64,000 bases of DNA from Xestospongia bergquistia. Its lineage: Eukaryota > Porifera > Demospongiae > Haplosclerida > Petrosiidae. The DNA lies in contig OZ014413.1 in NCBI GenBank assembly GCA_963965975.1, positions 9,326,101 through 9,390,100 on the forward strand. Direction: 5' to 3'. The position numbers were made by a program, and so were the translations under genes. The notes under the pieces were generated by a model. It ran no database searches. It was not told where the DNA came from and saw only the letters and a program-made list of their open reading frames with translations. Positions within the stretch are counted from its first letter, which is position 1; each line of letters starts with the position of its first letter. This document shows, in pieces, positions 1 to 64,000 of this stretch.

Positions 1-388
1 AGTATTAATATGTTCTATTACAGATCTTGGAAATTGTCCTCAATATAGAGGTTGTATAATATATTGAAGTATTAATTATGGCACTGGAACAAGTATCCTC
101 AATATAGAGGTTGTATAATACACTAAAGTATTAGTATGGGACTGGAACAAGTGTCCGCAATATAGAGGTTGTATAATACACTAAAGTATTAGTGTGGGAC
201 TAGAACAAGTGTCCTCAATTTAGAGGTTGTGTAAAGTATTAGTATGGAACTAGAACAAGTGTCCTCAATATAGAAATTGTTATAATACACTAAAGTATTA
301 GTATGGGACTAGAACAAGTGTCCTCAATATAAAGGTTGTATAATACACTAAAGTATTAGTATGGGACTAGAAGAAGTGTCCTCAAAAT
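1..388. repeat. 58-bp minisatellite array (family A, about 6.5 copies)
   Basis: Head-to-tail units of about 58 bp containing GGGACTAGAACAAGTGTCC and GAGGTTGTATAATACAC. The same unit occurs in reverse-complement orientation in three arrays inside NUP54 introns. Copies here are more divergent and one is shortened (about 225-240). Each unit contains short inverted arms (CCTC...GAGG and AATAC...GTATT). Because the zinc-finger exon that follows is internal, this array is probably intronic in the TFIIIA-like gene. Confidence 0.9.
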
Positions 389-774
389 ATATATATATGA
401 TATCAGAGTATCCTTAATGCAACACTTAATATTAGTTTGTTGTAATCATATATTTGTTTAAAAGGATATATGGGATATGTTATATCAGCTGACACTACCG
501 CAATTGACTTTAATAACACTACATTATTTATTAATTGAGTTGTCTTATCAATTAATACATTTTATTGAATGTATTAATTGTTATCGATATTTTCCAGACC
601 ACCCTCAGTCTGTCTGCTAAAACAATTACTCCTACTTTATTTGACAACATTTTTAACGTTAATATTGTAGACAGTACTTGTATCACTTGTTTTGTCTATG
701 ATTCTTTGTCTATTTGTCTGTCATCCAGTCATATTACTGTTAATGTTTTCTTCTCTATTTTTTTCCTTATACAG
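389..774. other. Probable intron of the TFIIIA-like gene
   Basis: AT-rich sequence with no recognisable zinc-finger codons. An open frame runs from 565 into the 775 exon, but its first 70 residues are low-complexity and resemble no finger, so I read it as intron read-through ending in an AG acceptor at 773-774. Confidence 0.5.
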
Positions 775-2155
775 AAGTTTAACTTAACACAACACATAAA
801 GGCTTTCCACGAAGGTGTCAAGCCGTATGTTTGCAACAAGCCAGGGTGTTCGTCCAGATATGCTCACAAGGTAACACATTTAATTTTGTGTTTCTCTAGT
901 GAGACAATCTTGTACTAATCTTTTGTTTGTACACTTCGCGATCACTATAATTCGATTGCCAGCCATATTATAATAACGATCGACTCAAATTGAATTACAC
1001 AAATTCTTTGTACACTACTTTTATATATCAGCTGCTTCTAGGCGACCATTAGTGTAACCTCAACCACTCAAAACACCCTAATACATATATGTACACGTGT
1101 ACATGGACCTTTCCTTATTGCTGTTTGCCTTAATTAACCCTTTGTTTACCTGGGTAAACCATGACAAAAGGTACAACCTTATATGGAATTTTGTAAATCG
1201 GTTTTCTTTTAAAGGTAAAATCGATGTTGTAGCTACTGCATGGTATCAAAATTGATTTACTTTTTTATGGTTTACAAAAAGTGCTGAGTAGAAAGAAGCT
1301 GGTAACTGTCTTATCTGTTATATGGCTTCATAGTGAATACGTAAGAAATCGTTTTAAATTTTAAGGCTGAATGTTAAAGGCTAAATGGGTTATAAATGAA
1401 CTGAATTCCAACTCATTTTGGTGGTTTGCTGCCATCACAAAATAGTTTCTTACTCTGTATCCTCTCTCTCTCTCTCTCTCCTTACCTTACCTTAAACAGC
1501 ACTCGTTATTTCAACACATTGCTACATTCCACAATCCTAATCATCCAAGACTAGACCAGGTGAGAATTCTTGGCATAAAACAACTCTACAATCCATTACT
1601 ACTAATAAAGAACATTTTTAAATCAAACTGCTATGTAACTTTCTGCTATTCTGATGCCAATATATTCTTTAATGCTTTAAGACTTTTTAATTGAGTCTAA
1701 TACCATACATACGTATATCTATCATGGCATAATCATGTATTATAATTTGATAACTATACTTAACAATACCCAATAAACTATACTTAACAATACCCAATAA
1801 TGTACCATGTTGTTAACAAGATAATGCTTAAGGCAAATGTGGCCTTCTATAAATTTAATCATTAAAAATTATTAGAAAAGCTTGTCATAAAGTATTATAG
1901 GATAATTGTGTTTAATGTGTCTAGAATTAGTACTAATTGTTGTTGCCTTGCTATCTATTGAAACAAAATTATCGGTGAATTATACTTCTTCCTCTGTAGC
2001 CACCAAGAACCAGACAAAAGCACAAACAGCAGACACTGGCAGGACTAATCTCAGGCCACATTGAAGTCTCATGTGAGACAGCAGGAAATAACCAAGAGGG
2101 ATGCGTGACAGGAGAAGAGAAAGCCGAAATTATATTGACACCTCCGCTAGGTTAG
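775..2155 (+). CDS. GTF3A: TFIIIA-like C2H2 zinc-finger protein, last three coding exons (5' part outside window)
   Basis: Exons 775-870, 1500-1559 and 2000-2155 (stop TAG 2153-2155) are all in phase 0, with AG acceptors and GT donors at 871 and 1560. They encode the tail of one finger (H-x4-H), a complete C-x4-C-x12-H-x4-H finger that spans the first junction, then a basic region and a conserved end with the motif TLAGLISGHI. That motif resembles the region after the last finger of vertebrate TFIIIA (RSLASHLSGYI). In that family the protein binds the 5S rRNA gene internal promoter and 5S RNA in the nucleus; this function is taken from the family, not shown here. The acceptor of the second exon is preceded by a (CT)n tract at about 1461-1482. 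Upstream fingers must lie left of the window: no further finger is visible in 389-774. The stop is only 100 bp before the TATA box of the next gene. Another C2H2 protein cannot be excluded. Confidence 0.72.
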
Positions 2156-2254
2156 GCTTCGCTGTTGTGACAGATCGTTTTAATAATATTCATAGACGTT
2201 AGTATAATATTGTTATGATTTTCTTTAACAAATTTAATTATGATGACCTAGTGG

Positions 2255-2263
2255 TATATAAAG
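2255..2263 (+). promoter_or_regulatory. TATA box of the homeobox gene
   Basis: TATATAAAG lies 168 bp before the first ATG (2431), with no ATG in between. A start of transcription about 30 bp downstream would give a 5' UTR of roughly 140 bp. It stands about 100 bp after the stop of the upstream gene, so the whole promoter must be compact. Confidence 0.55.
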
Positions 2264-2331
2264 AGCGCCTACGAGCAAACACTTGCCAAGTCTTAACTGC
2301 AAGTCAAACAGATCCTGAAAGCTGAAATTAA

Positions 2332-3329
<998 letters not shown>

Positions 3330-3707
3330 TACTCTCTTCTTTCTTAGAGTCTTCTGTAACTAACAGACAGTTCTTCAGTATTTCTTCTTCAACAGTAACA
3401 CAGGTGAAAACTACTACACAGACAGTATTATAATACAATATAGGTTTATTAACGCTCATTATAATCAGTAAATTCCAAGTCCCCCTTGAGCACAAGTGTA
3501 TGACAAGTTACAACAAGGCTATATACAGGATTCCATACCTCAAGATTGAGATTCCGGCTACCATGGCAAGTCTCAAGAACTCCAAACTCACATGTACCTA
3601 AACTATAGCTACACAGGACAATCAGATGTGTTTCTTCTGACTTACAGACTCTTTCAAATTTGTTTCCTACCTATCTGCAACAGACGTATAAACTGATCTT
3701 TTCTCTC

Positions 3708-3740
<33 letters not shown>

Positions 3741-4122
3741 TCATCTCGCAGAGTTCCTAATCATTCAGAATTATTATTTATTTCAAGAAATCAAACTATT
3801 AATCGGTAGTTCTACTAATTATTTATAATATTTATATATTATTTTTTTAAAGAATATTAATTCATTGTCATGTTCATCAAGTCTGTTCATGTTCTCTTTG
3901 TAGTTTTGTAAATAGAATTGTTTGGCATGGTATACATTTCATGATGTCCTCACAATATCAGATTTCTATATATATATATATATCTTAGTGCATATATATC
4001 ATTATAGTATCTCTATCCTTCTCACATCAAAACATGCATTGCAATATTTAAACATGTCCACTATAAATATAACTTTATTATGTCCTGCATATTTGCAGTA
4101 TTATATTACTGTTTTGATTTAT

Positions 4123-4128
4123 AATAAA
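4123..4128 (+). terminator. Candidate polyadenylation signal, homeobox gene
   Basis: AATAAA on the + strand, about 790 bp after the homeobox stop, followed by a T-rich stretch. It is a candidate only; the hexamer is common in AT-rich DNA. Confidence 0.35.
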
Positions 4129-4757
4129 GTGTTTTCATAAGTGATTAAGTCAAAGTTCCAACCAATAACCAAAAAAATAATCATCCGTTCATTATTGACT
4201 ACTAACCACTACAGATTACTAGACTGAATTAATCATTTCCTCTGTATCTGTTATGCACATGTATACAACTTGCAAACTGAAACACAAGCAAGAAACATAA
4301 GTTTAGATATTGCAAAGTATTAATTTACAGACTATTTCATTATACAGTTAGTAATTTAATTTGCTTATATAAACTAAAAGAATATATAACAATGTATCAG
4401 GACATGAATATCGTTATCAGTATAATATAATGTAATTACCAATCCAATTTTGACTTGAATAATATAAATTTGTTTACACAGATAATTCAGAGTTATTTTA
4501 AAAAGAGAAACGGGGTAGGCAAAAAATATTTTGCAAAAAATCCTGATATTGGAAGCCTTAGAAATACAACCGACATAAGCATGCTGGCTCCTTGGATCGT
4601 AACTGTAGCTAGTGTATGCAGTATAAAATAAGCCATATGTTGACCATGCACTTAACATTATAGTAATATGGTTCCTGGACTAAAGAATGTAAGGTTTCCA
4701 CAATGTACAAGTGAATTATCAGACCATAACAGTTAGAGATTGTTGCATTAACAGGTC

Positions 4758-4763
4758 TTTATT
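4758..4763 (-). terminator. Candidate polyadenylation signal, NUP54
   Basis: AATAAA on the - strand (TTTATT on +), 126 bp after the NUP54 stop, a normal spacing for an animal 3' UTR. Confidence 0.45.
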
Positions 4764-4888
4764 GTAATGCTATGGTTGACTATAGTTATGTTTACATGTG
4801 AGGAGGTACTGGAAACTATAGGAAGTGAGATGAATTATATAGGAAGTTAACTTGATGCAGAAAAAACAGAAATAATATATGAAAAAAT

Positions 4889-6477
4889 TCAAAGAGATTG
4901 TGCCATGTTCTTTAGACCATCTTCAACGGTTTTCAAATCTTGAAAATCTTGTTTCATAATCTTGATCATTTCCGAGAGTGCTCCTTGCTGTTGTGTTAAG
5001 TGCTGAAGGGAAACAAGAGACAAACCTGAAGACCAAGCACAGACACAAAAAATAGATATAAAGTGGAACCTCGCCTACAATTAGGATACACTTCTGCTAC
5101 TCATACACTATACATTGTTTATCAAAAGATTGTTTAAAGTTCCTAATGTCCACTATACTAGAGAATTCCACTGTATTTTAGTTGTAGTTTGTAAACATCT
5201 AATGTTAAGTAAATTACTACAGGATACACAACCATATCTTATGACCTAGATTTAGAATATGATTTATTTGACTACACGGAACATAGCTCAAACTTTGGTT
5301 TCTATTGATATATAAAACTAATTTAATAACTTCTTATTTTAAGAACCATTGATTAAATAAATTTATTTACTATCCCCCCCCCCCCCCCCCAATACAGGAG
5401 ATGCTTCCCATTTACATACATGATTTAGAATTATAAACCCTTATGTTGTTTTAGTAATTACAACAAATAGTAAATGATTCACTCAAATTTATCTTTTGGC
5501 GTTCATTCATTGGTAAGTAACTCAATACTATATAGTACAGACTTGACCACCAAATGCTGTATTATGGCTTAAGATGGTGAAGCCAAAGTAGAGTGGAGAC
5601 CACTTGGTGCCCTAGGAGGGATTGAGGGCAGATAGCTTTGCAAAACCAAGCCTCAATGACCACCCTTTGTTGTGAAAAAACAGTACCAGTAGTTTATTTG
5701 GAAGGATGTACACAGACTGAGTTATTGCTATTAGCTAGAATTATGTATGGCCAAGTAATTAGAACAATATTTACATAAAGTCCTTGTTTAGAATGAGTCT
5801 TATATGTTAAAATAGTCTATAATATTACCAGCTGCATATACTAATTCTTCAGTGATGCCATAAGTACAATGACACATGATACATGTAATGATTTAATATA
5901 CAATTTGCCCAACCCAGTCAGTGAAACAATATCTGGGCTACTGTGTTCATACAATAGTATATTTTAGCAGTCAAAAATCTACTGCTAGTGAGCAGTACAT
6001 TCCCTCCTACTAGCTACTATAACAGGACTATTTTACTATTTGAATTAATGTAATTCATTACTATGTCTACATCTTTGATATCAACTTTGTGAGTACTATA
6101 CACTGACCACTAGGGCAAAAATGGACACAATTAAATTCATAAACTTGTGGACTGCTAATTTAGTTAAATTGTCATCACCATATTGAGCCTATTTCTGTGT
6201 ATATACAAATTTGGGATATCCATTGCAGCTGCAATAACTTATTTCCTTACTGCCAAATACAGCCAATGTGAAAGACATTATTGGAAAGTGTCGGGTTACA
6301 AGAAGACACGAGAATCGTTCCAGCTAGATTCCTCAGAACACTTTAAGGCTTTCTAAACTGCATAACAAGTCATCATTCAGTCTTTGTTGATGCGTAAAAA
6401 TGCATCCAGACATGGTTTGGTATTTGCAAGTTAGGTGTAGGAGGAAATACCAGTCACACCGCTAGAAGACTAAACAT

Positions 6478-6522
<45 letters not shown>

Positions 6523-8775
6523 CTTGCATCATGTGATGTGATGTATGTATAATGCCCATTCCTTTGGGAGCTGCCCTTATGATAGTATGGTATATACTTC
6601 ATGTTAGGATTATATGCATGTAGGACATACATTGGAAAATAATGTTATATTACATATGATGCATTAGGCTAATGTGAATGAAGTATAATTGTAAGTAAGT
6701 TATTGTGGGTTATCTTAAAAGAATTTTGAGTTATGTGTGATGCAGTGACGTGTGTGATGATTTCATATCTTACAGGCATTTTAACATGGTAAATGATTGT
6801 ATAGATTATTAGCAATTGAATATTAATGCTGAGGTGGTTAGTTGGAGCTGTTACTATTGATACTACTACTACTACAGAATAGCAACTTGGAGTATTTGTA
6901 GTGGATGTGTGTTTGTGTGTGAGTGTGTGTGTGTGTGTGGGCTAAATGTTACAAACTATGAATAATTGATAAGTAAAAATAATGTATGGATGGAAAAATG
7001 GAAGGAAAGATGGATGAATGGAAGGACAGATGTATGAATGGAAGATTAGATGAATGGATGCATGGACAGATGTATGAAGGGAAGGATGGACATAAATGTA
7101 TGGACCAAACATGGATGAATTGGTGGATTGATGTTGCCAGTTATCAAATACAAGAATCCATTACATAGCAATACATTAAAGAAAATATCTGTTATAAAAA
7201 ATCCACCAGTTAGTTTTACTATATATAGCAGCCATTGAAAACCCTTACTACTGACTTTGAGGAGAAACCAACACTAGACATTAATAACACATCTATAACC
7301 CACTTTTATCACCTCTCAAAACAGACAAGTCTATGATATGAAGGAAGTGGTCAAAAATAGTATGAACATTATGAAAATGGCCAAATCTTCACAAGGCTTT
7401 CTTTCTCAGCTTGTAAAGTTTAAAACTCTTATTTAAGCTACACAATTATATCAATGAGTCAACCTTTTTAGTTATGATTATCGCTACATAATGGAGACTA
7501 CCCACCTCAGAGATATACTGAGCACCTTAAAATGACACAAGGCATTTATTATATAAATAAAACAGACTAAAGAGCTGAGATGACAAACAGAAATACTAGA
7601 AGGAATGAGGAAAGAAGAAATCTACAAATAAAGATGTATTACAGCACCTTTTATCAAGTATTTATTTGTAATATGTGTATGTATACCATTGCCAAGAATG
7701 TGTTCAGTTTTGGGGGGTTCTTGCTCTTAATTATGGCTTACATAGAAGCCACACATAGAACCTTTGTTGGCTTGTTAACTCAAGCACAAAGCTATCACTT
7801 TACAACTTGTTTGACTTCTAAGAGGAAAGTAATAAAATAATAAAGCTTCTTCTGAAACACCATCTTACACTTCATGTATATAATTTAAATCAGCAAGAAC
7901 ATAGCACGGATAAAATAATAGAGGTTTGCTCTATCCTTTATTTCTAATAACACTATGTTAAAAATCACTCCATGATATAACATACATGTACATGTATACT
8001 AGTATACATGTATCCTAGTTACATGTACATTGTGTTCATGAAAGAAATCGTGTAGCTACACATACAATTCCTGTAGTCTATTCCAGGAGCAAGTACTTGG
8101 AAGGATGCTTGTCATTGAAACATATCAAGATTAGACTAAACAATAATAATTAATGGATGGGACAGATGGTTCATTGAATTGATATGTAGATGGATGGATA
8201 GATGGATGGATGGATGGATGGATGGATACAAAGATGACTACAGGGTAAAAACAACAATGGACAAATATGTCCAAATAGTTTAAGGATGAGTAGACAATGA
8301 GTGGATATTGTGAATGAAAAGTGTCATTAATAGCAGCTGTTAAATTTTATGATGCTCATCTAACAATTCCAATAATGACCAATTTAACAAGTACCCCTCC
8401 TCATTCTGAAAATGTAATGAATTTTTAGACTGTAGTTTATCATGTTCCACATATGAAATAGTCCTTATATCATTGAGCATTTAACTAATGAATAGTAATA
8501 TAATATTTCATCTGTAGTATTAAAATTTTATAGTAATTAATCCACCCATTGTTTTAATATGGTGTAATTTGAGACTCATCAGTAATTTGTACTAGACACT
8601 ATTTACAAATATTAGGATAGTAAAGAGTAGAATATAGTACAGCTACTATTAAATCAAAGAAGCAAAGAAATTAACACAATAAAAATGAATTTATTCCTTG
8701 TTTGGACAAATTACCTTTTTTGATCAAAAATTCCCATCTTTCCCTCCATGATTATCTTCTCCCTTATTATACCAT

Positions 8776-8818
<43 letters not shown>

Positions 8819-11800
8819 CTCTCTCTCCCCTCTCTCTCCCTAAGCACAAGAAAGCTTATTGAACAGTTAATATCAAGGATATACTAAGTATGTATTAAAG
8901 TATATGTATATATAAGTACATTATGTATGTATAGTATTATGTAGGCCACGCCAACTATTCACCCAATGTGGTCTCCCACACAATACAGGTGTTCGACTAG
9001 AGATAGTGAGAAATGACAGATTGTACTAATGTACACTGAGGGCCAAGTTGGCATGCTCCCAGATGAGAACATGTGAGTAAAGTTGCTCTCATCACGACAG
9101 AGATAGCAAGAATATTGACGGCTTGTTCACATAGCACTGTAAGCAATAGCAACCACCATATGACAACATACATGTACATGTACATGTACTATATCGTTGA
9201 TCTAATCACAATTCCAATAATTCATACTCTATTGTTCCATTGTTTTGTTATAATTAATTCATTATTTTATTGTTTTAGCATTTTTTATCTCTTAATAACA
9301 ACAATTGTTCCTTTTACTATAGTCAACCATCATCTTAGACTACTATGTATCCATTTATAAGTTATTTATCTATTCAATTCTCTATACATCTATTTCATTC
9401 ATCCAGCCATCCATTTTATATACTTACATCTTTAATATCACTTGCTAAAAATGGATCCATTAAGACTTTGTTGCTAGAGTGCATGGGTCCAGAATGTTGA
9501 GCTTGCATTCTTAACTGGGACATAATTTCATTCAATCTGCCCTATTATAGAAAAGAAAGTAAAATGACATTAACCTGATTGTCACATATGAAAGAATTAA
9601 CTTAAAATACATTTTTATATTTGTACACATCCCATATAGAGATACCATACCTTTAATGCCAGGTTTGTAGTAAATTGTTGACATAATCCACACACTTAAA
9701 TGAGTTACATTCAAACTAACTATTATACCACTCTTTATTACATTACAAACCACTGAAAACTTAAATACAATGATCAATACAGGCTAATTAGTTACAGCTG
9801 GTAGAGTATGTAATCATCACTAATCAGCAAAGAAAAGCCGGCTTAAGTGGATAAGTATTGATATGACCAAAGGCCATCCACACACTTAATTATCTCAAGT
9901 GGTCTTGGCATGAAATCAACACAATCTAATTGAATTTAAGTGAGTGCTAATAACAACTTAGAAATTAAGTACCTTCAAGAGAGTGGGCGATTCTAACTCA
10001 CGGAGAATTGCCTCCAGCTTGACTCTAGGGAACCACAGAATGCAAACAAATATGATGGAGCTATTATAAGCAATATAGTATTATGAATATTAACACATTG
10101 TTAATAGCTTACTAATTGTTGATCTCACTAATTAGACTACTGATGTTAAACATCATTGAATGTATGTAGTTATAAAAATATTTGGTCACTCTGGCAAATA
10201 CTTTGTCTAGAACTTACTAATGGTAGCTATCCTAAGTTACTGTGGTAAGTACTGATGTTTACTGATTTATGGTAAGTCACTGTGGCAAGTATTGATGTTA
10301 ATGGTAGCTATTCTAAGTCAGTGTGGTAAGTTCTGAGGTTTACTGATTTATGGTAGGTCACTGTGGCAAGTATTGATGTTAATGGTAGCTATTCTAAGTC
10401 ACTGTGGTAAGTTCTGAGGTTTACTAGTCTAGAGCTTACTAATGGTAGCTATACTAGTCACTGTAGTAATAGCAAATCTTCACTAATCTAGAACTACCTA
10501 TTTAATATACTGACCATAATATCCATTCCAAGATACATCATACTGGTTGCCTAGACACATCCAACATAAACCATGTGTTTGCTCAAGGATCAGGATTGTA
10601 CTTTGATCTCAAATATATGGCTTGCCCCAAAATATGCAGGTGCTCTTTGGGTTAATAGCTACTTGGAAATAATGGCCTATGTACCATAGTGACCTAGGAT
10701 AGTTCTAGAGTATTTAAAATCACTAATACTAGAGCTTACTAACGCTATCCTATAGGTCACCATGAGAAGTACTGATGTTTACTAGTCTAGACCTTACTAT
10801 CCTAGTTCACTGTGGTAAATACTAATGTTTACTAGTCTAGAGCTTACTAATAATAGCTATCCTGATGTTCATTAGTCTAGAGAATACATACACTACAATC
10901 AATACTTTATAATGGTCAATAAGAATTATACCAAAACCTAGCAACAAAGCTGTTATTTACACAAGTTAAAACAAACATCCATCCCCTGACCTTACCAATG
11001 GACCAATAACAATATTCATAGTCAATCACAAGAAATTAATTTTTTTGAAGACACTCATATTTTAATATCGCATGGCTTCACCGACACCTCTGGTCACCAT
11101 ACTACAGTACAAGTGAATAAAAACCATACTTACAAGGAGGCGGGAATCGGTGTGGTCATACGGGTTAAACCTGCACAAACAAGTTTTAAAAGAAGCAAAT
11201 TGATCAGAACACAAAGAAGCCCCAAAGCAGATGACAAAACCGAGATCACAGCTGGTCATGATTGCAAAGGTAGCATATATTTGTTAGTGGTATAGTATAT
11301 ATGCTTGTGTATACTGTGAGGTGATATATTATAATAGTTGAGACGTTGTGATTAGTAAATATTTAAACCTTAGAATTAATTTGTAATCAAAGCTATTGTT
11401 TTAATAGATTTGTTTCTGAGTGTATTGACTTTCTAACTCTCTAATCACTTATACTTTTTTTACTATCTGAACTGTCTTTACAGCAGCTTTTATTAAAGAT
11501 ATTTCAGCTGCAATAAAATTTAAGTAAAGTCAACCAAATATGAGAAAAATCCAAGAAATAAATTTTACAAAAATTATCACATTTTATGGCTTCATTTATA
11601 CTATCGGGTTTGCTTATACTTGCAAACTGATAAGTAGGCATGACTCATTGTGGTTTTACTAGCTAAACCGGTTGTATAAACAAGTTCTCTGGGTAGTTAC
11701 AACTAAACCAACACTAACATGTTTTAGTCCCATATCAAGCATACCTGTTTTTTAAAAGATAAACCTGTTTCTTAAAGTGTCTACTAGTTAAAGAACTTTC

Positions 11801-12189
11801 TTAAAGAAGTCATATTAGTTAAACCAGTATCAAAGGAGCAATTTTGATCAGACTAAAGAAGCCTTTTAACATACAAAGTAATTTTGATTTCACAGCTGTT
11901 CCAGATTATAAAATGTAGCGCACTTTTTTGTGGTATATCTCCATTAAGGTGACATCTTTCGGACGATGACAAACAACATGAGAGCAGCTGTTACATCTGA
12001 TCAAAACAATAACAGGCTGGTTTAAGCATTATCCATTATTTCAGGAAGTGTATCTCATTAAAATTATTTAAGCTGCTTCCTTTCTGTGTTTGTTCTACCT
12101 TGGTGAACAAAAGCATGTACTAACCTTAATTGTTCTTCAAATGGTTGAACAGACCATCCTATTTTTCTTAGTCTCTCTTGTGTTACCAT

Positions 12190-12244
<55 letters not shown>

Positions 12245-15200
12245 TGTAGTGAGTGAGAGAGAGAAAGAAATTTCACTAAATTAACCCTAATTCATATTCT
12301 TTATGTATATAATCACTCAACATTGATCATTAGAGAGAACCCTGCCAACAACAAAAGTACTATATTGAATAAAAACTAAAATGCTGACGACTCTTAATAT
12401 CAAAATACGTCAGTCCATATTTGAACACCGTCTACCATATACGCTCGGCAGACCTAACACAAAGGTAATTTATTATAATCAAATAATTACTTATATGACA
12501 ACACAAATCAATTCTACCTTTAAGTATCTTAACACTCCACCTGGTAATATGACTGTCTCCTTTGGTATGTAAGTCAGGCAGTCATGTAAGGAATGGTTTA
12601 CCTATAATGGTACCACTAGGAGTGGAGGTGGACTGTTATTGGAGACATAGAAGGCAGGAAACCTTGTGGAATCTAATGACTTACTAACAATGTAAGGTAT
12701 GAATGAAATGTAAGTATTTTATATGACATGTTCTCTTATATATAATAGTATTCCATGAACAATTGATGATGACTAAATGAATGAGTGGATAGCTACCATG
12801 CAATACAATGCTATAAATCACATGTTAGTTGGTGGTTTCTGAATATATAATTATTACTTTTTGATCTGTTTTTATTAGTTATATAACAAATTACTCGTAA
12901 AGAAATTTTCGGTACCACAAAATATATATAGATATGTACATAAATGTCATGAAGTAATATCAAGTATGAATGTATTAGAGCTACATCATTACTTGACAAG
13001 TAAGCAGTATAACAATGACCAGTGATAGCTACCATTAGTAAGATCTAGACTAGTGAGCATTTTTACTTACCACAGTGACCTAGGATAGCTACCATTAGTA
13101 AGCTCTAAACTAGTGAACATCAGTACTTACCACAATGACCTAACATAGTTACTATTAGTAAGCTCTAGACTAGTAAACATCAGTACTTACTACAGTGACC
13201 TAAGATGACCTTTAGAAGCTCTAAACTAGCAAACATCTGTACTTACCACAGCAACCAAGGATAGCTACCATTAATAACCTCTACACTATTAAACATCAGT
13301 ATTTACCACAGTGACCCAGGATAGCTACATTAGTAAGGTCCAGAGTAGTGAACATCAGCATTTAATAAGTGACCAAGGATAATACCATTATATCAGTAAG
13401 CCCCATCTACAATACAAGTTGTGCTATCCTAGCCATCTGTACATTAAACTCCAGTAAATGCTAAACTTTTGCACTTTGATTTCGTTACCAGAGGACATAT
13501 TCTATAATTGTGTAGAGACATGATCCCACTATACAGGCTTCAGAATACCTTGTGAGCAGAAATGACAATTATGTCTTCATAACTTGTAATGCTTCAGCAT
13601 TAAGTTCACTGAACACTATAAGCAAGAACACCAATAAATGTAGTACAAATTACGGTCCATTTGATAAGAGTATTGAAGATCCACAATCATTGGGATATCA
13701 ATAACTTTAAGGACAATAGCGCCAAGGGTACTGATATGTTACAAGGAGCAACTATTTGTAACATGATATCACAGTGCTGTAGTTGACTATCACATCACAA
13801 TATTGTCCAATCACTTTTAAGTTCTAATACTGACTTTAGCTTTGTCATTGGGACATAAGTATGTCCAACACAATATTGTACTAGTTTTTCTCCATATTCT
13901 ACATTAAAGGAATGTAACAAGTAGAAACAAGTTATTTCTTTAAATATTAGCAATAGTAATCTGCCAAGTAATACACATTCTATTAACTACAATCATAGTC
14001 CTAATATTGATTGATAGTCTTAATACTGATTGACATATCATTCCTAATATTGATTGATGGTCTTAATACTGATTGACATATCATAGTCCTAATATTGATT
14101 GATGGTCTTAATACTGATTGACATATCATAGTCCTAATATTGATTGATGGTCTTAATACTGATTGACATATCATTCCTAATATTGATTGATGGTCTTAAT
14201 ACTGATTGACATATCATAGTCCTAATATTGATTGATGGTCTTAATACTGATTGACATATCATAGTCCTAATATTGATTGATGGTCTTAATACTGATTGAC
14301 ATATCATAGTCCTAATATTGATTGATGGTCTTAATACTGATTGACACATCATTCCTAATATTGATTGAAATATTTCCTTAAAATAATATATCAAAATTGA
14401 ACACAAGGTTAAATCAACAAAATAATTGTGTTGGCAAATAACTTAACTTCATTACTAACAAACTTACCACTATAAAAACAATACCTAATTATCAACCACC
14501 CACTCTATCATACTAAGCATCGTCAATTACTCCACTCACAGAAGCTAGCATTACTTTCAACTACACACAATGTTGTACTAATTCACTCAAATGAAACACT
14601 ATACACCAAAGTCCGCCAAAGTTTGCCAACCACAAACAACACAATAGCTATGTAATGAATGTAACTCAATAACACTGTTGATCAGTACCCTATAACAACA
14701 GATATTGAGTTCATAGGATAGATCGTGTGTTTGGAGGGATTAGCTAACTACATTCCATTCTCTCTCCCAAACCAGAAACCCTTGGAAGATGCTATAGGCA
14801 TTCTGTCTAATTGCCACCATTGCATGGTAATGTCTATAGAACATTTAAAGAATTCAAGCTGGAGGCTATGTCATCATTAGCTTAGTAATACAACATCATT
14901 AGCTTAGTAATAAAACTAATGTACAATAGTGACATCACCTGGTAACACCAAAAACAACAAACATGGTGAAAAAATCCTGAGCTACTAATCAGTTAGTGTT
15001 TTAATAGGCTACTTCCTCTGCCTTATTGCACAGGTAGATATGATAAGCCACATAATGATAGACTATTAAACACAAGTACAAATCTTCTACATGGAAGTTA
15101 AGAACAGATAGTCTAAACAAACATAGTGTTGTACTGACATTAAAAAGGTGTGGTTAAGTACATGACACTCTGTCTAGAGAATGTACAGTCAAAGAATGAA

Positions 15201-18200
15201 CAACACATTTAACATTCACATGAACATAGGGGAACTTTGCTGGCATATAAACAGCTGCAACAAATTTATCTTGGGTGTGTGTGTGTGTGAGTGCAATTCG
15301 AGTCCATTAGCATGTCATAATTATTATGATACACACATGTACAATTAACTGGAAGTCATACTAAGATATAGTATATAGAGATATGTACAAATATGTACTA
15401 GATATATGTGTTGAGGGTACACAAACATGTCGTGGTTGGGAACTGACAGGTAGCTAATGTTACTTAATGGAAAACTCATGTACAAGGAATTTATAATCCA
15501 TGTAATTTGTGAGTGAATTAGATGTGGGAGTAACAAACTAACTTTTAATACTCTGTGACTTAGATCATTTAATTTTCTACGATATTCTGATATTTTAGCA
15601 GCAGCTGTTAACTGTTCTTGTTGAAGTTCATTGATTTCTTCTGACATAATCTAATGGAATGAAAATTAAATAACACCAAGCTGTATACCAAGTCATATGA
15701 TTGTGTTAATTTTATCACATGACAACCACATGATTTGTTAACTTGTATTATTCTTTTTTAATTAAATCAGATATCAACTTTCTACTTGTAATTAAATAAA
15801 CCAGTATAATTTGTTTGTTTGTTTATTTAATCTTTTAATGAGATAACCACTGTCTTCACTAATTTGTTGCCACTCATTAATTAATAGTATTAACAGAATA
15901 ATACAGGTTATTGTTTATGAGAATTAGCAACAATTAGAGCAAAAGAGAGACAGACATACAGAGACAGACATACAGAGACAGAGAGACAAAGACAGACAAG
16001 AACAGAGATAGACAGCGAGACAGACACAGTAAGAGGCAAAGACAGACAGCGACAGAGAGAAGGTAGGTACCAAAAATTAAACAAACACAAAATACATGTC
16101 TATTCATGTACAAGTAATCACATCCGCATATAAAAAAGTGTAGATATAAAAATTATTATTTTAACAGATCATATTAAATACATTAGAACACATCAATGGA
16201 TGCACTTATAATAGCAGACATTATAATAAGCACAAGATAAGAGGAAGCCATTGCTAGAAGATAGAGAGAGAGAGAGAGGTAATTACTTTCTCCCAACTTC
16301 CTTCAAGCTAACCAATACAAAAGCCTCACAGTGTGTCTATAATCTCTATACCAGAGACATGATATCATTAAGTACATGAGTATATGTGAATGTTGTAATC
16401 TTGTACATGAATGTTGTAATCTTGTACATGTAATGATGTAATCTTGTACATGTAATGATGTAATATGAATGTACTATAATACATAGTACAGCTGCTACTA
16501 CACTAACAACATACTCATCAATTCATCCATTTCTGTGAATCAAATATCCTACATTAGTCAATTTGTTAACCATCTATATTTCCATTCATTTTTAGCTTGC
16601 CCAATTATTGAGCATCAAAATCATTCATTCACTAATTCGCTATTAATTCCAAAAATATTTTCAATTATCTGATAATTAATCCACTACTCTCCTAGTAACA
16701 TTATCACACCACTGATACAAGTACAATCGATTTGAATTCAAGGCATACTTATAGTTACCACATAATTGTATCTTCCCAACAAACCATTAGTATAATATTG
16801 TGGGAACACGCAGCTGTTACACAATCCTTTGTCAAAAGAATACGTGATCTAAGCATTAGTAGTAATTTACATTAATGCTTTGTTTCTAGCAAGAGTAATT
16901 ATAAATTAACAAGTAAGAGAATTGAACGAATGGAAAATAAATTAAGTTCAGATAAAACTATTGTAGACTTCAAATTCTCAGAGAAGACCATAAAAACTCG
17001 GAGACTCTACATATCACGTACACACATTCCTCATCAACTAAAACAAATAAAGTGGGATACAATACGAAGTACAAGATCAAAGCCAAGTTCACCTGAGCAC
17101 CACACATTCCAAGAGAACCTACAAAACCTCTACATCACTAAACACCTGACCAATCCTAATGTAAACACGCATTCAATACATGCTACATGTATTGACAATG
17201 GATTACAACACAATAGACTACCATATATGGACAAAGACACTGGAACACTTGACATTTAAAACATGTATGGAATGTAAGGCTGGATTTAGCAATAAACAAA
17301 GATTAGTATTATTAGGATTCAGTCCAAATAGGCTTACAGAAAAGCATCAAGTCAGTGTCTATTTGATTTATATATGGTGTAGTCACATGACATGTATGGA
17401 AAGGGTCAAGGCCATGATGAATTATTGGGCACTGGGTGTATGGTGGATAAGAGCATATATGGAATAAAAAGTGAATGTGTATGGAAAGAGAAAGTCATAA
17501 ATACTTAAATAGACATTGTATAGTAAAATAGCTAATACATTATAATACCAAGTTTTTTTATAGTATACAATAGCTTAGGTCTGCAATCATACAACGATCA
17601 TTAAATTTAGACACTTAAGGAGAGGGAGGGAGAGGAAAAGAAAGACAAAGACAACAAACCTTCAATCTCATTTCGTGTTGTTTACATTCTTGATCCTGAT
17701 ACTTAATTCTTTGTAGTAATTCGTTTGATCCAACCACTGCCACAGGAACATAACTAGAATATATATAACAGTACTACATCATATTATCCAGTAAACAAAG
17801 AGGGTAGCAGTACATTACACTAACAGTACTATATCATATAACAGTACTACATCATATTATCCAGTAAACAAAGAGGGTACTAGTACATTACACTATTATA
17901 ACCCCATATCCCTTAAATAAGACAGCTGCTTTAATACTGTCCACACAGAGGACACTTCACTGTCGTACGTACACAAATCAAATTAACATACATGTACATG
18001 TACATTAATATAGCTGGTTAATTAAAGAAAGACACACTTTTGTAGTAATTTGCTTTAATTATTTTCAAGTATAATTGATTACTGTTTACTCTATCTAGTA
18101 CCAATTATCACAGATCAGATTACAAAAAATATTAAACAAAAATAATAACTACCTCTATATAACATGTGATTATTATAACAAATATACAAGACAATTCTAA

Positions 18201-20964
18201 ACTGTTATATCATGACTTTGTTTGATTGAAATAGGGAATTGTATTTGAAGTATAAGATCTAATCATATTTTGATAAATATTATATCTGTAAATCAGTAAT
18301 GTTGTCATTACTGTTCTTAATATTTACTATAAATAGAGTAAATTTAAACAAACTTAATTCATTTATTGTAAATACATGTAGTAAATAATGACGACAACTA
18401 GAAAGAGTACAATGATATCTTATAATGACAAGAATACACAAGAGTGAGTCTGGACGCATAATTGTTCTTATCAATTGTTATATAACCTTCTTCTCAACAT
18501 GATAGCGCCAATTAGTACAAAAAATATAAATATACAATATTACATGTACATTAATACATTTTCTTTCCACAACTGTTGTTACAAGTACACTTTCAAGTAT
18601 AGTAGACAATAATAGTATTTTATGGTTGACCATTCTTACATTTAGTGGTCTTAAAAAGAAACTCCCTTAAACCAAGGCTCACACATCAATTATAGGTTTT
18701 CCATAGACCGCACTCCTTAACAATAGGACTAAAATCATTCAATCATATATAGAATACATACAATAGACTATGAATTCTATTCCCTTTACAATGCAACGAA
18801 TGCATACTTGAGAAAGGAGTAGGTAAAAGAATTGCTTTAGAAGAGCAGCTGGAACTCTAAATATTTGCAAGCATAAACATTAAGAATATACTACACAATA
18901 ACTTTATTTGTGTACTGTATACTGTATTAGAAGATTTTTCTATACTATAATTATCCATGACAGTATATAAGTGTACTGTTTGTATAGAGGAATCTCAATT
19001 AAACTAGCCCATAGTTGGTGGGACTTACTCTTCAAATATCAGACTAAGAATAAATTATATTGTACTTTATTGATAAGATCTCAGAAACAATTGCCTAACG
19101 AGATTTTTGTAATTTTGTAATCTCTTTACGATCAGGAGATATAGATATACTAATATACCAAGACATGTATAATATCCTGCATACCAGGATATTACTCTTG
19201 GCATACAACAACAGGTCAACAATAATCATAGTGTCATTATATAGGCTTCCTAGCCTCCTCCTACATGAAAAACACTTCATTAAGCAGTTATGATAGGGAT
19301 ATCTTAGGTTTCCTCATGACCGGTCCATCTATTGAACCAAGGTTCCACAATAAGTGTCTTAATTGATTTTAACATTTGTAGTGGTACATGGACGCGTGCA
19401 TATGCATGCCTCTACGCGTACTGTATATTAGAAGCCATTATAATGACACAAGTTGGAAGAAAATACTTCATTATGCAGTTATGATAGGGATAACTTGGGT
19501 TTCCTCATGACCAGTCCATCTATTGATCAAAGTCCCTACAATAAGTGTCTTAATTGATTTTAACATTTGTAGTGGTACATGCATGTGTATGACTCCCTTA
19601 CATGTAGTATATTTTAGAAGCCACTATAATGACACGAGTTGGAGTAAAAGTACTTCGTTAATTAACTGAAATAGTTATTTTATTAGCAATGCTGGCCTAC
19701 ATTATTTGCATATTGTGTTCAAAGGAAACAAACTTTTGATCATGCAAATACTAAACAGACAAACAAAACAAACAAGAATAAAACAAAATATATTCCATAC
19801 TGAGGGTCTACCTTTAAATTATGTTTAATATGTAGCTTTGAAAAAACATAAGAACCTTTAACATTTGCTAATAAATGAAGAATTCATAAAAACTAGCAAA
19901 TTTTTTAACTTGTCAATTTATTTGTTAATGCTGGAAGACTTATTACTTTCAACAAAACTGAAAATAAATTTAAAAGTCTAAATAATTTGTAGTAGATTGT
20001 CTCTTCAAATAATGTACTATATCTAATAACAAACAAAAATTAAATGCCACTTCAAAATTTTTACATCAATTAACATAATAAACTATTTATAAATACATTA
20101 ATTAATTCAATAATCATGTTAATTACTCATTCATTGACTATTGCTATGGAAACTCAATTTTTCCTCTACTAGACACAAACAACAAATAAATCATTATCAA
20201 ACAATTACATCACACAAGAGTAGATACAACTTATGAATTGCTGAGAATGCAATAAAAAGCTCATGTTTTGGCAGACTACACTAACACTAAATGGTTTCAA
20301 GGATGAACGACAAACACAACAATAGATATTGTTACATGAAGAGGTAGACGTTACACAGGGCATACACATACAGGAGTAAAACTGGCAACTGATGGAGGCT
20401 TTCCTATTTGGTACATTGCCATTGTGCATTATTAAATTAGTGACAAGGTATGCTTTTATCTAATGGGAGGCACTATTTAGAGCCCAAGGGAGAGATGTGA
20501 GATAATTAGATTTATGTCAGCTCAAAACAAGCGTAACTTCTTGCATTACATCGTAAATTTCCAAATAAGGAAAACGAAACTAACAGACAAACAAACATAT
20601 AGTTACTATAGTTATAGATATAGAGGACAGATGCTTCAATTAATATTTGATTGGTAGTATGTGCATGGATTGACGGAACTGTTAATGAACAGGCTGTTTA
20701 AAATAGAGCAATTTATTGTTAGGTAATGTTGAGTTAACTTACTTTTGTGGATCTGGATTCTCTTTTTTGCTAAGTGCCCATACTTCATTTGTGATACCTG
20801 AATTGATTAATCGAACATTGAAGATTAAATGGATGGATATTAATATAACAAATCAAATTAATTAAAACAATTAGAGTCAACTAAATTAGAAACATCAAGT
20901 ACTTCACATAACCTCATTCACACATTAAAAACATTATCTACACACACACATACATACAAACAAG

Positions 20965-20995
<31 letters not shown>

Positions 20996-23900
20996 TGTAC
21001 ATATATATACTAAAAACATGCCCAAACCAAACAAGTCAGCTGCTGAATTACAGGCACTATACTGGGCTCTAATGTAACAGCTGGTCATAAAGGAGGTGAC
21101 CTGAAACCCACGACTTGTGAGAGAGAGACATCAAGAGATATGTACACATGATAACAAACACTCTTCTAAGTACAATACTATCATCACTAATACATGTAAT
21201 AGCATTACATTATCACCATATTCCATGTATTTACATACATGTACATAATACAAGTTAATGTCCATACTCAGTACATGTACATGTATACAATCTATATTCA
21301 ATAATATGTACAAGTAATTTTAGCGTTTTTTGTGTAGAAGACTAATGAAACGTGTCCACATCAAAGTTCTGACCACAATGATTGGGGTTAACCTTGTCTC
21401 ATCACTATAATTCCCTTGATCTATGAGATAGCAATTATATCATGTGAATAAATTTATTTATCAAAAATTTAAACACTTCTGTTATTATCAGAACTATGAC
21501 AAATGTTCATATATTTCTATGGATATCCTATATATTTTATATTTTAACTGATATAGACACCTGATGTGTTTATGTAAGTTATAAAATGTTATTTAACATA
21601 TAAAGAAATGCATCAAGGTGTACTGACCTCTTCTACAAAAGATAGTGGTAATATTACATAACCACTGTGTCAGTTGTTGACTGTGGTCTCATACAATGTA
21701 AATTTGCTAGTGTTTCCTAGGTCACAGTGGTAAGTACAAGGTCACTGTGGTATATTTATGTAATGATGTCATTGTAGCCAAAAACCAAGGTTGGTTGTAG
21801 AGTTCTAGTTGAATAGTAACTATCAGTAAATATGATGAGTACTGGTCTTACTAATGGTAGGTATCCTAGACCACTGTTACAAGTATGACATTAGTTAAAA
21901 GTTATTTTTAAATGTAACATTGTAATGTTGAAGATCATACAATACAGATCATTATCATTTATATCAGTACATATGTACATGTACATTGTACAATACCTAC
22001 ATGTATACAAATATCATACAGATGTAGTACATCTATCCATTTTGTACATGAAGCTCCTGTTATCACTTCATTGTTTATATCCTCATTAAAAGTGGGAGAT
22101 GATGTTTTCTAGGAGTTCAACACCTTATGTAGCAAGTCACAATGCTGACACTACCCTAATACCTGATATCCTGTAGACCAGTATTAATATACTTAGCATG
22201 TGAAATCATCCACCAAATTAAGAAAGAGACGAAAAAATAGTGTCAATATGACATTGTGTCATGTGATCATGTGGTATGCTCAATGAAGCAATCCAGAACT
22301 ACGAGAGAAGATAATTAAGAGTATAACCTCAAACAGGGAGGATCTTCACCAAGAAAAGGATCAAAGAAGCAAGATCATTTACATTATGTATACAACATTT
22401 GTGGTTGTTTTAAACTCCCACTACTAAGACTTATATAACTAATTATTAAAAACCAACAATTATAACCTCAAATTATTGGAGTTAGACCGATAGACAGTCA
22501 AAGCAAAATACACTTTATGTCAGAAGTACTATGTCTATCATAGAATCATTAAAATGTTCACATCATTTAGGATACTATATTGAGGATATCTCTACATTTG
22601 AATACACATGACAAAAGTGTCAAATTATTTTGAGAGCAAAAAATGGATGAACAAGAGATATAAAGATAATAAATGGTAAATTAGCACACAGAGAAAGGAG
22701 GTATGTGGAAAAAGTAGCCATCCAGCTACCTCTAGAGTATTCAAAGTAGCCTCATATTTGAAACCATACAAGTAGGTTGTCATGTTTAAATTTCCCATTC
22801 TTCAGAGACTAACTTAGGTTGCTATAGAAACAACCCAGTACTTCAATATGCTAATGTGGAGTGTTTATTTACTTCAATTATAATGACACCATCAAATTTA
22901 TCACTAATTAGTAAATACAAACAATATTAAATCTGTTTTAGAATAATTAATTTACCATCTACAAATTATCTACCTCTCAATTGCTATCTATCAAAAATGT
23001 CTACAATAGCAACTTGGTCTCACTTTGGTTGGATCTCTCATCTCATCAATTCCTTCTAATAATTTGTCTATTTTATTATCTTATTTTCATCTACTGATTT
23101 GTACACTAAACAAATGATAACCAGTAGAAAAAATTATTTAATAAGGCCATTAATTATGTGACATTTGTAAGAAAAGACATAATAGAAAAAGTAAAGAGGT
23201 TTCACTGAACATGTACATGTAACTACATGTAATAACATGTACTTTTTTTATTGTATAACATTAATAAAACCACTAGAATAATAACATTTTAACAAAAGTA
23301 CTACATTTATTAAATTCCTATGACAATCCTATGATCTTTTACACCCAAAACATTATGATACCAAACTGAATTAACACAATTTTCATTGTCCTGCCAACAA
23401 ACCTCCTATAGGGTACATCCAGGTGTCATGCCCCCACACCCAATGAAGAATATATCATTGTTTACAAACTTGTAATTACAATGTTACTGACTACATAATT
23501 AAAACTAATAGAACAGAAGGAGATGACAAACCTCAAATAGTCAAACATTTATATATTTAACTGAACAAAGAGTTTCATTATTAGTACAACCATTTTATAA
23601 TACTTCTCATTATGGAGATTATGAACTATGGACATATTTGGTGTTCAGGATAATGGCTCTAGTCACATGTAACCGCAGTGCTAAAATGAATATTTGTGTG
23701 TGTTTTTTAACACATTAGAAGAACATCTCATAAAGGGCACTCTGTGTTAAGAGACACTTATTCTAGTCCCATACTAATACTTTAGTGTATTATACAACCT
23801 CTATATTGAGGACACTTGTTCTAGCCCCGTACTAATACTTTAGTGTATTATACAACCTCTATATCGAGGACACTTGTTCTAGTCCCATACTAATACTTTA

Positions 23901-26900
23901 GTGTATTATACAACCTCTATATCGAGGACACTTGTTCTAGTCCCGTACTAATACTTTAGTGTATTATACAACCTCTATATTGAGGACACTTGTTCTAGTC
24001 CCGTACTAATACTTTAGTGTATTATACAACCTCTATATCGAGGACACTTGTTCTAGTCCCATACTAATACTTTAGTGTATTATACAATCAGAACACCTCT
24101 ACATAGCATAACCTCTAAATACTAAGAACATCCTCATTTTGAATGTTTACTTGAATTTAGTGTCAGTTGTTGATATGACAACAGATTTCTAAATTAAAAA
24201 ATAATCTGTTCATGTGATATGATTCACAAATAGTTAAAATGAGGACCACATTTTAGAATGAACATTTCACAAAGAGTTAAAAATAAGGACCATGCTTTAC
24301 AACAAACACTTCACAAAGAGTTAAAAATAAGGACCATGCTTTACAACAAACACTTCACAAAGAGTTAAAATAAGAACTTGTGTATTAGGATAAACACACA
24401 AGTGTCATAAACTAACATACACAGGTGTCCCGGGCATGGGGTTAACCAACCAGTAATTTATATAATGATAAATGATATAATCCAAATAAATCCTGTTTAC
24501 ATGTGTCACTGAGGGACTCTACTTTTGTATGTATTTAACACATGTCCTTTAAAGCTCCAGCTGTCAAAGCTATCGTATAATTGGTACATAATTTTGGTCA
24601 AATTATTAATATTAGTTAATACATTTATTATTTTCTAAATGTGATCCCATGAGAGAACATAAAGAACCACTTATAAAAGACTCTCAGAATTAAATTAAGA
24701 CCACCAGTCTATAAGGCACTTGTTCTAATCCACTTTAGTGTATTATACAACCTCTATATTGAGGACACTTGTTCTAGTCCCATACTAATACTTTAGTGTA
24801 TTATACAACCTCTATATTGAGGACACTTGTTCTAGTCCCATACTAATACTTTAGTGTATTATACAACCTCTATATTGAGGACACTTGTTCTAGTCCCATA
24901 CTAATACTTTAGTGTATTATACAACCTCTATATTGAGGACACTTGTTCTAGTCCCATACTAATACTTTAGTGTATTATACAACCTCTATATTGAGGATAC
25001 TTGTTCTAGTCCCATACTAATACTTTAGTGTATTATACAACCTCTATATTGAGGACACTTGTTCTAGTCCCATACTAATACTTTAGCGTATTATACAACC
25101 TCTATATTGAAGACACTTGTTCTAGTCCAATACTAATACTTTAGTGTATTATACAACCTCTATATTGAGGACACTTGTTCTAGTCCCGTACTAATACTTT
25201 AGTGTATTATACAACCTCTATATTGAGGACACTTGTTCTAGTTCCATACTAATACTTTAGTGTATTATACAACCTCTATATTGAGGACACTTGTTCTAGT
25301 CCCATACTAATACTTTAGTGTATTATACAACCTCTATATTGAGGACACTTGTTCTAGTCCCATACTAATACTTTAGTGTATTATACAACCTCTATATTGA
25401 GGACACTTGTTCTAGTCCCATACTAATACTTTAGTGTATTATACAACCTCTATATTGAGGACACTTGTTCTAGTCCCGTACTAATACTTTAGTGTATTAT
25501 ACAACCTCTATATTGAGGACACTTGTTCTAGTCCCATACTAATACTTTAGTGTATTATACAACCTCTATATTGAGGACATTGGTTGCGGTCGCAGACTAG
25601 TAAGTATTCTTCTATATTGAGGACAATTCATATTGATATAACAGCTTCAAGTTCCCATAGTATCCACTATAGAATGGTTCTCATCATACTATGACTTGCC
25701 ATACTAATACCTTACTCTAAAGTGATGCAAAATAGTTTCAAAAGTGAACTGCTTGCAAAAATAGTTTTGAGCATGTTATCATACAATATCTTGAAAATAA
25801 CAAAATTAATAAATTATATTAAAAAAATGCTAAAAAGTTGTCGTCATATCTTATTATTTAAGTCAACATATGAATAATGACTACATTAATTTTGCTAGGA
25901 TTAGTCAAGATATTGTCATGCAGCTGCAAGAAGTATAGCATGTAATACAGCTGCTACAGTACAGAGTACTATAGGAACTTCAAGTGCATGTAGTAATTCT
26001 GGTATCACAACACAAATACTAACAGCTGCTATAATAACATACACACTTCAGATATATGGTAGCAACTACCAAAAACTAACAGCTGCTACTGTAATATAGA
26101 TACTTCAAGTACAGCAACTATTATTAATGATATAGAGCAAATACTAACAGCTCAAACCTACAGTGACACAAGTATTATAATGCTAGTACTTGGAGGAACT
26201 ATATGAAGCCAATTTAAACCAAGCTAATTAAAATCACTAATAACTTGAGGTGTACTTTTCATAACAACTTGTATAAACAGTAACATAATGAAATGATCCA
26301 TTTAAATTACAAATTATTATGTAACCAATGCATACAACTGTTACCATGACAATTAATGTACATAACAACCAACCTCACCCAATCATTTCCCTACAAACAT
26401 GTACATGTACATTTATAAAAAGATGGACACTTACACTTAAAAACTCTGTGGTAAAGACACATGCAATAAAAAATCAGATTAAGGTATGTTACTATGGTTA
26501 CAGTATCTGCTAGCAGTTTTACTAGACAATGTCAGTATTATATATTGTCATAACCTAATCATTATTAATTATTAGTTGTTAAACATTTGATGGGAAATTG
26601 GATACTGTTGTCCACAATATATCCTGCTAGACATTTATTAAATATCCTCTTTATATTATATTTCTATTACAACATCAAACATTGGAGTACATCCCTGTCT
26701 GTTACTAAGTTAATTTGATTGTCTCAAATAACCGCAGTGAATTGATATGGTACGCTCTGCATTAGTGAACATCAGTACTTGCCACAGTAACCTAGGATAC
26801 ATGTCATTAGAACGTTCTAGACTAGTAAACATCAGTAATTACCATAATGACCTAGGATAGCTACCATTAGTAAGCTCTAGACTAGTGAACATCAGTACTT

Positions 26901-29900
26901 ACCACAGTAACCTAGGATACATGTCATTAGAAAGTTCTAGACTAGTAAACATCAGTAATTACCATAATGACCTAGGATAGCTACCATTAGTAAGCTCTAG
27001 ACCAGTGAACATCAGTACTTATCACAGTAACCTAGGATATATACCATTAGAAAGCTATAGACTAGTAAACATCAGTACTTACCATAATGGCCTAGGATAT
27101 ATACCATTAGAAAGTTCTAGACTAGTAAACATCAGTACTTACCATAATGACCTAGGATAGCTACCATTAGTAAGCTCTAGACCAGTGAACATCAGTACTT
27201 ATCACAGTAACCTAGGATATATACCATTAGAAAGCTATAGACTAGTAAACATCAGTACTTACCATAATGGCCTAGGATATATACCATTAGAAAGTTCTAG
27301 ACTAGTAAACATCAGTACTTACCATAATGACCTAGGATAGCTACCATTAGTAAGCTCTAGACCAGTGAACATCAGTACTTATCACAGTAACCTAGGATAT
27401 ATACCATTAGAAAGTTATAGACTAGTAAACATCAGTACTTACCATAATGGCCTAGGATATATACCATTAGAAAGTTATAGACTAGTAAACATCAGTACTT
27501 ACCATAATGGCCTAGGATATATACCATTAGAAAGTTATAGACTAGTAAACATCAGTACTTACCATAATGGCCTAGGATATATACCATTAGAAAGTTATAG
27601 ACTAGTAAACATCAGTACTTACCATAATGGCCTAGGATATATACCATTAGAAAGTTCTAGACTAGTAAACATCAGTATCTACCACTGTGATCTAGGATAG
27701 CTACCATTAGTAAGCACTAGACTATTAAATGCAATTATAGTACTTAAAACATAACCTAGGTTAGTCAACTAATTGAACAAAAAATAGCAAATTATAAAAA
27801 CTAATAAGTACTCCACACAAGGCTGATGTGTAAACCAAGAGCACTTTTGTAGTCTCTTAAAACAACTCAGAGTAGTTGAGGTGACACAGTAAGGCTGCTG
27901 TTTATCACAATGGAAGACTAAAGACTGAGTGAGGGAAGCTTATCTAAGACCTCCAGTGCTGGAGATTGAAGTGATACTGGTACATCTGTCAACACTAGCT
28001 GAGAATAGCTTAGTTAAGGTTGACCACTGTGTGTTAACTGATATAAGGTGATAAGTAGTTGATTAAAATGTGTTTTTAAAATCAGCTGCTTAATTGAGTT
28101 AATTTCAGTGTACTCATATAAATTATGGATTTTTTATAAGTAGATTGATAAGTGGTTATAATAAGTTCAAAGTATTTAGTACTTTATAGCTTACTAATAA
28201 TAGCTATCTTAAATCACTTTGTGAAGCACTAATATCCACTAGTCAAGACTCTAGAGTTTACAAATGGTAACTATCCTAAGTCAGTGTAGTAAATACTGAT
28301 GTTCACTAGTCAAGAGTTTACTAATGGTACCTATCTTAGGTCATTGTGATAAGAACTAATGTTCACTAGTCAAGAGTTTACTAATGTAGCTATCTTAGGT
28401 CATTGTGATAACTACCAATGTTCACTAGTCAAGAGTTTACTAATGGTAGCTATCTTAGGTCATTGTGATAACTACCAATGTCCACTAGTCAAGAGTTTAC
28501 TAATGGTAGCTATCTTAGGTCATTGTGATAACTACCAATGTCCACTAGTCAAGAGTTTACTAATGGTAGCTATCTTAGGTCATTGTGATAAGCACTAATG
28601 TTTACTAGTCAAGAGTTTACTAATAGTACCTATCCTGGGTCACTGTGGTAAGTACTGATGTTCACTAGTCTAGAGGGTATCATAGGTCACTGTACTGATG
28701 TTCAGCTTAATGACAGTGGCTCTAGACTATAACACACAAAATAACAACCCAGATAATCTGAAATTATTGTGGTCTAGGCCAAGGTTACTGTGGTAAAGTG
28801 GTAGCTATCCCTGGTCAATGCAGTAAGTACCAATAATTCTTACAGTCCTCATTCTGTTGATCTAGCTATTTCAAATATCTCTTAATCTATCTATCTACTT
28901 GTCTCTCTGTCCATCCATTCATCCATTAACTATATCCTGGAGGTAGGATACCCATATAACTAACTGTTCTCACAGACAAAAATGCTAGCAAGACTAGTAG
29001 ACTTCTGGAGTAAGGTCTCTGACCTGACACCTACTCAGTCTAACTTTTTGATAAAAGTGCAGGAAATAAGAAGACATGTTGAGTGGGTTGTCTGCACCAC
29101 AAAAAGCACTTAAAAATCATATCTATACAAGTCTATTACTCAATATAAACAGCTCAATATATGTATATTATTGTACTATCTATATCACATACTATACCAT
29201 ATAAATTATATTACTACACTAATGGATGTCTTCCCTACATCCTGTGCACATACCATCAAGACATCTAACAATTGCTATGCATGTCCCAACTTCCCTGGGC
29301 ATGGCCAGGTTGATATAGAGACAACATCAGCTGGTGGTGAGACAATATGGAAAGGAAGCCTAGAAGCCTTAAGTACACACACTATTACAATCCAGACAAT
29401 TCTGACAAACTAGTGCTTAATCGCTAGTTCCTTTGTGTGTAGAAGTATCAAGTTAGCGTTCCCATATAGGGAGGCACCTCTAACTAGATCAAGAAGTTCC
29501 TTCATATGTAAGGTTTTGTCTCAAATGACCGGACATACCAATTTGAGGCAAGAATGAACTAGTGCTGAATAGTAGACTATAATTGAAGTATGAATGCGAC
29601 TTCTTTACACTCTGCATCATGAAACCGCTAATGACATTTTCCTTAATATAGAACATTTTATTTATGAAAATAGAACATTCTACATTAAAGACACTTTCTA
29701 TATCAAGGACACTTGTTCTAGTCCCATACTAATACTTTAGTGTATTATACAACCTCTATATCAAGGACACTTGTTCTAGTCCCATACTAATACTTTAGCA
29801 TATTATACAACCTCTATTGAGGACACTTGTTCTAGTCCCATACTAATACTTTAGTGTATTATATAACCTCTATATTGAGGACACTTGTTCTAGTCTCATA

Positions 29901-31948
29901 CTAATACTTTAGTGTATTATACAACCTCTATATTGAGGACACTTGTTCTAGTCCCATACTAATACTTTAGTGTATTATACAACCTCTATATTGAGGACAC
30001 TTGTTCTAGTCCCATACTAATACATATTATTATAACCAAAGCTTCTAATATCAACAAGAAAGAGGAGTTTTTTACACAATGAACAGATCAAACAAGACTT
30101 TATCTGTTTTTTTTATTCATTCCCTCCAAGTGTCCACTACAAGTCCATGTTATTATAAGCAAAGCCTCTAATATCAACAAGAGAGAGGAGTTTTTAATGC
30201 AATAAACAGATTAAACATGACTTTATCTGTTATTCCTTACCATTCCCCCCTCCCTCAACAAGACATAGCAATAACTATATTATGAAATACAATAACAGAT
30301 ATTATAATGATGGTAGAATAATGTCTTACATTAACAAAGCTGAATCAAGACAAATGACATATGTACTTCACTAATCCCATTATAACAGTCATTTGTTATT
30401 ATGCACACACGAGAATTCATTGCAAAAAATTTTAACCCTTCTAAAACTAAACTAAACATTTAGTCTCATCCCTGGCCAGCTTTTTTAAAAAGATGTTATG
30501 AAACAAAACTGTAATTAGTCTCATTCCCAGTCCCAGGAGATTTGTGGGTATGAGGATAAGACTAAATTTTATTTGAATTGAGGTTTTTGCATACAAGAAG
30601 TCATAGCTAACAACAATGTGACGCTTGACAAGTTAATATTTGAAGACGTATGAATTGGTTGAAAGGACGGCTACAAAAAATTGAGTGAATTTCCAAAAAT
30701 TGATAAATAACAAAAAACAAAGCATAACAAATAGTTCATAAATTAAATATACCTGGCTATTTTGTGAGCAAGACAACAACAATGGAATCAACCAATCCAT
30801 TGTACATGTGACTGTCACATGATCTATGGTACATGTGTAAATGTCACATGATCTACAATACATAATTGTCACGTGATCTATGATACACGTGTGTAAATGT
30901 TACATGATCTACGATACATGTAATTGTCACATGATCTATGGTACACATGCGTAAATGTCACATGATCTACGAAACATGTAATTGTCATACGATTTGCAGT
31001 ACATGTACATGTCAAACGATCCCACCAACAGACAATAATAAACAAAATGTCTACCACAAAACACAGCATGTACAAATGACTTACCAGCTGGAGGTGTGGC
31101 TAGATACATTTTTAATTCTTCATCGCTAAAACCAGTTTTAGGATAAACATTGACCACGCCTATGCTCTCCAGTTGGGACTGCAAATGAATGGACAAATAG
31201 AGAGAATACATTAATCAACAAATAGATGAATAACATAAAGTAGGAAATTTTTTCCGAGGGTTTTAACTTAGTGAATTTGCCTATTTTTACAAACCATTAA
31301 TTAAACATTTCAAAATTAATATTTACAAACATTGTTAAATTTAAGAAATGGTAAAATTTAAACAGCTGGAGAGTAAAGATTTCTTTTAAAGCAATTTACC
31401 AAATACATCCTCACATTAATTAATCCACTATATTCAGTAAATGGATTAATGGATTAATTAAATGGATTAATAGACTAATTAAATTAATTAATAGACTAAT
31501 TAAATGGATTAATGGACTAATTAAATGGATTAATAGACTAATTAAATGGATAATGGCTGTATCTTGTAAGTATTGTTATTAAGTGGTCAATTTGGAAGGA
31601 GAAATTGGACAAATTTCTATAAAAATCAAGGTTTGGGTAAAATGTTGTATTAACAATACAAAATAAACTTAACAAGTTATAAATTTACAAATATTCGCCA
31701 AAAATAGTCAAATTTAACCCTCTTTAAATACTTCTCTCAACAACCTACATGCACATTATCTCAGAGAGAATTTAAGATTATATAATTACATATATATAAT
31801 TACATGTATATACCTTTCTCGTAGGATTCTGTAAGTGAACAAAAGTATTAGTAGACAATACTCTTCTCATGCTTCCTAATGTTGATTGTTCTAAGATATA
31901 AAGGGTCACCTCTGAACTAAAGAAGAGATATAATATAGTCTATTATCA

Positions 31949-31991
<43 letters not shown>

Positions 31992-32183
31992 TGTGATTTA
32001 ATTTATAAACAAGTTGTTGATTTATTAAAATTAATGTGTATGTGTTACTCAATAAAAATTCAATAAATTAAATAATTTAAAAATATAAATTAATAATAAT
32101 AAAATTAGTTATTTAATCTTTACTGCCTAGCATGTGGAGTGTGTAAGTTGGTGGTCAAAATTGAATAGGACCATATTTGTGTG

Positions 32184-32227
<44 letters not shown>

Positions 32228-32955
32228 TGAAACTGAATTGAAATTGAAACTGATACCAATATATATATATCATATCATATAATCTACTAGTCTGCTACAG
32301 GTACCATGTTAATAATGAATATTAAAAAATTGTCTATCAAGAAACTTTCACATTACAAAGTTTCATGTAAAAAATTAATACATTAAAAAAATTTCAAACA
32401 CAATAACATACCATAAATACCGTAAATATTCTTATTGCTAATATTTCAATGTCTAACGTGTTTATTTTTAGTACATCATCCAAGGTTTAAACTATTTTTC
32501 ACAATGAAACTTTCCTAGTCTACAGCTGTAACAGATAACAATTTAATAGAAGGTGTGGTCAGTTACTTTTATCACATGTCCAAATATGGCAATAAAATTG
32601 ATGCAACATTTAAATATTTAGATTCTTAGATTTTTTAAATACTTTAGTTTTATAGCAATTTTAAAATATAAAATTTAAATTTGAACCAAAATATAAATTT
32701 ACAATTTTGCCCCTTGGAAAATTAAAACAGATATTACAGTATTAATATAATATAGTTAAAATACTTACTGTGAGTCTGGTAGAGGTCTGATACTATCAAT
32801 AACAACTTGTACAGAGGAATTAGCAACAACATCTTGAAGTGTTTTAGTCAAGACATCTTTAGTTTGAAGGAGTTCAGTGTCTGGTTTTTTAAATTGTAGA
32901 GCTACTAATCCATCTTCATTCCTAGCACTAGGTAACTTACTGTAGCAAATTGTCT

Positions 32956-32994
<39 letters not shown>

Positions 32995-33272
32995 TTACTC
33001 ACTAGGCACAGAAGAGGCTTTGAGGTAAGGAAAATATAACCAACTAGTCACGAGCACCTGAATAACATGTGTAAACAGAATAACCCTCAGTGTCTAAGAT
33101 TATTATTTGTTAGGTAATGTAAGCTATAATGTTTTCATATGGTTGATTGGCCTTCAATGTTGCTAAGCAACGCAACACTTTCAATATTCACAATGCACAG
33201 TTTTGGGATATAATTCATGTTATAATGCTTATGTCCCATTCAGTTAGCAATATCCACATACATACATGTATA

Positions 33273-33330
<58 letters not shown>

Positions 33331-35912
33331 CAATTATGGACCCCAACTTGTTTTTGACTATATAAACATGATCACATGATCATGTGATCACATGATGGCA
33401 TGATCACATCTACTACAATGAAAATGTATCACTTTTCAAATATTTTAATTATTAATCAAAAAAATAAAACGTCAATGAAGAAACCGTATTACAGAGAGCT
33501 GCTAGTTACTCTTAGAAAATTACATCTCTTACTTTAAATCTAGCAAATGGGTTATCAGAAGTGAACTGGACCAGCTGGGCTTGTCCGCCATAACTTGTGA
33601 GACCAAGCCCATTACCACAATATGCACCTAACTGGTTGAACTTTTTAATGATGACATCACGTTCATCACCAAACAATGCAGGCATTGTAATTGCATTTAA
33701 CATCAGTTGAGCATTGATAATAAGCTGTTGATTAGACGACTGAGTCAGCCCGGTAGACTGAGAGAATATACCTTGAGTAGAACCTTTAAAAAAGAAACAC
33801 AGTTGGTATTTGTTCATGTATATGTATAGTTTTACCTTTTTGTGCTCCTGCGAGACTCAGCCCTCCAAGGGGTCCACCCCCTCCAATCTTTGTTGCACCT
33901 AGTCCAGTACCAAGACCAGTTCCTAGTCCAGTACCAAGATTAGTTCCAAGACCAGTTGTACCAAGACCAGTTCCTCTCCCTAGACCAGTCATACCAAGAC
34001 CAGTTCCTAGACCGGTGGTACCAAGGCCAGTTCCCAGACCAGTGGTACCAAGGCCTGTTCCAAGACCAGTGGTACCAAGGCCTGTTCCAAGACCAGTGGT
34101 ACCAAGGCCTGTTCCAAGACCAGTGGTACCAAGGCCTGTTCCAAGACCAGTTCCAAGAGCAGTGGTGCCGAGACCAGTTCCAAGGCTAGTACCTCCTAGA
34201 CCAGTTCCTAATCCTGTCCCGATTCCCATACCAGTTCCACTGAAGCCTCCTCCCAAACCACCAGGTTGACCAAGTCCTAAACAATAAAAATTACATTCAC
34301 TATTACTACATCAAAGGCCCATACCTGGCCCTTTGCCTCCCATCCCAAGTCCCAAACTAGTTGGTCTAGCTTGTCCAATACCTCCTATGCTCAGTCCTGA
34401 TGTCTGTCCAAGGCCCAAACCTGTGCTACTTGTTTGAGTTCCAAGTCCCGCCATTTTTAATGCAGTACTGGTCTGAGTCTGATTTAGTCCACCAGCTGCA
34501 AAAGGAAAGATTATTTGACAGCTATATTTTAATACACAAATGAATACATCTATAAGACTAATAATGAAATAGTTGTGAAATAAAAAAAATATAAAAACAA
34601 TAAAGTCACAAAATCAACATTGTTTGCAAAGAATTGAATTGTTAATGTCACTAAACAGTGTAGAAAGAATTGAATTGTTAATGTCACTAAACAGTGTAGA
34701 AAGAATTGAATTGTTAATGTCACTAAACAGTGTAGAATGTGACTATAGATCTTTAAAATATCATTAAGAAATTTATAATTTAGCAAATGTGTCAAATATA
34801 AATAAAAGTTGAGCAAATGATGTCATGTTATTTGTTACATTTTGACATTATTTGTGATGAAATTGGAATAGTTACAGCAAGAAATAGTTTCTTCCCACTA
34901 TTAGAAGAAATTGTAACAGTAAACGTTTCCTTCCAATTTTGGAAAGAAATTATTTCTTACTAAAACATGACGATAATAATTAGAAATTGAACATAAATTT
35001 AATTGCTTAATGTAAACTTTAATATATGTTTTGAGAATGTTATGAACAAAATTTGACTAGTCAATCACTTAATACAGAATACAAATGACGTGATCAACTA
35101 TAAATTATATTATAAAACTTTTAACAACAACAATAACCAGCTGCCAAATAATGGAGAATTCATCTCATCAATCTTCACTAGAGGATACCAACATATTCTC
35201 ATGCTGCTAGATTTACAGCAAATGGTCATATTATTAATACAAAACTAGGTCTTAAAAAGATATCTACTAACATTGTTGTTGTAATCTGTTAATGTTATGT
35301 CCAGATACTCAGTTGTTTAATGAAAGGATGTCTGGTGACTTTAGTCCAATTCCTTAGCAAATAAACCTATGTTTAGGCTAACCAATCAGATTACTCAAAA
35401 CTATGATGTCATGAGCCACATTATTAATAAAACATAGTAAATAAAGATACAACAACGTTCCGAGTAAAAATCTTTTTTCTATTGAAAAGCATTCCTTGAA
35501 GTTATTTGGAGCAAATCTCTTTTACTGAGATCTACTGTCATATCAATGAGTGACATATTATGATATCATGATGTCACAAAGCCATGTGGATTATAGCAAA
35601 TGGATACATAAAACCAATGGACACTCAAACTATGAAAAATGGACACATGTCCATAAAGCCAATTGACACTTCATACTTATTCTACTTATAAACCACACCT
35701 CCTAGTCCAGATTTTAGTCCCCCAAGACCTCCAGCACCTAGACCACCTCCACCAAGATTAAAACTTGTCTGACTAACTCTACCAAGACCAAAACCAGTTT
35801 GGCCTGTTGCTAAACCTAATGGATATACAAATAACATAATCCATTACCATGACAACTAACTTATACCAGTTCCAGGAGCCTGTCCTCTAGCTGCTCCTAG
35901 ATTTAAGTTCAT
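4889..35912 (-). CDS. NUP54: Nucleoporin p54 (NUP54), 15 exons, 670 aa
   Basis: Exons in transcript order: 35867-35912, 35699-35815, 34325-34495, 33836-34276, 33533-33783, 32769-32953, 31814-31916, 31085-31178, 20743-20797, 17660-17753, 15543-15650, 12125-12192, 9973-10024, 9428-9541, 4889-5002. Every junction is GT-AG and in phase, and the lengths sum to 2013 bp. NUP54 is a subunit of the central-channel Nup62-Nup58-Nup54 complex of the nuclear pore. Residues 1-258 are a Gly/Leu/Thr-rich repeat region, but made of LG rather than FG dipeptides. The conserved C-terminal half follows: a mixed alpha/beta segment ([47 protein letters not shown]), then coiled-coil helices ([49 protein letters not shown]). 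These match human NUP54 block by block. The human protein is about 507 aa, and the excess here is mostly the repeat region. Introns range from 51 bp to about 10.3 kb (20798-31084) and are full of minisatellites. Transcription diverges from MMTAG2. Confidence 0.96.
5374..5390. repeat. Poly-C/poly-G run of 17
   Basis: Uninterrupted run of 17 C in otherwise AT-rich intron. An equal-length run occurs at 42789-42805. Confidence 0.9.
6481..6518. repeat. (AT)n microsatellite
   Basis: About 19 AT dinucleotides in the last NUP54 intron. Confidence 0.95.
8778..8840. repeat. (CT)n microsatellite
   Basis: Pure CT for about 38 bp, then CT mixed with CCC. Intronic in NUP54. Confidence 0.95.
10190..10890. 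repeat. 60-bp minisatellite family B, reverse orientation, degenerate
   Basis: Repeated blocks of the type TACTAATGGTAGCTATCCTA followed by CACTGTGGTAAGTACTGATG and TTTACTAGTCTAG. Units are irregular; part of the array shows a longer period near 105 bp. It is the reverse complement of the arrays at 13036 and 26745. It lies in the NUP54 intron between 10025 and 12124. Confidence 0.8.
12193..12242. repeat. (GT)n microsatellite abutting a NUP54 splice acceptor
   Basis: About 24 GT dinucleotides. On the sense strand of NUP54 this is (CA)n running directly into the AG that precedes exon 12125-12192, so the repeat is the 3' splice-site context. Confidence 0.93.
13036..13400. repeat. 60-bp minisatellite family B, forward orientation
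   Basis: About six units of the form CTAGACTAGTGAACATCAGT plus ACTTACCACAGTGACCTA plus GGATAGCTACCATTAGTAAG, with substitutions and small deletions. Intronic in NUP54. Confidence 0.88.
13997..14372. repeat. 45-bp minisatellite, about 8 copies
   Basis: Unit made of CCTAATATTGATTGATGGTC followed by TTAATACTGATTGACATATC and a short variable end (ATAGT or ATT, so 43-45 bp). The two half-units resemble each other, suggesting an older duplication of a roughly 22-bp motif. Intronic in NUP54. Confidence 0.9.
14373..15542. other. NUP54 intron, no gene seen
   Basis: AT-rich sequence with a doubled CATCATTAGCTTAGTAATA (about 14872-14911) and a short GT tract near 15275. No exon-like signal recognised. 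Confidence 0.5.
15651..17659. other. NUP54 intron with an unexplained + strand open frame
   Basis: Contains an AGAC/AGAG-rich tract (about 15940-16060), a short GA tract (about 16264-16278), repeats of GTAATCTTGTACATG (about 16395-16455), and a 109-codon ATG-initiated frame on the + strand (16930-17259). The frame is not low-complexity, but I recognise no family, and it has no evident promoter or partner exons. Confidence 0.35.
17766..17884. repeat. Tandem duplication, about 60-bp unit
   Basis: AACAGTACTACATCATATTA plus TCCAGTAAACAAAGAGGGTA and the following bases occur twice in tandem with few differences. Intronic in NUP54. Confidence 0.8.
19268..19660. repeat. Tandem duplication, about 195-bp unit, two copies
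   Basis: Both copies carry TTCCTCATGACC, GTCCATCTATTGA, AATAAGTGTCTTAATTGATT and TTTGTAGTGGTACATG in the same order. They differ mainly in the middle third. Intronic in NUP54; no coding potential seen. Confidence 0.85.
20963..20995. repeat. (CA)n microsatellite
   Basis: Interrupted CA tract in the intron upstream of NUP54 exon 20743-20797. Confidence 0.85.
21700..21880. repeat. 60-bp minisatellite family B, degenerate, reverse orientation
   Basis: Scattered blocks such as CCTAGGTCACAGTGGTAAGT and TTACTAATGGTAGGTATCCTAG show family B units in reverse orientation, too decayed for a clean period. Confidence 0.6.
23752..24087. repeat. 58-bp minisatellite family A, about 6 copies
   Basis: Exact 58-bp period; unit contains TAGTGTATTATACAACCTCT, ATATTGAGGACACTTGTTCT and AGTCCCATACTAATACTT. 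Copies differ at a few positions (ATTGAGG/ATCGAGG, CCCATAC/CCCGTAC). Reverse complement of the array at 1-388. Lies in the 10.3-kb NUP54 intron. Confidence 0.95.
24240..24375. repeat. 54-bp minisatellite, 2.5 copies
   Basis: Unit with CTTCACAAAGAGTTAAAAAT plus AAGGACCATGCTTTACAACA repeated in tandem. Confidence 0.85.
24717..25582. repeat. 58-bp minisatellite family A, about 15 copies
   Basis: Longest and most homogeneous family A array; most units are identical or differ by one base. It ends abruptly at TTGAGGACATTGG, where the sequence becomes unique. Confidence 0.96.
26745..27722. repeat. 60-bp minisatellite family B with 180-bp higher-order structure, about 16 copies
   Basis: Exact 60-bp period, with unit ACTAGTAAACATCAGTACTT plus ACCATAATGGCCTAGGATAT plus ATACCATTAGAAAGTTATAG and variants. 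Three variant types recur in fixed order as a 180-bp block (27001-27180, repeated at 27181-27360). Later units (27421-27660) are nearly uniform. The 111-codon frame here is only a by-product of a period divisible by three. Confidence 0.96.
28150..28700. repeat. 60-bp minisatellite family B, reverse orientation, about 8-9 copies
   Basis: Units of TCAAGAGTTTACTAATGGTA plus GCTATCTTAGGTCATTGTGA plus TAACTACCAATGTCCACTAG; three central copies are nearly identical. About 430 bp after the forward array, so the two could pair as an inverted repeat in RNA. Confidence 0.93.
29690..30021. repeat. 58-bp minisatellite family A, about 5.5 copies
   Basis: Same unit and orientation as the arrays at 23752 and 24717. 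One copy lacks 2 bp at CTCTATTGAGG. Confidence 0.94.
30032..30236. repeat. Tandem duplication, about 122-bp unit
   Basis: CAAGAAAGAGGAGTTTTTTA and CAAGAGAGAGGAGTTTTTAA lie in two aligned copies sharing TATTATAA.CAAAGC.TCTAAT and GACTTTATCTGTT. Confidence 0.8.
30806..30990. repeat. About 59-bp minisatellite rich in CATGATC and ACATGT
   Basis: Three or so units of GTCACATGATCTATGGTACA plus a variable stretch plus GTCACATGATCTACGA.ACAT. It ends close to NUP54 exon 31085-31178. Confidence 0.8.
31436..31555. repeat. GGATTAATxGACTAATTAAAT tandem repeat
   Basis: About 15-30-bp AT-rich units of ATGGATTAATAGACTAATTA repeated several times. Intronic in NUP54. Confidence 0.85.
31952..31991. repeat. 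(ATT)n microsatellite
   Basis: About 13 ATT trinucleotides just upstream (in NUP54 sense) of exon 31814-31916. Confidence 0.95.
32184..32225. repeat. (GT)n microsatellite
   Basis: About 20 GT dinucleotides in a NUP54 intron. Confidence 0.95.
32962..32991. repeat. (GA)n tract serving as a polypyrimidine tract on the - strand
   Basis: GA repeat on +, therefore (CT)n immediately before the acceptor of NUP54 exon 32769-32953. Confidence 0.9.
33283..33328. repeat. (TA)n microsatellite
   Basis: About 23 TA dinucleotides in a NUP54 intron. Confidence 0.95.
33369..33390. repeat. 22-bp perfect palindrome
   Basis: TGATCACATGA followed by its exact reverse complement TCATGTGATCA; GATCACATGAT-type words continue on both sides. 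Confidence 0.85.
33930..34215 (-). repeat. Coding 27-bp minisatellite in NUP54 exon 4
   Basis: The unit encodes nine residues (TGLGTTGLG); the central copies (about 34015-34150) are nearly identical in DNA, showing recent expansion within the reading frame. Long frames on the opposite strand here are its shadows. Confidence 0.85.
34625..34736. repeat. 36-bp tandem repeat, 3 copies
   Basis: AAAGAATTGAATTGTTAATG plus TCACTAAACAGTGTAG occurs three times. Intronic in NUP54. Confidence 0.93.
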
Positions 35913-35970
35913 AGTCTGGAAGGAAATCACATGATTGTCATATGACACAAATTGTGTGCGTGTGTGTATA

Positions 35971-36010
<40 letters not shown>

Positions 36011-36271
36011 ATATGTATACATGTATATATGTTCAATTCTGTAATATAATCACCAATCTCACAAATACTCACCTATTATAATACAATTTACTTGTTATTG
36101 ATACTTTAGAAATGGTAAAATGACAGAAAGATGACGGAAGAGAAAAGATTTATCACAGATTGTTAACAATCATATCTGGTAAAATGGCGACCATGTGGAG
36201 GTAGGCGTGGTAGTAGACCCGCCCATTATATTACTTCTAAAATCCTAAAACAAGTTTCACAGTTGATCGTT
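35913..36271. promoter_or_regulatory. Bidirectional promoter between NUP54 and MMTAG2
   Basis: The 359 bp between the two start codons must hold both promoters. Visible elements cluster at 36181-36224: AAAATGGCGACC (YY1-like core ATGGCG), GGCGTGG (GT box) and CCCGCCC (GC box). There is no clear TATA box near them, as is usual for housekeeping promoters. A six-codon upstream frame (ATG at 36184) precedes the MMTAG2 ATG if transcription starts that far up. The assignment rests on motif form and gene position only. Confidence 0.6.
35963..36012. repeat. (TA)n tract in the divergent promoter region
   Basis: Interrupted TA/ATAC tract just upstream of the NUP54 start. Confidence 0.85.
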
Positions 36272-37113
36272 ATGTCTATATATGAGCCATCTCGTGGAGG
36301 GACAAGAGGAGGACAGGATCAATTTGAGTGGGAGAATGTTAAAATCGACAAATATCGAGAAAACTATTTAGGTAAGCATATAGTAGACTAGTCTCACAAA
36401 CCAGATTCCACTCCCCTTTTAACATTGGGTGGCAGGGAGAGGTTAAAATCAGTATGGCCAGTTCAGGCCACCCAATATCAAAAGAGGGGGAGTAGTTTGT
36501 TTCACGAGACTATCAGTACATTAATAATACATATATATATATATATATATATATGTATAAATGTTATTGAGGGTTGATGCTTTCACACTTAAACTTTATC
36601 TTGTCAACAAGTAACTAATATAAGATTTCTTATATATTATTATTATATTAATGTACATTATATACTTATATTAGGTCATTCATTAAAGGCTCCAGTTGGT
36701 AGATGGCAGAAAGGAAGAGATTTAACATGGTAAGATAAATACACACACATATACACACACATGCATGTATTATACAATCATTTAATTTTTCATAGCAGTC
36801 TGTATCGACTACTATAAGAAGTTCTATATGTGCTATAATTTTAATTGATATATGAAGTATTAGGTGGGGCTAGAATTTTTAAAATCAATAAATTTTATTC
36901 ATTTGATAAATAAAGTATATCTAGTGAATAATATATTATTGTATAACAGTGTTTGTTTCTGTTATTATATTAAAGGTATACTAAAGAGTCGAAAGTATCT
37001 GGCAAAAAAGATGCTCTGAAAGCTGTAAGCTTGACATTTATCCTTTGTGACTCTCTGTCTCTCTCTCTCTCTCTGTCTCTCTCTGTATCTCTCTCTGTCT
37101 CTCTCTCTGTCTC

Positions 37114-37148
<35 letters not shown>

Positions 37149-38597
37149 TGACGTTTATCCTTTGTGACTCTCTGTCTGTCTGTCTCTCTCTCTCTCTCTA
37201 TCTCTCTCTCTGTCTCTCTCTCTCTCTCTCTCTTTCAGGAGTTAGCAGCTATAAAAAAAGCTGAAGAGGAAGCAATGGCTAGAGCATTGTAAGTAGACTA
37301 AAGTAATGTTATAATACTTTGTAATAATAACACAATAAATATCTTATATTGTTATTGTTAGAGGTCTTAAGACTGCCTCTCAAAAATCATCAGGAAACCT
37401 AACTAAACAAGAAATGATGCAAGTTTGTAAGAGAAGAACAGAAGATGACGTTGAAGTGACTGGTAGAGAGAAATTAAAAGGTGTTGGCTTTGACAGGTAC
37501 CCAACTATTGATTTTTATTAATCAAATAATGATTTTGATAATGTATACAAAGAAATAAGATTTTGATTTGAGATTGATTTTGATTGATCAAACAACGATT
37601 TGGTTATGTATACAAAGAAGTAAGATTTTGATTTTCAGAGTGATTTTAAATGATTCAAAGAACACCTCTATATTCAGAACACTAATCTTGCTAATATGTC
37701 TATATATGATTATAGTTTCATAATTCCTAAGGTGTTCAACATAGAGCAATATTACAATACTGATAGTTAATGTTATCATATTTATTTGTACATCTCTAGT
37801 CAAAGAAATGCTATGATGGGTGGTCCAAGTACAGCATCTAAAGATGGAATGACTACATTTGAAGTTAGCAGTTTATTTCTCTTGTTGCCTGTTCATTTAA
37901 TCTTCTATTTATCCATTTATTATAGGGTGATCAATCGACAACTGAAGAAGGACGTCTTGTATTTCGGAGAACATCAGAGAGTGAGAGACGTTTATCATCA
38001 ATATCATCAGATCAACCGTTACCTCCTCTAACTCCTACTGAATTAACAACTAAACAATATACTACTGATATTATGAAAACTAAAGAGAAGAAAATAAAGT
38101 ATGTTCATCCATTGCACTATTGATACATCCATTGTAAATATCTATTATGTCCATTATATACTTTTATGTGTCTATCATATTATTTATACATCTTCTATTT
38201 ATCCATATTTTATGCATATATCCATTTATGCTCACAATTCTGATTTTCTGTGTCCATTTTTTGAACCTCTCTGTTCATATATTAAAGTAATTTAATTCAA
38301 TCAGCTACATTAATTTTTAATTTCATTCTCATTGTTTTGTTTACCAATTTTGTTTCCTGTGATTGCTCTTTTCTCAACAGAAAGAAACACAAAAAAGAAA
38401 AAAACAAGAAGAAAAAGAAAACAAAAGAGAGACATATTTCAAAGAGACACAAACATGATATCACATCAGACACACCTAGTGAATCCTCCTCCACAGAAGA
38501 CAAGAGAGAAAGAAGACATCATTACAAACGTAGTCATTCACATCATCAAAGTGTTAGTGATAGTAAAAGGAGAAGACATGACAGCGACAGTGATTAA
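36272..38597 (+). CDS. MMTAG2: MMTAG2 (C1orf35) homologue, 8 exons, 280 aa
   Basis: Exons 36272-36371, 36675-36729, 36976-37024, 37239-37288, 37362-37496, 37800-37863, 37926-38098 and 38381-38597 join in phase (843 bp). The N-terminus has the family hallmark: [18 protein letters not shown], then RENYLG, then [16 protein letters not shown] Lys/Glu/Ala-rich helical stretch, a segment with [12 protein letters not shown], and a long basic C-terminal tail ([31 protein letters not shown]) follow, as in the human protein of about 263 aa. The tail looks disordered and nuclear, with SR/RH-type composition. The human protein was named from myeloma expression and its molecular role is poorly defined, so no activity is claimed. 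The acceptor of exon 4 follows a roughly 190-bp CT tract. The last two exons and their intron were copied into the downstream duplication cluster. Confidence 0.93.
37050..37237. repeat. (CT)n/(CTGT)n tract, doubled, in MMTAG2 intron 3
   Basis: Long CT/CTGT tract duplicated together with the block GACGTTTATCCTTTGTGACT. It runs straight into the CAG of exon 4, so it is the polypyrimidine tract. Confidence 0.93.
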
Positions 38598-39457
38598 ATA
38601 TAATGTACATAGTTCCTCCATTCCATGTTATTGTAGTAATATTTTCATAATTAATCCAACGAAGAGGTGGAACATAGAGGGAGAAAAAGAGTTATTTGTA
38701 ACAACTGAGGAATGGATGAGAGATGGAGGGATGGAGAGATAACTCACCTTTTTCTGAAAGCATGCAAAATGGAGTCCCTTTTATGATACTAAAAGATTTC
38801 TGCATGCTCTAATTTGACAACCAGTCAACAGAAGCTTGTGACAAATTTGGCGGGAAATACCACACAGGTATGACCAACATTAATTGATTTTTAATTGATC
38901 TAATTAACAACTAATTAAAAGCCTTAGTCCAATACTTTAACTATTCTACATGTTGTTATTGAAAAGAAACATATTTGTAATATAATGTCTATAAATTATA
39001 CAACAGGCCTGGAGATTCCACCCAGGCCTTCAGGTCCATGGCCTGGGCAATAATTTAAGGATAGCCATTTCATTTGTGTATACAATAAACATCTATTTTA
39101 TTCTTTTTTCAATGATCATGAATTGCTGCAATTTTAGCACTTCATTTGCAATGACCTGGGCAGCTCATTTGAGCTTTCTCCACTCCTGTACAATATAGGG
39201 TACAATATTTATGTCATAAAGAAAAAACTCTTGTCAGTTTAGATGTCTCAATCATTTTTTTTATTTTATTCATGATTTTCTATCAATCAGATGAAGGTTC
39301 AAATGTACATGCACTTTTCATATAGAAAATGTAAACTGTAGGCAATAGAAACAACCACTGTCTATGTCATCTATTATATGTCTCACTACAATGGACTACC
39401 TAACAGATGAAGTAAATACTATGACTAACCATATAGTATACATATATATGTGTATAC
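38598..39457. other. MMTAG2 3' flank, no gene seen
   Basis: AT-rich sequence. A possible AATAAA lies at 39084-39089. No conserved frame recognised. Confidence 0.45.
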
Positions 39458-39470
39458 TATATGGTCAGTC
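39423..39470. repeat. 48-bp inverted repeat at the edge of the duplicated block
   Basis: Arms of 19 bp (39423-39441 and 39452-39470) with one mismatch and a 10-base AT-rich centre. The right arm is where similarity to the second copy (52284 onward) begins. Confidence 0.85.
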
Positions 39471-42190
39471 TGAAGAAAATGATTTTAGGTCATTCAAGCA
39501 TATATGGACATCATAACGGCAACGAGGGACAGGGGTCAACTCCCTTCTGGAAGTGGAGATAAAGAAAGAGGTGAGGCTTCATTTTATCTCTCTTCATTAG
39601 GTGTAAGATCTTCAGGTACTTCTAATATTAATTTCTCAATTAATGTACACTGATCTTGTGAAGGGGCAATGTCCTGATATTTGGCAGTTTGTTAAGCCTT
39701 TGTGACTGATAATATATATTATATAATTATTATATCGAAAACCTGTTTGACTGGTATTTTTAACTTTGTGCTTATAACTTAAATTTACCTGGTTTCTCTT
39801 GATGTACTACATTTTTACATTGGACTTTTTTTAAAAGCTTAAACTTATGCCACAACTTCTTATAAAATTGAGACATAAAATCATGAATTTCCATTTCTGT
39901 ATTAACTGTTATATAGACAGTTAGGTTGACCCTATATAATTAGCTAATTATAGCTACAACAAGGTAAGTTGAAAGCCATTGGCTTAAGAAAGTTATCCAA
40001 AGCTGGAGCACTTGAGGAACTAAAGGAGCTGTTATAAATTTAGATAATGAAGAAGAGTGTTTAGTTAATAATTTTTATTTTTTTAAGCCCCTATAAAATT
40101 AAAATAGGATAAAAATTATTATAATTAGTAGTGTTGTTCTAGTTTGCTTAAGTAGGGCTAGTTTTATTCTTGGCCATTAAAAGTTACAGTATTTTAGTAG
40201 TATTAATTTCTTTAGCAGTCTCATCGATGCTATAGTAATCATGTTCATAGGTGTCATTAGCTCACTGACGCTGGTAATCACAAACTAGCCTTAATGATAT
40301 TCATAGGCGACAAACAGCGCGCCCCACAAGACCATGAAGACAAAATCTGCAGTACATATAAAAGGAAATGAAAACCACCTTGGATAGGTTGTGTTGTGGG
40401 CCAGCGTTCTGCAATGCATCAGACCTCTGAGATGGTTACCAGCATACTCTACGGAGTATCCGAAAGGCCGACTAGGATAGGGCTGGTAGTCTCCCTTTAA
40501 ACGAGAAGAGGCTGGTGTATTTGTGGTTCCCGGTTCCTGAATGCGACATTCCCTAAGAGCTGGAATCCCGTACGGCTGGTTTTAAGTTAGGGCGATGCTC
40601 CAGCCAGGATTACCTCGCGAAGACGAGGGTTACCAAGCCAGGTGGCGGTCCCAGCTAGCAATAGCAGGGAATCCTGGAGCCTAAGTGGAAGCCTGAGTGG
40701 GTGAGCGAGTAGGAATCGTTTGGGCAACACAACATGTTTTTTTTTTTATTTAATAAATCTTAACTTTATTATTTAAACTACGAGAATGTCAGCCAATCCA
40801 AAGTAAAGTTAATGTTGTAGCTAAAAGTCAAAAATTAAAGGACATATTGGAAGTTCCTTTAATTTCAGTTCAACATAACACTAACTATATAATAGATATT
40901 TGGTGACAACATCCATGATGTCTCACTGACTGAAGATCTTCTCCTTGTGCTATCATTACAACATTGTCAATATTATAGTTTTCAATGGATCCTGGATAAT
41001 AAGTTCCACCATTGAGTCAGTAAGCTTGTTTGGAATAAGAAAACATATCTTTTTTTAAATGTAATAGAAATATGTTTATAATACTTCAGAACATTTTCAA
41101 CTTTTGATGTTTAATTTTACAATATTAATTGATCAATTTTTAGAATTACTTTGCATTTGTCTAAATTGTAATAACTGTTTATTTGCCCTTTATCCACTTG
41201 AATTGTGGCTAAGATATTAAAGCTACTTTTTCTCTTATATCTTCCTGTAATCCATATCAACTAAATTGCAAAACCAGCAGTCACACTCTACACTCTCAAA
41301 ACATAAATCAAAGATTGTCTTTTGCATTTACTTTGGCCTGTACTAGTGTACTCACAGTTGCTCACACCTACTGCAATATCAACTGTGCCTTATTTCAAGT
41401 ACAGGGTATATTGTAGAACTATTGCCTCATTGTTCTATTGTATTTCTGAGTCTGCATCAGCATTTTTCCAACCATTTTCAACAATTATAAACAGCAATAG
41501 ATTGAACAGTTGCATATTAATATATACATTACAAATAAGCAAAACTACCCTATGTATGTAGGAGACAGCTATCATAGAGTATAGAGTACTAGCTCTATGG
41601 ACTCAGATCTGCCAGTGTTAGCTTTAAAATTCTATATTTTAAATGTATCAATCATTTCGTGCATCCATTTTGGTTCTAATTAAAGTTTGTTGACAAACTT
41701 TACATTTCGTAAATGTTAGCCATTAATGAAAATTGTAGATTTGCCATTAAGACATGTTATTGTTTTAAATGTGAATCTACTGCTCATAGTATATACCATT
41801 ATGTGTTTACTATACAGAGAGTAAGTTCTTTGATTTGGAGAGTGACATCCATTATACATTCTTTCTGATCTGTATGTATCCCATCCAGTTTCTTGATATC
41901 TTGTACAAGTAGTTGGAGGTAAACAATACTCTATACTCTATACTAGTAACAGTTTGAGATAGTTTACTCACTATAGCCAGCTCCCTAGTACAGTCTGACT
42001 TGTTGAAGTTCACTATGAAATAGTTAACAGTCTTTCCTCATTGTCCCTGTTGATTGATTGTTACTGTTATGTCATGCATATACATATTTTTTATCTTTAT
42101 TCCTATAATTTCAGTCTCATGTCTAGTATAAGAACATGGGCATGTGTCTAGGGATAGTGTATGGTCATGCCCATTCAGGGTTTTAATCTG
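39458..42190. repeat. Segmental duplication, copy 1
   Basis: Collinear with 52284-55063, with differences every 20-40 bases and a few indels (for example about 60 bp extra in copy 2 near 54043). It holds the GC-richer core at 40260-40740; otherwise it is AT-rich with no gene recognised. Similarity stops sharply at 42190 and resumes at 44224. Confidence 0.93.
40260..40740. other. GC-richer conserved core element, copy 1 (unknown: structured RNA gene or repeat element)
   Basis: About 480 bp, clearly GC-richer than its surroundings, ending in a T run followed by TTTAATAAA. I compared it base by base with 53083-53563 and found no difference and no gap (constant offset 12823), while the flanks differ by several percent. 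It has obvious hairpin potential: ATACTC-TACG-GAGTAT, CTCG-CGAAGA-CGAG, and GCTCCAG..AGGATT pairing with AATCCTGGAGC about 80 bases on. No long reading frame is open. It is not recognisable to me as rRNA, tRNA, SRP RNA or a named repeat. The T-rich end could be the complement of a retroelement poly(A) tail, which would make the element point to the - strand. Confidence 0.6.
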
Positions 42191-42454
42191 GAGATTTGGG
42201 ATGGAGTGGGTATATGTAAGGTTGTGCACAGAGAACACTATTTTGTTTGGCCAACCCCTTTTTACCTAGTTAGATGTTTGTTTATTGTAGCAGTGACAGT
42301 AGCATATATTTTGAGTCAAAATTAATGTTGTAATAATGGGAGTGGCTCACTACTGGCTATACATAGTACAGACTTATAATGCATAACCAAAACAGAAACC
42401 CAACCCAACTGGAAATATCTCACTCATGCTCAATTCTTAAAGTAAAAAATTAAG

Positions 42455-42525
42455 TAAAAACGAAAAAAAGAATTGGAATTAGAATGTTCACCCTCAGCTT
42501 CCATACTTAACGTTTAAGTGTTTGG
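42455..42525. mobile_element. Fragment related to the foldback element at 50188
   Basis: GAATTGGAATTAGAATGTTC and, after a few bases, CAGCTTCCATA match the right arm of the 50188-50412 element (GAATTGGAATTAGAAT...CGGCTTCCGTA). No left arm is seen, so it is probably a remnant. Confidence 0.5.
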
Positions 42526-42788
42526 GTGGGGTCTAGTAACAGTATAAAGGTATTCCGTACAGTCAATTACCACATGAAAGCCTCTATTATTGCAATATTA
42601 TTTTTGACACAAACTGTGTGCCATCTTTTATGTCTAATGTTATCTATATCATAAAGTCCAGTATTAAAGTAGTGTTGGATAAAGCAATTATGATGACATC
42701 ATCGTGTGTCTACCACGTGTTTGGAAATACACCAATTTCTAATGTTTTTATGGAGTGCTCTTGGGAAGGAAACATACCCTAGACTCCA

Positions 42789-42805
42789 CCCCCCCCCCCC
42801 CCCCC
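42789..42805. repeat. Poly-C run of 17
   Basis: Uninterrupted C run inside the copy-1-only stretch. Confidence 0.9.
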
Positions 42806-43334
42806 AGATAAACCATGCCTTTTGATATACTGTGTATTTATTACAACATACCTACTATTTCTGACACATTCCTCTTTAATAGATATTAAATTGTTTTGCT
42901 TTCTAAAGAGAGAGATAGAGTTAAAGAATTAAAGGGAGGAATAGGTAATATGTATGTATATATAATAATTTATTACATGTACAAATTGAGACACCAATAA
43001 GAGTTTTTCACTCCTAATGAATCTATTTGATTAGTATGACTGGAACTGTTATTAGTGTGAGATGAATGCATTATTTCCTTAAGAAGGTTTGAGACAGATG
43101 GACAAACAGAGAGACTGAGAGACAAACAGACAGACATACAGAGAAGTATAATTGTATAAGTACCTTCCAACTTCTTAAAATGACTTCATATATTATTAAT
43201 GATATATTATTAGCAATAGAACTAGGATTATGATGATGATGATGTCTGAGGAGTTTCTAGAGTTGAAGATCACTCTGTTCCATAGTGAATAAATCTTGAC
43301 AGCAAGTGAATAGTCACTATACAATATATAATTA

Positions 43335-43336
<2 letters not shown>

Positions 43337-43394
<58 letters not shown>
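43337..43394. repeat. (AT)n microsatellite
   Basis: About 29 AT dinucleotides. Confidence 0.95.
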
Positions 43395-43395
<1 letters not shown>

Positions 43396-44458
43396 ATATA
43401 ATTAACAAAATATGTGACAACTCTGTATACTATAAATCATCTATAATATTTGCATTTAGTACTAGAAGAACATTACTTAACACTACCATTTACATGTATA
43501 AATACTTAAGAGGACCCCTTTAATTAGGGCTATTAATTATTTTGCATAGCTTCTCTGTATATAATGTCTAGCCATAACTTTTGTTTTGTATTCTCATTTC
43601 ATTTCTTACTTTGTTATTCATACTACCTAGTAATCCTAAATATGCTCTTTACCTTTTTGACTGTATAAAAGTTGTCTACGTTAACTATTATAATATAGTT
43701 AATGACTTTCTTCATAATTAATTAAACATATATAATCTTACATTTCTCTTTGATTTGTTTCATTCTGATGCTTTGGTGCCTATATAGAAATAAGATTGAT
43801 TATTGACAATATTACAGTATGCTATTAATTCAACTGATAATGTAAGGTAAAGATACCTGTTTTTTATTAATAGTAGACAAGATAAATGGGAACAGAAATA
43901 GGAACAAAGGTTACTAACAAATAACACGAATCAACAGCAGGGCTCGTGGAAGTATAGTCTATACAGGCTCTACGAACTTTCGTTTAATGACTTTCGTTTT
44001 TCCTCATGAAATGATTATAACTCATAGATGTCGTCTCTTAGTCTAGCCAGCTAGATAGTCTTGATAGGATGAGTAGATGATTCATTGATTATTATTATAT
44101 TCATCTATATATTATGACGTCATTGTACTGGTAGTACTGGTAGTATAATTATATTTATTGATGTAATAGTCAATGTTTTTTAAATAGTACACTCAAAAGA
44201 CACACTAACGATATAATTGATGTAAGTATTTATTATATATCTCTTCTTCTATCATTTAATGTTTACCAGTCAGAAAGGCCATTATCAAGTCTATATAGCA
44301 ATTGCAGTATTATAATCAATAAAATCGTGTCCTATCATTAGCGTGATGTTGTTGTATATAGAAACCTTTTATACAATATTACAATATATATAATGTAATA
44401 GTTTTATCATTCGTATATAAGAAAACATGCAATAAACATTTGTTTCTTATATTATATA

Positions 44459-44464
44459 TTTATT
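44459..44464 (-). terminator. Candidate polyadenylation signal, ankyrin gene 1
   Basis: AATAAA on the - strand, 115 bp after the stop at 44579. The equivalent flank of ankyrin gene 2 has the same context. Confidence 0.35.
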
Positions 44465-44989
44465 TTATGCATTGATGTCAGATAGATATAATTAAAAGCC
44501 TAATATTATACTATTTTTGTGATAATTATTATTTTGTGATTTTTCCAAACACATAACAAAACATGTTAATAATAACAACTATTTATTCTTTGTTGTAACA
44601 TGATCTTTTGTTTGCATCTTTTTCGACTTCTTTCTTAAAATACGTAATGGTAGCTGAATCAATGTAGAGTGATGTTGAAGTTGTGCCTGTTGTAAAATTG
44701 TTGATTTGTTATCTCTGATCTCCTTCTTCTTAGTATCTTTAAAAGTATGAAATGGTTCTTTAATAGATTTTATTAAACGATTTTGAAAAGATTGCTTTAG
44801 AGATGAGGAGTGGATAGTCAAGTGTGGAAGAACATCTTGTTCAACTACAGACTCTGTTGTCTTTATATTTTGTAGTTGTTTATTAGGTTCTTCTGTCTGT
44901 TGATCAGGTATTAAAATAGCAGAGTTTGTACTTTCTATTGGTTGGTTTATTGATTGATCTAATTCTTTACAAGAACTACTACTAGGATC

Positions 44990-47900
44990 AATGTACTTTT
45001 CTAATAAATGAGCTATTTCAATATGACCATTCTGACTAGCAATTGTTGATGCTGTCCAACCACATTGTGTTTGAAGACTAGGATCAGCATTTTCTTTGAG
45101 AAGAAGCTCAACAACTTGGTAATGACCATTTTGACTGGTAACAATTAAAGCAGTCCAGCCACCTAGTGTTTGAATGTTAGGATCAGCTTTTTCTTTGAGA
45201 AGAAGCTCGACAACTTGGTAATGGCCATTCTCACTTGCATGTGTCAAAGCAGTTGAATTTTCTTTTGTTTGAAGATTAAGATCAGCATTTTCTTTAAGAA
45301 GAAACTCAACGACTTCATAATGGCCATTTTGACTGCCAAACATTAAAGCAGTCCAACCATCTTGGTCTTGAAAATTAGGGTCAGCATTTTCTTTGAGAAG
45401 ATCCTCAACAACTTGGTAATGACCATTCTGACTTGCAAACATTAGAGCAGTCACACCATCTAGATCTTGAAGATTAGGATCAGCATTTTCTTTGAGAAGA
45501 AGCTCAACAACCTGATAATGGCCATTCTGACTTGCAAACATTAGAGCAGTCACACCATCTAGATCTTGAAGATTAGGATCAGCATTTTCTTTGAGAAGAA
45601 GCTCAACAACCTGATAATGGCCATTCTGACTTGCAAACATTAGAGCAGTCACACCATCTAGATCTCGAAGATTAGGATCAGCATTTTCTTTGAGAAGAAG
45701 CTCAACAACTTGGTTATGGCCATTCTGACCAGCAAACATTAGAGCAGTTACACCATATTGATTTTGAACATTAGGATCAGCATTTTCTTTGAGAAGTAGC
45801 TCAATGAGTTCATGATAGCCATTCTGACAGGCAAACATTAAATTTGTCTCACCATGTTGGTCTTTAAGATTATGATCAGCATTTTCTTTAAGAAGAAGCT
45901 CAAAGACTTGGTAATGGCCATTCTGATTAGCAAACATTAAAGCAGTCCAACCATCTTGATCTTGAAGATTAGGATCAGTATTTTTTTGGAGAAGAAGCTC
46001 AATGACTTGGGTATGGCCATTCTGACTAGCAAACATTAAAGCAGTCATACCATCTTCATCTTGAAGATTAGGATCAGCATTTTCTTTAAGAAGAAGCTCA
46101 ATGACTTGGGTATGGCCATTCTGACTGGCAAGCATTAAAGCAGTCCAACCTTCTTGTGATTCAAGATGAGGATCAGCACTTTCTTTAAGAAGAAGATCAA
46201 CAATTTGGTAATGACCATTCTGACTGGCAAACATTAAAGCAGTCCAACCATCTTGTGTTTGAAGATTAGGATCAGCATTTTCTTTCAGAAGAAGCTCGAC
46301 AACTTCATAATGGTCATTCTCACTTGCATACATCAATGCAGTCCAACCTTCCTGAGTTTGAAGATTATGATTAGCATTTACTTTGAAAAGAAGCTCAATG
46401 ACTTGATAATGACCATTATCACTGGCAAACATTAAAGCAGTTGAACCTTTCTGTGTTTGAAGATTAGGATCAGCTTTTTCTTTTAGAAGAAGCTCTACAA
46501 CTGGGTGATGACCATTCTTACTAGCAAACATTATAGCAGTCCAACCATCTTGTTTTTGAAGATTAGGGTCAGCACTTTCTTTGAGAAGAAGTTCAATGAC
46601 TTGGTAATGGCTATTCTCACTGGCAAACATTAAAGCAGTCATACCATCTTGGGCTTGAAAATGAGGATTAGCATTTTCTTTGAGAAGAAGCTCAACAACT
46701 CTGTAATGGCCATTCAGACTGGCAAACATTAAACTAGTCATACCATCTTCTCTTTGAAGATTAGGATCAGCATTTTCTTTGAGAAGAAGCTGAACTAATC
46801 GGTAATAACCATTTTGACTAGCAAACATTAAAGCAGTCACACCATCTTGTGTATGAAGGTTAGGATCGGCATTTTCTTTGAGAAGAAGCTCTATGATTTG
46901 GTAGTGGCCATTCTCACTAGCAAACATTAAAGCAGTCCAACCATCTTGGTCTTGAAGGTTAGGATCAGCACTTTCTTTGAGAAGAATCTCTACAACCTGG
47001 TAATGGCCATTCTCACTGGCAAACATTAAAGCAGTCACACTATCTTGTTCCTGAAGATTAGGATCAGCACTTTCTTTGAGAAGAAGCTCAACAACTTGGT
47101 AATGACCATTCTGACTAGCAAACATTAAAGCAGTCCAACCTTCTTGGTCTTCAAAATTAGGATCAGATTTTCCTTTGAGAAGAAGCTCAATGACTTGATA
47201 ATGACCATTATCACTGGCAAACATTAAAGCACTTGAACCTTTCTGTGTTTGAAGATTAGCATTAGCATTTTCTTTAAGAAGAAGCTCAACCACTTGATAG
47301 TGACCATTCTGACTGGCAAACATTAAAGCAGTCCACCCATCTTGTCGTTGAAGGTTAGGGTCAGCACCTTCTTTGAGAAGAAGCTCAACGACATGGTAAT
47401 GGCCATTCTTACTAGCAAACATTAAAGCAGTCCAACCAATTTGTGTTTGAAGATTTAAATCACTATTTCTACTGAGAAGAAGCTCAACAATTTGGTAATG
47501 GCCATTATCACTGGCAAACATTAAAGCAGTCGATCCTTTTTGTGTTTGACTATTAGGATCAGCTTTTTCCTTGAGAAGAAGCTCAACTACTTCGAAATTT
47601 CCATTATCACTGGCAAACATTAAAGCAGTTGAACCTGTCTGTGTTTGAAGATTAGGATCAGCCCTTTTTTTGAGAAGAAGCTCAACAATTTGGTAATGGC
47701 CATTATCACTGGCAAACATTAAAGCAGTCGATCCTTTTTGTGTTTGATGATTAGGATCAGCTTTTTCCTTGAGAAGAAGCTCAACTACTTCGAAATTTCC
47801 ATTATCACTGGCAAACATTAAAGCAGTTGAACCTGTCTGTGTTTGAAGATTAGGATCAGCCCTTTTTTTGAGAAGAAGCTCAATGACTTGCAAATGATCA

Positions 47901-48750
47901 TTCTGACTGGCAAACATTAAAGCAGTCCAACCATCTTGTCTTTGAAGGTTAGGATTAGCATTTTCTTCGAGAAGAAGTTCAATGACTTGGTAATGGCCAT
48001 TATCACTGGCAAACATTAAAGCAGTCACGCCATCTTGTCTTTGAAGATTAGGATCAGCTATTTTTTGGAGAATATGCTCAATGACTAGGTAATGACCATT
48101 CTGACTTGCAAACATTAAAGCAGTCCAACCATCTTGCCTTTGAAGATTAGGATCAGCATTTTCTCTGAGAATAAGCTAAACAACTTCATAATGACCATTC
48201 TGACTGGCAAACATTACAGCAGTCCAACCATCTTGTGTTTGAAGATGAGGATCAGCGTTTCTTTTGAGAAGAAGCTCAACAACTTGATAATAACCATTCT
48301 GACTGGCAAAAATTAAAGCAGTCCAATCTTCTTGGTCCTGAAGATTTGGATCAGATTTTTCTTTAAGTAGAAGCTCAACAACTTGATAATGACCATTCAG
48401 ACTGGCAAACATTAAAGCAGTCACACCATCTTGTGTTTGAATATTAGGATCAACATTTTCTTTGAGAAGAAGCTCTACCACTTGGTAATGGCCATTCTCA
48501 CTGGCAAATATTAATGCAGTCCAACCTTCTTTTGTTTGTAGGTGAGGATCAGCTTTTTTATTGAGAAGGAGCTTAACAACTTGGTAATGGCCATTTAGAC
48601 TGGCAAACATTAAAGCACTTACACCACCTCGTTTTCAAAGATTAGGATCAGCATTTTCTTTGAGAAGACACTCAAGGACTTGGTAATGGCCATTGTGACT
48701 GGCAAATATTAGTGCTGTTCCTCCTTCTTCATTCTGGTAGTCAACATTGG
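44990..48750 (-). repeat. 99-bp coding repeat array (ankyrin units)
   Basis: About 39 units of 99 bp (33 codons). Several neighbours are nearly identical in DNA, such as three at about 45420-45710. A 198-bp double unit occurs twice at about 47480-47880. The array therefore behaves like a coding minisatellite, and most frames on the opposite strand are its shadows. Confidence 0.9.
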
Positions 48751-50043
48751 CTCCTAACTCCAGTAGTATTGTAACAACATTATCATTACCAGCTTGTGCT
48801 GCTTGAAGTAGTGATTGTTCAAAGTTTAATGTTATATCCTCTTCTTTTATTAAGATAGGTTGTTCGTTTATTATTATTTTGAAAATACCAACTTGATACA
48901 TGAACTCTCTTTTCTCAGATGCCATTTGTAAGAGAAGTTGTGATTGTGAGCGAGGTATTAAAAAACTAACACAAATACATCCTTGTTTGATATAAATGTG
49001 ACTAAAAACATTGTCCATCATAGGAAAAAGATAATTTATAAGCTTACGAAAAATGTCTAATGTCATTCTCCCACATCTTCTTTGTAATTTGATCTCTACT
49101 TTGCAAGTTGTTTCAGTGATTTCATGATTTGGTATCAGTGCTTCTTCAATAGCACTCTGGATGTGTTGTAGTTCAGATGATTTATCAAATACTTCAAGTT
49201 CTTCTAAATACTTGGCAAATTCAGTTTGTAGGTCACTTTCAGGAAGGAATGTATTAACAATGCTCTCTATTAATTCACAGTTACTAAGGAAGCAGTAGTA
49301 AGGCTCTATTTCAACAAACAATTCATCAATGGTTGTAACTTCAATCAATTTGTCCAGTTCCTTTTCTTCAGATAGCCAGGGTAGTAATTTAATATGTCTT
49401 GCTATGTCAATTAATTTACATTTATTACTTTTTATCATCTCTTCAAGATGACTTACAATTTTACATACTAAAGATGTAAATTTGTCTACAAGTCTTTTCA
49501 GCTCTGTTGCAACTTGATCTTTAGAACTAATTTCTATTATTTTCTTGTTCATTTTGATGTGTTCATCTGCTACTGTAGCACTGGATTGATTGTCATCTTT
49601 TTTTAGTGCACTATCAAATAATTTAACATCTTTACTGTCTGTACCTAAATAATACAGATGAAGACACTTATATCTTACACACAGCACTTACCTTGATAGT
49701 GATCTACTGGTGATATGGTGGTAATAAGGTTTTCTTGTACTTTTGAGACTAGATAGTGTTCATTAGCTTTTGATAGGGCAACAATTACTTTATCCCAGGT
49801 AGCATCAGGGTCAACTTTGAGCCATTCTGAGAAGAGAGCTAATTTTCGAAGATCAGTTGATGAGTAATCATTTTCAATCTTCTTTATCATTGCAGATGAC
49901 ATTTTTGGTAGAAAAATAGCAAATTTTTGCCACTCTACTAATGGCTCAAGTAGTTCCGTTAGTTCAGACTCAGTAGGTCTGTTAGACAGTCTAGAACTAT
50001 CTACTGGTAGAGTAGTAGTACATCTTGTAGGATTATCAGACAT
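48635..50043 (-). CDS. Translatable part of ankyrin gene 1: Death domain, unassigned domain and one to two ankyrin repeats (453 aa)
   Basis: Joining 49692-50043 to 48635-49644 (phase 1, intron only 47 bp) gives 453 aa up to the first in-frame TGA. Residues about 30-105 form a six-helix Death domain: LLEPLVEWQKFAIFLP, then MIKKIENDY, then LRKLALFSEWL and the typical TWDKVIVAL near the end. Death domains mediate homotypic protein contacts in signalling. The next roughly 240 residues (from MNKKIIEISS to IIINEQPIL) are nearly identical to gene 2; I do not recognise the fold. It would be a soluble cytoplasmic protein; no signal peptide or membrane segment is seen. Confidence 0.6.
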
Positions 50044-50187
50044 ATTGGGGAACACTAATATAGCTATAGCCCTAGCTTCTTGATAAAAATGAAACGCCTT
50101 TAAAATATCCTTTTATGGTCATCATTATAAATAACTTCTACGGTATTCTAAAATTAGAAGGTACTATCTGTTACTAGCATGAGGAAT

Positions 50188-50412
50188 GTATGGAAGCCGA
50201 CTGTGGACATTCCAATTCCAATTCTACTTTCCATCGCTCAATGATGTCTTCGAAGCGACATGTTTCCAGTTACGGTGGGGATATAGGATTTTAGTTGTTA
50301 AATATTCCATTGAAGGATAGAAAATAGAATTGGAATTAGAATTTTTTGGAAAAATTTCAAAGCAGATTATAAAATTACGAAACAAAATTAGGTGCTCGCC
50401 TTCGGCTTCCGT
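50188..50412. mobile_element. Foldback/MITE-like element of about 225 bp with AGGAAT target duplication
   Basis: The ends carry inverted repeats: TATGGAAGCCGA at the left and TCGGCTTCCGTA at the right, plus an inner pair around CCAATTCCAATTCTA and TAGAATTGGAATT. AGGAAT flanks both sides (50182-50187 and 50413-50418). The paralogous flanks of ankyrin gene 2 (near 58497, and near 58896 in a duplicate) have a single copy of this site and no insert. No transposase frame is present, so it is non-autonomous. Superfamily not assigned. Confidence 0.72.
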
Positions 50413-50418
50413 AGGAAT

Positions 50419-50998
50419 AACATACATGCCAATAGTGGTGTACTTTTGTTATTACAACACTAGCCACATAAGGCAACCTTTAATATTAAAACTATGTTGG
50501 GAAAATATATTAGTGATAAAGATGATTCTAAAAATACAATAATAAATTCAGTATATTATATTTATACAATACTATAATATATTTGCCACTTGTCCACCTT
50601 TTTATCTGTACCTTCATTCAACTATATATCCATTATTCTTTTATCCACCTCTGTCTATATATATACCTGTTTGTTTGATTGCCTGTGTATTTTAACTCTA
50701 TATTTCTCAACCATTTACTAATTACTTGTTTGTTCTGTTTAATTATCCTATTGTTCATCCAGTGATGTCATTGTGTTAGTAGTATATATTGCAGTTAATT
50801 TATAAACTAATTATTTCATAACAATGTCATAATGTAGTCTATTTTATTATTGCTTCATTTATATTCTCTATAGTGAGAGAATTACTATAAGTTAAGTAAT
50901 TTACAACACTTAAAATGGAATAATCATTTTGAGATTGCTTGTCAAATCTTCTTGCTAAAGTCTGTCCATTTAATGTTCTATCTATCCATTAATTATAG
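50419..50998. other. Intergenic, ankyrin gene 1 upstream flank
   Basis: AT-rich. Parts resemble the flank at about 59560-60000 (for example AGCCACATAAGGCAACCTTT against AGCCACATAAGACAGCCTTT), marking the same position in another duplication unit. No gene seen. Confidence 0.5.
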
Positions 50999-51441
50999 GG
51001 TGATCAATCTATAACTAAAGAAGTACGTCTTGTACTTCAGAGAACTTCAGAGAAAGTGAAAGATTGTTATCATCAATATCATCAGATCAACCATTACCTT
51101 CTATAACTCCTAATGAATTAACAACTACTCGATATACTAGTGATATTATGAAAACTAAAGAGAAGAAAATAAAGTATGTTCATCCATTGCACTATTGATA
51201 CATCCATTGTAAATATCTATATGTCCATTGTATACCTTTATGTGTCCATTTTTTTCTCAATAGAAAGAAACACAAAAAGTAGAAAAACAAAAATAAAAAG
51301 AAGACAAAAGAGAGACATATTTCAAAGAGACACAAATATGATATCAGATCAGACACAACCTGACAAGAGACAAAGAAGACATTACTACAAATGTAGTCAT
51401 TCACATCATTAATCTGATATCTGATAAGTGACAGTGACTGA
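50999..51441 (+). pseudogene. Duplicated MMTAG2 3' end (exons 7 and 8 with intron)
   Basis: Matches MMTAG2 exon 7 (here 50999-51173), its intron and exon 8 (51264-51441), including the splice sites. Because the intron is retained, it arose from DNA duplication, not retroposition. It is dead: exon 7 has a one-base insertion after ACTTCAGAGA, exon 8 has an early in-frame TAG after CACAAAAAG, and part of the RHHY/HH region is deleted. No 5' exons are nearby. Confidence 0.9.
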
Positions 51442-51507
51442 GTATCATCAATACATCTCATTGTCCACACAATATCCAAATGTTGATTACATTGTATTCT
51501 AATCTTT

Positions 51508-51611
51508 GTCTTCGCGAGGTAATCCTGGCTGGAGCATCGCCCTAACTTAAAACCAGCCGTACGGGATTCCAGCTCTTAGGGAATGTCGCATTCAGGAACC
51601 GGGAACCACAA
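51508..51611 (-). repeat. Inverted 104-bp piece of the GC-richer core element
   Basis: Exact reverse complement of 40521-40624 (and of 53344-53447) with no mismatch found by eye. Unlike the two full copies, it lies outside the duplicated block and in opposite orientation, so it is an independent insertion or rearrangement. Confidence 0.88.
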
Positions 51612-51761
51612 CAGTGTATATTATTCTTTATAATTATAGTATATAAGCTTGAGGTAGTGTCCAAATTAAACATATTACGTATCTCTAATATTAACACCTT
51701 ATTACATTAGATCATTACTTACATACAAAACAAATTTGATAAGTATTAATATTAAACATAC

Positions 51762-52000
51762 CTGATATATCTATCATATGCACTTGATGATTGTATCTGT
51801 TGATCAGAGTTAGTGGTACTAGATTCTACAAACATTAATAAATAAATGTTAAGCAAAACAGACATGATAACCAACCTACCTTTCTTTGTAATATAAACAT
51901 CATCTTCAGGCAGACATTGTATCTCTTCCTCTCTAATTATGTCACACCTGTAGTAGATTTGATTGATTACTTTCATAAGATCTGGACAATCCACATTCAA
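51762..52000 (-). CDS. Two putative orphan exons of an unrecognised gene
   Basis: Exon 51880-52000 (acceptor AG just right of it, donor GTAGGT) and exon 51762-51825 (acceptor TTTGTAG, donor GTATGT) are separated by a 54-bp intron and join in phase: LNVDCPDLMKVINQIYYRCD, then the acidic REEEIQCLPEDD, YITKK, then a Ser/Gln-rich ESSTTNSDQQIQSSS. Intron size matches the ankyrin genes. The residues resemble no family I know. They could be upstream or alternative exons for ankyrin gene 1, or leftovers of a deleted gene. No start or end exon was found. Confidence 0.35.
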
Positions 52001-52283
52001 CTGTATTATATTATATATATTTTTTATGTATATTATGTATTCTCACTAGTAGTAGTTATTTAATTACATGGCATGGCCATGTAATTATTATTATAACAGT
52101 AATAATAACAAAACTTACCATCATTGTCCAATGACCTATTAGGTGTATTACCCAATAACAGTAGTCTTCAAACATTCATTCTCTAGGTCGAGAGGATATA
52201 GTCTATGTACAAAATCCAAACAATTAAAAATTATTAAATTGTAAACTTACCAAAGGATTACGGCCAGTAAAAATGCTAAATTG

Positions 52284-55063
52284 ATATGGTCAGTCTGAAG
52301 AAAATGATTTTAGGTCATTCAAATATATATGGACATCATAACGACAATAAAGGACAGGGGTCAACTCCCTTCTGGAAGTGGAGATAAAGAAAGAGGTGAG
52401 GCTTCATTTTATCTCTCTTCATTAGGTGTAAGATCTTCAGGTACTTCTAATATTAATTTCTCAATTAATGTACACTGATCTTGTGAAGGGACAATGTCCT
52501 GATATTTGATAGTTTGTTAAGCCTTTGTGACTGATAATATATATTATATAATTATTATATTGAAAACCTGTTTGACTGGTATTTTTAACTTTGTGCTTAT
52601 AACTTATATTTACATGGCTTCTCTTGATGTACTACATTTTTACATTGGACTTTTTTTAAAAGCTTAAACTTATGCCATCACTTCTTATAAAATTGAGACA
52701 TAAAATCATGAATTTCCATTTTTGTATTAACTGTTATATAGACAGTTAGGTTGACCCTATATAATTAGCTAATTATAGCTACAACAAGGTAAGTCGAAAG
52801 CCATTGGCTTAAGAAAGTTATCCAAAGCACTTGAGGAACTAAAGGAGCTGTTATAAATTTAGATAATGAAGAAGAGTGTTTAGGTAATAATTTTTATTTT
52901 TTTAAGCCCCTATAAAATTAAAATAATTATGATAAAAATTATTATAATTAGTAGTGTTGTTCTAGTTGCTTAAATAGGGCTAGTTTTATTCTTGGCTATT
53001 AAAAGTTACAGTATTTTAGTAGTATTAATTTTTTTTAGCAGTCTCATCGATGCTATCGTAATCATGTTCATAGATGTCGTTCGCTCACTGACGCTGGTAA
53101 TCACAAACTAGCCTTAATGATATTCATAGGCGACAAACAGCGCGCCCCACAAGACCATGAAGACAAAATCTGCAGTACATATAAAAGGAAATGAAAACCA
53201 CCTTGGATAGGTTGTGTTGTGGGCCAGCGTTCTGCAATGCATCAGACCTCTGAGATGGTTACCAGCATACTCTACGGAGTATCCGAAAGGCCGACTAGGA
53301 TAGGGCTGGTAGTCTCCCTTTAAACGAGAAGAGGCTGGTGTATTTGTGGTTCCCGGTTCCTGAATGCGACATTCCCTAAGAGCTGGAATCCCGTACGGCT
53401 GGTTTTAAGTTAGGGCGATGCTCCAGCCAGGATTACCTCGCGAAGACGAGGGTTACCAAGCCAGGTGGCGGTCCCAGCTAGCAATAGCAGGGAATCCTGG
53501 AGCCTAAGTGGAAGCCTGAGTGGGTGAGCGAGTAGGAATCGTTTGGGCAACACAACATGTTTTTTTTATTTTTTTAATAAATCTTAACTTTATTATTTAA
53601 ACTACGAGAATGTCAGCCAATCCAAAGTAAAGTAAATGTTGTTGCTAAAAGTCAAAATTAAAGGACATATTGGAAGTTCCTTTAATTTCAGTTCAACATA
53701 ACACTAACTATATAATAAATATTTGGTGACAACATCCATAATGTCTCACTGACTGAAGATCTTCTTGTGCTATCATTACAACACTGTCAATATTATAGTT
53801 TTCAACAGATCCTGGATAATAAGTTCCACCATTGAGTCAGTAAGCTTGTTTGGAATAACAAAACATATCCTTTTTAAATGTAATAGAAATATGTTTATAA
53901 TACTTCAGAACATTTTCAACTTTTGATGTTTAATTTTACAATATTAATTGATCAATTTTTAGAATTACTTTGCATTTGTCTAAATTGTAATAACTGTTTA
54001 TTTGCCACTTGAATTGTGGATAAGATATTAAAGCTACTTTTTCTCTAACCAGGATAATATAGATTGTGTGTAAAATAGCAACATTATTCTATATTTCTGA
54101 ATATCTTCCAATAATCCATATCAACTAAATTGCAAAACCAGCAGTCACACTCTACACTCTCAAAACATAAATCAAAGATTGTCTTTTGCATTAACTTTGG
54201 CCTGTACTAGTGTACTCACAGTTGCTCACACCTACTGCAATATCAACTGTGCCTCATTTCAAGCACAGGGTATATTGTAGAACTATTGCCTCATTGTTCT
54301 ATTGTATTTCTGAGTCTGCATGAGCATTTTTCCAACCATTTTCAGCAATTATAAACAACAATAGATTGAACAGTTGCATATTAATATATACATTACAAAT
54401 AAGTGAAACTAGCCTATGTATGTAGGAGACAGCTATCATAGAGTATAGAGTACTAGCTCAATGGACTCAGATCTGCCAGCGTTAGCTTTAAAATTCTATA
54501 TTTTAAATGTATCAATCATTTCATGCATCCATTTTGGTTCTAATTAAAGTTTGTTGAAAAACTTTACATTTCGTAAATGTTAGCCATTAATGAAAATTGT
54601 AGATTTGTCATTCAGACATGTTATTGTTTTAAATGTGAATCTACTGCTCATAGTATATACCATTATGTGTCATTTAGTTTTACTATACAGAGAGTAAGCT
54701 CTTTGATTTGGAGAGTGACACCCATTATACATTCTTTCTGATCTGTATGTATCCCATCCAGTTTCTTGATATCCTGTACAAGTAGTTGGAGGCAAACAAT
54801 ACTCTATACTCTATACTAGTAAAAGTTTGAGATAATTAACTCACTATAGCCAGCTCTCTAGTACAGTCTGACTTGTTGAAGTTCACTATCAAATAGTTAA
54901 CAGTCTTTCCTCGTTGTCTCTGTTGATTGATTGTTACTGTTATGTCATGCATATAGATATTTTTTATCTTTATTTCTATAATTTCAGTCCCATGTCTAGT
55001 ATAAGAACATGGACATGTGTCTAGGGATAGTGTATGGTCATGCCCATTCAGGGTTTTAATCTG
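52284..55063. repeat. Segmental duplication, copy 2
   Basis: Collinear with 39458-42190 at high but imperfect identity. It holds the second full GC-richer core. A roughly 60-bp stretch near 54043-54110 is specific to this copy. Similarity to copy 1 then jumps to 44224 onward, leading straight into the 3' flank of the ankyrin gene. No gene recognised. Confidence 0.93.
53083..53563. other. GC-richer conserved core element, copy 2 (unknown: structured RNA gene or repeat element)
   Basis: Base-for-base the same as 40260-40740 in my reading. The boundaries of identity are sharp: the 60 bp before it carry about six differences between copies, and the T run after it differs in length. It shares the hairpins described for copy 1. 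With the inverted piece at 51508-51611 it could form a 104-bp duplex if both lay in one transcript. Confidence 0.6.
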
Positions 55064-55467
55064 ATTATAAGTATTTATTATATATCTCTTCTTCTATCAT
55101 TTAATGTTTACCAGTCAGAAAAGCCATTATCAAGTCTATATAGCAATTGCAGTATTATAATCAATAAAATCGTGTCCTATCATTAGCATGATGTTGTTGT
55201 ATATAGAAACCTTTTATACAATATTTCAACATATATAATGTCATAGTTTTATCATTCGTATATAAGAAAACATGCAATAAACATTTGTTTATTATATTAT
55301 ATATTTATTTTGCAATAAACATTTGTTTATTATATTATATATTTATTTTATGCATTGATATAATTATACATAGATATAATTAAAAGCCTTAATATTACAC
55401 TATTTTTGTGATAATTATTATTTTGTGATTTTGCCAAACACAAAACAAAACATGTTAATAATAACAA

Positions 55468-58387
55468 TTATTTGTTTACAATATTCTTTTTTGTAACATT
55501 ATCTTTTCTTTGTGTCTTCTTCAACTTCTTTCTTAAAATATGCAATGGTACCTGGATCAATGTAGAGTTATGTTGTTGAAGTTGTGTCTGTTCCAAAATT
55601 GTCAATTTGTCATTTCTGTTCTCTTTCTTCTTTGTATCTTTAAAAGTATGAAATGGTTGTTTAATAGATTTTATTAAATGATATTGGAAAGACTGCTTTA
55701 GTGATGAGGAGTGGATAGTTGAGTGTGGAAGGACATCTTGTTCAACTACAGACTCTGTTGTCTTTATATTTTGTAGTTGTTTATTAGGTTCTTCTGTCTG
55801 TTGATCAGGTATTAAAATATCAGAGCTGGTAATTTCTATTGGTTGGTTTATTGAATGGTCTAATTCTTTACAAGAACTACTACTGGGATCAATGTACTTT
55901 TCTAATAAATGAGCTATTTCAAGATGATCATTCTGACTAGCAACTGTTGATGCTGTCCAACATTCTTGGTCTTGAAGATTAGGATCAGCATTTTCTTTGA
56001 GAAGAAGCTCAACAACTCGATAATGGCCATTCTGACTGGCAAACATTAAAGCAGTCCAACCATTTTGTGCTTGAAGATTGGGATCAGCATTTTCTTTAAG
56101 AAGAAGCTCAACAACTTGGTGATCACCAATATGACTGGCAAAAATTAAGGCAGTCCAACCTTCTTGGTCCTGAAGATTTGGATCAGCTTTTTCTTTGAGA
56201 AGAAGCTCGATGACTTGGTAATGGCCATTCACACTTGCGAATGTCAATGCAGTTGAACCTTTTTGTGTTTGAAGATTAGGATCTGCATTTTGTTTAAGAA
56301 GAAACTCAACAACTTGGTAATGGCCATCCAGACTGGCAAACATTAAAGCAGTCAAACCATTATGATCCTGAAGATTAGGATTAGCACTTTCTTTGAGAAG
56401 AAGGTCAACGACTCGGTAATGACCATTCACACTTGCAAAAATTAATGAAGTCCAACCTTCTTGTGTTTGAATATTAGGATCAGCAATTGCTTTGAGAAGA
56501 AGCTCAACAACTTGGTAATGGCCATTTCCACTTGCAAATATTAATGAAGTCCAACCTTCTTGTGTTTGAATATTAGGATCAGCATTTTCTTTATTGAGAA
56601 GAAGCTCAACAACTTGGTAATGGCCATTTCCACTTGCAAATATTAATGCAGTCAAACCTTCTAGTGTTTGAAGACTGGGATCAGTGTTTTCTTGGAGAAG
56701 AAGCTGAACAACTTGGTAATGACCATTCTTACTGGCAAACATTAAAGCAGTCCAACCTTCTTGGTCTTGAAGATTAAGATCAGCATTTTCTTTAAGTAGA
56801 AGCTCAACAACTTGGTAATGGTCGTTCTGACTTGCAAACATTAGTGCTGTTCCTCCCCCTTTATTCTGGTAGTCAATATTGGCTCCTAACTCCAGTAGTA
56901 TTGTAACAATATTATTATCACCAGCTTTTGCTGCTTGAAGTAGTGATTGTTCAAAGGTAAATGTTACATCCTCTTCTTCCATTAAGATGGGTTGCTCATT
57001 TATTATTATTTTGAAAATACCAACTTGATGCATAAACTCTGTTTTTTCAGTAGCCAGTTGTATGAGAAGTTGTGATTGTGAGCGAGGTGCAAGAAAACTA
57101 ACACAAATACATCCTTGTTTGATGTAAATATGACTAAAAACATTGTCCATCATAGGAAAAAGGTAATTTATAAGCTTACGAAAAATGTCTAATGTCATTC
57201 TCCCACATCTTCTTTGTAATTTGATCTCTACTTTGCAAGTCGTCTCAGTAATTTCATGATTTGGTATCAGTGCTTCTTCAATAGCACTCTGGATGTGTTG
57301 TAGTTCAGACGATTTATCAAATACTTCAAGTTCTTCCAAATACTTGGCAAATTCAGTTTGTAGGTCACTTTCAGGGAGGAATGTATTAACAATGCTCTCT
57401 ATTAATTCACAGTTACTAAGAAAGCAGTAGTAAGGCTCTATTTCAACAAACAATTCATCAATGGTTGTAACTTCAATCAATTTGTCCAGTTCCTTTTCTT
57501 CAGATAGCCAGGGTAGTAATTTAATATGTCTTGCTATGTCAATTAATTTACATTTATTAATTTTTACCATCTCTTCAAGATGACTTAACATTTTACATAC
57601 TAAAGATGTAAATTTGTCTACAAGTCTTTTCAGCTCTGTTGCAACTTGATCTTTAGAACTAATTTCTATTATTTTCTTGTTCATTTTGATGTGTTCATCT
57701 GCTACTGTAGCACTGGATTGATTGTCATCTTTTTTCAGTGCACTATCAATTAATTTAACATCTTTACTGTGTGTACCTAAATAATACAGATAACGACGCT
57801 CATAACCATCTTTAATAAATCCAATGCACTCACCTTGATTGGAATCTACTGGTTTTATTTCAGTTTCACTATGGCTCCCTAGGGTTTGACAATGCTGTGC
57901 TGAATGAATATTGCCTTGTTTGTGTTGTTTACTTTCTTTATCATCAGTTTCAGTTAATGTGTCATCTTGATTGTATGTACCTACAACAGAATAAGATACT
58001 CATATAAATATATCTTTTCATCATTATACTCTCACCTTGATAGTAATCTACTGGTGGTATGGTAGTAATAAGGTTTTCTTGTACTTTTGAGACTAGATAG
58101 TGTTCATTAGCTTTTGATAGGGCAACAATTACTTTAGCCCAGGTAGCATAAGAGTCAACTCTGAGCCACTTTGAGAAGAGAGCTAATTTTCGAAGATCAG
58201 TTGATGAGTAATCATTTTCAATCTTCTTTATCATTGTAGATGATATCTTTGGTAGAAAAATAGCAAATTTTTGCCACTCTACTAATGGTTCAAGTAGTTC
58301 CATTAGTTCAGACTCAGTAGGTCTGTTAGACAGTCTAGGACTATCTACTGGTAGAGTAGTAGTACATCTTGTAGGATTGTCAGACAT
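55468..58387 (-). CDS. Death-domain/ankyrin protein 2, 3 exons, 935 aa, intact
   Basis: Exons 58036-58387, 57834-57980 and 55468-57776; both junctions are phase 1 and the introns are 55 and 57 bp. Residues about 30-105 are a Death domain (LLEPLVEWQKFAIFLP, MIKKIENDY, TWAKVIVAL). Exon 2 adds a 49-residue polar linker. Residues about 208-432 are a conserved alpha/beta region (KLLPWLSEEKELDKLIEV, RKLINYLFPMMDNVFSHIYI, GIFKIIINEQPI) that I cannot assign. From about 440 come roughly 11 ankyrin repeats. One has an extra Asn (LLLNKENADPN, a 3-bp insertion). A capping repeat (LLEKYIDPSSSS), an acidic linker and a Lys-rich C-terminus follow. No nucleotide-binding, protease or membrane domain is seen. 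Death-domain plus ankyrin architecture suggests an intracellular scaffold or receptor, possibly immune; partners are unknown. Confidence 0.9.
57834..57980 (-). other. Symmetric 147-bp cassette exon of ankyrin gene 2
   Basis: Phase 1-1, so inclusion or loss keeps the frame. It encodes a polar linker ending KPVDSNQ. Its 3' end resembles the end of exon 1 (CCAGTAGATTxCxATCAAG before the donor), and it is missing from gene 1. Confidence 0.75.
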
Positions 58388-58447
58388 ACTGGAAACACAC
58401 TATATGGCTATAGCTGTTAGTTTCTTGATAAACCTGAAACACTTTCA

Positions 58448-59210
58448 ATATCCATATATGGTTGTTATTATCATAACTGTGCATCGTAGTACTATGAGGA
58501 ATGATATACACTAAATAGCAAATGCAAATCTACCTCCTATTATTAGAACTATAACTAAAGTGACAGCTGTCACACTCACATAGAATAGATCAGCTATATA
58601 GTGCTGCCCCCTTTTGTCATGTTCCAAATGAAGCATTCATAATATTGTCAATATATCAAAGATGATCCATATAATCCTGAATATAATACTCTCACAGATA
58701 ACATGTATATAAAAAAGTAGTTTATGTATATCATATGGCACTAAATTATATTATTGAATAAATATTGACTATGAAACAGCTTATAAATATGAAAATGTAA
58801 ATAAGTCTAGTATATCCTTATATGGTCATCATTATAAATGGCTCACGGTATTCTAAAATTAGAATATCCTGTTGTTAATTGTGAGTTTGTAGTATTATGA
58901 AGAATAACAATCACTGTACGACCAACACTCATCTATCTTCTGTAGTCACAACTATAGATAAAGTGACAGTTGTCACATTCACATAGTACATGCCAGCTAC
59001 AAAGTACTGCCCCATTTGTCATGTACCAAAAGAAGTATTCATAATATTGTCAACATATCAAAGATGGTCCATATAATACTGAATATAATACTTTCACAGA
59101 TAACATGTGTATTATAAAGTAGTGCATATATATTTTATGTACTAAATTATATTAGTGAATAACTACTGATTATGAAACAGCTTACTAATATGAAAATGAA
59201 CATAATTCTA
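58448..59210. repeat. Tandem duplication of ankyrin gene 2 upstream region, units of about 364-398 bp
   Basis: Copies at about 58448-58811 and 58812-59210 share the same ordered blocks: GTGACAGCTGTCACACTCAC against GTGACAGTTGTCACATTCAC, ATAATATTGTCAAxATATCA, and ATGAAACAGCTTA. The first part also matches the flank upstream of ankyrin gene 1. Both contain the palindromic GTGACAGCTGTCAC-type motif. Confidence 0.88.
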
Positions 59211-59236
59211 GTTGCAATAACTGATTTATTATCAGT

Positions 59237-59331
59237 ATGTTTGGCAATCCTACAAGATGTACTACTACTCTACCAGTAGATAGTTCTAAACTGTCTAATA
59301 GACCTACTGAGTCTGAATTAATGGAACTACT
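59237..59331 (+). pseudogene. Inverted fragment of the Death-domain first exon
   Basis: ATG at 59237 starts the same N-terminus as the ankyrin genes (NPTRCTTTLPVDSS, RPTESELMELL) but on the + strand. Similarity ends at ACTACT and is followed by ATT repeats and a stop. It diverges head to head from ankyrin gene 2 across the duplicated upstream region. Confidence 0.88.
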
Positions 59332-60299
59332 ATTATTATTCATACTTTTCTATAAAGAATAATGTTAAGATACATACTTTATAATTATTTTCATGATTAT
59401 CAGTTTTGCTAAACAACTGCTCAAAATCTTCTTTCATTAATTAAACTCTGTGACTACTGTGATTAATGCTGTTATATGTTTTCTATGTACTTGTGTATAT
59501 TGTTATAATATATAAAAAGCATTTAAATAAAGTATGGTCCAACTCATGAGAATGCAAGCCACATAAGACAGCCTTTATATTAAATCTATATATAATGTGT
59601 GTATGTTATAATGTTATTATAACAGACTTGGGAATGTATTAATGATAGAGATGATTGTAATAATAACAGAAAGTAAAAGTATTCAATGTGATCTTTATAC
59701 AATTATATTATATAAACACTTATAAAATGATAGTATGCAATAAATGAAATTGAAACTAAATTAATAAGTGATTCTCAAGACACCAACAAGTATTTATGTC
59801 TACAACATTTTTTGTATTTGTTTAATTGTCTATTGTGACTACATAATTATTTTTATATCTATATATTTACTGTTAACCTTTTTTCTGTTTGTCTGTCCAT
59901 TATCCATCCAATGATTTGTTTTCTGTTTACATTTTCAGACAATAATTTTATTTACAGTATCTACTTTCCATTTATATTTGTATCTGTCCAATTATCATTA
60001 ATCCACTAGCAAATTTGACTGTGTGTAAATGTAGCTCTAATTCTTTTTGTATCCTCCATTTTATCCAACACTTTATATATATCCATTTGTATAAACAATT
60101 GTACTCTTCTGTGTATCCAGTTTTCTTAGTTGGTCATCCATATTTCTACACACACACACACACACAAATATATATATTTCATTCATCAATATACACACAT
60201 TGCTCGGTTTACAGTAGTTCTTTCAGCCATTTCTATTCATTTCATTAAATGTCAAAAAAATTTCCACCCTCACTCATCAACAAAAGATAAAAGAAATTA
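59332..60299. other. Intergenic, AT-rich, no gene seen
   Basis: Parts resemble 50460-50980 and MMTAG2 intron 7 style sequence (TATCCATTTG, TCCATT). A short (CA)n tract lies near 60150-60166. Degenerate duplication-unit flank. Confidence 0.5.
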
Positions 60300-60415
60300 A
60301 ATTAATTAGGAAGAAAGAGGAGATATAAAGAAATACCGACATGATGTTACAACAGACATACCTAATGATTCCTCCTCTATAGACAAAAGAAAAAGGCAAG
60401 AGAGAAGGAAGACAA
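60300..60415 (+). pseudogene. Second decayed copy of MMTAG2 exon 8
   Basis: Aligns to the middle of exon 8 (GAxATATxxxAAAGAxAxAC, CATGATxTxACAxCAGACA, TACCTAxTGAxTCCTCCTCxA). It is shortened and shifted out of frame. Confidence 0.7.
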
Positions 60416-60637
60416 CTTTACATATAACAACAAAATGAAGCAATTTCAAATTTACACATAACAAATCATATTAACAACAATAATTATTTGTTTACAATAT
60501 TCTTTGTTGTAACATTATCTTTTCTTTGTGTCTTTTTTGACTTCTTTCTTGAAATAGATAATGGTAGCTGGATCAATGTAGAGTTATGTTGTTGTCGAGG
60601 TTGTTCCTGTTCATAAATTGTTGATTTGTTATTTCAG

Positions 60638-61055
60638 TACAGTATCATACAGTGATAGTCAGTAAGTACAGTATTATACAGTAATAATAGACAATAATAG
60701 TCAGTAAGTACATTATTATACAGTAATAATAGACAATAATAGTCAGTAAGTACATTATTATACAGTAATAATAGACAATAATAGTCAGTAAGTACATTAT
60801 TATACAGTAATAATAGACAGTAATAGTCAGTAAGTACAGTATTATACAGTAATAATAGACAGTAATAGTCAGTAAGTACAGTATTATACAGTAATATTAT
60901 ACAGTAATAGTCAGTAAGTACATTATTATAAAGTAATAATATACAGTAATAGTCAGTAAGTACAGTATTATACAGTAATAATAGACACTAATAGTCAGTA
61001 AGTACATTATTACACAGTAATAATAGACAGTAATAGTCAGTAAGTACAGTATTAT
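60638..61055. repeat. 42-bp minisatellite, about 10 copies
   Basis: Unit AGTCAGTAAGTACATTATTA plus TACAGTAATAATAGACAATA plus AT. It begins exactly where the ankyrin tail breaks off. Confidence 0.93.
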
Positions 61056-61744
61056 AATAAGTAGATTGAGAAACATAACATGTAATTTAAATAATAACCG
61101 TGAACCTATTCCTAACACCTCCCACTTTTTATATCTGTTTACATTGTGTAACAACTTTATAACTAAGCACAGTACAACTCAATTTTATTTATTGCATTAT
61201 ATGGACCCATTCCAGCTCAGAAAGCTCTTCTACAGTGAAATACACACATCATGATCTTGTTATTCTTGCTGCATTACATTAACTAATTTGAGAAGAGTAT
61301 AATACAATTGTTATTGTAACATGTATACATGGATGGGACATGATGAGAGAATATGAATTTATAATAATTACAAAAATTCTAAAGACTTAGTTTCTTCATC
61401 AAATGTGTGTTATGTTCAGAGAGAATTATGTAAACAATGTGTAATTGTAGGGTGAGTTTGTAGTACTTATAACAATAATTTCATACCTATATACATCATT
61501 CTCACACATCACTTTTTAGTGAACCTTGATGTCTCATAACAGAAATCTATATTGGAACAATGAGGAGGAGACAACTAACAGGAGCAAAAAAATTATGGGC
61601 ATCAAGAAACTATTCTAACTTGTAACCTGTTGTACAAATGGCAAGATGTGAAAAAATCATCTTTTGTGCATTAATGGAAGGTATGTATAATTGACAGTTT
61701 TAATTATCATTATAGTTGCCAACATTATGTTTATAGTATTATTA
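61056..61744. other. Unassigned sequence inside the interrupted ankyrin remnant
   Basis: About 690 bp, AT-rich. No gene or terminal repeats recognised. Confidence 0.4.
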
Positions 61745-62400
61745 TATTTGAAGAGACAGCTTTAGAGATGCGGAGTGGATAGTTGAGTGCGGAAGAACAT
61801 CTTGTTCAAATACAGACTCTGCATGTTGTCTGTATACTTTGTAGTTGTTTGCTAAATTCCTCCATCTTTTGGCCAGGTATTAAAATAGCAGAAATGGTAG
61901 TTTTTATTGATTTGTTCATTGATTGATCTAATTCTTTACAAGAATTACTACTAGGATCAATGTACTTTTCTAATAAATGAGCTATTTCAAAATGACCATT
62001 CTGACAAGCAATTGTTGATGCTGTCCAACCTTTTTTCTCTATTTCAAATAACCACTTTGTCTTTGAAGATTATGATCAGCATTTTCTTTGACCAACTCAA
62101 TGACTCAGAAATAGCTATGAGTGGCAAACATCAAAGGATTCACACCATCTTGTTGCATGTGATAATACAGCTGTTTTCTTGTGTTTGAAGATTAGGATTA
62201 GCCTTTCCTTGAGAAGAAGCTAAACAACTTGGTAATAGCCATTCTCACTGGCAAGAATATTGTTTATAGATAGTGTTTGTACATCCTCCATCATTTTATA
62301 CATGTATCCATTCATTATATGATTAACAAGTTGATTGTCCAATCACTAATTTATTTAATGTGAAATTTTGTTACCTATTATTACCTTCATATCTCAACAG

Positions 62401-62610
62401 AAAAATACAAAAAAGAGAAAAGTATGAAAAAAATACAAAGACAGGGATATTTTGAAGAAACAATCACATAAGACATACCAATGACTCTTCCTCTGTAGAT
62501 GAAAGAAGTAGACAAGAGTCAAAGAAGATATTATTACAAGCATCATTATTCTTATCATCAAACTGATAGAGATAGGAAAAGTAGAAGACATGACAGTGAC
62601 AACAACTGAT
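62401..62610 (+). pseudogene. Third decayed copy of MMTAG2 exon 8 (with intron 7 remnant upstream)
   Basis: Preceded by a CTCAACAG acceptor. Aligns through exon 8 to the end (ACATGACAGTGACAAC then TGA). An early frameshift and internal stops show it is not functional. Upstream, 62270-62400 has the TCCATTCATT style of MMTAG2 intron 7. Confidence 0.82.
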
Positions 62611-63055
62611 TATGATCATTACATCTCACTATCTATAAAGCATAAAATTATTGATTACACTATATTCTATATATTTTGTTAACAATACTCTCATTATGTA
62701 CTGTAGTTAAAAATAAACAGTAAAACAGTGACTGAGTATCTTATGTATTCTAGTAAACTCAAGACACATAAGATAGAACTGATGTAAATTTTATCATATA
62801 TCATATAATATTGTCCATAGCAATTGCAAATGTATAGGAAATAATATCATGTTCTATCATCAATATCATGACGTTTTATTTAGAAACCTAACATTATATT
62901 ACAGTACAATGCAATATAATTTATTACATGCCAAAAAGTAATTTTTATAAAATGACGTTTTTCTTTGCATTGATGGAAGACAGATATAATTAACAATCAT
63001 AACATTATACATTGGCTTTTACCAAACACATAACAACACATATTAACAATAACAA
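62611..63055. other. 3' flank of ankyrin gene 3
   Basis: Resembles the flanks after the other ankyrin genes (ATTGCAAATGT, ATCATGTTCTATCAT, CAAACACATAACAACACAT). No gene. Confidence 0.6.
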
Positions 63056-64000
63056 TTATTTGTTTACAATATTCTTTGTTGTAACATTATGTTGTTTTCT
63101 TTGTGTCCTTTTCAACTTCTTTCTTGAAATAGGTAATGGTAGCTGGATCAATGTAGAGCGATGTCGTTGTTGAGGTTGTTCCTGTTCATAAATTGTTGAT
63201 TTGTTATTTCTGATCTCTTTCTTTTTAGTATCTTTAAAAGTATGAAATGGTTGTTTGATAGATTTTATTAAACGATTTTGAAAAGACAGCTTTAGAGACG
63301 AGGAGTGGATAGTTGAGTGTGGAAGGACATCTTGTTCAACTACAGACTCTGTTGTCTTTATACTTTGTAATTGTTTATTAGGTTCCTCTGTCTGTTGATC
63401 AGGTATTAAAATATCAGAGCTGATAATTTCTATTGGTTGGTTTATTGAATGATCTAATTCTTTACAAGAACTACTTCTGGGATCAATGTACTTTTCTAAT
63501 AAATGAACTATTTCAAAATGACCATTCTGATTAGCGATTGTTGATGCTGTCCAACCACTTTGTGTTTGAAGACTAGGATCAGCATTTTCTTTGAGAAGAA
63601 GCTCAACAACTTGGTAATGACCATTTTCACTAGCAATCATTAAAGCAGTCCCACCTTCTTGGTCTTGAAGATTAGGATCAGCATTTTCTTTTAGTAGAAG
63701 CTCAACAACTTGGTAATGACCATTTTGACTAGCAAATATTAAAGCAGTCCAACCTTCTTGGTCTTGAAGATTAAGATCAGCATTTTCTTTTAGTAGAAGC
63801 TCAACGACTTGGTAATGACCATTTTGACTGACAAATATTAAAGCTGTCCAACCTTCTTGGTTTTGAAGATTAGGATCAGCATTTTCTTTTAGTAGAAGCT
63901 CAACTACTTGGTAATGACCATCTTCACTGGCCAATGTCAATGCAGTTGATCCTCTTTGTGTTTGAAGATTAAGATCAATATTTTCTTTGAGAAGAATCTC
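63056..64000 (-). CDS. Death-domain/ankyrin family gene 3, C-terminal part (runs off the right edge)
   Basis: Open to the window edge with no start inside. It encodes at least five complete 33-aa ankyrin repeats (TALIFASQNGHYQVVELLLK), the capping repeat ending LLEKYIDPRSSSC, the acidic linker and a basic tail (RKKLKRTQRKQ) ending at TAA 63056-63058. Same tail as gene 2, with small indels. Whether the N-terminus has a Death domain cannot be seen. Confidence 0.88.
   Translation of the reverse strand, partial: EILLKENIDLNLQTQRGSTALTLASEDGHYQVVELLLKENADPNLQNQEGWTALIFVSQNGHYQVVELLLKENADLNLQDQEGWTALIFASQNGHYQVVELLLKENADPNLQDQEGGTALMIASENGHYQVVELLLKENADPSLQTQSGWTASTIANQNGHFEIVHLLEKYIDPRSSSCKELDHSINQPIEIISSDILIPDQQTEEPNKQLQSIKTTESVVEQDVLPHSTIHSSSLKLSFQNRLIKSIKQPFHTFKDTKKKEIRNNKSTIYEQEQPQQRHRSTLIQLPLPISRKKLKRTQRKQHNVTTKNIVNK

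Follow-up and report, generated by a model that had tools for sequence, protein, structure and literature searches.

What keeps a core of some 480 bp identical in two copies of a duplication whose surroundings have drifted apart? The question arises in a window of 64,000 nt (the whole stretch of DNA that was analysed) from contig OZ014413.1 of the sponge Xestospongia bergquistia, where a sequence-only reading noticed a gapless, GC-richer core within diverged duplicates. Pairwise comparison of the two cores bears this out, with 481 of 481 positions the same and zero gaps, as against 70 differences in 2231 aligned flanking positions (3.1%; 26 of 794 on the left and 44 of 1437 on the right) and a further 88 gap columns. 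The concern that the core might be no more conserved than its flanks is thereby removed. At the flank rate, 15.1 differences would be expected per 481 bp, in line with the 15–20 estimated earlier, and the probability of finding none is 2.2e-7. The longest identical run in the duplicate alignment covers 485 columns, the next longest 139. GC content is 53% over 40387–40740 and 31% in the 800 bp upstream of the core, and the difference in T-run length that had been remarked on is real.

Each core is very probably a complete type-3 Pol III gene of a structured RNA, kept uniform by selection together with gene conversion. It divides into about 125 bp of promoter, followed by a unit of about 352 nt that ends in a T-run (Table 1).

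Table 1. Features of the two cores and their predicted RNA, in window coordinates.
Feature	Position	Strand	Basis or remark
Core, copy 1: putative promoter and RNA gene	40260..40740	+	Identical to copy 2; recurs genome-wide
Core, copy 2: putative promoter and RNA gene	53083..53563	+	Identical to copy 1
Upstream element TGATATTCAT	40295..40304 (copy 2: +12823)	+	Similar motifs upstream of other RNA genes
Proximal sequence element (PSE-like) block CCCCACAAG...CAAAATCTGCAGTA	40322..40355	+	Match to U6/RNase P promoters
TATA box TATAAAA	40357..40363	+	In 69/70 copies
Predicted transcribed RNA body, copy 1 (start within a base or two)	40387..40736	+	
Predicted transcribed RNA body, copy 2	53210..53559	+	As copy 1, offset 12823
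Terminal helix, 5' strand GUUGUGUUG	40388..40396	+	Pairs with 40725–40733 in MFE and alifold
Long 5' arm, UNCG apical loop at 40450–40453	40409..40526	+	Fold and loop variants
Four-way-junction (cloverleaf-like) domain; GCAA loop 40658–40661, CGAAGA/UUCG hairpin loop 40618–40623	40604..40678	+	
Terminal helix, 3' strand CAACACAAC	40725..40733	+	Pairs with 40388–40396
T-run, presumed Pol III terminator, copy 1	40737..40747	+	Sequence
T-run, presumed Pol III terminator, copy 2	53560..53567	+	Sequence
112-bp fragment of core RNA, 97% identical	51500..51611	-	Sequence match

The promoter resembles those of known RNA genes in the same genome. By eye, TGATATTCA is also found upstream of a U6 gene (L030) and of RNase P RNA genes (L031–L033), and TATTCAT upstream of U2 genes. 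A scan for the upstream-element motif matched 36 of 70 copies, every one at 63 bp from the TATA box; many of the 34 that it missed carry one-letter variants, again judged by eye. When the PSE-like block and TATA box were compared, ungapped and at the same TATA distance, with two U6 promoters and one of RNase P, 27 of 42 positions agreed for U6b, 22 for RNase P and 20 for U6a, the best of 163 background TATAAAA sites reaching 19, 20 and 18 of 42, respectively. A T-run of at least five lies near the RNA end in 70 of 70 copies, although one of them (L074) has a TTT first. A PSE-like element at fixed spacing from a TATA box, with a terminal T-run, looks like a Pol III type-3 gene, putatively transcribed by that polymerase. 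The snRNA-type proximal element and TATA box (40295–40363) would drive transcription from about 40387, a start placed there because both U6 genes have a TATA-to-gene distance of 29 nt and because the zone of lowest variation has its edge at that point. Transcription would end at the T-run at 40737, giving an RNA of about 352 nt.

A search of the whole genome for the core, advised by the sequence-only reading, finds hundreds of copies. An internal 31-mer has 289 matches at up to three mismatches (reversed control, 0), a promoter 31-mer has 242 and a 3'-end 24-mer 202 (controls, 0). They fall on nine contigs (C1–C8 and C12) among the matches listed, and on C3–C7 are concentrated towards the contig ends. 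That reading had supposed that few copies would mark a gene and hundreds a repeat, a distinction that fails to discriminate here, where gene-like copies number in the hundreds.

In 106 full copies, chosen by exact or top-scoring matches and so enriched for intact ones, the RNA body has 0–2.0% non-consensus letters per 20-bp bin, apart from one bin that reaches 4.4% in subfamily II, as compared to 7–35% in bins outside the core block. One identical RNA is common to 17 of the 106. The copies form two subfamilies (I, with 65 copies, and II, with 41) whose consensus sequences differ at two positions inside the RNA, and 14 polymorphic sites, representing about ten separate changes, are common to both, including one dinucleotide change and one loop replacement. 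Conservation stops at the T-run and rises at the predicted start, most clearly in subfamily II, with the promoter blocks kept separately: per bin, variation in the PSE-like block is 6–10% in subfamily II and 1–4% in subfamily I, whose promoter is nearly as conserved as its RNA, which blurs the upstream edge in that subfamily.

Many full copies have diverged flank homology over hundreds of base pairs on both sides, some on the right side only, and on the left it ends at differing places. There are also partial copies, some 94–100% identical (two, L019 and L070, being 5'-truncated and 100% identical) and some down to 75–91%. Both copies in the window adjoin ankyrin-repeat genes, but a specific link to these is unsupported: only two of 20 fetched loci of 5–9.5 kb (L012 and L021) have a tblastn match to the window's ankyrin-repeat genes, and the remainder have other reading frames beside the RNA copies, the neighbours being of many kinds.

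The earlier remark on hairpin potential holds for two domains of the RNA, which fold better than shuffled sequences. The 5' arm (40405–40530) gives z -2.95, with none of 200 shuffles as stable, and 0.15 on the opposite strand; the cloverleaf-like domain (40600–40682) gives z -3.53, with one of 200 as stable, and -1.94 on the opposite strand (7/200). The stretch between them (40530–40600) is no better than shuffles (z 0.49), and methods disagree on its structure. Taken whole, the 364-nt sequence outdoes its shuffles only weakly (z -1.57; 6 of 100 shuffles are as stable), with an MFE of -131.3 kcal/mol on the + strand vs -102.3 on the - strand.

Variation among copies bears on the same point. 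The loop of the 5' arm is UACG in 97 of 106 copies and UUCG in the other 9, and in 11 of 106 an extended hairpin of UUCG type, UCUUCGGA, takes the place of the CGAAGA loop. In the terminal helix, U40389-A40732 becomes G-C in about 40 of the 106 copies (subfamily II), the sole both-sided change, and the neighboring outermost pair (40388–40733) is lost in those copies. The UACG/UUCG swaps and the double change look RNA-like. Pairing is kept by 16 of 35 substitutions vs 13.0 expected when the structure is taken from one sequence, a marginal result (p 0.05), and by 18 of 29 vs 12.6 (p 0.0002) when the structure is fitted to the same data. When 42 distinct RNAs are set against the single-sequence structure, 45 cells are broken, 23 consistent and 7 compensatory; against the fitted structure, the counts are 10, 24 and 7.

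The RNA would close on itself by an end-to-end helix and have a long arm in hairpin form, a cloverleaf-like domain, and UNCG and GNRA tetraloops, features to be expected of an RNA that scaffolds an abundant RNA-protein particle, one perhaps needed at high dosage. The approximately 290 loci, in two subfamilies, would have spread mainly by duplication of larger DNA segments, and the family would owe its uniformity to selection on most copies and to exchange of sequence by gene conversion.

Searches for a known identity gave little. Rfam has no match in the whole window at the gathering threshold, and at E up to 10 only two chance-level matches in 40200–40800 (Qrr, E 5.3; RUF1, E 9.6). Covariance models of RNase P, MRP, SRP, U2 and U6 match elsewhere in the genome and none matches at the core. 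ARAGORN (bacterial code) predicts no tRNA gene in the window, and stops in each of the three + strand reading frames across the RNA speak against a protein. Telomerase RNA was set aside, weakly, when a search of the RNA for CCCTAA/CTAAC turned up one CCCTAA without a longer template. An invariant 20-mer of the RNA has no exact match in the genome_contigs and viral_contigs collections, and a literature search found no description of such an RNA in the titles and abstract openings of the top-ranked papers, which is weak evidence of absence. Since it matches no family searched, this may be an abundant structured RNA that has not been described before.

Of the three explanations that the sequence-only reading had offered, selection on a structured RNA is best supported, by promoter, terminator, conservation profile and structure-compatible variants; conversion seems to contribute, given the 14 shared sites; and a young mobile element is disfavored. 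A recently spread selfish Pol III unit, SINE-like or other, whose copies are alike from youth and not from function, would fit hundreds of copies on nine contigs and the truncated pieces, some of them perfectly identical. The promoter, however, lies outside the transcript, U6-like, upstream and common to the copies, where a SINE would have an internal one; the copies read have no fixed left end; the tail is a T-run and not an A-tail; and neither tetraloop swaps nor a double change would be expected in a parasite. Because external promoter and flank homology are carried along, the copies were apparently moved as DNA segments and not as retrocopies, and their diverged flanks suggest that they are old, so that youth fails to explain the uniform RNA. 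I consider such an element quite unlikely. It seems highly improbable, too, that conversion alone maintains the identity, with no selection on a product. The polymorphisms common to both subfamilies do point to exchange, and some partial copies are nearly or wholly identical as well, but others have decayed, the edges of conservation fall at the T-run and the predicted start with the promoter blocks conserved apart, and some of the variants are compatible with pairing or with an exchange of loops (marginally so in statistical terms on the single-sequence structure). The chance that one core was pasted from the other in assembly is practically nil: its sole support is the identity itself, and the same stretch recurs at many loci, each with its own flanks, while in the window the 3.1% divergence directly adjoins the core.

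A different proposal is that the RNA is a highly derived 7SK (RF00100), the scaffold of HEXIM and P-TEFb, amplified in this genome. Size class, type-3 promoter and closed end-to-end helix all fit, and HEXIM is encoded in the genome (114 bits, C15), with a basic stretch in its ORF, seen by eye. A search of the genome with the Rfam model gives one match, on C8, of 14.2 bits (E 9.67; cut-off 35), and none in the core; an unrecognized 7SK is plausible because HEXIM is encoded yet no match exceeds the cut-off. The motif of the HEXIM site in 7SK is GAUC, however, and there is no GATC in 40387–40740. By reading, the stretch from the 3' strand of the terminal helix to the U-tail, the place expected for the 3' hairpin (M8), also contains no hairpin, and I know of no 7SK precedent for about 290 loci. 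Nor does HEXIM by itself prove a 7SK, since it is reported also from choanoflagellates and ichthyosporeans (PMC11482795). On balance, a derived 7SK is unlikely, and, with HEXIM encoded but no recognizable 7SK, the finding makes the question of HEXIM's RNA partner in such an animal directly testable.

The preferred reading, a type-3 Pol III gene family under selection, has partial parallels. The few animal families of this kind (U6, U6atac, RNase P, MRP, 7SK, Y, etc.) mostly have few working copies. U6 snRNA and RNase P RNA genes share with the core a PSE-like block and TATA box at matching spacing and a T-run after the RNA, but their covariance models do not match it, and its approximately 290 loci contrast with 3 strong matches for RNase P among the best candidates scored and 2 for U6 among the best 48. 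A structured RNA at so many loci, set against two for U6 among those 48, would imply a very abundant particle. Spliceosomal snRNA gene families, of which tandem U1/U2 are an example, likewise have many near-identical copies, concerted evolution and snRNA-type promoter elements; the core differs in its TATA-containing, Pol III-type promoter and in having no Rfam spliceosomal match. The family offers an example of RNA genes that are uniform genome-wide amid diverging surroundings.

More tentatively, it is possible that the cores represent a hitherto undescribed class of Pol III RNA in animals, an RNP scaffold of about 350 nt that is closed end to end, bears a cloverleaf and has no Rfam counterpart. 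Its near-identical genes would number in the hundreds, many of them lying towards contig ends and among clusters of duplicating genes on which the RNA or its transcription perhaps acts. RUF6 of Plasmodium falciparum invites comparison. Its promoter is gene-internal, its RNA shorter and its copies far fewer than here; the core, in contrast, has an external promoter, a longer RNA, many more copies and neighbors of many kinds. RUF6 is reported to be a Pol III-transcribed ncRNA family that acts on var genes, and it resembles the core RNA as a GC-rich Pol III family of many copies, those of the core likewise lying among duplicated genes and, on C3–C7, biased to contig ends.

By direct comparison, the two copies of the core in the window (40260–40740 and 53083–53563) agree at 481 of 481 positions, and the aligned duplicate flanks of both differ at 70 of 2231 positions (3.1%), with 88 gap columns besides. 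At the flank rate 15 differences are expected per core, and the probability of none is about 2e-7. The sequence-only reading had called the core identical in two diverged duplicates and had put the expected changes at 15–20; both statements stand. The core is most likely a gene for an undescribed structured RNA, a putative Pol III gene of high copy number with an external promoter.

The core is no local oddity but recurs genome-wide, as emerged from the whole-genome search that the earlier reading had proposed. In 146 Mb (21 contigs), an internal 31-mer (up to three mismatches) has 289 matches and its reversed control none. The core itself as query found at least 41 matches (40 of 427 candidates scored): 40 are 97–100% identical to it over most or all of its length, and the remaining match is a 32-bp piece. 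A promoter 31-mer has 242 matches and a 3'-end 24-mer 202 (controls 0), both patterns being biased by their letters to subfamily I, one of the two groups of copies; a 29-mer that includes the T variant of position 40507 matches perfectly at 217 places. Copies were taken from the window, 20 regions round core-query matches, 40 of 100 listed 31-mer places (all perfect matches) and 40 regions from the 29-mer list, giving a first sample of 70 (10 partial matches dropped) and a complete sample of 106 full-length copies (21 dropped). Choosing perfect or top-scoring matches over-represents intact copies, and the flanks of the same copies serve as internal control.

Features of the proposed RNA gene (first sample) and of the rest of the window
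Feature	Position	Observation
Upstream element TGATATTCAT	5' of RNA	36/70 copies match a TGATATTCAT-type motif as scanned
CCCCACAAG...CAAAATCTGCAGTA block	5' of RNA, promoter region	
TATA box TATAAAA	5' of RNA	69/70 copies
T-run, at least 5	Near end of gene	70/70 copies; at locus L074 only following a TTT
Tandem ankyrin-repeat genes	44579–49687 (−), 55468–57999 (−), 63017–64000	99-bp units, ~37 in one array; first and second resemble each other in an N-terminal part outside the ankyrin repeats; in-frame stops in the first (48635–48637, 48176–48178)
58-bp minisatellite	35–389, 23753–24087, 24732–25579, 29697–30023	Both orientations
Reading frame carrying homeodomain end	2874–3329 (+)	Pfam 20.2 bits, just under cut-off 22.9

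Related sequences lie upstream of both U6 genes and the RNase P RNA genes of the same genome and, partly, of its U2 genes. Of 42 positions in an ungapped alignment on TATAAAA, the core matches U6b at 27, U6a at 20 and RNase P at 22; the highest values among 163 other TATAAAA sites (from the window and 20 loci, copies of the RNA family filtered out) are 19, 18 and 20. Counted from the initial T of TATAAAA, the model match starts after 29 nt in both U6 genes and after 35 in RNase P. The U6 distance places the RNA start at 40386–40387, and the predicted transcript is about 352 nt long. On contig C5 (L031–L035) the genome has three RNase P RNA genes, near-identical and ~8.6 kb apart, with two further matches: L034, whose 5' part seems to have been replaced, and L035, short and below cut-off.

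Among the 106 copies (65 of subfamily I, 41 of subfamily II), variation per 20-bp bin within the RNA body is 0–1.6% in I and 0–2.0% in II, apart from 4.4% in one bin at a loop of II. It rises to 7–14% in the T-run bin and 17–34% past it. The promoter block (40322–40381) varies by 1–4% in I and 6–10% in II, and the bins upstream of it by 16–35%. Conservation thus ends abruptly downstream in both subfamilies; upstream it does so in II, whereas in I it fades gradually.

The stretch 40387–40740 is 53% GC and has stops in all three frames. The predicted folding energy is −131.3 kcal/mol for the plus strand and −102.3 for the minus strand. Compared with shuffles, the whole is only weakly unusual (z −1.57, 6/100 as stable). 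Two domains are clearly unusual: 40405–40530 (z −2.95, 0/200) and 40600–40682 (z −3.53, 1/200), the latter predicted to form a four-way junction that bears a GCAA loop. Neither 40530–40600 (z 0.49) nor the promoter (z 0.07) is unusually stable. The RNA ends are complementary, GUUGUGUUG pairing with CAACACAAC.

Inner positions 40507 and 40596 and both ends distinguish the consensus RNAs of the subfamilies; in the terminal helix of II, U40389–A40732 becomes G–C and the outer pair 40388–40733 is lost. The apical loop is UACG in 97/106 copies and UUCG in 9/106, and in 11/106 an extended UUCG-type hairpin replaces the CGAAGA hairpin loop. With this swapped loop omitted and each side of a pair counted singly, 35 distinct substitutions fall in pairs of the single-sequence structure, and 16 of them keep pairing (13.0 expected, p 0.05); 29 fall in pairs of the alignment-derived structure, which was fitted to the same data, and 18 of these keep pairing (12.6 expected, p 0.0002). 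Over 42 distinct RNAs, consistent, compensatory and broken cells number 23, 7 and 45 for the former structure and 24, 7 and 10 for the latter. These counts lend support to the terminal helix and the two domains, but to no fold of the entire RNA.

Three explanations had been offered for the identity of the core. Selection on a structured RNA is favored by the promoter, the T-run, the sharp downstream edge and the structure-compatible variants. Gene conversion gains from 14 polymorphic positions (~10 separate changes, among them a TT-to-GG change and the replaced loop) common to both subfamilies, which I read as its traces; most likely the two processes together keep the copies uniform. A young mobile element, in the form of a SINE, is disfavored, since the promoter lies upstream and many copies have flanks in common.

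Copies often stand in local series at few-kb spacing, adjoining reading frames of various kinds, an arrangement that copies carried along by larger duplications would show. Among the 100 of 217 29-mer matches listed, 88 lie on contigs C1–C7 (the 12 on C8, where the listing breaks off, were left out), and 59 of these fall within 10% of a contig end, contigs being not necessarily whole chromosomes. Clustered, 39 of 61 do so against 12.2 expected, a bias strong on C3–C7 (31/37 clusters) and weak on C1–C2 (8/24, p 0.09). By eye, C6 starts inside a copy (L134) and C7 in sequence resembling the upstream flank (L130), with five copies in its first 12.2 kb, suggesting arrays of the gene at contig ends. 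On C8 (L129, 7618300–7621300) lies an array of partial copies, ~80–96% identical, with promoter and 5' part and without the 3' half.

The earlier failure to match the core to a known RNA was borne out by Rfam, which gave nothing above chance in the window or core region. RNase P, MRP, SRP, U2 and U6 are rejected as its identity, the genes of each being found elsewhere in the genome. The 7SK model had no match above cut-off in the genome search, and the same genome encodes a HEXIM homologue (L089, C15:1731966–1732466; 114 bits, basic KHRR-type stretch), so that a strongly derived 7SK analogue is a minor possibility. The predicted core RNA is without two features of 7SK, the GAUC motif and a hairpin that follows the terminal helix.
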